A stretch of 38,742 bases of DNA, taken from assembly GCA_003565625.1 (NCBI GenBank), contig PXBD01000089.1:1-38742 (forward strand). The letters are read 5' to 3'. The translations under genes were made by a program, and so were the position numbers. Within the stretch, counting starts at the first letter, position 1. Every line of letters begins with the position of its first letter. The DNA is from Gammaproteobacteria bacterium (lineage in GTDB: Bacteria; Pseudomonadota; Gammaproteobacteria; Xanthomonadales; Wenzhouxiangellaceae). Shown here one piece after another: positions 1-38,742 of the stretch. The notes below the pieces were generated by a model. That model saw only the letters and a list, made by a program, of their open reading frames with translations, was not told the origin of the DNA and made no database searches.

Positions 1-120
1 AGCATCGGCGTTACCCAAATGCAGGCTGCCGAGGACAGCTTCGAGGCCCTGCTGCGCGAAGCCGACCAGAACATGTACTGGTGCAAGGAGCAGGGCCGCA
101 ACCGAATCCGCGCGGCCTAG
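1..120 (+). CDS. Diguanylate cyclase (GGDEF domain), C-terminal fragment
   Basis: The window opens inside this gene; only the last 39 codons before a TAG stop are present. The peptide begins SIGV and ends with a D-Q-N-M-Y-W-C-K-E-Q-G-R-N-R segment. That is the usual end of a GGDEF domain: the S-x-G-V strand followed by the A-D-x-x-M-Y-x-x-K-x-x-G-R-N-x helix. The GGDEF motif, the I-site and any sensor domain lie upstream of the window, so activity and input cannot be judged. It converges on the DUF2256 gene, with 14 bases between the stops. Identity as a GGDEF protein is confident; catalytic competence is unknown. Confidence 0.85.
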   Translation, partial: SIGVTQMQAAEDSFEALLREADQNMYWCKEQGRNRIRAA

Positions 121-145
121 TGGGCCATGCGGCCCTAGCGGGCCA
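112..145. repeat. Imperfect direct repeat forming GC hairpins between convergent genes
   Basis: The unit GCGGCCTAGTGGGCCA (112-127) recurs as GCGGCCCTAGCGGGCCA (129-145). Within it GGGCC-ATGC-GGCCC (122-135) and GGCCC-TAGC-GGGCC (131-144) are mutually exclusive hairpins. Each copy contains a TAG: one ends the plus-strand GGDEF gene, and the CTA of the other ends the minus-strand DUF2256 gene. It may slow transcription from both sides, but there is no T-tract, so a terminator role is only inferred. Confidence 0.35.
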
Positions 146-281
146 CTGGTCTACCCCGATTGCGTCGACAGCGCTCTGAACAGTAGCGGACCTCGTCCCA
201 GCAATCACGCCATTTCTTCCGCCAGCGGAATGGACGCTGACAGACCGGGCAGGTTTTTTCGGGCAACTCCGACTTCTTCAT
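135..281 (-). CDS. DUF2256 domain-containing small zinc-ribbon-like protein
   Basis: A 48-residue protein read on the minus strand from ATG at 281 to TAG at 135-137. It begins [11 protein letters not shown] and carries C11-x2-C14 and C34-x3-C38, with a basic aromatic stretch (P-F-R-W-R-K-K-W) and the [13 protein letters not shown] segment. These are the hallmarks of DUF2256 (COG4338), a family of about 45-60 residues. The four cysteines suggest one bound zinc. The molecular role of the family is not known. In other genomes it often lies near photolyase/cryptochrome-like genes; none is visible here. It sits between two GGDEF genes, and its start lies 20 bases from the stop of the next minus-strand gene. 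Confidence 0.85.
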
Positions 282-301
282 TGCGACCGATCAATCACGG
301 T

Positions 302-1327
302 TCAGGCCATGGCAGCCGCGACAATGCGGTTGCGCCCGGTGCTCTTGGCCTCATACAGGGCCTGATCTGCGCGGCGTAGCCAGCCATCGGAATTCTCGCC
401 ACCCAGCAAGACGGCAACACCGGCAGAAAACGAAAGCTCGCCGCCCAGACCGGTCAGCCGGCCGCTGGTGCTCTCATGCAGCGTCCGCGCCAGTCGCTCT
501 GCCACTTCCTCGTTGGTATCGGGGAACAGCAGCACGAATTCCTCGCCGCCAAAGCGATACAGACCATCGCCGCTGCGAATGTGCTGGCGCAGAGACGCAG
601 CGAAATCACGCAGCACCTGGTCACCCGCATCATGGCCATGCTCATCGTTGAGCCGCTTGAAATGATCCAGGTCGACCAGCATCAGGGTAAAGCCGCGGCC
701 ACTGGCGGCATTCTGCCGGATGGCAGAATCCACATCGCGCCGCATCATGCGGCGATTGCCGGCCTGAGTCAATGGATCACGCAGGGCTGCAGACTCCAGC
801 TGATCCTGTTGATGACCCAGGCGCCAGGCAAAGATATAGCCGAAAGCAGTGATCAGCCCGGCGGTTACGGCAAACGTGACCGCCTCGACGCTGTGATCAA
901 ACAGACGATTGTTGAGTGCCAGTACGGCAATCAGGGCCAGGTTCATCGCCAATGCAAAGCGCAAACTCGACAACAGGAAGTTCACCCACAGCACCAAGTA
1001 GCTCCAGGCCACGGCCGTAGCCCCCAGAGTGAGGCTGCTCAGCACCACGCCAATGACGGTAACCAGGGTAAACAGCATGCCGGCCAGGCGGGTTCGTCGG
1101 GTGGTGAGGGCAAGAGCCAGAACACTGCCTACCAGGCACAGGACAACGGCATTGGAGATTGCCCCGGAGATGTTTCCGGTGATCAATCGATAGATGGCAA
1201 AGAAAGATACCGCAACCAGAATCAGGGAGCCAAACGCCACGATCATGGCAAACTGAAATTCATTGGCCATCCGCTGGCGGAGGCGGTTCAGTCGATTTTC
1301 GCGATCTCCCTCATGCTTGGATGGCAT
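302..1327 (-). CDS. Membrane-bound diguanylate cyclase (GGDEF)
   Basis: Synthesises cyclic di-GMP from two GTP. From the ATG at 1327 the protein has 341 residues. Five or six hydrophobic segments lie between about residues 25 and 170, with little periplasmic loop, so the sensor is probably the membrane domain itself. The GGDEF domain spans about 178-338. The active-site motif is GGEEF at 260-264, an accepted active variant. An I-site RSGD (251-254) lies exactly five residues before it, so feedback inhibition by c-di-GMP is expected. The frame stays open upstream to 1591, but that extension is of odd composition and overlaps the dehydratase gene. MPSK at 1327 gives a sensible N-terminus, although its Shine-Dalgarno is weak. 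The next ATG, at 1270, is an alternative start. Confidence 0.85.
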   Translation of the reverse strand: MPSKHEGDRENRLNRLRQRMANEFQFAMIVAFGSLILVAVSFFAIYRLITGNISGAISNAVVLCLVGSVLALALTTRRTRLAGMLFTLVTVIGVVLSSLTLGATAVAWSYLVLWVNFLLSSLRFALAMNLALIAVLALNNRLFDHSVEAVTFAVTAGLITAFGYIFAWRLGHQQDQLESAALRDPLTQAGNRRMMRRDVDSAIRQNAASGRGFTLMLVDLDHFKRLNDEHGHDAGDQVLRDFAASLRQHIRSGDGLYRFGGEEFVLLFPDTNEEVAERLARTLHESTSGRLTGLGGELSFSAGVAVLLGGENSDGWLRRADQALYEAKSTGRNRIVAAAMA

Positions 1328-1460
1328 ACGTTTTGCCTGTCCCGGATCGGTCTGCGCCGATTCCTCAGTCCGGAATAGTGTGCCACACACCAGGCCGGCG
1401 AAACAGCCCTGGCCTGACCCTGCTGCTGGAACAGCCGGTTCGACACCTGCGGTGCGCGCG

Positions 1461-2441
1461 TCAGCCCGGAGCGCGGCCGAACCATTGACCGACCTGGTCA
1501 AGGTCCACGTTACCGCCGGTAATGATGATCCCGACACGCTGGCCAGCCACATCCACCGCGCCCTCGAGAAGCGCGGCCAGCGGCACCGCACAGGACGGCT
1601 CGATGATGATCTTCATGCGCTCCCAGACCTGGCGCATGGCGTCCACCATGGCATGCTCGGAAACGGTCACCACATCGTCGACTTGGGTCCTGATGACGTC
1701 AAAGGTCAGCTCGCCCAGCGAGGTGCGCAGGCCGTCGGCGATTGTCGTCGTGGTCGCGACCGGCTCGATTCTGCCGGAGCGAAAAGAACGCGCCGCGTCG
1801 TCAGCGTTGGCCGGTTCGGCCGCAATCACCCGGCAATTGGGCCTGAGATGCTTGACCGCAATCGCCGTGCCGCTGATCAGGCCACCACCGCCCACCGGGG
1901 CGATCACAAGATCAAGCCCGGCGACATCCTCCAGCAGTTCCAGTGCTGCCGTGCCCTGCCCAGCAATGACATCAGGGTGATCGTAGGGCGGGATAAACGT
2001 GCCACCGCGCTCGCTCAGGCATCGCTGCACGGTCGCCGCACGGGCCGGCGTCGTCGCCTCGCAGAACACAATTTCGGCACCGTAACCGCGCACCGCCTCG
2101 ACCTTGATCCGGGCGGCGTTGTCGGGCATGACCACGGTGGCCGGATAGCCCTTCAGACGGGCAGCCAGCGCAACGGCCTGACCATGGTTGCCCGAGGAGT
2201 GGGTGATGATGCCGCGCCGTCCCTGTTCCGGCCGGAGCGCAGCAATGGCATTACAGGCCCCGCGAAACTTGAACGCGCCGACCTTTTGGAAATTCTCGCA
2301 CTTGAAGAACAGTTGCGCCCCGGTTCGGTCGTTGAAGCAGGTCGAGGTCAGTACCGGGGTCCGGTGGGCAAGCCCGTGCAGACGAAGCGCGGCCTGCCTG
2401 ATATCGGCAAAGTCGGGCGGACAAGGCAATTCACCACTCAC
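1461..2441 (-). CDS. Threonine/serine dehydratase-like PLP enzyme
   Basis: A fold-type II PLP enzyme of 326 residues, expected to deaminate threonine or serine to the 2-oxo acid, or to act as a serine-racemase relative. The Schiff-base lysine is K58 in GAFKFRG; the substrate loop is S-S-G-N-H-G at 82-87; the phosphate-binding GGGG lies at about 184-187; the C-terminal T-G-G-N-V-D is typical. There is no C-terminal ACT domain, unlike biosynthetic IlvA (about 500 residues), so isoleucine feedback is not expected and a catabolic role is more likely. The start is GTG at 2441, which overlaps the TGA of the upstream SDR gene as GTGA, implying translational coupling. An upstream in-frame ATG at 2507 lies inside the SDR gene and would add residues unlike the family. 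Threonine, serine and hydroxyaspartate cannot be separated as substrates by sequence alone. Confidence 0.85.
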   Translation of the reverse strand: MSGELPCPPDFADIRQAALRLHGLAHRTPVLTSTCFNDRTGAQLFFKCENFQKVGAFKFRGACNAIAALRPEQGRRGIITHSSGNHGQAVALAARLKGYPATVVMPDNAARIKVEAVRGYGAEIVFCEATTPARAATVQRCLSERGGTFIPPYDHPDVIAGQGTAALELLEDVAGLDLVIAPVGGGGLISGTAIAVKHLRPNCRVIAAEPANADDAARSFRSGRIEPVATTTTIADGLRTSLGELTFDVIRTQVDDVVTVSEHAMVDAMRQVWERMKIIIEPSCAVPLAALLEGAVDVAGQRVGIIITGGNVDLDQVGQWFGRAPG

Positions 2442-3376
2442 CGTTGGGCCAGCCGCTGCAGATAGGCAACCAGGTCTTCGGCCGTATGGGGCGAGCGCCG
2501 CGTCCACGAAAACTCGTGCTCGGGCTGCAGGGATCGGTCCAGCCAGATACCGCCTTCGGGCGCCGGTGTCGGGCGCTGTGCCGCCAGCCAGAGCACGGTG
2601 TCGGCACCTTGCTCTGGCGTTCGCAAGACGCGCTGCAGGGTCTTGCGGAAGACCGGCAGCGCAGTCCGTACCCCTTGGGTATCAACCCAGCCCGGGTGCA
2701 TCACGTGGGCCATCGGCGCGCCCTGCCAATGGTCGTTCCAGCAACGGGTCAACTCGACCATGGCGCGCTTGTGCATGGCATACGCGGTCATGCCGTCGAA
2801 GCGGTCCGGGTTGGTGCAGTTCATTGGCTCAAGCTTCAGCGGCGATCCGTACATGCCGCCGGAAGAAACGTTGATGATCACGCCATCGGCGGCCAGAAGT
2901 CCGGCCGCCTGCAGCTCTTCGGTCAGCACAAACGGCCCCAGCAGGTTGGTCGCGAAAGAGGCTTCCAGGCCTTCCTCGGTCAGCTGATGGTCGTTGAGCA
3001 ACACGCCTACGTTATTGACCAGCACGTCGACCGGCCGGGTCTGAACCGAGCGTTTCGAGGGCAGGCGGCGAATGTCGGCCAGCAGCGCCAGGTCTGCAGC
3101 CAGCGGCACCATGCGACCGGGTGTGTCGGCCGCGGCCTTGAGCGCCTTTAGACGGTCCTTGCTGCGCGCAACGGTCAGCACGCGAGCACCCGCACGGTTG
3201 GCCTGCAGGGCGATGGCTCGGCCGATCCCGCCGGTCGCCCCGGTGACCAGCCAGGTCTGGCCGCTGAAATCCGGTGCCGGCGCGTCTTCGTCGCCCACCG
3301 CCCGACGATAGCCGAGCGCACTGAAGCTGCGCACAAAGCGCGCGTAGAAAAACAGGCTGGCAAGAGATCGGAACAC
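2438..3376 (-). CDS. SDR-family NAD(P)-dependent oxidoreductase (DHRS12-like)
   Basis: A classical-type short-chain dehydrogenase/reductase of 312 residues. An N-terminal extension of about 40 residues with a hydrophobic stretch may associate with the membrane. The cofactor motif is T-G-A-T-G-G-I-G (45-52); N-N-V-G follows at 121-124; a structural Asn is at about 144; catalytic Ser is at 171/172, Tyr199 and Lys203 (YAMHK). All tetrad residues are present. The C-terminal part, with M-H-P-G-W-V-D-T after the active site, resembles eukaryotic and bacterial DHRS12-like SDRs, whose substrates are not defined. It is first gene of a two-gene unit with the dehydratase, joined by a 4-base overlap. The 146 bases to the divergent flavoprotein start must hold its promoter, but I see no convincing -35/-10 on this strand. 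Confidence 0.85.
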   Translation of the reverse strand: MFRSLASLFFYARFVRSFSALGYRRAVGDEDAPAPDFSGQTWLVTGATGGIGRAIALQANRAGARVLTVARSKDRLKALKAAADTPGRMVPLAADLALLADIRRLPSKRSVQTRPVDVLVNNVGVLLNDHQLTEEGLEASFATNLLGPFVLTEELQAAGLLAADGVIINVSSGGMYGSPLKLEPMNCTNPDRFDGMTAYAMHKRAMVELTRCWNDHWQGAPMAHVMHPGWVDTQGVRTALPVFRKTLQRVLRTPEQGADTVLWLAAQRPTPAPEGGIWLDRSLQPEHEFSWTRRSPHTAEDLVAYLQRLAQR

Positions 3377-3522
3377 GACAAGCCTTACGCTTAAAGAGAA
3401 ACTCTATTATGGGGCGCAACATCGGTCATTCCGTCAATGCCGGCAGCAATGCAAGCCCATGCTGCCCGCGCCGGTCTGCTCCGGCGTTACTGTTGGGCCT
3501 GTGCCTACAAGGAGCGATTCAC

Positions 3523-4965
3523 ATGAAGGAACGCAAAGTCGATGTCGCCGTAATCGGTGGCGGAACCGCCGGCATGGTGGCCTATCGCCAGGCCTGCAAA
3601 CATGCCGACCAGGTGGTGCTGATTGAAGCCGAACAGTTCGGCACCACCTGTGCCCGGGTTGGCTGCATGCCGAGCAAACTGCTGATTGCGGCCGCCGAAG
3701 TCGCCCACTCGGGTCGTCATGCCCAGCGTTTCGGCATCCACGCCGGGCCGGTGCGGGTCGACGGCCAGGCGGTGATGAACCGCGTTCGGCGCCACCGCGA
3801 CCGTTTCGTCGGCGGGGTGCTCGAAAGTATTGCAAAAATTCCCGAGCAAGACCGGATCATGGGCCAGGCACGCTTCCTGGATCAGCACACGCTGCGCGTA
3901 GGTGATGATCTCACCCTGCGCGCCGGGCGTGTCGTGATCGCCACCGGTTCGCGGACCAACGTGCTGCCGTTTCTGCAAGACGCCGGCGCGCGACTGATCA
4001 CCAGCGACGATCTCTTCGAGTGGACCGAACTGCCCGAATCCATCGTCATCTTCGGCCCCGGCGTAATCGGCCTGGAACTCGGTCAGGCGCTGTCGCGGCT
4101 GGGGGTACGGGTGCGCATGTTCGGCGTCGGCGGTCTGGTCGGGCCCATCCAGGATCCCGAGATTCGCGCCATCGCGCTCGAGACCTTCAACCAGGAATTC
4201 CCGCTCGATGCCGACAGCAAGGTCCACGAGATCCGCCAGACCGAACATGGCGTACAGGTGACCTTCGAAGACGCCGACGGCGATGAGGCTACCGAGACCT
4301 TTGACTTCCTGCTCGCGGCCACCGGACGACGGCCCAACGTGGACCGGTTGGGGCTGGAGCATACCGGCCTGGAACTGGACGAACGCGGCATGCCGGTCTT
4401 CGACCCCTACACCACCCAGTGCGGCGACAGCCCGATTTTCATTGCCGGAGACGCCAACAACCACCTGCCGCTGCTGCACGAAGCGGCCGACGAAGGGCGC
4501 ATTGCCGGCACCAACGCCGGGCGCTGGCCGGATGTTCGCACGGGCCTGCGGCGCAGCCCGCTCACGGTCGTGTTCACCGACCCGCAAATCGCGGCCTGCG
4601 GGCGCACTCTCCAGCAAACCGAGGAACACTGCCGCGGCTGTTTCGCCGTCGGTTCGCTCAACTTCCGCAACCAGGGCCGCAGCCGGGTGATGGGCAAAAG
4701 CCGCGGCCTGCTGCGCGTCTACGGCGAGCACGGCACCGGCATCTTCATGGGAGCGGAAATGCTGGGCCCGGCGGCCGAGCATATTGCTCACCTGTTGGCC
4801 TGGTCGGCCCAAAGTCGGCTGACCGTCGACCAGATGCTGGACATGCCGTTCTACCATCCGGTCATTGAGGAGGGCCTGCGCACCGCCCTGCAGGACCTGG
4901 CCGGCAAGCTGCGGCGCGGACCACAACAGGCAGCCGACTGCATGGACTGCGGCCCCGGCGGCTGA
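3523..4965 (+). CDS. Dihydrolipoamide dehydrogenase-like flavoprotein disulfide reductase
   Basis: A 480-residue FAD- and NAD(P)-dependent pyridine-nucleotide disulfide oxidoreductase. The FAD Rossmann motif is G-G-G-T-A-G at 12-17. The redox disulfide is C43-x4-C48 in T-T-C-A-R-V-G-C-M-P-S-K, a variant of the E3 C-x-N-x-G-C. The second nucleotide site is near residue 180 (F-G-P-G-V-I-G-L-E). The C-terminal His445-x4-Glu450 pair completes the active site. No lipoyl domain and no E1/E2 gene is nearby, so this is a stand-alone E3-like enzyme and its substrate may not be lipoamide. ATG at 3523 is chosen because AAGGAG (3509-3514) lies 8 bases upstream; the frame also opens at 3409 with unlikely residues. 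TATTAT at 3405-3410 could be a -10, with only a poor -35. Confidence 0.9.
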   Translation: MKERKVDVAVIGGGTAGMVAYRQACKHADQVVLIEAEQFGTTCARVGCMPSKLLIAAAEVAHSGRHAQRFGIHAGPVRVDGQAVMNRVRRHRDRFVGGVLESIAKIPEQDRIMGQARFLDQHTLRVGDDLTLRAGRVVIATGSRTNVLPFLQDAGARLITSDDLFEWTELPESIVIFGPGVIGLELGQALSRLGVRVRMFGVGGLVGPIQDPEIRAIALETFNQEFPLDADSKVHEIRQTEHGVQVTFEDADGDEATETFDFLLAATGRRPNVDRLGLEHTGLELDERGMPVFDPYTTQCGDSPIFIAGDANNHLPLLHEAADEGRIAGTNAGRWPDVRTGLRRSPLTVVFTDPQIAACGRTLQQTEEHCRGCFAVGSLNFRNQGRSRVMGKSRGLLRVYGEHGTGIFMGAEMLGPAAEHIAHLLAWSAQSRLTVDQMLDMPFYHPVIEEGLRTALQDLAGKLRRGPQQAADCMDCGPGG

Positions 4966-4976
4966 GTTGACTCAGC
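4961..4976. terminator. Candidate bidirectional terminator hairpin between convergent genes
   Basis: GCTGAG (4961-4966), loop TTGA, CTCAGC (4971-4976): a perfect 6-bp stem that includes the stop codons of both the flavoprotein gene and the DUF3293 gene. There is no T-tract on either side, so efficiency is uncertain. Confidence 0.35.
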
Positions 4977-5427
4977 GCAGCAGAATCAGGCGCGGGACGG
5001 CATCGGCGGCTGCCCAGACGATCGCGTTCTGGCCAAATTGACGGCCCAGTTCGCGGGCTGGCTCCGGTTGCACGCCGGCAATCAGGAAACCCGGTTCGGC
5101 CGGCCACTGGCGGGCCGGATCCAGACCAGTCGCCGGCCTCCAGGGGAGCCCCGCACGAGCAATCCAGGCGGCCAGTGCGCGGCAGGCTTGGCGGTTGTGC
5201 CAGTCATCCAGGCGCTGACCCGCCGGATTACAGGCCGTGACCAAGGCACTGCATTCGACCGCATGGCGCCGATGCCAGGCGGCAAGCTCGCAACTTGGGC
5301 GCTCGATGGTGAGCACGAAAGCCGGATCGGTTTCACCCTGGGGGCCGTCCGCGCCGCCGGCATCAACCCGGTACTCGGCCGTTCGATAGGCTTCGATCAG
5401 CGCCGGATCGAGAACCGATGGACTCAC
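4972..5427 (-). CDS. DUF3293 domain-containing protein
   Basis: A 151-residue soluble protein. It contains an early A-Y-R-T-A-E-Y segment, T-A-C-N-P-A-G-Q, W-P-A-E-P-G-F-L-I-A-G and L-G-R-Q-F-G-Q-N-A-I-V-W. This is the pattern of DUF3293, a small proteobacterial family without assigned function. The start is GTG at 5427, overlapping the TGA of the upstream solute-binding protein gene as GTGA, the same arrangement as in the SDR-dehydratase pair. It is last in a four-gene minus-strand unit (DUF6394, potassium channel, solute-binding protein, DUF3293). Nothing in the sequence links it chemically to ion transport; co-transcription is the only clue. Confidence 0.8.
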   Translation of the reverse strand: MSPSVLDPALIEAYRTAEYRVDAGGADGPQGETDPAFVLTIERPSCELAAWHRRHAVECSALVTACNPAGQRLDDWHNRQACRALAAWIARAGLPWRPATGLDPARQWPAEPGFLIAGVQPEPARELGRQFGQNAIVWAAADAVPRLILLR

Positions 5428-6281
5428 TCGGCGGGCGGGCTCGGCACCAGCAACTCCGCCACCCGGGAACCGAGATGATGGGCCAGAAGGTCGGCATACC
5501 AACGGCGTTGCATCAGCCCGCCATCGGCCTGAAAAAATGCCTGCAATTCGTCCCGCCAGGGATTGTCCAGCGGCATGATGATGCCGAAGGTTTCACCGGG
5601 ATCGTCAAAGGCCGGATGTCGTTGCAGCGCCATGCCTTGCTCACGGGCGCGGTAGACGTTGTAGACATCGAGGTAGGCAAAGTGAGTCCCGGCCGCCACC
5701 GCCTCCAGGATTGCCTGATTCGATCCTGCCCGGTCAATGACCAGATCCGGCCAGTAGTCCTGGCCAAGCGCGCGCAGGCGCTGCTCGTGCAAGGTGTCGG
5801 CAAAGGCCAGGGCGCGCAAGCCCTCAAAATCGGAAGCCATGGTGTCAGGCTGTACCTCGGACGCGGTCGTCGCCGGAGAGATCAGCACGGCCACGTTTTG
5901 CAGATACGGTGGCGAGAAGGCCAGTTCCTCAGCACGCTGGTCCGTGATTGTCACGTTGCCCAGACCGAACAGACTGCCGCTGCCGGCGCGCACGCGGGCA
6001 TAGAAGACCGACCAGTCTTGCTCTGCCTCGAACTCCAGCCGTGGTTGGAGCGAGTGTTCCGTTCCCAGCCACGCAGCGAACGCGCGCATGATCTCGACGG
6101 TCACGCCGGTCAGCCGGCCGGATTCATCCTGGTAGGCCCAGCCCTCGGCGGGCACAAACAGCGTGTGCAGAACCGGGCGATCCGGTGGTGGCCCGGCGTC
6201 TCCCTGGCCGGCCTGCGCACCGGCCCCGGCCAGCAGCAGGAACGCGACAAGGCAGCGAAGCGACGAAACAATCTGCGACAT
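5424..6281 (-). CDS. Periplasmic solute-binding protein, family 3
   Basis: A 285-residue protein with a clear signal peptide (hydrophobic residues 10-22, then A-Q-A). The rest matches the family 3 periplasmic-binding fold of polar amino acid ABC systems: an early G-V-T-V-E-I-M-R-A-F segment, R-A-E-E-L-A-F-S-P-P-Y in the ligand region, and G-I-I-M-P-L-D-N-P near the end. No permease or ATPase gene is next to it. It may therefore serve a distant transporter or be an orphan sensor-type receptor. The ligand is not predictable. AAGGAA precedes the ATG at 6281. It follows the potassium channel gene by only 11 bases and overlaps the DUF3293 gene. Confidence 0.85.
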   Translation of the reverse strand: MSQIVSSLRCLVAFLLLAGAGAQAGQGDAGPPPDRPVLHTLFVPAEGWAYQDESGRLTGVTVEIMRAFAAWLGTEHSLQPRLEFEAEQDWSVFYARVRAGSGSLFGLGNVTITDQRAEELAFSPPYLQNVAVLISPATTASEVQPDTMASDFEGLRALAFADTLHEQRLRALGQDYWPDLVIDRAGSNQAILEAVAAGTHFAYLDVYNVYRAREQGMALQRHPAFDDPGETFGIIMPLDNPWRDELQAFFQADGGLMQRRWYADLLAHHLGSRVAELLVPSPPAE

Positions 6282-6292
6282 GTTGGGTTCCT

Positions 6293-8020
6293 TCAGCCTG
6301 ATGGTGAGCTCGGCAGAGACGGACCGAGGCCGAGCTTGTTGAGCAGCCAGCCCTGATGCAACTCGTGGCCGGTCAATGCCCGGTAGGCTGCGGCTTCGTT
6401 TTCCACCAGCACCCGCATGCGCCCGGACAGCGCTGGCGGACAGGCCACCAGCAGCCGGTCGCCGCTTTCCAATACCGTGTCGGCGGCCGGCAGCAAGTGG
6501 TCTTCGTCACCGCGCGACAGCATCAGCACCTCGACCGGAACGCGTTCCCTGGGCCGGGTGGGATGGCGCTGAAACAGGCTGACGTCGACCGTGAAACCAT
6601 GCTCCCTGAGCCAGTACAGGGCGGGCGCCCGCTTCTTGCTCAGGCGCACGGTAAACAACTCCGGCTGTTCAGCGCGATGCGGGTCCGGCGCGATGCGCTC
6701 GAGCATCTGGCGAGCCAGATCATCGTCTGCGCTTTCCAGTCGCTCAAACAGCTGGTTGAGCAGAGGCGAACGGATATGACTGATGATGGTGCCGGCAATC
6801 AACGCACCGGGCTGGGCCAGAAAGTCCGGTTCGGCAGCACGGAACAGACCCTCGCTGGACCAGGCATTTGCCAGCGCACCAACAAACAGATCCTTGTTCA
6901 TGCTGCGGGCGGTAATCAGTATGGACAGATTGTCGACGTCGTCTCGCGTGGTGGCGAGTAAGCCAACGGCGCTGTCAATGCCGGCCGCCTCGAGCGTCTC
7001 GGGCTGGGTGCCGCGGCCAATCACCGTGCCCTCGGGAAGACCTTCCAGGTCGGTGTTCTCCTCCACAACGGTCAGCTCGATATCCAGAGCGTGCAAGGCT
7101 TCGTAGACGGCCTTGCCAAAGCGGCCGAATCCGCACAGAATCCAGCGCCCACGCGGTGCATGCGGAAGCTCCGGTATGGCGGCATCGGGGCTGGAACGCA
7201 GCCACTGGTACAACCGGTACATCTGCGGCCGGGTCAGCAACATGCGCAGGCGGCGGACGAATTCTGCCGCCGGGTTGACCACGTGCGCGGTCTGAAACGA
7301 GCGCATGTTGTCGGCCACATGCTGCTCATCAGCGCGGGCATAGACGGCTGCGCGCTGGTTGAGCAGGCGCGCACTCACGGCAATCTTCAGGTTGGCGGCA
7401 TCGTCTGCGGTCGCGGCCAACACCCCCATGCACCAGCGATTCTGCAAGCCGGCGGCGACCAGGTTCTCTGGCAGGCGGGCATCCATGCAGGAACCGTTGA
7501 CCGGCGATGGATACGTCTCGATGGAGAGTGAGTCGATTTTATCCGGCGCATGGTCAATGACCACCATCGGGTGGCGCAGTTCGGCCAGGGTACGGGTCAG
7601 CAAACGACCGGTGTCGCCGAATCCGCACAGCAGGTAGAAAGGTTGATCGTAGTTGCGCACGGCGCGCCGGAAGCGGGCCCCGCGCACGGCCTGGGCAAAC
7701 GCCGGATCCTGCATCAGCGAGATGATGCTGCCGATGGAAAACAGCCAGGCGATCACGGTCAGGTAGATGCTGACCATGGTCCATAACCGCTGGGCCTTGC
7801 TGAACTCGTAGGGGACTTCGCCAAAGCCAATGGTGCTGCCGGTATAGCTGACGACGTAGAAGGCATCGAACAGACTCATGCGCCAGGGGTTGCCGTCGGC
7901 ATCTTGGCCCGGCATCAGGGTAAAGCCCACGGTGGCAATCGAGTACGCCGAGATCAACACGATCAGCGGCAGCCGCATCCGGCGGAAAAACAGCAGCGCT
8001 GTCGATCGATAAGCGGACAC
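6293..8020 (-). CDS. Two-transmembrane potassium channel with two RCK (TrkA-N/TrkA-C) modules
   Basis: A 575-residue ion channel subunit. Residues 17-37 and 80-102 are the two membrane helices; the pore loop between them carries the selectivity filter T-I-G-F-G (63-67), a GFG variant of the usual GYG. Two Rossmann-type RCK domains follow, with nucleotide motifs G-F-G-D-T-G (about 133-138) and G-F-G-R-F-G (about 293-298). A TrkA-C-like segment with G-D-R-L-L-V-A lies near residue 535. Tandem RCK in one chain resembles GsuK/BK-type channels, where the gating ring forms from four subunits with eight RCK domains. NAD(H), ADP or divalent ions are likely ligands by family analogy. The gene begins 7 bases after the DUF6394 gene. 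Confidence 0.9.
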   Translation of the reverse strand: MSAYRSTALLFFRRMRLPLIVLISAYSIATVGFTLMPGQDADGNPWRMSLFDAFYVVSYTGSTIGFGEVPYEFSKAQRLWTMVSIYLTVIAWLFSIGSIISLMQDPAFAQAVRGARFRRAVRNYDQPFYLLCGFGDTGRLLTRTLAELRHPMVVIDHAPDKIDSLSIETYPSPVNGSCMDARLPENLVAAGLQNRWCMGVLAATADDAANLKIAVSARLLNQRAAVYARADEQHVADNMRSFQTAHVVNPAAEFVRRLRMLLTRPQMYRLYQWLRSSPDAAIPELPHAPRGRWILCGFGRFGKAVYEALHALDIELTVVEENTDLEGLPEGTVIGRGTQPETLEAAGIDSAVGLLATTRDDVDNLSILITARSMNKDLFVGALANAWSSEGLFRAAEPDFLAQPGALIAGTIISHIRSPLLNQLFERLESADDDLARQMLERIAPDPHRAEQPELFTVRLSKKRAPALYWLREHGFTVDVSLFQRHPTRPRERVPVEVLMLSRGDEDHLLPAADTVLESGDRLLVACPPALSGRMRVLVENEAAAYRALTGHELHQGWLLNKLGLGPSLPSSPSG

Positions 8021-8027
8021 GGCAGTC

Positions 8028-8411
8028 TCAGCGATTGAAGCCGGCCGTTTCCATGGTCAGCAACACCACCGAGAGCGTGTTGGCCAGCAGCGCGCCGCCG
8101 GACAAGGACACGATACTGGCCATCACCGCCGGGGTCAGACCCACATCGAAGACATGCACCGATAACGCCCAGACCAGCACGGCCGCCAGCAAGTGCAGGT
8201 CCACAACCAGACTGGAGGCCAGCAACATGGCGCTCATCTGCGAACGCTCGCCCAGTTTCATGATGGTGGCTATCAGCCCGACCACCAGAGCGGCAAACAA
8301 CTCATAGACGTTGTGGTGCTCGGGATTGTCGATTTCGCCGAGAAAGAAGCCAAAGTTCAGGGTCAGTGCCAACAGCACGAAAAACCCGAACAAGACCTTG
8401 TTGAAGTTCAT
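8028..8411 (-). CDS. DUF6394 family integral membrane protein
   Basis: A 127-residue membrane protein with four predicted helices (about 6-25, 36-52, 62-85, 95-122). The L-N-F-G-F-F-x-G-E-I-D-N-P segment followed by H-H-N-V-Y-E-L-F-A-A is the recognisable core of DUF6394. Function is not established. It is first in the unit and directly precedes the two-RCK potassium channel; my recollection is that DUF6394 genes commonly sit beside such channels, which suggests an accessory subunit. AGAGG lies about 9 bases before the ATG. CATAAT (minus strand, 8444-8449) could be its -10 element, with a poor -35. Confidence 0.85.
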   Translation of the reverse strand: MNFNKVLFGFFVLLALTLNFGFFLGEIDNPEHHNVYELFAALVVGLIATIMKLGERSQMSAMLLASSLVVDLHLLAAVLVWALSVHVFDVGLTPAVMASIVSLSGGALLANTLSVVLLTMETAGFNR

Positions 8412-8469
8412 GGCGCGCCTCTGGAGCTTGAAAAGCCGAACTCATTATGCACGGCAACCGCCCCGCGGG

Positions 8470-8497
8470 TCGAACCGCCAAGCATTGCCCCTATAAT
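8470..8497 (+). promoter_or_regulatory. Sigma-70-type promoter for the SodC-like gene
   Basis: A perfect -10 TATAAT lies at 8492-8497, with TCGAAC at 8470-8475 as a weak -35 at 16-bp spacing. Transcription would start near 8504, about 28 bases before the ATG. The divergent DUF6394 promoter would lie in the same 120-bp gap. Confidence 0.55.
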
Positions 8498-8531
8498 GAA
8501 CGCCCACACTGCTTCGAGGAGATGAAAGACG

Positions 8532-9071
8532 ATGATGAAAATTCCGGTTCTTTCCCTGGTTACGGCTTTCGGCCTGTCCCTGGGTGTTGCCCAGGCCGAC
8601 GATCACCCCCGCGCCTCGGTCAGCTTCCTCGACCGCGACGGCAATGGGGTTGGCAGCGGCAGCCTTATCGAGGGCCCCAACGGGGTACTGATCGATCTCG
8701 ACCTGCACAGCCTGCCGCCGGGCCGTCGCGCGATTCACATCCACACCATCGGCACCTGCGAGGACCCGGACGAGGGCTTTGTTGCCTCCGGCGGACATCT
8801 CAACCCGGACGGAAAGCAGCACGGCCTGATGAACCCGGATGGTCCTGACAACGGCGATTTGCCCAACATCATTGTGCGCGAGGATGGCACGGTGCAGGTA
8901 GAGTTGTTTACCCATCTGGCTTCGCTGCATGGCGCCAATGGCCGCGCCGCCTTGTTCGACGAGGACGGTGCAGCCTTCGTCATTCACGACAACCGGGATG
9001 ACCACTTCACCCAGCCGATTGGCGGCGCCGGTCCGCGAATTGCCTGCGGCGTGATCCAGCCGGAAGAGTAG
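8532..9071 (+). CDS. Cu/Zn superoxide dismutase family protein (SodC-like), periplasmic
   Basis: A 179-residue secreted protein that would convert superoxide to peroxide and oxygen. The signal peptide ends A-Q-A-D at about residue 22. Copper ligands H69 and H71 (IHIH), bridging H89 (SGGH) and H152 are present. The disulfide pair is C76 and C172. H97 and D109 are zinc ligands, and the substrate-guiding Arg169 is in P-R-I-A-C-G-V-I. The usual third zinc histidine, three residues before D109 (H-x-G-D), is Asp106 here (P-D-N-G-D-L-P-N). Zinc binding may be altered or lost, so activity should not be assumed. ATG at 8532 follows GAGGAGAT at 8515-8522; ATG at 8535 is equally possible. It overlaps the next gene by one base. 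Confidence 0.88.
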   Translation: MMKIPVLSLVTAFGLSLGVAQADDHPRASVSFLDRDGNGVGSGSLIEGPNGVLIDLDLHSLPPGRRAIHIHTIGTCEDPDEGFVASGGHLNPDGKQHGLMNPDGPDNGDLPNIIVREDGTVQVELFTHLASLHGANGRAALFDEDGAAFVIHDNRDDHFTQPIGGAGPRIACGVIQPEE

Positions 9072-9679
9072 TGCCTCGAGCCGGACTGCTGATTGCCGGG
9101 TTGCTCGCCGCCGTCACGGCGGCGGGCAGCGCGTTTCTGGTTCGGCAAACGGCATCGGTCGATCCGCTGGAACTGACCGAAGAGGGAATCGGCCCGCTGC
9201 GGCTTGGGGCTGATTTCAGCCAGGCCGAACGGCTGGCATTTCGAGCCGCGCCCGCTACGGCGTTTTCCGGGGTGGGCTGTGCCGGGCTGGACGAAATCCG
9301 CTACGACGGCCAGCTTGGCCCGCATTCGGTAGGCATCATGGCCATGGCCGATAACGGCCGGATTCAGGAAATCGAGGCGACCCTGTACAGTCCGGTGCAG
9401 ACGGACAGTAAAGACGACTGCCGGGCGCTGCGTGACCGATTTGCAAAACCGTTCACCGACCGCTTCGGCCCGTTCGAAGACAGCTGGGAAATCAGCAAGC
9501 CGGTCTCCAGAGAACTGCTGGCCAGAACCGGGCCGGTGACCATGCTGGCGCGCTGGTTTGCCACCGGCGGCAGCTGCTACGTCAGCGCCCATTACGGGGT
9601 CAGCAATGGCGCCGACGTCCGGCTGGAATCGTCACTGGTGGCTGCGCTGGAGGATGCAGCGCGCCCGGATTTGCGCTAG
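9071..9679 (+). CDS. Secreted or membrane-anchored protein of unknown function
   Basis: A 202-residue protein starting at GTG 9071, whose G is the last base of the preceding TAG stop, so it is translationally coupled to the SodC-like gene. Residues 5-24 form a hydrophobic signal peptide or anchor without a lipobox. An early G-I-G-P-L-R-L-G motif, seen in several families of small exported proteins, is followed by a beta-rich sequence with three spaced cysteines (in G-V-G-C-A-G, D-D-C-R and G-S-C-Y). I do not recognise a named family. Its stop overlaps the convergent RRM gene stop by four bases. Pairing with a superoxide dismutase relative suggests an envelope role, but this is context only. 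Confidence 0.75.
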   Translation: MPRAGLLIAGLLAAVTAAGSAFLVRQTASVDPLELTEEGIGPLRLGADFSQAERLAFRAAPATAFSGVGCAGLDEIRYDGQLGPHSVGIMAMADNGRIQEIEATLYSPVQTDSKDDCRALRDRFAKPFTDRFGPFEDSWEISKPVSRELLARTGPVTMLARWFATGGSCYVSAHYGVSNGADVRLESSLVAALEDAARPDLR

Positions 9680-9948
9680 CGCCGGCGGCCGCCGCGCTTC
9701 TTCTTGCCGCGCGGGCGTTCCTCCCGCACCTGGATCGACTGACCATTCAGCTCGGCACCATCGAGTTCAGCGATGGCCGCACGCGCCTCGTGGCCTTCCA
9801 TGTCAATCATGGCTACCCCGCGGCAGCGACGGGTAAAGATGTCGAGCGGCAGGTCGAGCTTGCGCACCGTGCCGCAACGGGAAAACAATTCACGCAGCTG
9901 GCTTTCGCGGGTTTCGGGATGGATATTGCGAACAAAAAGGGTCTTCAT
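9676..9948 (-). CDS. RRM-domain RNA-binding protein
   Basis: A 90-residue protein made of one RNA recognition motif (residues 1-75) and a basic tail rich in Arg, Lys and Gly. RNP2 is L-F-V-R-N-I near the start. RNP1 is R-G-V-A-M-I-D-M, in which the usual first aromatic position (G-F-G/A-F-V) is replaced, so single-stranded RNA contacts may be weaker. Small RRM proteins of this type occur in many proteobacteria and are often cold-responsive; targets are unknown. ATG at 9948 is chosen because MKTLFVRN is the standard beginning of the family and GGAGG lies at 9957-9961; a GTG at 9975 in the same frame is an alternative. Confidence 0.85.
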   Translation of the reverse strand: MKTLFVRNIHPETRESQLRELFSRCGTVRKLDLPLDIFTRRCRGVAMIDMEGHEARAAIAELDGAELNGQSIQVREERPRGKKKRGGRRR

Positions 9949-10047
9949 GCAGGGGCGGCCTCCGGGCCGGAACACTGGAGTCAGCCGAGACGGGCCCGCA
10001 GGAAAGGTCGGGGCCGACTGACAGGATCAAAACGCTAATGGAGCAGG

Positions 10048-10914
10048 TTACCACAGTCTGGTCGAGCGCCCGCAGGAGTCAGATCCGGCGAGCAATCGAT
10101 CAAAGGCCTCCAGGCGAATATAGCCCGGTTTTCCCTGCAGCACTTTCTGCTTGAAGTAGTCGCCCAGAAAACATAACCGCACCCACGCCCACTGCTGGCC
10201 AAGATCAGGCCCATCGGCCGGCAAGCGCCCGAACACCTCCGGCGCTGGATCGAAAGGCCAGCGCAACCAGGCCTTGGCCAGTCCCGTTCCCAGCGGCGAG
10301 TTCGAGCTCAGAGCTTCGATATCGATGCCCACCGCAACATCATCCCGGATGACAAAGTTCTTGCCTACCGGGTCGGTGTAATCGGCACCAGCCCAGACCC
10401 GGTCAGGGCGCAGAGTTCGTTCCAATGCCAGCAAGCGGTTGGCGCGCTCTGTGGCCAGCACACCACAGCGAGTCAGGAAATCAAGGTCCAGCGCCAACCG
10501 GGCCGACAGCGCGTCAGGCTTCGAGGCTGTCGCCGGTGCACGGGCATACAAGCGGACAAAAAACGCAACCAGTCGGTCACGATCGGCCGGATCATTCAGC
10601 CTCGGTGCCTGTCCGGGCACGAAATCGACCCACAGTTGCCGTCCCTGCGCCATCAGCAGCGTTGGGAAACAGCCATCGCCGGCAAGCTGCTCCAGGCCGT
10701 GGGCGATCTCCCGTGCAGTCTGCGCATCGGCAAATCGCACGCGCTTGAGGCGCGTCTTTCCGATCCACACGAAGTGCACCTCATGGGTCTTGCCCAGGCC
10801 GGCGCCGCGCCATGCTCTCCAGTGACGACGCAGTCGCTGCCAGAAGGGCAACGCATGTCTCACTCGGATTCTGGCGACCATGAAAACGGCTCGGGTAGCG
10901 ATGCAGGCTGCCAT
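10048..10914 (-). CDS. Hypothetical protein, possible kinase/phosphotransferase fold
   Basis: A 288-residue basic protein with no signal peptide and no family I can name with certainty. Around residues 178-200 it has D-Y-T-D-P-V-G-K-N-F-V followed by V-G-I-D-I-E-A-L. This resembles the catalytic loop (D-x4-N) and metal-binding D-x-E of aminoglycoside/choline/LPS-kinase-like phosphotransferases. A Lys in the N-terminal lobe (K-x-R-L-K-R-V) could bind ATP phosphate. A small-molecule or glycolipid kinase is therefore possible but unproven. It is divergent from the adjacent sulfotransferase gene, and cell-surface glycan modification would fit both. Start at 10914 is uncertain; ATG at 10881 is an alternative and neither has a good Shine-Dalgarno. 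Confidence 0.7.
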   Translation of the reverse strand: MAACIATRAVFMVARIRVRHALPFWQRLRRHWRAWRGAGLGKTHEVHFVWIGKTRLKRVRFADAQTAREIAHGLEQLAGDGCFPTLLMAQGRQLWVDFVPGQAPRLNDPADRDRLVAFFVRLYARAPATASKPDALSARLALDLDFLTRCGVLATERANRLLALERTLRPDRVWAGADYTDPVGKNFVIRDDVAVGIDIEALSSNSPLGTGLAKAWLRWPFDPAPEVFGRLPADGPDLGQQWAWVRLCFLGDYFKQKVLQGKPGYIRLEAFDRLLAGSDSCGRSTRLW

Positions 10915-10959
10915 TGTACGGCGGATTCCCGCCCGTTCCGGTGTACACTCCCGACCGGG

Positions 10960-11973
10960 ATGAGCACCCAGCCAATCTTATCTGCACCAGCCTCCGGACC
11001 GGTCGAACCAGGGATCGCGGCCCGGCGGGTGGTTTTTGTCATCGGTGCCGGTCGCAGCGGCACCAGTACGCTGGCCCGGGCCCTGGGTGCGCTCGGCGTG
11101 GAACTCGGCAACCGGTTCAAGCGCGCCACGCGCAAGAATCCCACCGGCTTTTTCGAGGACGCCGAGCTGCTCGAGCTGAGCAAGTCCGTGCGCAACCGCA
11201 TCGGGGTGCGCGCAGATAGCCTGCGTCTGATCGAGCCGCAGGAACTCAACGGCCCAGCCCTGCGTGATCTGCACGAGCGCGCCAGGAAAATCATTCAGCG
11301 GCGCTTTTCCAACCACCCCATCTGGGGCTTCAAGTACGGCCGTACCCTGCGCATCCTGCCGTTCTGGGAACCGGTGCTTGCCGAACTCGATATCGAGCCC
11401 AGTTTCGTTATCGCCCTGCGCAACCCCTTGAGTGTGGCGCGCTCGCGGGCCCGGCTGGACCCGCGCCGCGGCATCCAGGCAACCAGCGATCTGGAGTGGC
11501 TGGTCAGCATCGTGCCGTACCTGCGCCGCACCCGCCCGCATCGGCTGACCGTGGTCGACTATGACGACCTGATGGATGATCCGGTCGCCCAGCTGAGCCG
11601 GCTGGCCAGCGAACTGGCCCTGCCCCAGGCGGCTACCACAGAGCGACAGATCAAGGACTATGCCGAGCGCTTTCTCGACCCCGGTCTGCGTCACACCCGG
11701 TACGACGCAGAGCAACTGGCCCGGGACGACCAGGTCAACCCCATCGTGCGCGCCGGGTATCGGCTGCTGCGCGAGGTTTCAGCGGGCATGATCAGCCCGC
11801 GCGAGGAGGTATTCTGGGAACAATGGCAAGCCGTCGAGCAGGGCGTGCGTGACCTTGGGCCCATCCTCGCGCTGATGGATCTGCGCGAAGCCGAGCGCCG
11901 GCGCGCGCTCACCAGCCTGTTGGGGCCCCTGCAGGCGCTGTCCCTGCTCAAGCCACACCTGAAGAATCTCTAA
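10960..11973 (+). CDS. Sulfotransferase family protein (P-loop, PAPS-dependent type)
   Basis: A 337-residue protein with the 5'-phosphosulfate-binding P-loop near its start: F-V-I-G-A-G-R-S-G-T-S-T-L-A. An R-N-P-L-S-V-A-R-S-R segment midway matches the 3'-phosphate-binding Arg/Ser region. This fits cytosolic-type sulfotransferases using PAPS as donor. The acceptor, whether polysaccharide, lipid or small molecule, is not predictable. ATG at 10960 is used because the P-loop then begins at about residue 27; longer in-frame openings run through the divergent gene. The Shine-Dalgarno is weak. The DUF2891 gene follows after 28 bases and a radical SAM gene after that, probably as one operon. A second, unrelated-looking sulfotransferase is encoded at 16248. 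Confidence 0.8.
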   Translation: MSTQPILSAPASGPVEPGIAARRVVFVIGAGRSGTSTLARALGALGVELGNRFKRATRKNPTGFFEDAELLELSKSVRNRIGVRADSLRLIEPQELNGPALRDLHERARKIIQRRFSNHPIWGFKYGRTLRILPFWEPVLAELDIEPSFVIALRNPLSVARSRARLDPRRGIQATSDLEWLVSIVPYLRRTRPHRLTVVDYDDLMDDPVAQLSRLASELALPQAATTERQIKDYAERFLDPGLRHTRYDAEQLARDDQVNPIVRAGYRLLREVSAGMISPREEVFWEQWQAVEQGVRDLGPILALMDLREAERRRALTSLLGPLQALSLLKPHLKNL

Positions 11974-12001
11974 TCTTTATAAGCTGAGGAGAATCCGGAA
12001 C

Positions 12002-13108
12002 ATGACCAGAGCACTTTCATTCGCCCTGCTGCTGGGACTGTTGATCAACTCATCCGACACCATGGCCAGATCTGAACCCCATCACCTCGACTCTGCCACT
12101 GCCGGACATTTCGCCTCTCTGGCTCTGGCCTGCGTGGATCGCGAATACCCGAACCAGATCCGCCACGTCATGACCAGCGACGACGATGTGGGCACGCCGC
12201 GCCAGCTCACCCCCAGCTTTTACGGCTGCTTCGACTGGCACTCGGCGGTGCACGGCCACTGGCTGCTGGTGCGCCTGAGCCGGCTGTTTCCGGAGGCCGA
12301 TTTTGTGACCGCGGCGCTCACCAAGCTCGGCGCCAATCTCACTCACTCCAACCTGCTGGCCGAGGCCGCCTACATGAGCCATCCCGACCGGGCCGGTTTT
12401 CAGCGTCCCTACGGTCTGGCCTGGCTGCTGCAGCTGGTCGCCGAACTGGACGAATGGAGCAACGACCAGGCAGCCCAATGGCGCGAATGGCTGCGCCCGG
12501 CCGAGCAGATCGCCGTGGCGCGCCTGCACGACTGGATTCCGCTGCTGCACTACCCGATCCGTGACGGCGAGCACTCGCAGACGGCCTTTGCCTTCGGCCT
12601 GATCCACGACTACGCCCGACGCATGGAGGATCAGCAGACCCTGGACATGCTGGCTGATGCGGCCGAGCGCTTCTACCGCGCCGATCACGACTGTCCGATC
12701 GGTTACGAGCCTTCCGGCCACGATTTTCTTTCGCCCTGCCTGGCCGAGGCGGATTTCATGCGCCGGGTGCTCTCAGCCGATGAATTCGCTGCCTGGCTGG
12801 GAGAGTTCCTGCCGCGCATCGGCCAGGACGGCTGGCTGCCGGTGGCCGTGGTCACCGACCGCGAGGACGGCAAGCTCGCCCATATCGACGGCCTGAACCT
12901 GTCGCGAGCCTGGATGCTGGAGGGCATGGCCCATGGCCTGCCCGAAGCCGATGGCCGTCGAAACGCCCTGCTGAAATCGGCCGCGGAACATGCGCAGGCC
13001 GGACTGGAAGGCGTGACCGACGAGTTCTATGCTGGCAGCCACTGGCTGGCCAGCTTTGCCACCTATCTGTATAGCCAGCGCGGCATCGCGGGTTCCCCGA
13101 CACCATGA
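12002..13108 (+). CDS. DUF2891 family protein, exported
   Basis: A 368-residue protein with an N-terminal hydrophobic segment (residues 4-16) that looks like a signal peptide. The diagnostic region is Y-G-C-F-D-W-H-S-A-V-H-G-H-W-L-L-V-R near residue 75, with an earlier Y-P-N-Q-I-R-H-V. These match DUF2891, whose alpha-helical repeats suggest an (alpha/alpha)6-like toroid. Function is unassigned; the conserved D-W-H and H-x-H residues suggest a catalytic or metal site. AGGAG precedes the ATG at suitable spacing. The stop overlaps the radical SAM start as ATGA, so the two are coupled. Confidence 0.85.
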   Translation: MTRALSFALLLGLLINSSDTMARSEPHHLDSATAGHFASLALACVDREYPNQIRHVMTSDDDVGTPRQLTPSFYGCFDWHSAVHGHWLLVRLSRLFPEADFVTAALTKLGANLTHSNLLAEAAYMSHPDRAGFQRPYGLAWLLQLVAELDEWSNDQAAQWREWLRPAEQIAVARLHDWIPLLHYPIRDGEHSQTAFAFGLIHDYARRMEDQQTLDMLADAAERFYRADHDCPIGYEPSGHDFLSPCLAEADFMRRVLSADEFAAWLGEFLPRIGQDGWLPVAVVTDREDGKLAHIDGLNLSRAWMLEGMAHGLPEADGRRNALLKSAAEHAQAGLEGVTDEFYAGSHWLASFATYLYSQRGIAGSPTP

Positions 13109-14004
13109 GTGCTGCCATTCCCATCCGCTACGTCGAGCCGGTGTTCCGGCCGCCCAGCGAGGGCCGCTCGCTGATTCTGCCGGTCACCGACGGCTGCTCG
13201 TGGAACCAGTGCAGCTTCTGCGAGATGTATACGGCACCGCAGAAGAAATTTCGCGCCCGTGACGAGGCAGAGGTGCTGGAGAGTATTCGGCAAACGGGGG
13301 AGCAGTTCGGCTCGGCCGTACGCCGGGTGTTTCTGGCCGACGGCGATGCGCTGGTGCTGCCCACCCACCGCCTGCTGAAAATTCTTGAAGCCATCCGCGA
13401 CCACATGCCGAGCGTCGAGCGGGTGGCCAGCTACTGCCTGCCGCGCAACCTCAAGCGCAAATCAGTGGCCGAAGTGCGCGAACTGGCCGACGCCGGCCTG
13501 AAGATGGCCTACGTCGGCGCCGAGTCCGGCGACGATCTGGTTCTGGAAAAAGTCAACAAGTGCGAGACCTTTGCTTCAACCGTGGACGCGCTGCACAAGC
13601 TGGGCCAGGCCGGCATTACCCGCTCGGTGATGATTCTCAACGGCCTGGGCGGGCAGATCCACTCCGAGCAACACGCCACCAACTCGGCCCGGCTGGCCAA
13701 CGCCACCCAGCCGGAATACCTGGCCACGCTGGTGGTCAGCTTTCCCATGGGCGAGGAGCGCCTCCGGGCCGGTTACCCGGAGTGGGAGCCGCTGGACCAG
13801 CCCGGCCTGTTTCGCGAGATGGAACTTCTGCTGAGCACGCTGGAGCTGAAGGACACCGTGTTCCGCTCGGATCACGCCTCAAACTGGCTGATCCTGAAAG
13901 GCCGGCTGGGGCAAGACAAGGAACGCCTGCTCAACCAGGTCCGAAGCGCAATCGCCGATCCCGAATCGGCGCCCCTGCGCCCGACCTGGTCACGCGGCTT
14001 GTGA
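13105..14004 (+). CDS. Radical SAM protein (CX4CX2C type)
   Basis: A 299-residue radical S-adenosylmethionine enzyme. The [4Fe-4S] cluster motif is C31-x4-C36-x2-C39 in D-G-C-S-W-N-Q-C-S-F-C. This four-residue spacing, rather than the canonical CX3CX2C, is characteristic of a subgroup of COG1032-like proteins with a (T)xGCSWNxCxFCxMY signature. A-Y-V-G-A-E-S-G-D-D is the SAM-binding strand seen in Elp3/HemN-like domains, followed by G-L-G-G-Q. There is no B12, SPASM or TRAM domain. The substrate is unknown. The start ATG overlaps the DUF2891 stop by four bases, and the pair may act on the same target. Confidence 0.88.
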   Translation: MSAAIPIRYVEPVFRPPSEGRSLILPVTDGCSWNQCSFCEMYTAPQKKFRARDEAEVLESIRQTGEQFGSAVRRVFLADGDALVLPTHRLLKILEAIRDHMPSVERVASYCLPRNLKRKSVAEVRELADAGLKMAYVGAESGDDLVLEKVNKCETFASTVDALHKLGQAGITRSVMILNGLGGQIHSEQHATNSARLANATQPEYLATLVVSFPMGEERLRAGYPEWEPLDQPGLFREMELLLSTLELKDTVFRSDHASNWLILKGRLGQDKERLLNQVRSAIADPESAPLRPTWSRGL

Positions 14005-14022
14005 GCATCAAAAGAGCCAAGC

Positions 14023-16125
14023 CTACAGCGGCCACAGATCCCAGTACAGGCCCGCAGCTGCCAGGCTGAACACACTCAGGATCACGGGCAGCAGCCCCAG
14101 GCGGCTGGCGGGCGGCAGATTCGGTCGATGCCGCCACAGCTGCACCAGGCCGAGCGCTGCCAGCAGTACCGAGGCCGGCGCCAGCCAGGCAAACCACATC
14201 GCCCAGGGCAGCATGCCGAACAGCAGCATGATCTCGGTGATTTCGCTGGTTGCGTAGGCGGCCGCGCCCAGTCCGGCAGCGTAGCCTGTCGCCGTTGCCG
14301 CGGCCAGGAAAACCAGCAGGCGGCTGCCGCCGGCAAAGCGCAGGCGCTGACCGTTGAGCACCCGGGCCGACCAGGCCACCAGCAAGACCACGGCCCCGAT
14401 CAGGCTGATCAGCCACGAGCTGCCTGCCCAGATGGCGTGGCCACGCAGTCGCTTCCGGTTTTCCTCGGCCATGACCAGGCCACGAACCATTGCAGAGGTC
14501 TGGAAGTAGGGCGCGATGTACTGCGCGGCCTCACCGCCTTGTTCGATGCAGTCCTCGTCCAGCGCTGCGGTCGGGTCGTCGAAAAAGCCGTTCATGAAAT
14601 CGCCGGCACAATCCAGCGAACGGGTCGGACCGTGGCCGGCGTGCGGAAAGATAGCCAGGCGGCCGTTGCTGAATCCCGGCAAAATGTACTCGGCCAGCGG
14701 CACCGGGGTGATCGGATCCCAGGCGCCGTTGGCCACGACCACGGGCAGGCCGCTCTCGACGAGTGCAAACTGGGCCGGATCGCGCGGCGCCAGGCCGGCT
14801 TCGCGGCACATCCGGTCGGCTTCGGCAATGGCTGCTTCGCTGCCGAAAGCACGCGCAAGCAGGGCATGGTCGCGAAACTCGCGCGGCGCATTTGCGGCCC
14901 CGCCGGCGACATAGCCATCGAGACAGCGCACCGCCATCGACATGCCGGCGCTCATGCCCACGCCTCCGCGCATTTCGGCCAGCGCCACGGCGCGAAAGAA
15001 GGTTTCATCGCGCTTATCGGCTGCCCGGGTCAGCCCGTCGATGATGGCCGGAACGGCCGGATGGTTGGATTCTTCATACAGCAGCATGAACGGCAGGCCG
15101 ACCAGCAGGTCCTGGAACAGGTAGGCCTGACCGGTCGGGTAGCGCTCGTCCGGCTTCACTTCGAGTTCGATCGGTTGCTCGGTGATGGCGGCAATCGCCG
15201 ACCGGTAGCGTTGCTCCAGCCCCTCGTACACCCTTCGGCAATGGGGCTGCTCGGCGCAGGCGGCAAACAGCATTTCCAGGTTGCGGTCATGCCAATGGGC
15301 GATGCGCATCAGGTCTTGCAGGTCCAGCGGCACGATGGCATCCAGCACGACCGCGCGGATGCCCTCAGGGTCGACCTTCAGGTAGGCCTGGCCGAGCACC
15401 GAGCCGTAGGAAATGCCCCAGACGTTCCAGTCCTCCAGGCCCAGGGCCAGCCGAAGCGCTTTGACGTCGCGGGCGTTTTCAAAGGTGTGGTAGGCGCTGA
15501 CATCGACGCCGCGAGCACGCGCATCCTCGATACACCGCGCCGCCACATCCAGCGCCGCCAGCTGGCTGTCATGCCAGTCCGGATGAATCTGCTCGGCCCG
15601 GTTCAGGTCGCCAAAGAACGGGCAGAAATCGCCGGAGTGGCCGATGCCACGCTGCTCGAGGATGATCAGGTCGCGCTGCTCGACCAAGCTGTGGTCCTTG
15701 AGCCGGCTGACGTAGACATCGGCATGCACGCCGGGCCCGCCGGTCAGATAGATCACCGGGTCGGGTCTGACCTCGACCGGGTTGCCGTCGGCGTCCTCGC
15801 CGCGGGCCGGGATGCGGATGAAGTTCAGCTCAATGGTACGGCTGTCGGCTACCTCTCGATTTTCCGGCACCCGAATCAGGCCGCACTCCACCTCGCCGGG
15901 CTCGTAGTCGATCTGCCCGCGAAACGGGCAGACCAGGGTGTCGTAGCCCGGCGCGCGCAGCCATTCCCACGCCACCGGCGAAGCCTCCAAAGGCTCGTTT
16001 CCCTCCTCGTGCTCCGACGACAACTCCGGGGCCTGGCCATCATCCGGCTGGGCATCAATGGAAGCTGCCTCTTCGGCGGAAGCCGGCAGCATGAACAACA
16101 GGCCGAGCAGGGCAATCAGTCTCAT
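14023..16125 (-). CDS. Exported alpha/beta hydrolase (peptidase S33/TAP-like) with C-terminal membrane domain
   Basis: A 700-residue protein. Residues 1-18 are a signal peptide. An acidic linker follows, then an alpha/beta-hydrolase domain (about 60-545). It has T-G-G-P-G in the oxyanion region (about 129-133), nucleophile Ser239 in G-I-S-Y-G-S, an acid in N-G-A-W-D-P-I-T-P and His in H-A-G-H-G-P, as in prolyl-aminopeptidase and TAP-like C-terminal families. The last 150 residues carry four or five hydrophobic helices, so the catalytic domain is tethered to the inner membrane facing the periplasm. Such tails are unusual for S33 enzymes. ATG at 16125 is preferred over 16143 because it gives a clean signal peptide and GGAG lies 6 bases upstream. 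A peptidase or esterase on envelope substrates is likely; specificity is unknown. Confidence 0.85.
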   Translation of the reverse strand: MRLIALLGLLFMLPASAEEAASIDAQPDDGQAPELSSEHEEGNEPLEASPVAWEWLRAPGYDTLVCPFRGQIDYEPGEVECGLIRVPENREVADSRTIELNFIRIPARGEDADGNPVEVRPDPVIYLTGGPGVHADVYVSRLKDHSLVEQRDLIILEQRGIGHSGDFCPFFGDLNRAEQIHPDWHDSQLAALDVAARCIEDARARGVDVSAYHTFENARDVKALRLALGLEDWNVWGISYGSVLGQAYLKVDPEGIRAVVLDAIVPLDLQDLMRIAHWHDRNLEMLFAACAEQPHCRRVYEGLEQRYRSAIAAITEQPIELEVKPDERYPTGQAYLFQDLLVGLPFMLLYEESNHPAVPAIIDGLTRAADKRDETFFRAVALAEMRGGVGMSAGMSMAVRCLDGYVAGGAANAPREFRDHALLARAFGSEAAIAEADRMCREAGLAPRDPAQFALVESGLPVVVANGAWDPITPVPLAEYILPGFSNGRLAIFPHAGHGPTRSLDCAGDFMNGFFDDPTAALDEDCIEQGGEAAQYIAPYFQTSAMVRGLVMAEENRKRLRGHAIWAGSSWLISLIGAVVLLVAWSARVLNGQRLRFAGGSRLLVFLAAATATGYAAGLGAAAYATSEITEIMLLFGMLPWAMWFAWLAPASVLLAALGLVQLWRHRPNLPPASRLGLLPVILSVFSLAAAGLYWDLWPL

Positions 16126-16247
16126 CGAGGCTCCGGAGTACAATGGATTTCAGGCTGCAAGAATACTCCACTGCGACCGGCGCGCACCGTTTCGCGCGCC
16201 CGCCGGCGTGGCACAATGAGAACTTGTTCCGTTGCGGATTGCAAACG

Positions 16248-17171
16248 ATGGTCATCAGCCACGACCGCCTGGCTCACTGGGCCGTCGTCTATGCGACCGC
16301 CTGGTTGCCTCGGCGACCACGCGTGGCGGCACGCTTCCGAATGATGGCCCGGCAGCGGCGACACATGTTGCGGCGCGGCCAGGTGGTCATGATCCGGCAC
16401 CCCAAGACCGGCAGCACCTGGCTGCGTACACTGCTGACCCAGCTCTACCATCACCGCGACGGCATTTCGCCGAAACGCGTGTTTGCTGCCGACGAACTCG
16501 CCCGCCAGAAAAAGGGCTTGCCGCGCTGGGTGATATCCAACGGGTATTACAGCCTGGAAAGGCTGATTCTCGATGCGTATCGTAACGACGATCCTCTGGT
16601 ATCGGGCAAGAAAACCATTCTGCTCGCCCGCCATCCCGGCGACATCGCCGTGTCCTGGCATCGTCAGTACCAGAAGCGGACCAAGCGCTTCAAGCGCGAG
16701 CTGATCGAGGCGGATGTCTGCCGCAATCTGGATATCGATCTCCGGCAGCTGGATCGCTGGGACTTCATTCGCCGCGACGAACTGGGCCTGCCGGCCATTC
16801 TGCGCTATTACAACGACTGGGCCGAAGTACTGGACGGGCGCCAGGATTCGCTGATCGTGCGCTACGAAGACCTGCGCAACGACACCGAGACAACCCTGCG
16901 CCGCATCAGCGCGTTGCTGGGCGAGGAGTTCGATGACGCGCACTACCGCAAGGCCATCGAGTTCGGGTCCGTCGACAACATGCGCGAACTGGAGCGGTCG
17001 GGTTACTTCCAGAATGCCTCGCTGCGCCTGCGCGACGCCAACGACCCGGACGCGCTCAAGGTCCGGCGGGCACGGGTCGGTGGTTTTCGCGCCGACCTCA
17101 CTGGCGAGCAAGCCGACTGGGTCGAACAGCAGGTGCGCGAACACAGTCACCCGGCCCTGGGCTATCGCTGA
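16248..17171 (+). CDS. Sulfotransferase domain-containing protein
   Basis: A 307-residue protein with the 5'-phosphosulfate loop R-H-P-K-T-G-S-T-W-L-R-T-L-L near residue 50. The 3'-phosphate region is L-L-A-R-H-P-G-D-I-A-V-S-W, and an R-Y-E-D-L-R-N-D segment follows. The domain matches sulfotransferase family 1 (PF00685) more closely than the protein at 10960. The acceptor is unknown. The frame is open from ATG 16143, where GGAG of a CTCCGGAG palindrome (16132-16139) would serve as Shine-Dalgarno. I place the start at 16248 because the first 35 codons look unlike the family. The S9 peptidase gene follows after 100 bases. Confidence 0.8.
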   Translation: MVISHDRLAHWAVVYATAWLPRRPRVAARFRMMARQRRHMLRRGQVVMIRHPKTGSTWLRTLLTQLYHHRDGISPKRVFAADELARQKKGLPRWVISNGYYSLERLILDAYRNDDPLVSGKKTILLARHPGDIAVSWHRQYQKRTKRFKRELIEADVCRNLDIDLRQLDRWDFIRRDELGLPAILRYYNDWAEVLDGRQDSLIVRYEDLRNDTETTLRRISALLGEEFDDAHYRKAIEFGSVDNMRELERSGYFQNASLRLRDANDPDALKVRRARVGGFRADLTGEQADWVEQQVREHSHPALGYR

Positions 17172-17202
17172 CCCGGCTGATTGCTGTATGACCTCTGGAC
17201 TA

Positions 17203-17231
17203 TTGGCCCGCGCCGGCAAGCGCGGTATCTT
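17203..17231 (+). promoter_or_regulatory. Possible sigma-70 promoter for the S9 peptidase gene
   Basis: TTGGCC (17203-17208) and TATCTT (17226-17231) are separated by 17 bases, each matching consensus at four of six positions. Transcription would begin about 35 bases before the ATG. Confidence 0.3.
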
Positions 17232-17271
17232 GTCCGGCACGTTCCATTCATCCGCTCCCCGGGAGAACACC

Positions 17272-20028
17272 ATGTCCATTCATCGTACGCGGCTTTTCGG
17301 CCTGCTCGGCATCCTGCTGGTTCTGGCCTGGCCGGCACTGGCCGACGAGCATGACATCCAGCCCCTTCCCTACCTGGACCAGTTGCCCGAACTGATCGAT
17401 CGGGACCTGTTTTTCGGCGATCCGGAAATTTCCCGCGCCCAGTTGTCGCCGGACGGGAGCTATGTCACCTTCATGCGCCCGCTCGAGGGTGTGCGCAACA
17501 TCTGGATCAAGGCCATCGACGAGCCGTTTGAAGACGCGCGTCCGCTGACCCGCGATGAGCGCCCGGTACCGGGCTACTTCTGGAGCCAGGACAGCCGCTT
17601 CGTGCTCTACGTCCAGGACCGCGACGGCGATGAGGATTTTCACGTCTGGGCCGTGGACCCGGCCGGGGAGGTGGACGCGGAGACCGGAACGCCAACGGCG
17701 CGCAACCTGACCGACCTGGAAGGCGTGCGCGCCATGATCATCGCCGTACCCGAATCCACGCCGGACCGCATGCTGGTGGGCCTGAACGACCGCGACCCGG
17801 CCTTGCACGATGTCTATGCGCTGACCATCAGCACCGGCGAACGCGAGCTGCTGATCGAGAACGAGCAAAACATTGCCGGCTGGAGCGCCGACCTGGAAGG
17901 TAACGTGCGCCTGGCCTCGCGCCAGACCTCGGACGGCGGCACCGAAATCCTGCGCGTTTCCGACGGCGAGTTGGGCGAGACCGTGTTCACCTGCTCCTGG
18001 CAGGAAACCTGCGGCCCGATGAGCTTCCAGCCCGATGGCGAGACGGTCTGGTTCATGTCCAACCGCGGTGAAGATGTCGATCTGATCGGCCTGTACACCC
18101 TGAACCTGGCCAGCGGCGAGCTGAGCCTGGTCGAACGCGACCCGGAAGGCGAGGCGGATTTTTCCGGCGCGGTGTTCTCCCCGGCCACGCGCGAGCTGTT
18201 GGCAACGGTGTACACCGGCGACCGGCCGCGCATCTATCCGCAGACCGATGCATTCGCCGAAACCCTCGAATTTCTGCGCGCCAACCTGCCAGAAGGCGAA
18301 ATCGGCATCAGCTCCCAGACCCGCGATGAGTCGCTGGCGCTCATCAGCCTGTCGCGCGATGTCGATCCGGCCACGGTCTATGTCTTCGACCGCGAGGCCG
18401 GCAGCGTCGAGGAGCTGTACCGGGTCCGACCCGAAATCGACTCCGAGCAAATGGCGGAAATGCGTCCGGTCCGCTACACCGCCCGCGACGGCCTGGAAAT
18501 TCCCGGGTATCTGACCCTGCCCAGGGGCGCCGACGCGGAAAACCTCGCCGTGGTCGCCCTGATTCACGGTGGGCCCTGGGCGCGCGATACCTGGGGCTTT
18601 CGCTCGCAGGTTCAGTTTCTGGCCAATCGCGGCTATGCCGTCTTCCAGCCCAACTTCCGGGGTTCGACCGGCTTCGGCAAGGCCTTCCTCAATGCCGGCA
18701 ACCGTGAATGGGGCGATGCCATGCAGGATGACATTACCGATGGCATCCAGTACCTGATCGATCAGGGCATTGCCGACCCGGAGCGGGTCTGCATCATGGG
18801 CGGCTCCTATGGCGGCTACGCCACCCTGGCCGGCATGGTGTTCACGCCCGAGCTGTACGCCTGCGGCGTCAATATCGTCGGCGTGTCCAACATCATCACC
18901 CTGCTCAACTCCATTCCGACCTACTGGGGACCGATCCGGCAGATGCTGACGCTGCGCGTCGGTGACCCGGAGACCGAGGAAGGGCGCGCCCAGCTCGAGC
19001 GCCAGTCGCCGATCAATCACGTCGAGCAGATCCAGCGCCCGCTGCTGATTGTCCACGGCGCCAACGACCCGCGCGTACGCCAGAGCGAAGCCGACCAGAT
19101 TGTCGTGGCCATGCGCGAGGCCGGCCTGCCGGTCGAGTACATCCTCGCCCCCGACGAAGGCCACGGCTTTGCCCAGCGGATCAACCGCATCGCCATGCAG
19201 GCCCGTATCGAGGAGTTCCTAGCCCAGCACCTGGGCGGACGCTACCAGGCCGGCATGCCCGATGACATTGCCGACCGCCTGGCCGCGATCACCGTGGATG
19301 TGGACACCGTCGAGATGCCCGAGCTGGCCGGCGAGCTCGACACCGCCCGCACCCTGCCGCTGCCGCCGGTCGACCCGGAGCAGCTGGCCCATGGCGAGTT
19401 CGGCTACGAGACCACCATCCAGATCGGCGGGCAGGAAATGAAGATCGAGGCGCAGCGCCGCATCGAAACCGTCGGGCACGATGGCCGGCCGGTGCTGCAG
19501 ATCGTCTCGACCTCGCAAACGCCGATGGGGGATATTCGTGATGAACTGACCGTGCAGCCCGGAACCCTGCGCCCGATCGCGCGCAGCGTGGACCAGGCCG
19601 GGGCCACCATCGAAGTTTCGTTCGACAGCCGCGAGATCACCGGCGCCATCGAGGCCGGGGGCCAGACCATTCCGGTCCAGATTGATCTGGAGGCGCCGGT
19701 TTTTGCCGGGGAGTCGGGGCTTGACGCCGTGCTGGCGTCGCTGCCGCTGGCCGAAGGCTACCGCACGTATCTTCGGATTGCCGAAATCGGCGCCCAGCAA
19801 CGGGTTCGTTTCTTCGTTGCCGAGGTTGAGGCGGTCGAGACCGTCGAGGTACCGGCCGGAAGTTTCGAAGCCTGGAAAGTGTCGGTGAGCGCGCTCGATG
19901 AGGAAGGCGGCGACCAGACCGTCTGGCTGGATCACAACACCCCGCGCACAACACTCAAGGCCGAAGGCCGGCTGCCGGCCCAGATGGGCGGGGTCGCCTA
20001 CACCACGGTTTTGACCGGGCGGCCGTGA
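17272..20028 (+). CDS. S9 family serine peptidase with extra C-terminal DUF3108-like domain
   Basis: A 918-residue secreted protease. Residues 1-24 form a signal peptide (A-L-A cleavage). A beta-propeller spans about 45-400, and the prolyl-oligopeptidase catalytic domain about 410-655. The triad is Ser512 (G-G-S-Y-G-G), Asp599 (N-D-P-R-V) and His631 (E-G-H-G-F). Usual family members stop near 650-700 residues. Here about 240 more follow, ending with a beta-rich region containing E-G-Y-R-T-Y-L-R-I, V-P-A-G-S-F-E-A-W-K-V and W-L-D-H-N-T-P-R. That resembles DUF3108/TapB-like beta-barrel proteins. It may anchor the peptidase or bind lipid or peptide. ATG at 17272 follows GGGAGA. A perfect 12-bp hairpin lies 7 bases after the stop. 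Confidence 0.9.
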   Translation: MSIHRTRLFGLLGILLVLAWPALADEHDIQPLPYLDQLPELIDRDLFFGDPEISRAQLSPDGSYVTFMRPLEGVRNIWIKAIDEPFEDARPLTRDERPVPGYFWSQDSRFVLYVQDRDGDEDFHVWAVDPAGEVDAETGTPTARNLTDLEGVRAMIIAVPESTPDRMLVGLNDRDPALHDVYALTISTGERELLIENEQNIAGWSADLEGNVRLASRQTSDGGTEILRVSDGELGETVFTCSWQETCGPMSFQPDGETVWFMSNRGEDVDLIGLYTLNLASGELSLVERDPEGEADFSGAVFSPATRELLATVYTGDRPRIYPQTDAFAETLEFLRANLPEGEIGISSQTRDESLALISLSRDVDPATVYVFDREAGSVEELYRVRPEIDSEQMAEMRPVRYTARDGLEIPGYLTLPRGADAENLAVVALIHGGPWARDTWGFRSQVQFLANRGYAVFQPNFRGSTGFGKAFLNAGNREWGDAMQDDITDGIQYLIDQGIADPERVCIMGGSYGGYATLAGMVFTPELYACGVNIVGVSNIITLLNSIPTYWGPIRQMLTLRVGDPETEEGRAQLERQSPINHVEQIQRPLLIVHGANDPRVRQSEADQIVVAMREAGLPVEYILAPDEGHGFAQRINRIAMQARIEEFLAQHLGGRYQAGMPDDIADRLAAITVDVDTVEMPELAGELDTARTLPLPPVDPEQLAHGEFGYETTIQIGGQEMKIEAQRRIETVGHDGRPVLQIVSTSQTPMGDIRDELTVQPGTLRPIARSVDQAGATIEVSFDSREITGAIEAGGQTIPVQIDLEAPVFAGESGLDAVLASLPLAEGYRTYLRIAEIGAQQRVRFFVAEVEAVETVEVPAGSFEAWKVSVSALDEEGGDQTVWLDHNTPRTTLKAEGRLPAQMGGVAYTTVLTGRP

Positions 20029-20034
20029 TCGGAA

Positions 20035-20064
20035 GGCCGCGCGCCCGGAATTGGGCGCGCGGCC
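20035..20064. terminator. Perfect 12-bp hairpin between convergent genes
   Basis: GGCCGCGCGCCC (20035-20046), loop GGAATT, GGGCGCGCGGCC (20053-20064). The stem is perfect and GC-only, and sits between the stops of the S9 peptidase and diguanylate cyclase genes (20028 and 20066). No T-tract follows on either strand, so it may act as a bidirectional roadblock or as an mRNA 3'-end stabiliser. Confidence 0.6.
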
Positions 20065-20065
20065 C

Positions 20066-21514
20066 CTACTCAGGCTTGAGCACGGTCTGGGTGACCTGGT
20101 TTCGGCCCTCGCGTTTGCTGGTATACAGCGCGACGTCGGCCAGGCGGGTCATCTCTTCGCAATCCGGAGAGGACACTCCGGCCGGGCAGCTGACCACGCC
20201 GATGCTGATGGTCACGGCCACGCGCCCGCTGCCGACCCAATGATCCTGGCTGGCGATTTCGCTGCGAAGTCGTTCAGCCATCTGCAGGGCACCTTCCGGA
20301 TCGGATTCCGGCATGATGATGGCAAATTCCTCGCCGCCGTAGCGAGCGACCAGATCGGCCGATCTCGCCACCCGCTCCATCCCTGCGGCGACTTCTTTCA
20401 GCACCTGGTCACCCAGCTGGTGACCATGCTCATCGTTGACCCTCTTGAAGTGATCAATATCGATCAGCAGCAGGGAAAAGCTGGTTCGGTACCTGTGATT
20501 GCGAGCAATTTCACGTTCCAGCTGCTGCTGCAGATGGTCGTGGTTGAACAGCCCGGTCATGCCGTCGCGCTGCACTTGTTGGGTCAGGATGCGAACTTCG
20601 ATGGCCCGATCAAGCAGACGCCGCAGCCCAAGCAGCGTGGCGATGAGGATAACAACGCCCCAGAACAGCAACACCACGATCAACCGACCCAGCTGCTGGT
20701 TGATGCTGGAAAAAAAACGCTGCTCGTCGACCAGCGCGTGCAGAACGAACCGCCTACCCTCCAGCGGATGGGTTTCCAGCAGGTATCCTGACGGCAGGGA
20801 CTCACCACTGCGCAAATGATGCTGAAGCAGGTTGCGCCCTTGGGTCTCGGCCAGACTGGAAGGCCAGAACAACAGGCGCTGGTCCTGGTCGGCCAAGCCG
20901 AAGGCGATGGTGGTCAGATCATGGTATTGCGGTCGGTCCAGGACCTGCTGGAGACTGGCGGTGTCCATGAAGACCAGATCGAAGCCAACCCGTCCCCCAT
21001 CGGGCGCATCAATGGCTGAACAGAATACCAGCACGACCTGGTGCTCCAGCGTCATGACACCAAGAATCGATGACTTGCCGGAGGCGGGTACATCGCAGGG
21101 AGGAACATTCTCGCGGGGCGGGACGCGACCCACGCGCAGCAAGACTTCTCCATCGGGGGCGTGGCGCTGGATCCCCACCATCTCGTCGTTCGCCCGCAGC
21201 GCGTCAGCGAGTTTATCGAGGCTGAAATCCTCGAATTCGGCCCGGGATAGCTCGTCGGCCAGAAACCGGGCCTGCATGTCACGAATGGCGGTGCGGCTGG
21301 CGGTCTGCCGAGCCAGGGCCAGGTGCCGATCGAAAATCTCCTCGACGAGTCCGGCGGTCGAGTCCATGGCGAACTGGATTTCGTTGCGATGCTCGTATTT
21401 GAGCTGTTCTGCCAGCGGGCGAAAGCTTGCCAGATAAAAGCTGAGCGTCAACAGAAGGTAACCAAGGACAACAACAATATAGACCAGGACCAGCTGGTTT
21501 TGCAGTCGGCGCAT
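20066..21514 (-). CDS. Diguanylate cyclase with periplasmic sensor domain
   Basis: A 482-residue protein making c-di-GMP. Helices at about 8-30 and 277-299 bracket a periplasmic sensor of about 245 residues, probably a double-Cache-type fold (inferred from size and a D-x-x-x-R-V-G-F-D-L-V-F segment), with cysteines 140 and 165. The GGDEF domain spans about 312-480, with GGEEF at 393-397 and an I-site RSAD (384-387) five residues before it, so an active, product-inhibited enzyme is expected. No HAMP domain is visible. ATG at 21514 has no clear Shine-Dalgarno. This is the third GGDEF gene in the window. Confidence 0.9.
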   Translation of the reverse strand: MRRLQNQLVLVYIVVVLGYLLLTLSFYLASFRPLAEQLKYEHRNEIQFAMDSTAGLVEEIFDRHLALARQTASRTAIRDMQARFLADELSRAEFEDFSLDKLADALRANDEMVGIQRHAPDGEVLLRVGRVPPRENVPPCDVPASGKSSILGVMTLEHQVVLVFCSAIDAPDGGRVGFDLVFMDTASLQQVLDRPQYHDLTTIAFGLADQDQRLLFWPSSLAETQGRNLLQHHLRSGESLPSGYLLETHPLEGRRFVLHALVDEQRFFSSINQQLGRLIVVLLFWGVVILIATLLGLRRLLDRAIEVRILTQQVQRDGMTGLFNHDHLQQQLEREIARNHRYRTSFSLLLIDIDHFKRVNDEHGHQLGDQVLKEVAAGMERVARSADLVARYGGEEFAIIMPESDPEGALQMAERLRSEIASQDHWVGSGRVAVTISIGVVSCPAGVSSPDCEEMTRLADVALYTSKREGRNQVTQTVLKPE

Positions 21515-21591
21515 GCGGTTTGGAGGTTCAGTCCGGTCGAATCAGCCGGGCAGGATAGCAAACGCGTGGTAGTGGCAAACAGAAGGAGAGG

Positions 21592-21623
21592 AAAAAAATA
21601 CCCGGCGGGAAGACCCCGCCGGG
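21592..21623 (-). terminator. Intrinsic terminator of the glnK-amtB operon
   Basis: Read on the minus strand: CCCGGCGGG, loop GTCTT, CCCGCCGGG, then TATTTTTTT. A 9-bp perfect GC stem followed by a U-run is the classical rho-independent pattern. It lies 72 bases after the amtB stop and is the only unambiguous intrinsic terminator in the window. Confidence 0.9.
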
Positions 21624-21695
21624 GTTGGACCAGAAAGCGACTGACGTGACTGCTTCGGGGTAGAGAGAGGAGGGATATCGTCAGCCGCTGCCGAA

Positions 21696-22946
21696 TCAAT
21701 CAGCCCTGGTCGAAACAAATTCCGGATAGGCCTCCATACCGCATTCAGACATATCCAGACCGGAAAACTCGTCTTCTTCCTCCACTCGGATACCCACCGC
21801 GGCCTTGAGAATGGCCCACACGATCAGGCTGGCTCCGAAGACAAAGACGAAAATGGCGCCCAGGCCGGCCAGCTGACCGCCCAGGGTGGCGTCGGAGTTG
21901 CTCAACAGCACCGCCAGCACACCCCAGATCCCGACCACACCGTGCACCGAAATGGCGCCTACCGGGTCGTCGATCTTGATCCGGTCCAGGCCGACGATGG
22001 AGAACACGACGATGACACCGCCAATCGAGCCGATGATAGCCGCCAGCAGTGGCGTTGGAGTCAGGGGCTCGGCGGTGATCGAGACCAATCCGGCCAGGGC
22101 ACCGTTCAACGCCATGGTCAGGTCGGCCTTGCCGAACAGGAACCGGCCCAGAATCAGCGCGCTCACCAGGCCACCGGCCGCGGCCAGGTTGGTGTTGACG
22201 AAAACCATTGCCACGTTATTGGCCGACTCGACGTTGGAAACCATCAGCTCCGAACCGCCGTTGAAGCCGAACCAGCCCATCCAGAGGACAAACATGCCCA
22301 GTGTGGCCAGCGGCAGGTTGGCGCCGGGAATGGCGTTGATCTCGCCATTGGGGCCGTATTTTCCCTTGCGCGGTCCCAGCAAGAGGACCCCGGCCAATGC
22401 TGCCGACGCGCCCGCCATATGGACAATGCCCGAGCCGGCGTAATCGCTGTAGCCCAGGCCGTCGAGGAAGCCTTCGCCCCAGCTCCAGTAGCCCTGAATG
22501 GGATAGATGACCCCGGTCAGGACGACGGCAAACGCCAGGAACGCCCAGAGCTTCATCCGCTCAGCGACGGCGCCGGAGACGATGGACATGGCGGTGGCCA
22601 CGAACACGACCTGAAACATGAAGTCCGACAGGTTGGAGTAGTAGATGTCACCTTCGCTGGCCAACACTTCCTCAAGCGTGTTGTCGCCACCGAGGAAGAA
22701 ACTGATTCCGGGGATAAAACCGTTGCCGGCATCCGGATACATCAGGTTATAGCCCACGATCATGTACATCAGGCAGGCAATGGCGTACAGGGCAACGTTC
22801 TTGGTCAGAATTTCAACGGTGTTGCGCGAGCGAACCAGGCCGGATTCGAGCATGGTGAAACCGGCGGCCATCCACATCACAAGCACCGCGCACATCAGGA
22901 AATAAAAGGTGTCCAGCGCGTACTGGACTTCAATCAAGGATTCCAT
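21696..22946 (-). CDS. amtB: Ammonium transporter AmtB
   Basis: A 416-residue inner-membrane ammonium channel with about eleven hydrophobic helices. The two pore histidines are visible in D-Y-A-G-S-G-I-V-H-M-A-G and A-I-S-V-H-G-V-V-G-I-W-G. The family core G-W-F-G-F-N-G-G-S is present. The protein starts directly with a short M-E-S-L-I-E segment before the first helix and lacks an obvious cleaved signal peptide, unlike E. coli AmtB. GGGAG lies about 10 bases before the ATG. It is the second gene of the glnK-amtB pair, 31 bases downstream of glnK; PII is expected to block the channel when nitrogen is ample. Confidence 0.95.
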   Translation of the reverse strand: MESLIEVQYALDTFYFLMCAVLVMWMAAGFTMLESGLVRSRNTVEILTKNVALYAIACLMYMIVGYNLMYPDAGNGFIPGISFFLGGDNTLEEVLASEGDIYYSNLSDFMFQVVFVATAMSIVSGAVAERMKLWAFLAFAVVLTGVIYPIQGYWSWGEGFLDGLGYSDYAGSGIVHMAGASAALAGVLLLGPRKGKYGPNGEINAIPGANLPLATLGMFVLWMGWFGFNGGSELMVSNVESANNVAMVFVNTNLAAAGGLVSALILGRFLFGKADLTMALNGALAGLVSITAEPLTPTPLLAAIIGSIGGVIVVFSIVGLDRIKIDDPVGAISVHGVVGIWGVLAVLLSNSDATLGGQLAGLGAIFVFVFGASLIVWAILKAAVGIRVEEEDEFSGLDMSECGMEAYPEFVSTRAD

Positions 22947-22977
22947 TGGATCATTCTCCCTAGCTGGTGGTGAGTGG

Positions 22978-23316
22978 CTACAGCGCGGCTTCGTCGTCTT
23001 CGCCGGTGCGGATTCGGATGACCCGCTCCAGCGAAGTCACGAAGATCTTGCCGTCGCCAACCTTGCCGCTGCGGGCGCTGGCGAGGATGGCGTCGGTGAC
23101 CATCTCCAGGTCATCGTTCTTTACGGCGACCTCGAGCTTGACCTTGGGCAAGGCGTCGACCTTGTATTCGGCTCCCCGGTAGAGTTCGGTGTGTCCCTTC
23201 TGGCGTCCGTAGCCTTTGACTTCGGTAATCGTGAGCCCCTGCACCCCGGCCTGCTCCAGCGCCGCGCGCACATCGTCTAACTTGTAGGGCTTGATGATGG
23301 CAGTGATCAATTTCAT
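22978..23316 (-). CDS. glnK: Nitrogen regulatory protein P-II (GlnK type)
   Basis: A 112-residue PII signal-transduction protein that senses 2-oxoglutarate and ATP/ADP and gates AmtB. It begins M-K-L-I-T-A-I-I-K-P. The T-loop T-E-V-K-G-Y-G-R-Q-K-G-H-T-E-L-Y-R-G-A-E-Y carries the uridylylation tyrosine at exactly position 51. The G-K-V-G-D-G-K-I-F nucleotide segment follows at about 84-92. The start at 23316 is fixed by length and AGGAG 9 bases upstream; the frame opens further to 23526 without homology. The linkage to amtB and the sigma-54 promoter mark it as GlnK rather than GlnB. Confidence 0.95.
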   Translation of the reverse strand: MKLITAIIKPYKLDDVRAALEQAGVQGLTITEVKGYGRQKGHTELYRGAEYKVDALPKVKLEVAVKNDDLEMVTDAILASARSGKVGDGKIFVTSLERVIRIRTGEDDEAAL

Positions 23317-23409
23317 GCCGCATCTCCTGCTGATTGGTTGTCCGGCCCGCGAGGCCGTGGCGGATTCTGCTTCCCGGGGCGGACCGCGTTTCCGTCCCGC
23401 CAAAGGCAA

Positions 23410-23425
23410 AGCAAGCGCCGTGCCA
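23410..23425 (-). promoter_or_regulatory. Sigma-54 (RpoN) promoter of glnK-amtB
   Basis: Read on the minus strand: TGGCACGGCGCTTGCT. This matches TGGCAC-N5-TTGCW at every defined position, with correct -24 GG to -12 GC spacing. Transcription should start near 23399, giving an 80-base leader before glnK. An NtrC-type activator is required by family knowledge. Confidence 0.9.
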
Positions 23426-23522
23426 TAACGCAGATACGACCTAAACCACTGATAACAAACACTTCTTGAAAAACAAGGCCGAAAAGGCATGCTTGGAATT
23501 TCAGCAACCGATCGGTTTTGTT

Positions 23523-23537
23523 GCACTCAAATTGCGC
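23523..23537. promoter_or_regulatory. Possible NtrC (GlnG) enhancer site
   Basis: GCAC-TCAAATT-GCGC matches the GCAC-N7-GTGC dyad of NtrC sites except at one base. It lies about 100 bases upstream of the glnK promoter and 150 bases from the porin promoter, in the range of enhancer sites. A single degenerate site is weak evidence. Confidence 0.4.
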
Positions 23538-23689
23538 AGCGCACAAAACCAGATTGGTGACGAACCATTCTGCTGCTGCTAAAAAAGCGGGCAACGCCAG
23601 CACGAAGCTGCGCGAATTCTGCTCATCCATGCCTGGTTCCGCCGACGGCTATTTCATCAACGCGCTGACTTCATTACATTTTTATAAAA

Positions 23690-23705
23690 TGGCATGACTT
23701 GTGCA
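23690..23705 (+). promoter_or_regulatory. Sigma-54-like promoter for the TorF-type porin
   Basis: TGGCATGACTTGTGCA keeps GG and GC at the exact sigma-54 spacing and differs from TGGCAC-N5-TTGCA at two positions. It would give a leader of about 45-50 bases before the ATG at 23765. TATAAA (23683-23688) has no suitable -35, so a sigma-70 promoter is less likely. Confidence 0.5.
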
Positions 23706-23764
23706 TTGCACTAGTTGCAGCACTCAGGCTGCCCTACATTTGCAACGCTTAAGGAGCAGGTCAC

Positions 23765-24451
23765 ATGATTAATCGGACTGGAATTCTCACCGCCTCGGCC
23801 CTGCTGGTCGGGGCCGGCAGCCTTGCCCTCGGACCCGTTCAGCCGGTGCAGGCGGAAGTGAGCGCCAATATCGGCGTGGTATCCAACTACTTTTTCCGTG
23901 GTTTTTCCGAAACCGACGGGGGCGCCGCCGTTCAGGGCGGGCTCGACTATGAAGCAGCCAGCGGTTTCTACCTGGGAACCTGGGCCTCGAACGTCGACTT
24001 TGGCGATGGCACCAGCTACGAGCTGGATCTGTACCTGGGCTTTGCCGACGAACTTGACAGCGGACTGGGCTATGACTTCGGCTACGTCTATTTCGCCTAC
24101 CCCGATGCGCCAGGCAGTGCCGACTTCGGCGAGCTCTACGGCGAGTTGAGTTTCAGCCTGTTTTCTGTAGGCGCGGCCTACGTGGTCAACGACAGCAGCG
24201 ATTCCGCCCTGGTCACCGGCGACCTGTACTACTACGCGGGTCTTGATTTCGATTTGCCGGATGAGTTCGGACTGGGCTTCCTGGTCGGACGCACGGCGTT
24301 CGATGACTCCGATGCCGAAAACTACACCCACTTCACCGCCAGCCTGTCCAAGGACACCGGCGCGATGGGAGAATTCAGCTTCAACCTCGAGTACGAAGAC
24401 AGCTTCGACAAGGATCTGAAAGCCTGGGTAGGTTGGACGATCGGCTTTTAA
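23765..24451 (+). CDS. TorF family putative porin (Gcw_chp)
   Basis: A 228-residue outer-membrane protein. The signal peptide ends V-Q-A before E-V-S-A-N. The mature part opens with a N-I-G-V-V-S-N-Y-F-F-R-G-F-S segment, the hallmark of the Gcw_chp/TorF family (TIGR02001). It then alternates hydrophobic strands with acidic turns and ends in the aromatic G-W-T-I-G-F, as beta-barrel proteins do. The deduced protein is strongly acidic. AAGGAG stands 9 bases before the ATG. It is divergent from glnK-amtB and has its own sigma-54-like promoter, so a role in taking up a nitrogen source across the outer membrane is inferred. The TAA stop sits inside the palindrome CGGCTT-TT-AAGCCG. Confidence 0.88.
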   Translation: MINRTGILTASALLVGAGSLALGPVQPVQAEVSANIGVVSNYFFRGFSETDGGAAVQGGLDYEAASGFYLGTWASNVDFGDGTSYELDLYLGFADELDSGLGYDFGYVYFAYPDAPGSADFGELYGELSFSLFSVGAAYVVNDSSDSALVTGDLYYYAGLDFDLPDEFGLGFLVGRTAFDDSDAENYTHFTASLSKDTGAMGEFSFNLEYEDSFDKDLKAWVGWTIGF

Positions 24452-24494
24452 GCCGGCTTGTAAGCGGCCGACAGGCACGGGCCGCAGAACGATC

Positions 24495-24532
24495 TATACT
24501 GCTCACCGACTTGGGCCGAAACTCGGCCCAAG
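24495..24532 (+). promoter_or_regulatory. Possible mutM promoter -10 and leader hairpin
   Basis: TATACT (24495-24500) resembles a -10 element but has no clear -35. Just downstream, CTTGGGCCGA (24510-24519), loop AAC, TCGGCCCAAG (24523-24532) form a perfect 10-bp stem ending 21 bases before the mutM start. If the -10 is real the hairpin would be at the very 5' end of the mRNA. Alternatively it is a terminator-like structure for the porin gene, without a T-tract. Confidence 0.4.
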
Positions 24533-24553
24533 CGGTGTCATGATTTGCTGCCC

Positions 24554-25366
24554 GTGCCTGAACTACCGGAAGTCGAAACCACCCGCCGAGGACTGTTGCC
24601 GCTCACCGACGGCAAACGCATCCGATCGATCACCGTGCGCCAGCCGCAGTTGCGCTGGCCGGTCCCGGCCGCGGTCAAAGCGATCTCCCACGAGCCGGTA
24701 TTGGCTCTGGAACGGCGCGCCAAGTGGCTGATCTGGCGCCTGCAGTCCGGCAGCCTGCTGTGGCATCTGGGCATGTCGGGATCCTTCCGCGGCTGGCACG
24801 ACGCCCCGCAACCCGGACCGCATGATCATGTTGATGTGCAGATCGACAACGGGCACCTGATTCGCTACACCGACCCGCGCCGCTTCGGCGCGCTGCTGTG
24901 GACAACCGACGATCCCCTTGCCCATCCGCGCCTGGCCGGACTCGGTCCGGAACCGTTCGATCCTGCCTTCGACGGGGACTACCTGTGGCGTCTGGCGCGC
25001 GGCCGGCGCGCACCGATCAAGAGCTTTGTCATGGACGGACGCGTCGTGGTCGGCGTCGGCAACATCTATGCCTGCGAGGCCCTGTTCGAGGCCGGCATCC
25101 ACCCGGCCCGGGCCGCTGGCCGGATCAGCCGGGCACGCTACCGGGTGCTGGCCGAGGCCATTGTTCGCATTCTCGGCCAAGCGATCGAGCTTGGCGGCAC
25201 CAGCCTGCGGGATTTCACCGTCGGCGACGGCACCCCGGGCTATTTCGGCCAATCGCTCAAGGTCTACGGGCGTGGAGGCGAAGCATGCCCCTGTGGCCGC
25301 CAGACCATCCGTCGGGTGGTCATCGGCCAGCGCAGCACGTTCTACTGCGTTCGTTGTCAGAGGTAG
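24554..25366 (+). CDS. mutM: Formamidopyrimidine-DNA glycosylase (Fpg/MutM)
   Basis: A bifunctional DNA glycosylase/AP lyase that removes 8-oxoguanine and formamidopyrimidines; 270 residues, the standard length. The start must be GTG at 24554 because the catalytic residue is the N-terminal Pro2, followed by Glu3 (P-E-L-P-E-V-E). Lys57 in R-R-A-K-W-L is conserved. The helix-two-turn-helix segment has G-V-G-N-I-Y-A. The C-terminal zinc finger normally reads C-x2-C...C-x2-C. Here the first pair is C-P-C (one residue short, in E-A-C-P-C-G-R), while the second is normal (Y-C-V-R-C). Frame and flanks are otherwise intact, so this is a local deletion rather than a frameshift. The DUF3185 gene follows after 35 bases. 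Confidence 0.95.
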   Translation: MPELPEVETTRRGLLPLTDGKRIRSITVRQPQLRWPVPAAVKAISHEPVLALERRAKWLIWRLQSGSLLWHLGMSGSFRGWHDAPQPGPHDHVDVQIDNGHLIRYTDPRRFGALLWTTDDPLAHPRLAGLGPEPFDPAFDGDYLWRLARGRRAPIKSFVMDGRVVVGVGNIYACEALFEAGIHPARAAGRISRARYRVLAEAIVRILGQAIELGGTSLRDFTVGDGTPGYFGQSLKVYGRGGEACPCGRQTIRRVVIGQRSTFYCVRCQR

Positions 25367-25401
25367 ACTGGCCTATCGGAACGCGGAATGGAACCGGATC
25401 A

Positions 25402-25614
25402 ATGAACCTCTGGCGTCTACTCGGAATTGCATTGCTGATCGTTGGCGGCGGTCTGCTCTACTTCGGCTGGCAGGCAACCGAGGCGCTGGATGAGCAGGTT
25501 CGAGAGATGGTCAGCGGCCAGTACAGCGACGAGACCATGTGGCAGTTGATCGGCGGAGCCGCGGCCGCTGTCGTGGGTCTGCTGCTGGCGCTGTTCGGAG
25601 GCAAGACCCGCTGA
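25402..25614 (+). CDS. DUF3185 family small membrane protein
   Basis: A 70-residue protein with two hydrophobic helices (about 4-24 and 47-66) separated by an acidic, polar loop (E-A-L-D-E-Q-V-R-E-M-V-S-G). The order of L-L-G-I-A-L-L-I-V-G-G-G, a short periplasmic loop and L-I-G-G-A-A-A-A-V-V-G-L matches DUF3185, a family of unknown role. It lies between mutM and the DsbD-like gene, and is probably co-transcribed with both. No Shine-Dalgarno better than GGATC is seen before the ATG. Confidence 0.8.
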   Translation: MNLWRLLGIALLIVGGGLLYFGWQATEALDEQVREMVSGQYSDETMWQLIGGAAAAVVGLLLALFGGKTR

Positions 25615-25628
25615 GTTCCGGCACCGCC

Positions 25629-27737
25629 ATGTTCCCGGCACCCCACCCTCGATCACTGCCGTTGGCCTTGCTTGGCGCCTGGCTTGCGCTGCTTGCCTTG
25701 GCTCTGAGCCCGAGCGTCTGGGCAGAGCCCGAAACCGGACCGGTCCAGCGCGATCACATCGAAGTCGAGCTGGTTGCCGAGACGCTTTCGATCCAGCCGG
25801 GCAGCGCAGTGCGGGTCGGGTTGCGAATGCTGCCCGACGAGGGCTGGCACACCTACTGGATCAACCCCGGGGATTCCGGTCTCCCGATTCGCCTGGAATG
25901 GACGGTTCCGGAAGGAACCCGGGTTTCCGGGGTCGCCTGGCCCTACCCCGATGCCCTGCCGATTGGCCACCTGGTCAACTACGGTTACGAGGGCGAGCAT
26001 CTGCTGCCGGTCACCGTCACCGTGCCGGCCGATTGGGAACCCGGTGCGCTGCTGACGCTGGACCTGTACGCCGACTGGCTGGTCTGCGAGATCGAATGCA
26101 TTCCCGGCGATGCCGAATTGCGCCTGGAGCTGCCGGTCGAAACCGAGACACCGGCAACCAATCCCCGGGTCACCCATCTGTTCGACTGGGCCGATACGCG
26201 CCGGCCGGCAGCCGTCGACTGGCCGGCACGGTTCAGCACCGAAGCGCGTCAGCTCAGCGTGCGCATCGACGCGGCTGACGATCTGGAGGGCGACGGCTGG
26301 CAGTTCTTCCCGGCCAGCGAGAACCTCGTTGACCATGCCGCGGAGGCCTTCGTGGTGGTCGACAACGGACTGGTGCAGGTCAGCCAGCGCCTGTCCACCT
26401 TCTTTACGGGTGCACCGGAACAGCTGGACTTCGTCCTCGTCCACGCGACCAGCGGCCGCGCCTACGCGCTGGCGGCTGAACCCGGTGACCTGTCTACTCC
26501 AGCCGGTCTAGACGGCACGCAATCGCGTCCGGGTCTGGCCCTGATCCTGCTGCTGGCGCTTGCCGGCGGCATCTTGCTCAACCTGATGCCGTGCGTTTTT
26601 CCCGTCCTGTCAATCAAGGCCATGAGCCTGGTTGCAGGAGCCGGACAGGATCAACGCGCCCATGGCCTGGCCTATACGATCGGCGTGGTGTTGAGCTTTG
26701 GCTTGCTGGCCGGCGCGTTGCTGGTATTGCGTGCCGGCGGTGAGGCCCTCGGATGGGGCTTCCAGCTGCAGTCACCATGGTTTGTCGGGCTGCTGATCTA
26801 CATCTTTTTCGCGATGGGTCTGGCGCTGTCGGGAGTGTTCGAATTCGGCACCCGGATGATGGGCGTGGGTCAGAACCTGACCGAGGCCGCCGGACTCCGC
26901 GGATCCTTCTTCACCGGGGTGCTGGCCACCGTTGTGGCCAGCCCGTGCACGGCACCATTCATGGGAACTGCACTGGGTGTGGCCGTACTGCTGCCCTGGC
27001 CGCAGGCCATGAGCGTATTCCTTGCGCTCGGCTTTGGTCTGGCCCTGCCCATGCTCGCCCTGAGCTGGTGGCCGGGCCTGGCCCGCCGGCTGCCCAGACC
27101 CGGACCATGGATGGACACCTTCCGGCAGGCCATGGCTTTCCCGCTATACCTGGCCGCGGTGTGGTTGTTGTGGGTGCTGGCCCGGCAAACCGACCCCAAC
27201 GGCCTGGCCCTGGTGCTGACCGGCATGGTGGCGCTGGCGTTTGCCCTGTGGCTGGCAGGCCGGCGCAATCGCAGCGAGACGGCGACCAGCATCCGCCATA
27301 TCACCGTGGCACTGAGCCTGTTGTTCGCCCTGGCCGCGCTCGGCACGGCCGCGCGTTTCGACGCCCAGGCGCCCACGGAAACAACCGCCTCGGCGTGGTG
27401 GGAGGCCTACTCGCCTGACCGCCTGGAACAACTGATCGAAGATCCCGAGCGCGCGGTGCTGGTCAACATGACGGCCGACTGGTGCGTGACCTGCCTGGTC
27501 AACGAACGGGTGGCTCTGAATACCGAGGCAGTGCGACATGTGATGGAAGCCGAAAACATCGCCTATCTGAAGGGCGACTGGACCCGGCGCGACCCGATCA
27601 TTACCGACTACCTGGCGCAGTTCGATCGCAACGGAGTCCCGCTGTATGTGGTCTATCCGCGCAATGGAGACACGCCCCAGGTGCTGCCGCAGGTGTTGAC
27701 CCCCGGACTGGTAGTGCAGGCCCTGCAGGACATCTGA
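25629..27737 (+). CDS. Thiol:disulfide interchange protein, DsbD/ScsB-like
   Basis: A 702-residue protein that moves electrons from cytoplasmic thioredoxin to periplasmic thiol proteins. A signal peptide (1-32) is followed by a periplasmic N-terminal domain with C153-x3-C157 (C-E-I-E-C). The membrane core of eight helices carries Cys322 (L-M-P-C-V-F-P-V) and Cys440 (A-S-P-C-T-A-P). The C-terminal thioredoxin domain has C619-V-T-C622 in A-D-W-C-V-T-C. The long N-terminal domain is of the ScsB type rather than E. coli DsbD. All three redox pairs are present. ATG at 25629 is 14 bases after the DUF3185 stop. Targets may include the redoxin-like protein at 30891. Confidence 0.92.
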   Translation: MFPAPHPRSLPLALLGAWLALLALALSPSVWAEPETGPVQRDHIEVELVAETLSIQPGSAVRVGLRMLPDEGWHTYWINPGDSGLPIRLEWTVPEGTRVSGVAWPYPDALPIGHLVNYGYEGEHLLPVTVTVPADWEPGALLTLDLYADWLVCEIECIPGDAELRLELPVETETPATNPRVTHLFDWADTRRPAAVDWPARFSTEARQLSVRIDAADDLEGDGWQFFPASENLVDHAAEAFVVVDNGLVQVSQRLSTFFTGAPEQLDFVLVHATSGRAYALAAEPGDLSTPAGLDGTQSRPGLALILLLALAGGILLNLMPCVFPVLSIKAMSLVAGAGQDQRAHGLAYTIGVVLSFGLLAGALLVLRAGGEALGWGFQLQSPWFVGLLIYIFFAMGLALSGVFEFGTRMMGVGQNLTEAAGLRGSFFTGVLATVVASPCTAPFMGTALGVAVLLPWPQAMSVFLALGFGLALPMLALSWWPGLARRLPRPGPWMDTFRQAMAFPLYLAAVWLLWVLARQTDPNGLALVLTGMVALAFALWLAGRRNRSETATSIRHITVALSLLFALAALGTAARFDAQAPTETTASAWWEAYSPDRLEQLIEDPERAVLVNMTADWCVTCLVNERVALNTEAVRHVMEAENIAYLKGDWTRRDPIITDYLAQFDRNGVPLYVVYPRNGDTPQVLPQVLTPGLVVQALQDI

Positions 27738-27775
27738 AACCTTTCTGTCATATTTGCCTGTTAGCGTGAGCCGTC

Positions 27776-29329
27776 ATGCCCATCCGGCTCCTGTCTCCGA
27801 CCCGCCTTTTGTTCCTGCTCTTGCTGCTGGCCGCTCCCGCGCTCGCGCAGGAATCCGAGCCGCTGCCGGAGGTGCCGGATTTTCCGTCTCAACCCATCCG
27901 CCTGATTGTCTACACCAGCCCCGGGGGGTTGATCGACGTCACCGCGCGACGCTTCGCCCAGCTCGCTCAGGAGCATGCCGGCCACCCGTTTGCGGTCATC
28001 AACCGCCCCGGCGGGGGCGGCATTGTGGCCTTCGAGGAGGTATTGCGGGAACCGGCTGACGGCCATCGCTTCCTGGCCGTGACCCGATCCAACATTTCCA
28101 AAATGGTGGCCACCGGGCGCGAAGACCTGATCGATCGGGTCTTGTGGCACTCCTACATCATGGACAATCCGCACGTGCTGATCACCAACCGGGAATCGGG
28201 CCTGGACAGCTGGGACGCGCTGAAGGCATACCGGCGCGCCGAGGATCACGATCATCTCTGGCTGGGCGTCGACATCGGCGGGGTCAAACATGTCTCCGGC
28301 GTGCGGGTTGCCGAGGCAACCGGTATCGACATGCGCTGGATTCCCTATGGCAGCGGCGGCGAGGCCCGCGCCGCTCTTCTGGGTGAGCTCGGCACGGTGT
28401 ATTTCGGCAACCCGCGCGACGCCCTGGCCTCGCCCAGCCTCGACATCGTTGCCGTTGCCGCCGATCAGCGCCTGGCGGAATTTCCCGATGCCCCGACCTT
28501 TGCCGAACTCGGGTATCCGGGACTGGAAGATGAGTTGATCTGGCGCGGGTTTGCGTTTCGCAAGGAGGTCGATGAATCCATCCAGAACTGGTACGACGCG
28601 CTCATCAGGAACGTCCTGGCCGACCCGCGCTGGCGCAACTCCTGGCAGGGCGAGGCGGTCAACCTGCGCTACCGTGGTCGAACCGACTTCGAACGCATGG
28701 TCGCGCGCGACCGGGAAGAGTTCCGAACCTACCTGGAACGACTGCAACTGCTGCCGGACGCGCGGCCCAAGCCCGGACGTCTGGCGCAGCTGGCCCAGCC
28801 TCCGCTTGTGGCCTGGCTGGGCGCGGGCATGATCGGTGTGCTCGGAATGGCCCTGCTGTTTTGGCGTCAGCGCCGGCCAGATGTGCCGGTCGGTGAGGCG
28901 GCTCTGCTGCTCACCTTGCTGGGCACCGTCGCGCTTGCCTGGGCGATGAGCGTGCAGCTGCCGCCGGCCAACCCGGTCGATCCGGTCGGGGCGCGCGGTA
29001 TTCCGCAACTGTGGCTGGTGGGCCTGCTGGCCCTGGTCGGATGGCAACTGGCGGGACTTTTTCGGCCCCGGCCACCGAATGCCGCTCAGGCCGAGGTCAT
29101 TCCGGCGCGCCTGCCTCTGACCGTGGGCGCCTACGGCCTCGGCCTGGCCCTGCTGCCGGGACTCGGTTACTTCCTGGTCACCCTGGTCTATCTGCCGGCC
29201 ATGACCTGGTTCCTGGGCTATCGCCGGGTAGGCGTCATCGCCGGCCTGACCATCGGCTGGCTGCTGATGTCGGAACTGGTCTTCCAGCGCCTGCTGCACG
29301 TGGATCTGCCGCGCGGAACCTGGTGGTGA
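27776..29329 (+). CDS. Fused tripartite tricarboxylate transporter receptor and small membrane subunit (TctC-TctB)
   Basis: One 517-residue protein combines two subunits that are normally separate. Residues 1-24 are a signal peptide. Residues 36-330 are a TctC/Bug-type solute receptor: P-S-Q-P-I-R-L-I-V-Y near the start, then N-R-P-G-G-G-G, and later A-A-D-Q-R-L-A-E-F-P-D-A-P-T-F-A-E-L-G. From residue 342 to the end lie four or five hydrophobic helices in TctB style. The frame is continuous, with no stop or frameshift at the junction. The fusion would tether the binding protein to the membrane subunit. The substrate may be a carboxylate, but is not predictable. TctA starts one base after the stop, so the two are translationally linked. 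The Shine-Dalgarno is weak. Confidence 0.88.
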   Translation: MPIRLLSPTRLLFLLLLLAAPALAQESEPLPEVPDFPSQPIRLIVYTSPGGLIDVTARRFAQLAQEHAGHPFAVINRPGGGGIVAFEEVLREPADGHRFLAVTRSNISKMVATGREDLIDRVLWHSYIMDNPHVLITNRESGLDSWDALKAYRRAEDHDHLWLGVDIGGVKHVSGVRVAEATGIDMRWIPYGSGGEARAALLGELGTVYFGNPRDALASPSLDIVAVAADQRLAEFPDAPTFAELGYPGLEDELIWRGFAFRKEVDESIQNWYDALIRNVLADPRWRNSWQGEAVNLRYRGRTDFERMVARDREEFRTYLERLQLLPDARPKPGRLAQLAQPPLVAWLGAGMIGVLGMALLFWRQRRPDVPVGEAALLLTLLGTVALAWAMSVQLPPANPVDPVGARGIPQLWLVGLLALVGWQLAGLFRPRPPNAAQAEVIPARLPLTVGAYGLGLALLPGLGYFLVTLVYLPAMTWFLGYRRVGVIAGLTIGWLLMSELVFQRLLHVDLPRGTWW

Positions 29330-29330
29330 C

Positions 29331-30803
29331 ATGATCGAATCGCTGCTCGGAGGCTTCACCACGGTGCTGGCCATCGCACCGCTGCTGACGATTGTGCTGG
29401 GTATCGTGCTCGGCATCCTGGTCGGAGCCATGCCGGGTCTGTCACCATCCATGGGCGTGGCCCTGATGGTGCCATTCACCTATGGCATGTCGCCGACGCT
29501 GGGCCTGATCCTGTTGATCGGCATCTACATCGGCTCCAGCTACGGCGGCTCGATCACCGGCATCATGGTCAACGCACCCGGCACGCCTTCCGCCGTGGTC
29601 ACCGCAATCGACGGCTACGCCCTGACCCGCAAGGGCCGGGCCACCGAAGCCCTGGGCACTTCCATCGTGGCCTCGGCCTTCGGCGGCATGTTCGGCACCC
29701 TGATCCTGATCGGTTTTTCGGTGCCGCTGGCCGCGGCCGCGGTGCGCTTTCATCCCTCCGAATACTTCGCCTTCGCTCTGTTCGGCATGACCACCATTGC
29801 CGCCCTGGCCGGCGATCACTGGGGCAAGGCCTTCATCGCCATGCTGCTGGGGCTGTTCATCGCCACCATCGGCACCGATCCGATCAGCGGTGCCGAGCGT
29901 TTTACCCTGGGCATTCCGACGCTCTCAGACGGCTTTTTACTCATTCCCGCGCTGATCGGGATGTTTGCCCTGAGTGAGGTATTTCGCGGTATCGAGAAAG
30001 GTGAGTTCCGGATCACCCACCTGCCCGGCATCAGCGACCGCTGGCCCGGCCTGGGCCACTACTGGCGATTGAAGTGGGTCACCCTGCGCTCCAGCGCCAT
30101 CGGCACCGTGGTTGGGGTTTTTCCTGGTGCGGGCGCGACCATCGGCTCGTTCATCAGCTACGGCCTGGCCCGGCGCCTGAGCCGCGAGCCGGAGCGCTTC
30201 GGCCAGGGCAGTGCCGAAGGCGTCACGGCAGCCGAAGCGGCCGATTCCGGCTCGGTCGGCGGCGCCATGGTGCCGTTGCTGGCGCTGGGCATTCCCGGCA
30301 GTGCAACCACCGCGGTACTGATCGGGGCCATGATGATCCACGGGCTGACTCCGGGCCCGCAATTGTTTCTGGGCAGCCCGGACATGATCTACGCGATTTT
30401 CGGCGCCATGCTGATTGCCCAGTTTGTGCTGCTGCTGGCCGGCATCGCCGGCGGCCGCCTGTGGGTGATGGTGGCCAACATCCCCAAGGAATTGCTCTAC
30501 GTGCTGATCACCCTGATGGCGCTGATCGGCTCATTTTCCGTGCGCAACGCCCTGTTCGACGTGTTTGCCTGCTTCGGCTTCGGTCTGCTGGGCTGGTGGC
30601 TGCGCCGCCACGACTTCCCGCTGGCGCCGGTGATCCTGGGGCTGGTGCTGGGCCTGATTGCCGAGACCAACTTTCGTCGCGCCATCATGATGGACGGCTG
30701 GCCGGTGTTCTTCGAACGCCCGTTGACTCTGGCCCTTCTCGTCCTGGCGGCACTCTCGATCGCCATACCCCTGGCTCGGCGACTGCGCGACACCCGGCGC
30801 TGA
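29331..30803 (+). CDS. Tripartite tricarboxylate transporter large permease, TctA family
   Basis: A 490-residue membrane protein with about 11-12 helices. The family core is G-A-M-P-G-L-S-P-S-M-G near residue 34 and I-G-S-S-Y-G-G-S-I-T-G-I-M-V-N-A-P-G-T-P near residue 65. A second repeat carries V-F-P-G-A-G-A-T-I-G and A-L-G-I-P-G-S-A-T-T-A. This subunit carries out cation-coupled uptake together with TctB and the TctC receptor, here supplied by the fused upstream gene. The ATG is one base from the TctCB stop. No two-component sensor (TctDE) is nearby. Confidence 0.92.
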   Translation: MIESLLGGFTTVLAIAPLLTIVLGIVLGILVGAMPGLSPSMGVALMVPFTYGMSPTLGLILLIGIYIGSSYGGSITGIMVNAPGTPSAVVTAIDGYALTRKGRATEALGTSIVASAFGGMFGTLILIGFSVPLAAAAVRFHPSEYFAFALFGMTTIAALAGDHWGKAFIAMLLGLFIATIGTDPISGAERFTLGIPTLSDGFLLIPALIGMFALSEVFRGIEKGEFRITHLPGISDRWPGLGHYWRLKWVTLRSSAIGTVVGVFPGAGATIGSFISYGLARRLSREPERFGQGSAEGVTAAEAADSGSVGGAMVPLLALGIPGSATTAVLIGAMMIHGLTPGPQLFLGSPDMIYAIFGAMLIAQFVLLLAGIAGGRLWVMVANIPKELLYVLITLMALIGSFSVRNALFDVFACFGFGLLGWWLRRHDFPLAPVILGLVLGLIAETNFRRAIMMDGWPVFFERPLTLALLVLAALSIAIPLARRLRDTRR

Positions 30804-30890
30804 GCACCTGAAGACCGGACAGTCAGACTTGCCAAAGTGCGCAGAAGGCGCAATCATGCCCTCCCAACCCTTCGAGAAGGAGAGCACTGA

Positions 30891-31499
30891 ATGAAGATCT
30901 GGCACAAGCTGTTGACCGTAGTAGTCGCACTCGGCCTGAGCGCCACGCTGTCGGCGGCCCCCGAAATCGGCCAGCCGGCACCGGGTTTCAGCGTCATCGA
31001 TACCCAGGGCCAGGAGCACGCGCTGTCGGATTTCGCCGGCCAGACGGTGGTCCTGGAGTGGACCAATCACGATTGCCCGTTCGTGGTCAAGCACTACCAG
31101 CCCGGCAACATGCAAATGCAGCAGCGCACCGCCCGGGAGGAACACGATGCGGTCTGGCTGACCGTCATTTCCTCGCGCCCCGGAGAACAGGGCCATGTCA
31201 GCCCGGAACAGGCCGATGAACTGACCGCCGGCCGCGGTGCCTTCCCGACCGCGGTCCTGCTGGACGAATCCGGTGACATGGGCCGGGCCTATGATGCGCG
31301 GGTGACCCCGCACATGTACATCATCGACGCCGACGGCATCCTGCGCTACATGGGCGGCATCGACTCCAACCCCAGCCGGCATTCGGCGGACATCCCGGAC
31401 GCGACCCAGTACGTCATGGTGGCCCTCGAACAGATGGCGGCCGGGGAGGAAATCACCGACGCCGTCACCCGCCCCTACGGCTGCACGGTCAAGTACTGA
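30891..31499 (+). CDS. Redoxin/thioredoxin-like exported protein
   Basis: A 202-residue protein with signal peptide (cleavage near S-A-A-P). The thioredoxin-like fold is recognised by I-G-Q-P-A-P-G-F-S-V-I-D, V-V-L-E-W-T-N-H-D-C-P-F-V, and V-T-P-H-M-Y-I-I-D with a cis-Pro. Instead of C-x-x-C there is one cysteine at the active position (Cys62 in D-C-P-F-V-V-K-H-Y), and a second near the C-terminus (Cys198 in Y-G-C-T-V-K-Y). This fits a redoxin/AhpC-TSA-related subgroup, perhaps a peroxidase or thiol carrier, reduced by the DsbD-like protein encoded upstream (inference). AAGGAG precedes the ATG. A TGCGC-AGAAG-GCGCA inverted repeat lies at 30838-30852. Confidence 0.85.
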   Translation: MKIWHKLLTVVVALGLSATLSAAPEIGQPAPGFSVIDTQGQEHALSDFAGQTVVLEWTNHDCPFVVKHYQPGNMQMQQRTAREEHDAVWLTVISSRPGEQGHVSPEQADELTAGRGAFPTAVLLDESGDMGRAYDARVTPHMYIIDADGILRYMGGIDSNPSRHSADIPDATQYVMVALEQMAAGEEITDAVTRPYGCTVKY

Positions 31500-31511
31500 G
31501 TCAGCCTCGGC

Positions 31512-32657
31512 ATGACCGACCGGCGCCGGGACGCGGCCGAAACGCAGGGCATCCACGCCGGTGCCGGGGAGTTCCCGCCACCGTTCGGGCTCAACCCCCC
31601 CGTCGTGACCAGCTCGGCGTTCGACTATCGGGCCGACCAGGTCCGCTACCCGCGCTATCACAACACGCTCAATCACGATCTGGTCGCCGAGCGCCTTGCC
31701 GCCCTGGAGGGCGGCGAGGCCGCGCTGGTCACGGCCAGCGGCATGGGCGCGCTGAGCGCCATCTTCCTGGGCCTGATGCAGCCCGGCTCGCACGCCATTC
31801 TGCTCGACGGCCTCTACGGCGGCACCACGGATCTGGTCGAGGGACTGCTCAAACCGCTGGGGCTGTGCTTTTCGATCTGGAACGGCGAGCCCGATCAGCT
31901 CGAAAGCCTGATCACCGAACACACCCGACTGGTTCACGTGGAGTCCCCGACCAACCCGCTGCTAGGTATCGTCGACCTGGCCCGGGTCGCCAGGATTGCC
32001 CGCCAGCACGGGCTGATCAGCGTGATCGACAACACCTTTGCCTCGCCGGTGCTGCAGCGCCCGATCGAGTTCGGCTTCGACCTGGTCATGCATTCGGCAA
32101 CCAAGTACCTGGGCGGGCATTCCGATTTGCTGAGCGGGGCGGTGGTCGGCTCGAACGTCCTGATCGACCGGATTCGGCCCACCGCCATCCGCCTGGGTGC
32201 CAGCATGAACGGTCAGGATCTCGCCCTGCTCGAGCGCTCGCTCAAGACGCTTGCCGTGCGCGTTCGCCAGCAGTCGGCCAATGCCGGCGAACTGGCCGGA
32301 CGACTGAACCGGCATGTCGCAATCACCCGGGTGTTCTACCCCGGGCTGGCCGACCATCCGGGTCACGAGCAGGCCCGGGCGCAGATGGACGGGTTCGGTG
32401 GCATGCTCAGCTTTCAGCTGGCGCCCGGGTTCGAACCGGAGGTCTTTCTTGACCGTCTGGGTCTGATCCAGCCGGCGGTGAGTCTGGGCGGGGTGGAGTC
32501 GACGATCTGTCAGCCGTCACGGACCAGCCATTCCAGGATCACGCCCTGCGAGCGCGCACGCCTGGGAATCGATGACCGGTTGATGCGCCTGTCGGTCGGC
32601 CTGGAGGCGATCGATGATCTGTGGGATGATCTTCGGTTGGCGCTGTGCCCCTCCTGA
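31512..32657 (+). CDS. Trans-sulfuration PLP enzyme (cystathionine beta-lyase/gamma-synthase family)
   Basis: A 381-residue Cys/Met-metabolism PLP enzyme. The Schiff-base lysine is Lys198 in H-S-A-T-K-Y-L-G-G-H. D-N-T-F-A-S-P lies at about 173-179, and S-G-M-G-A binds PLP phosphate near 76-80. R-Y-P-R-Y-H near residue 46 replaces the usual Y-x-R of the neighbouring subunit. Family members include cystathionine beta-lyase, gamma-synthase, gamma-lyase and methionine gamma-lyase; the sequence alone does not settle which. It starts 12 bases after the redoxin gene and ends 13 bases before the first Na/Pi cotransporter gene, so it may be co-transcribed with both. Confidence 0.88.
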   Translation: MTDRRRDAAETQGIHAGAGEFPPPFGLNPPVVTSSAFDYRADQVRYPRYHNTLNHDLVAERLAALEGGEAALVTASGMGALSAIFLGLMQPGSHAILLDGLYGGTTDLVEGLLKPLGLCFSIWNGEPDQLESLITEHTRLVHVESPTNPLLGIVDLARVARIARQHGLISVIDNTFASPVLQRPIEFGFDLVMHSATKYLGGHSDLLSGAVVGSNVLIDRIRPTAIRLGASMNGQDLALLERSLKTLAVRVRQQSANAGELAGRLNRHVAITRVFYPGLADHPGHEQARAQMDGFGGMLSFQLAPGFEPEVFLDRLGLIQPAVSLGGVESTICQPSRTSHSRITPCERARLGIDDRLMRLSVGLEAIDDLWDDLRLALCPS

Positions 32658-32670
32658 CTCGACGCTGACC

Positions 32671-34518
32671 GTGGCTCGTCGCCTGCCGCTGATCGTTCTG
32701 CTGCTCCTGCTGGGCTGGATGTTCTGGTCCAGCCCAACCCTGGCCGGTATTGCTTCCGGCGTGGCGGTCTTTCTGTTCGGCATGATGGCGCTGGAGCAGG
32801 GTCTGCGCGGCCTGACCGGCGGCACCCTGGAAGCGCTGCTGCGACGTTCCACCGACCGGCTGTGGAAGGGGCTGGCTTTCGGTGCCGGAACCACGGCCCT
32901 GACCCAGTCGAGCACGCTGGTCTCGCTCCTGACCATCTCGTTTCTGAGTTCCGGGCTGCTGGGTCTGAAGCAGGGCCTGGGCGTGATCTTCGGCGCCAAC
33001 CTCGGCACCACCACCGGCGCCTGGCTGCTGGCCGGCCCGGCCCTGCACTTCAACATCGGCGCCGGCGCCCTGCCGTTGCTGACCTTTGGCGTGGTCTTCA
33101 TTCTCACCCGCAACCGGATTCTGCGCGCCCTGGGCTGGGTCCTGGTCGGAATCGGGTTCCTGTTTCTCGGCATCCAGTGGATGAAAGAGGGTTTTGAAAC
33201 CTTCCAGCAGGCCTTCGACCTGACCGAGTTCGCCATGACGGGCCTGGGCGGGTTGCTGCTCTACACCCTGGTCGGAATCGTCGCGACCGTGATCATGCAG
33301 TCCAGCCACGCCACGCTGATCATCGTGATCACCGCCCTGGCGGCCGGGCAGATCAGTTACGACAACGCGCTGGCGGTCTCCATCGGGGCCAACATCGGCA
33401 CCGCGGTGTCGACCGGCCTGGCGGCGATCACCACCAACATCGCCGGCCGGCGCCTGGCCGCGGCTCACCTGATCTTCAATCTCGTCACCGGGCTCATTGC
33501 GCTGGTGTTCATCCAGGGCTTTCTTTGCGCGGTGGAATTGGGCAGCCGCTGGCTGGGAATCGCTGAAGACAATTACACCATCCGTCTGGCCCTGTTCCAT
33601 ACCTTGTTCAACCTGACCGGCATCGCGGTCATGGTGCCCATGATCGGCAGACTTGTTCATCTGCTGGAAACGAAAATGAAACCTGCCGAGGTCAAACTGG
33701 ACCGGCCAAAATATATCAGCGACCAGATGCTGGAAACGCCGGGGGCTGCCCTGGAGGCGCTGCGCCGCGAGTTGTTGCGGTTATTCCGGCGCGCTTTCAG
33801 CCTGATTGCCCGCATACTGAATTACGAGGCCGGTGAATTGCGGCAGGCGAATCGACACGACACGGTTGCCCAGCCGCCGGCACGGGTGCACGTGGTGGAT
33901 GTCGACAAGGTCTATCTCGGCACGATCAAACCGCTGCACGGGTTGATCGTTGCCTTCATGGCCCGTCTGCCGGTCGAAGGCGTTCGCGCCCGCCAGATGA
34001 CGCTGTTGCGGGTAGCAAGCCAGGATCTGATCGAAGCCGTCAAGGACGCCAAGCATCTGCAGAAAAACATGGTTCGTTATCTGCAGTCCGAACAGGAAGC
34101 GATGCGCAACGAATACCTGGATATGCGTCGCAACCTGGGTCATCTGCTGGCCCGACTCGACGAATTGGCCGCCGTTGAAGAACCGTACGAAGACATGGAG
34201 CTGGAGTTGAGCGAACTGGGAACCCGAATCGAGGAAAACGATATCGTCAACAACGGCCGCCTTGATGAACTCATTCGCAACAACCGCATCACCGCCGAAC
34301 AGGCCACCTCGCTAATGAATGACAATGCCTACAGCTACAGAATTTCGCGCAACCTGCTGGGTATGGCCCGCGCCACCTTCCAGCCGTTCGCACAGCTGGA
34401 CGCCGAATTGCGCGATGCCATCGAACTCAACCCCGCCGAGGTGCGGACTTTGCTGGCCGAAATCGGAAACCGCCAGGTCGAGGAACACCAGGTCGAGGAA
34501 CAAAGGAAAGAACCATGA
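32671..34518 (+). CDS. Na/Pi cotransporter family protein with C-terminal PhoU-like domain (copy 1)
   Basis: A 615-residue inner-membrane protein. The transport domain (about 1-330) has two inverted halves, each with a Q-S-S motif (79-81 and 210-212) followed by G-A-N-x-G-T (108-113 and 239-244), as in PF02690 phosphate carriers (SLC34-like, NptA, YjbB). From about 350 it becomes a helical cytoplasmic PhoU-like domain. The start is taken as GTG 32671; in-frame ATG at 32614 would overlap the preceding gene by 44 bases. The stop overlaps the next small gene as ATGA. It is paralogous to the protein at 34825. Phosphate uptake or export is likely; direction cannot be told from sequence. Confidence 0.88.
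   Translation: MARRLPLIVLLLLLGWMFWSSPTLAGIASGVAVFLFGMMALEQGLRGLTGGTLEALLRRSTDRLWKGLAFGAGTTALTQSSTLVSLLTISFLSSGLLGLKQGLGVIFGANLGTTTGAWLLAGPALHFNIGAGALPLLTFGVVFILTRNRILRALGWVLVGIGFLFLGIQWMKEGFETFQQAFDLTEFAMTGLGGLLLYTLVGIVATVIMQSSHATLIIVITALAAGQISYDNALAVSIGANIGTAVSTGLAAITTNIAGRRLAAAHLIFNLVTGLIALVFIQGFLCAVELGSRWLGIAEDNYTIRLALFHTLFNLTGIAVMVPMIGRLVHLLETKMKPAEVKLDRPKYISDQMLETPGAALEALRRELLRLFRRAFSLIARILNYEAGELRQANRHDTVAQPPARVHVVDVDKVYLGTIKPLHGLIVAFMARLPVEGVRARQMTLLRVASQDLIEAVKDAKHLQKNMVRYLQSEQEAMRNEYLDMRRNLGHLLARLDELAAVEEPYEDMELELSELGTRIEENDIVNNGRLDELIRNNRITAEQATSLMNDNAYSYRISRNLLGMARATFQPFAQLDAELRDAIELNPAEVRTLLAEIGNRQVEEHQVEEQRKEP
34231..34334 (+). repeat. Near-identical segment shared by the two Na/Pi-PhoU genes
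   Basis: Bases 34231-34334 align without gaps to 36391-36494, a constant offset of 2160. Several exact runs occur, such as ATCGTCAACAACGGCCGCCT and ATGAATGACAATGCCTACAG. Both copies encode the conserved I-E-E-N-D-I-V-N-N-G-R-L-D-E-L and S-L-M-N-D-N-A-Y-S-Y-R stretches of the PhoU-like domain. The repeat reflects gene duplication and could support recombination between the copies. Confidence 0.85.
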
Positions 34519-34769
34519 GCAAATCGATACTCGACAAGATGCGCAAATTCCTGTCCAAGGACGCCCGTGAACAGGCGGAAAAAAAGGACAAGCTGCGCAA
34601 GATTCTGGCCAAGATGCGCAAAAAACAAAAAAAACTCGAAGAAGAGCGGGAAGAAACGAACGATCCGGCGCTGCAGTCCGAGCTGGACAAGAAAATCCGG
34701 ATTCTCAAAGAGCAGCGCCGCAAGGGTGTGGCTCATCTGGAAAGCCTGCACCACGGCACCAACGAATAA
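34515..34769 (+). CDS. Small, highly charged coiled-coil protein between Na/Pi cotransporters
   Basis: An 84-residue cytoplasmic protein with no membrane segment or signal peptide. More than half its residues are Lys, Arg, Glu, Asp or Gln, and heptads run through residues 20-75 (K-I-L-A-K-M-R-K, then E-L-D-K-K-I-R-I-L-K). This indicates a long helix or antiparallel coiled coil. I recognise no family. The start ATG overlaps the copy-1 stop as ATGA, and the copy-2 cotransporter follows 55 bases later. Translational coupling on the left and the paralog on the right suggest a regulatory or linking partner of the PhoU-like domains, though this is inference from position only. Confidence 0.8.
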   Translation: MSKSILDKMRKFLSKDAREQAEKKDKLRKILAKMRKKQKKLEEEREETNDPALQSELDKKIRILKEQRRKGVAHLESLHHGTNE

Positions 34770-34824
34770 TCCGCAAGCGTCTGTGGCATGATTGGGGGTA
34801 ATTCCCCCGCTTGGGAGCACCCGC

Positions 34825-36663
34825 TTGCGGTTCAAGCACCTGCCGTTGACACTGGCCCTGCTGTTGCTGATCTGGGCATTTCAGACCAGCCCGACGCTGG
34901 TCGAAATTGCCGCCGGTGTGGCTGTGTTCCTGTTCGGCATGATGGCCCTCGAACAGGGTTTCAAGGCCTTTACCGGCGGCCTGCTGGAAGGGCTGTTGAA
35001 ACGCTCCACCGACCGCCTCTGGAAAAGCCTGAGCTTTGGCGCGATCGCAACCACCATCACCCAGTCGAGCTCGCTGGTTTCGGTCATCACCATCAGCTTT
35101 CTGAGCGCCGGTCTGCTCGGTCTGGGCCAGGGCATCGGGGTCATTTTCGGGGCCAACCTGGGCACGACATCCGGGGCCTGGCTGATGGCCGGCTTCGGCA
35201 TTCGGGTCAACATCTCGGCCTATGCAATGCCGCTGCTCGTTTTTGGCGTTGTCTTCATTTTCAACCGCTCCAAAACCCTCAACGGCATGGGTTACGTGCT
35301 GGCCGGCATCGGCTTTCTGTTTCTCGGCATTCACTTCATGAAGGAAGGCTTCGAGGCCTACCAGCAAAGCATTGACCTGAGCCAATACGCGGTCGACGGC
35401 GTTGCCGGCCTGCTGCTCTACACACTCCTGGGAATGGTTGCCACGGTGGTCATGCAATCCAGCCACGCCACCCTGATTCTGACCATCACCGCCCTGTCGG
35501 TGGGCCATATCACCTACGACAATGCGCTGGCCCTGTCGATTGGAGCCAATGTCGGTACCACCATTACCGCACTGATCGGTGCGGTCGGTGCCAATATCGC
35601 AGGGCGTCGGCTGGCGGCCGCACACCTGATCTTCAATATCGTGACCGGCCTGATCGCCCTGCTCTTCCTGCAGGCGTTTCTGGTGGTGGTCGATATCACC
35701 AGCCAGTGGCTTGGCATTGCGGCGGATAACCATACCCTGAAGCTGGCCCTGTTTCACACCCTGTTCAACCTGACCGGCATCATTGTCATGGTGCCCTTCA
35801 TCGGCATCCTGGTGGAGCAGCTCGAAACCCGCATGCGCCCGCGGCCGATCAAGCTTGATGAGCCGAAATTCATGAGCGAAACCATGCTCGAGACTCCGGG
35901 TGCCGCTCTGGAAGCGGCGCGCAGGGAACTGCTGCGCCTGTTCCGCCGGGCCTTCAGCCTGATTGCCAAGGTGCTCAACTACGAAACCGGGGAACTGCGC
36001 GGGGCCATCGACAGGACAGCGCTGGGCTCCGCGCCTGCATCCGTTACGGTTGTTGACGTGGATGAAATGTACCGGCGTCGGATCAAGCCCCTGCATGGTC
36101 TGATCCTGGACTATATGGCCCGCCTCGGCGTCAAGGGACGGCGCGCCCAGCAGCTGGTCTTGCTGCGAGTCGCCAGCCAGGATCTGGTCGAAGCGGTCAA
36201 GGATGCAAAGCATCTGCAAAAAAACATGGTGCGCTACCTGGCATCCGACAATGCCGAGATGCGGGCTGAGTACCTGGACCTCCGCGGCCACCTCGGTTTG
36301 TTGCTGCACCAGCTCGACCAGCTGGCTTCAACCGCGGAAGGCAGCGACGAGGATCTGGCCATGGAGCTGGCCGAACTGAGCGCAAGTATCGAGGAAAACG
36401 ACATCGTCAACAACGGCCGCCTCGATGAGCTGATCCGGAGCCGACGGATCACGCCCGAGGAGGCGACCTCGCTGATGAATGACAATGCCTACAGTTACCG
36501 CATCGCTCACAACTTGCTGGCCATGGCGCGCGCCACCTTCCAGCCTTTCGAGTCCATGGACGCAGAGTTGCGCGAAGCGATTGAGCTCAACCCCAACGAA
36601 GTGCACGAACTGCTGAGCAAGCCCCCACCGGGCAAAGCCGGGGGTGAAAAAACCGCGCGCTAG
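34825..36663 (+). CDS. Na/Pi cotransporter family protein with C-terminal PhoU-like domain (copy 2)
   Basis: A 612-residue paralog of the protein at 32671. It shows the same order: inverted transport halves with Q-S-S (in T-Q-S-S-S and M-Q-S-S-H) and G-A-N-L-G-T/G-A-N-V-G-T, then a PhoU-like domain from about residue 350. The start is a TTG at 34825, seven bases after GGGAG (34813-34817); an earlier TTG at 34792 is in frame but has no ribosome-binding site. GGGGG-TAATT-CCCCC (34794-34808) forms a small hairpin directly upstream of that GGGAG and could modulate ribosome access. Divergence from copy 1 is greatest at the N-terminus and in the linker near residue 380, where subfunction may lie. 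Confidence 0.87.
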   Translation: MRFKHLPLTLALLLLIWAFQTSPTLVEIAAGVAVFLFGMMALEQGFKAFTGGLLEGLLKRSTDRLWKSLSFGAIATTITQSSSLVSVITISFLSAGLLGLGQGIGVIFGANLGTTSGAWLMAGFGIRVNISAYAMPLLVFGVVFIFNRSKTLNGMGYVLAGIGFLFLGIHFMKEGFEAYQQSIDLSQYAVDGVAGLLLYTLLGMVATVVMQSSHATLILTITALSVGHITYDNALALSIGANVGTTITALIGAVGANIAGRRLAAAHLIFNIVTGLIALLFLQAFLVVVDITSQWLGIAADNHTLKLALFHTLFNLTGIIVMVPFIGILVEQLETRMRPRPIKLDEPKFMSETMLETPGAALEAARRELLRLFRRAFSLIAKVLNYETGELRGAIDRTALGSAPASVTVVDVDEMYRRRIKPLHGLILDYMARLGVKGRRAQQLVLLRVASQDLVEAVKDAKHLQKNMVRYLASDNAEMRAEYLDLRGHLGLLLHQLDQLASTAEGSDEDLAMELAELSASIEENDIVNNGRLDELIRSRRITPEEATSLMNDNAYSYRIAHNLLAMARATFQPFESMDAELREAIELNPNEVHELLSKPPPGKAGGEKTAR

Positions 36664-36695
36664 TGGACCAATGGACCACCAGGCCGGGTATCCGG

Positions 36696-36713
36696 CCGTC
36701 ATGAATCTGTCAT
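36696..36713 (+). promoter_or_regulatory. Pho box (PhoB site) upstream of the DASS permease gene
   Basis: CCGTCAT-GAAT-CTGTCAT: two 7-base direct repeats with a 4-base AT-rich spacer, as in the CTGTCAT-N4-CTGTCAT consensus; only one base of the fourteen differs. It lies 48 bases before the ATG at 36762, as expected for a PhoB-activated promoter. A good -10 is not apparent downstream. Confidence 0.75.
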
Positions 36714-36761
36714 ACTCACCGATTGATCGATGACTGATCGGGGCTTTACAGGAGAGAGCGC

Positions 36762-38387
36762 ATGAACCGCACGGCCGACAGCGCCACCAACGGGAACGGG
36801 GGCGCAGACCCGCTGGATATGAGCCAATACCGGATCGACCGCTTGCCCAAGCGCGAGCGCTCGACCACCGAGGTCTGGATGGCCCGCGCGGGCATCCCGC
36901 TGGCGATTTCCGCCTTCATCCTGTTCGGTTTTGCCTGGACTCCGGAATTCCTGATCGCGCTCAATGCCGAAGCACTGCCCGATCGGGCCCTGGCCGTGCT
37001 CGAAGAGGTCGGCCGGGCCGAAATGACCCGGCGCAACAGCGCCATGCTCGGTGTCTTCCTGGTCGGGATGATCCTGTGGACGACCCAGTCCATCCCCAAC
37101 TACCTGACCTCACTGATCGTGATCATCTCGCTGGTGATGACCGGGGTGCTGACCGAGCGCGAGGCCTACGCCCAGCTCGGCCACCCGATCATGTGGCTGA
37201 ACATCATGTCGTTCATCCTCGCCTCGATGCTGGTCAAGACCGGCCTGGCCAAGCGCTTCACCCTGTGGTTCATCCTCAAGTTCGGCACCAGCGCCTCGAA
37301 GGTTTTCTTAAGCTTCATCTTCATCAACGTGGTGCTGTCGGCCTTCATCTCGGCGACCACGGCCAAGGCCGCGATCATGCTGCCGATCTTCATGGTCATT
37401 GCCGCCATCTACGGGGCACGTCCCGGTCCAGGCCAGACCAATTTCGGGCGCAATATCGTCCTGCAGCAACTGCTCAACATCAACCTGGGCGCCGGCGCTT
37501 TCGTTACCGGCTCTGGCGCCAATCTGCTGGCCGCGGCCCTGATCACCGGGGCGATCTCAGGCGGGGTGTTTTTTGCCGACTGGATGATCGCCATGCTGCC
37601 GACCATGCTCGGCCTGATGCTGATCGGCTACATCCTCGGCATGAAGATGGTCTTTCCGCTCGAAGAGAAGGAGAAACTGCCCCAGATCTCCGGCGGCATG
37701 GAACGGCTGCGCGAGGAATACAACGAACTCGGACCGGTGCGCTGGGACGAGATCCGCTCGGCGGTGATCTTTCTGACCATCCTGGCCTTCTGGGCCACGG
37801 ACCGCCTGCACGGCATCAGCGCCACGGCAGTTGCGTTCATCGGCGGCATCGTGGCGCTGATGCCGCGAATCGGCATTGTCGACTGGAACGACGTCGACAT
37901 CCCCTGGCACCTGATGCTGTTCTCGGCCGGTGCCTACTGCCTGGGGGCTGGCTTTGCCCAGACCGGGCTGCCCAACCTCGGGGTGGACGCGTTTTTCACC
38001 GGGGTCGGGCTCGACCAGGACACGCCGTTCTGGGTGCTGTATTTGATCCTGACCGGGGTCATGGCCTACTCGGCCCTGCTATCGCAGTCGAAAACCATGC
38101 GGACCATGATTTTCGTGCCCATCGCCATCGGCACGGCCGAGCATTTCGGACACTCGGTGATCAGCCTGGCCCTGCCGGTCGCCTTCCTCATCGAGCACGT
38201 CTACGTGCTGCCGTTCAACTCCAAACCGGCCGCCCTGCTGTACGAAACCGACATGTACACCCTGACCAACGCGATCAAGTACGGGATGATCATGCTCACC
38301 CTGGGCTGGGTGGCCAATATCGTCATGGGCGAGACCTGGTTCCGGTTCCTGGGCATCACCCCCAACGGTGTCTTCGGACTGTTCTGA
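36762..38387 (+). CDS. DASS/SLC13-family sodium-coupled anion transporter
   Basis: A 541-residue membrane permease with about 12 hydrophobic segments after a polar N-terminus of about 45 residues. The two substrate motifs of divalent anion:sodium symporters appear as F-I-S-A-T-T-A-K-A-A-I-M-L-P and T-G-S-G-A-N-L-L-A-A. The second half has S-Q-S-K-T-M-R and L-P-F-N-S-K-P where other members carry SNT-like loops. Known substrates in the family are dicarboxylates, sulfate and, in eukaryotic and some bacterial members, phosphate. The Pho box in front and the Na/Pi-PhoU genes beside it favour phosphate or a phosphorylated anion. CAGGAGAG precedes the ATG. It may be transcribed separately from the Na/Pi genes, since a 98-base gap holds the Pho box. 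Confidence 0.88.
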   Translation: MNRTADSATNGNGGADPLDMSQYRIDRLPKRERSTTEVWMARAGIPLAISAFILFGFAWTPEFLIALNAEALPDRALAVLEEVGRAEMTRRNSAMLGVFLVGMILWTTQSIPNYLTSLIVIISLVMTGVLTEREAYAQLGHPIMWLNIMSFILASMLVKTGLAKRFTLWFILKFGTSASKVFLSFIFINVVLSAFISATTAKAAIMLPIFMVIAAIYGARPGPGQTNFGRNIVLQQLLNINLGAGAFVTGSGANLLAAALITGAISGGVFFADWMIAMLPTMLGLMLIGYILGMKMVFPLEEKEKLPQISGGMERLREEYNELGPVRWDEIRSAVIFLTILAFWATDRLHGISATAVAFIGGIVALMPRIGIVDWNDVDIPWHLMLFSAGAYCLGAGFAQTGLPNLGVDAFFTGVGLDQDTPFWVLYLILTGVMAYSALLSQSKTMRTMIFVPIAIGTAEHFGHSVISLALPVAFLIEHVYVLPFNSKPAALLYETDMYTLTNAIKYGMIMLTLGWVANIVMGETWFRFLGITPNGVFGLF

Positions 38388-38389
38388 AA

Positions 38390-38407
38390 AAGTCATTGTT
38401 TCGTCAT
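38390..38407 (+). promoter_or_regulatory. Pho box upstream of the porin gene
   Basis: AAGTCAT-TGTT-TCGTCAT: GTCAT repeats at exactly 11-base offset with an AT-rich spacer, matching the PhoB pattern in ten of fourteen repeat positions. TAGGCT (38418-38423) stands 10 bases downstream as a possible -10. It starts 3 bases after the DASS stop, so porin expression would be separately inducible. The leader to the ATG would be about 135 bases. Confidence 0.6.
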
Positions 38408-38451
38408 CGTTTTTGACTAGGCTCAAATTTTGGTTAAATGAGCAGGCGCAT

Positions 38452-38474
38452 ACTGGGGTCACCTTGGCCCCAGT
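38452..38474 (+). other. Inverted repeat in the porin leader
   Basis: ACTGGGG (38452-38458), 9-base loop, CCCCAGT (38468-38474): a perfect 7-bp stem. If transcription starts near 38430, it lies in the 5' untranslated leader. It has no T-tract and could be a structural or stabilising element. Confidence 0.35.
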
Positions 38475-38566
38475 CTCAGGATCGCGCGGTTGACTGCCCG
38501 CCTTGCCCCTGGGGTCGATCTGACGACTAACCTCTCCAACAAAACCTCCAAATAAGGAGAACAACG

Positions 38567-38742
38567 ATGATGAAAAAACTAAACAAACTGGCGATTGCCG
38601 TGGCGATCGGCTTGAGCAGCACCATAGCCCTGGCATCCGAAACCGACCGCCTGATGGAACTGCTGGTCGACAAGGGCATCCTGACCACCGAGGAAGCCCA
38701 GGCCATCCGCGAGGAAGCACGGGCCGACAAGGAAGCCGAACG
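38567..38742 (+). CDS. Porin, phosphate-selective (OprO/OprP-like) family, N-terminal fragment
   Basis: Only 58 codons plus two bases are inside the window. The peptide has a lysine-rich start and hydrophobic core ending A-L-A-S (cleavage near residue 24). It continues L-M-E-L-L-V-D-K-G-I-L-T-T-E-E-A-Q-A-I-R, then an acidic helix. This pattern, a short coiled-coil with K-G-x-L-T-x-E-E-A, is the usual N-terminus of phosphate-selective porin O/P-type outer-membrane proteins. AAGGAG (38554-38559) precedes ATG 38567; ATG 38570 is an alternative. The Pho box 160 bases upstream fits induction by phosphate limitation. The barrel is outside the window. Confidence 0.75.
   Translation, partial: MMKKLNKLAIAVAIGLSSTIALASETDRLMELLVDKGILTTEEAQAIREEARADKEAE

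Follow-up and report, generated by a model that had tools for sequence, protein, structure and literature searches.

The window, meaning the whole stretch of 38,742 nucleotides that was analysed, corresponds to a single contig (C8) in a draft genome of Wenzhouxiangella type, 2.8 Mb in size; the source bacterium is kin of soda-lake species. Two Na/Pi cotransporter genes in tandem, a gene for a coiled-coil protein, one for a DASS-type permease and the first part of a porin gene lie in it, all on the forward strand, and open reading frames together with the Pfam scan confirmed that these originally predicted genes are present at the positions given below.

Genes of the locus

The first Na/Pi cotransporter-like protein (32614..34518, with an alternative GTG start at 32671) has a helical C-terminal half and is joined through an ATGA overlap to the gene of an 84-aa charged coiled-coil protein (34515..34769), which is followed by the tandem copy (34792..36663). 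Both Na/Pi proteins pass the PF02690 cut-off of 29.1 (153.9 and 150.5 bits), with two QSS repeats (at 98 and 229 in the first), and the copies share 69% identity over 583 residues. Of their original description as “Na/Pi-PhoU paralogs”, the two PF02690 paralogs stand, and the PhoU tail is putative. No Pfam PhoU match was found in the C-terminal part even at E 10, and in structural comparison the model of the tail (pLDDT 85.6, built on 7 sequences only) came nearest to PhoU proteins, which fill the first seven places, all weak (E 0.08-0.35, TM 0.48-0.58 by query length). The proteins resemble NptA/NaPi-II type Na/Pi cotransporters with a PhoU tail in their PF02690 domain, in the paired QSS repeats and in a helical C-terminal part nearest PhoU structures, but differ in that the copies stand in tandem, are joined by a coiled-coil gene and carry a tail below PhoU sequence detection. 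The tandem was seen in the window, G004 (locus L140) and G012 (L163) only. The coiled-coil ORF had no family match in the Pfam and NCBIfam scans, and its homologues occupy the same place in L015-L019, L140 and L163 (42-69% identity).

The DASS protein (36762..38387) matches PF00939 over 445 residues (161.2 bits, cut-off 27) and narrowly misses the NCBIfam model TIGR00785 (dass; 197.5 bits, cut-off 198.6). SNT motifs are absent at both places in 36/36 aligned DASS sequences; all 36 have SATTAK instead of one motif and a KTMR stretch instead of the other, preceded by QS in most of them (SQSKTMR in the window). The two re-written regions contain the invariant basic residues K202, K444 and R447 of the 36-sequence alignment, and a conserved N-terminal DPLDMxxYRxxxLPxR further marks the subfamily. 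Since the SNT motifs are absent, we place the protein in a distinct subfamily of the fold and not among the standard dicarboxylate DASS proteins.

Only 58 codons of the porin gene (38567..38742) precede the contig edge. This fragment gave no family match and PF07396 was not found anywhere in the draft genome, as expected if the remainder of the porin falls in an assembly gap. The full porin of a sister genome (L014:2308-3729) scores 166.9 bits with PF07396 and matches PDB OprP and OprO about equally closely, so that the proposed phosphate-type porin is borne out through this copy. Like Pseudomonas OprP/OprO, which it matches over residues 80-473 of 473, it has a promoter region predicted to be phosphate-regulated; its identity to them is low, by our estimate roughly a quarter. 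An anion route from outer to inner membrane, as originally put forward, is supported.

Further upstream, a tripartite tricarboxylate transporter is encoded by a TctC-TctB fusion gene (27776..29329; PF03401 54.5 bits, PF07331 25.2 bits and hence just below its cut-off of 29.1) and the gene of a TctA membrane subunit (29331..30803; PF01970 484.2 bits), both on the forward strand. A homologue of the TctC-TctB protein adjoins DASS in L038, L045 and L051, with both domains passing their cut-offs in L038. A redoxin and a Cys/Met PLP gene (30891-32657) were left out of the island. A gene presumed to be the same PLP gene (cluster c22) also lies upstream in L015, L016, L018 and L019, an arrangement that resembles ordinary local synteny.

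Pho-box-like sites

Sites were scored with a Pho-box weight matrix based on the consensus of E. coli, 77,450 candidate sites being ranked, and 20 random sequences drawn to the dinucleotide frequencies of the window served as control. The original prediction named two Pho-box-like elements, of which the one upstream of the DASS gene proved the stronger. This site (CCGTCAT GAAT CTGTCAT, 36696..36713, forward strand) ranks first of 77,450 with a score of 20.8, above the best sites of all 20 resampled sequences (highest 18.2). In the closest clade, the box is kept in all three genomes found to have the DASS gene (20.8, 20.1, 23.2); in the two that are sisters of the one under study (L014 and L140) it is intact despite diverged flanks. 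A strong box lies directly upstream of only 3/17 gammaproteobacterial DASS genes scored; in L015-L019 the DASS gene follows a gene of the conserved family c1 (see below) and lacks a strong Pho box ahead of it. The porin gene is preceded by an array of Pho-box-like repeats spaced 11 bp apart (38379..38418, forward strand), whose best 18-mer (38390-38407) scores 14.3 (rank 4) and which contains a second score of 11.4. As the best sites of the resampled sequences average 14.0, this porin site alone is not beyond chance. A TTTTGACTA core upstream of the porin is common to five of six aligned loci (L018 is without it), and porin upstream regions reach at least 8.9 in 11/12 gammaproteobacterial loci scored (only 5.8 in L027), a value also reached by 22% of AT-matched 350-bp segments.

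The second-ranked site of the window (CTGAAAC CTTT CTGTCAT, 27734..27751, forward strand; 17.1) stands 5' of the TctC-TctB fusion gene. All eight scorable genus loci, the window included (7/7 others), have their top site 5' of this gene (scores 10.0-17.1), and the tripartite tricarboxylate transporter is predicted to be Pho-controlled. The third-ranked site, at 23673, is AT-rich and was not regarded as a Pho box.

Evidence to the contrary came from a whole-genome search for the Pho-box pattern with two mismatches, which gave no clear excess (139 sites against 130 in the reversed control), and for this reason the weight matrix and conservation were used instead; with at most one mismatch only 10 sites were listed, the DASS site among them. 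As a positive control of the matrix, two near-complete genomes of the genus (G002 and G010) have their best site within 16 kb of pst locus immediately ahead of the presumed pstS (23.7 and 19.1), phoR and pstS being named from ORF order and length in these loci. The best scores on nine other pst contigs were only 8.4-13.4, several of these contigs being short (3.6-6.3 kb) with the pstS upstream region possibly outside them. The DASS box resembles the pst boxes of the genus in architecture, and the genome encodes PhoB (TIGR02154, 333.8 bits against a cut-off of 296.2) on contig C27, which breaks off inside the gene that follows the presumed phoR.

Taken by position, conservation and likeness to the pst boxes, the site makes it likely that the DASS gene is under PhoB control in this clade, as originally suggested; control of the porin gene is predicted as well, less strongly. 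That the site at 36696 is nothing more than an extended -10 element of a promoter (TGTCATAcT) is highly improbable: TGTCATACT or TGTCATAAT does match an extended -10, with no better -10 seen by eye at the usual distance, but the GTCAT repeat that lies 11 bp upstream is equally well conserved and a -10-like hexamer likewise abuts the last repeat in the genus's own pst promoters.

Conserved partners of the DASS subfamily

Linkage was assessed in 80 loci with close DASS relatives (60-97% identity), spread over at least six phyla; many of these contigs end early, and 57 of the 80 loci have 1.5 kb on both sides. The comparison of gene order did not recover the originally named set of a Na/Pi pair and a coiled-coil gene as conserved partners: a Na/Pi cluster member occurs in 9/80 loci, all of Gammaproteobacteria, and the coiled coil in 5/80, all of Wenzhouxiangella. 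The conserved unit consists instead of DASS with c1 (76 loci) and a CYTH protein (70), followed by the porin (59), DUF47 (43) and PiT (42). Locus L028, from Alcanivorax limicola JB21, a strain presumably in culture to judge by its name, has genes for c1, DASS and porin. Within 1.5 kb of DASS, c1 is present in 71/80 and CYTH in 68/80 loci, and neither was found near distant DASS proteins (0/25 loci, with flanks of at most 1.5 kb and in a few cases less). The genome under study has c1, CYTH, DUF47 and PiT on another contig, C31, which most likely lies directly past the contig break, a predicted adjacency of C8 and C31.

Starting from c1, 7/398 Pseudomonadota genomes were found to carry the gene, our own included; among the six others, the complete genome G277 has DASS, c1, CYTH, porin, DUF47 and PiT together. 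The c1-CYTH pair is not confined to DASS loci: three loci with the pair, each read over 12-16 kb, show a presumed ApaH-like gene and no DASS, and two c1 loci, read over 15 kb, show no CYTH and no DASS either. The genome G014, 84% complete, yielded c1 and CYTH and no DASS of the subfamily. The c1 tree, which is midpoint-rooted with bootstrap values that had not settled and some long rows, joins the window's clade and Balneolota in one group (100/100), with L015-L019 in a gammaproteobacterial branch; the nodes nesting the clade inside the Balneolota group are weaker (94/87, 95/23). From this grouping, the native c1-CYTH set seems to have been replaced by one of Balneolota type while DASS keeps its partners, as though c1-CYTH-DASS had been assembled repeatedly.

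No Pfam or NCBIfam model matched c1 at E 0.01. Its structure model (pLDDT 94.4) has 8 long strands and reaches E 0.001 or better with 38 PDB entries, which by their descriptions comprise 30 triphosphate-tunnel or RNA-triphosphatase entries and 8 Mediator subunits; the best match, 2gfg (E 2.5e-6, TM about 0.5, rmsd 7.6), is loose and holds at fold level only. A sequence relation between c1 and CYTH was not found (hhalign against the CYTH protein of the module, probability 0.2%), and the claim that c1 likely adopts an eight-stranded triphosphate-tunnel fold therefore rests on the structure model. Its metal-site residues seem altered, with several of the usual acidic residues absent, and c1 may thus not be an enzyme. 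The CYTH protein has PF01928 in both copies scanned, keeps the Tyr/Lys dyad (Y29 and K52, unchanged across the 19 sequences aligned) and matches the Nitrosomonas protein NE1496 (E 1.3e-19), which we take to be NeuTTM. It is like NeuTTM and other CYTH triphosphatases in its near full-length match and dyad, and unlike them in being paired with c1 beside a permease. PMC3440374 describes this dyad and treats the cellular role of CYTH tripolyphosphatases as an open question.

The PiT protein matches the solved phosphate transporter 6l85, and in NCBIfam it scores higher with the CysP sulfate permease model (75.3 bits) than with PitA (17.5 bits), far below both cut-offs. As in PitA-DUF47 (PhoU_div) phosphate uptake pairs, PF01384 adjoins PF01865; unlike in those pairs, the two are set among DASS, CYTH, c1 and porin. 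PstB exceeds its cut-off in 20/25 relatives, and in the draft genome under study the best PstB match has 162 bits (cut-off 343). A role of the island as a replacement of Pst was rejected, given that Pst is encoded in the sister genome G012 as well.

A candidate phosphate uptake module and its rivals

These features suggest an undescribed uptake module for phosphate or polyphosphate. With a probability of somewhat under 60%, we regard it as a Pho-controlled module for the uptake of phosphate oxyanions that combines a distinct DASS subfamily with two partners of triphosphatase fold. The window would then represent the greater part of an island for phosphate acquisition under PhoB control, presumably induced under phosphate limitation, in which the OprP/OprO-type porin would pass phosphate oxyanions across the outer membrane and the DASS-fold elevator of the inner membrane, probably Na+-coupled, would move orthophosphate or a related phosphate oxyanion. 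The tandem Na/Pi cotransporters with their PhoU-like tail might work beside DASS, which itself would act with two soluble proteins, c1 and the NeuTTM-like CYTH tripolyphosphatase, the latter two hydrolysing or sensing a phosphate chain on the cytosolic side. The original suggestion that the DASS protein is not an ordinary dicarboxylate carrier gains support from the missing SNT motifs (36/36) and the phosphate-linked neighbours; it may carry phosphate, with phosphate chains as another candidate substrate. No paper on this gene set was among the open-licence PMC matches listed, which is weak evidence of absence.

If correct, this reading would add a third bacterial route for phosphate-type anions, non-ABC and non-PiT, on a fold so far known for carboxylates, sulfate and, in yeast Pho90, phosphate, and would provide a function for the conserved family c1 and a physiological setting for CYTH tripolyphosphatases. 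The permease is like the DASS/SLC13 family (VcINDY, NaCT, NaS1, chloroplast DiT1, yeast Pho90) in its PF00939 match and unlike it in the lack of an SNT motif, the conserved N-terminal tail, the c1 and CYTH partner genes and the TIGR00785 score below cut-off. In yeast, VTC is a TTM polymerase and Pho91 a DASS phosphate carrier, and such a pairing of a triphosphate-tunnel protein and phosphate transport by a DASS protein would recur here; unlike in yeast, no SPX domain was found on the DASS protein (only PF00939 and PF03600 at E 0.001) and the partners are separate small soluble proteins in bacteria. In PMC13394699, yeast Pho90 is given as a phosphate-specific DASS. A sequence relation of our protein to Pho90 was sought and none was found, no chain so named being among the PDB matches at E 10 in single-sequence or profile searches.

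A more specific version, in which DASS imports tripolyphosphate or short polyphosphate, CYTH and c1 cleave it inside and PiT balances the released phosphate, appears unlikely. It draws on the nearly constant pairing of DASS with two triphosphate-tunnel-type proteins, one of them NeuTTM-like with the catalytic dyad, on K202, K444 and R447 in the re-written motif regions, and on a porin about as close to OprO, which prefers polyphosphate, as to OprP. We know of no DASS protein that carries so large an anion, CYTH could equally clear endogenous tripolyphosphate, and the possible lack of activity in c1 also speaks against it. Similarly doubtful is an undescribed, horizontally spread system for the use of condensed phosphate, which would join the OprO-type porin, a DASS importer and CYTH and c1 as cleaving or sensing proteins under phosphate-starvation control.

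Transport of sulfate or another oxyanion by the module is clearly less probable. Homologues of both DASS and PiT include sulfate transporters, the name of PF00939 points the same way, PiT is nearer CysP than PitA, and SLC13A1, a sulfate transporter according to PMC13394699, is among the PDB matches of the DASS protein; the Pho boxes, PhoU-type genes and OprP/O porin nevertheless indicate phosphate, and family scans of a subset of the repeated neighbours found no sulfate-assimilation genes. Least probable of these substrates is a dicarboxylate, with DASS an ordinary carrier that is merely co-regulated, e.g. for carbon supply or in exchange with phosphate. The fold and the best PDB matches, among 14 distinct solved DASS/SLC13 sequences, are those of carboxylate carriers such as chloroplast DiT1 and NaCT, but the subfamily-wide loss of both SNT motifs and partners that are phosphate-type across phyla oppose this reading. 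It would fit the tricarboxylate-type transporter with a Pho-box-like site in the same window.

A cross-phylum DASS subfamily and its neighbours

The predicted locus is real, and its most interesting part lies outside the view of the original prediction, which had proposed a candidate Pho-controlled anion uptake unit: the DASS/SLC13-type permease (36762-38387, forward strand) belongs to a cross-phylum subfamily tied to two triphosphate-tunnel-type proteins, a CYTH triphosphatase and c1, a family with no match in Pfam or NCBIfam. The best 80 of 465 DASS relatives found in the genome collection come, judging by record titles, from Bacteroidota, Balneolota, Ignavibacteria, Chlorobiota, Acidobacteria, Riflebacteria, KSB1 and Gammaproteobacteria. 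Single-linkage clustering of ORFs of at least 80 aa, with families named from representatives, placed c1 in 76/80 of these loci, CYTH in 70/80, Porin_O_P in 59/80, DUF47 in 43/80 and PiT in 42/80, with c1 (71/80) and CYTH (68/80) lying within 1.5 kb of DASS. Within the same distance of distant DASS proteins of related genomes, neither c1 nor CYTH was found (0/25 loci each). The partners kept across phyla are c1 and CYTH, followed by the porin, DUF47 and PiT, while the Na/Pi proteins (9/80) and the coiled-coil gene (5/80) are infrequent. All six genes (DASS, c1, CYTH, porin, DUF47 and PiT) occur together in G277, a complete genome in one contig.

The closest named DASS relatives are from gammaproteobacterial and Wenzhouxiangella draft genomes, whose isolate names (CSSed, DLM) presumably refer to soda lakes. 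The subfamily is sparse in this genus: 5/25 genomes have a full-length match at 84% or above, and genome G004 has a fragment. In the genus, c1 was detected in 6/16 genomes (6/25 of all genomes covered by that search). As a starting query, c1 was found in 7/398 Pseudomonadota genomes, including the window's own. Three of the six others carry c1 and CYTH next to what we take from its sequence to be an ApaH-like phosphatase gene, with no DASS in the stretch read (L169:7486-10564, L170:4445-6513, L171:6377-8420), a separate setting for this pair; two have c1 alone, and the sixth is G277. Given these loci without DASS, the c1-CYTH pair is probably older than its association with DASS.

Other families recur around DASS. 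A phosphonate-binding-type protein, a histidine kinase and a sigma-54 response regulator (clusters c9, c10 and c11, one representative each scanned) are divergent from c1-CYTH-DASS in about 10 loci, including L062, L052, L078 and L087, and could be a phosphate-type sensor. After the porin, many Bacteroidota loci (L036, L037 and L087 among them) carry lamin-tail-domain proteins and phytase-like/SdiA-regulated proteins (clusters c6 and c7, present in 40 and 23 loci). An approximately 488-aa protein lacking a Pfam match (cluster c8; e.g. L056:11612-13078) is found repeatedly next to DASS in Bacteroidota (18/80 loci).

Protein features and predicted substrate

The DASS subfamily is strongly conserved, with SATTAK at the place of the first SNT of other DASS proteins and a KTMR stretch at the second; K202, K444 and R447 are invariant in 36 sequences, and an N-terminal DPLDM..YR...LP.R segment is more conserved than the stretch that follows. 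The modelled structure of c1 (pLDDT 94.4) shows eight long strands. Of its 38 PDB matches at E 0.001, 30 are to triphosphate-tunnel or RNA-triphosphatase structures, including thiamine triphosphatase and AtTTM3, and eight are to Mediator subunits; even the top match fits loosely (TM about 0.5, rmsd 7.6). Invariant residues of c1 include R14, E16, R18, K63, R65, K72, K141, R143, E154 and E171. Its first strand seems to hold one acidic residue, compared to E4 and E6 in CYTH, and c1 may therefore have little enzymatic activity or act as a binding protein or sensor. CYTH matches NE1496, which we take to be NeuTTM, and keeps the Tyr/Lys pair. This pair is proposed as the catalytic dyad in PMC3440374. 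The porin matches OprP and OprO, and PiT the solved phosphate transporter 6l85, but among NCBIfam models PiT comes closest to that of the sulfate permease CysP, with a score far below cut-off. The predicted substrate of the DASS module is most likely phosphate or condensed phosphate.

Gene order in the window and its relatives

The window is a complete contig (C8) of a 2.8 Mb draft genome (95 contigs, 89.5% complete). Its right part encodes, in order, a TctC-TctB fusion, TctA, a redoxin, a Cys/Met-type PLP enzyme, Na/Pi protein 1, the coiled-coil gene, Na/Pi protein 2, DASS and the first 58 codons of the porin. These gene calls agree with the original prediction, except that the PhoU tail assigned to the Na/Pi proteins is not detectable by Pfam; the best structural matches of its model are PhoU proteins with weak E-values. 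No PF07396 porin was found in this 89.5% complete draft, consistent with truncation of the gene at the end of the contig. A 738-aa ORF at 14128-16344 has no Pfam match at E 0.001.

The window's genome carries c1, CYTH, DUF47 and the beginning of PiT on a different contig, C31, which is probably adjacent to C8 because the sister-genome locus L014 joins DASS and porin to PiT, DUF47, CYTH and c1 on the opposite strand. In G004 (L139), CYTH and c1 follow the porin while PiT and DUF47 are absent, and loci L015-L018 have the order Na/Pi, coiled coil, c1, DASS, CYTH (other strand), porin. The c1 tree unites the window's clade and Balneolota in one group (100/100; nesting inside it 94/87 and 95/23) and places L015-L019 in a gammaproteobacterial branch (100/99). 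From this grouping, a Balneolota-type c1-CYTH set seems to take the place of the native one, an argument that DASS depends on both partners.

Predicted Pho boxes upstream of DASS, porin and TctC-TctB

Pho-box scores were computed along the window with an E. coli-type matrix (77,450 positions ranked). The predicted box upstream of DASS ranked first with a score of 20.8, exceeding the highest value from 20 resampled sequences (18.2), and is kept in the window, L014 and L140 (G004), where CGTCAT and TCTGTCATA are invariant against 60% mean column identity. As a positive control, the best site in 16 kb of the pst locus of two genus genomes (G002 and G010) lay directly upstream of the presumed pstS (23.7 and 19.1); nine other pst contigs, which may or may not include the pstS upstream region, reached 8.4-13.4. 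PhoB is encoded in the window's genome, with a site of 14.8 upstream of its gene. A whole-genome pattern search with two mismatches gave no clear excess of Pho boxes over the control. The other 14 of 17 gammaproteobacterial regions scored have no strong box upstream of DASS, and in all of them c1 is directly upstream. For the window's clade, the sequence gives good support to the prediction that the DASS gene is under Pho control.

The predicted porin box fared less clearly. Its site ranks fourth (14.3) and the porin upstream region reaches 8.9-21.2 in 11/12 loci (5.8 in L027), but 22% of AT-matched 350-bp segments score at least 8.9; the loci are related, the null includes the real sites, and this comparison re-scored 10 of the 12 loci. 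The third-ranked site at 23673 (17.0; stretch 23668-23690) is AT-rich and, despite its high score, was not taken for a Pho box.

The second-ranked site (17.1) precedes the TctC-TctB fusion gene; the site, the fusion and TctA together span 27734-30803. The fusion occurs in 9/25 genus genomes (the search covered 41 genomes altogether and gave one other, distant match), and a Pho-box-like repeat pair scoring 10.0-17.1 was its best upstream site in 8/8 loci with enough upstream DNA, window included, the ninth (L180) being too short for scoring; AT-matched 232-bp segments score at least 10 in 11% of cases. TctC-TctB-TctA is likely a second Pho-controlled transporter, of the tripartite tricarboxylate type. 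In three Bacteroidota loci (L038, L045 and L051), a fusion homologue, Pfam-confirmed in L038 only, and TctA adjoin DASS.
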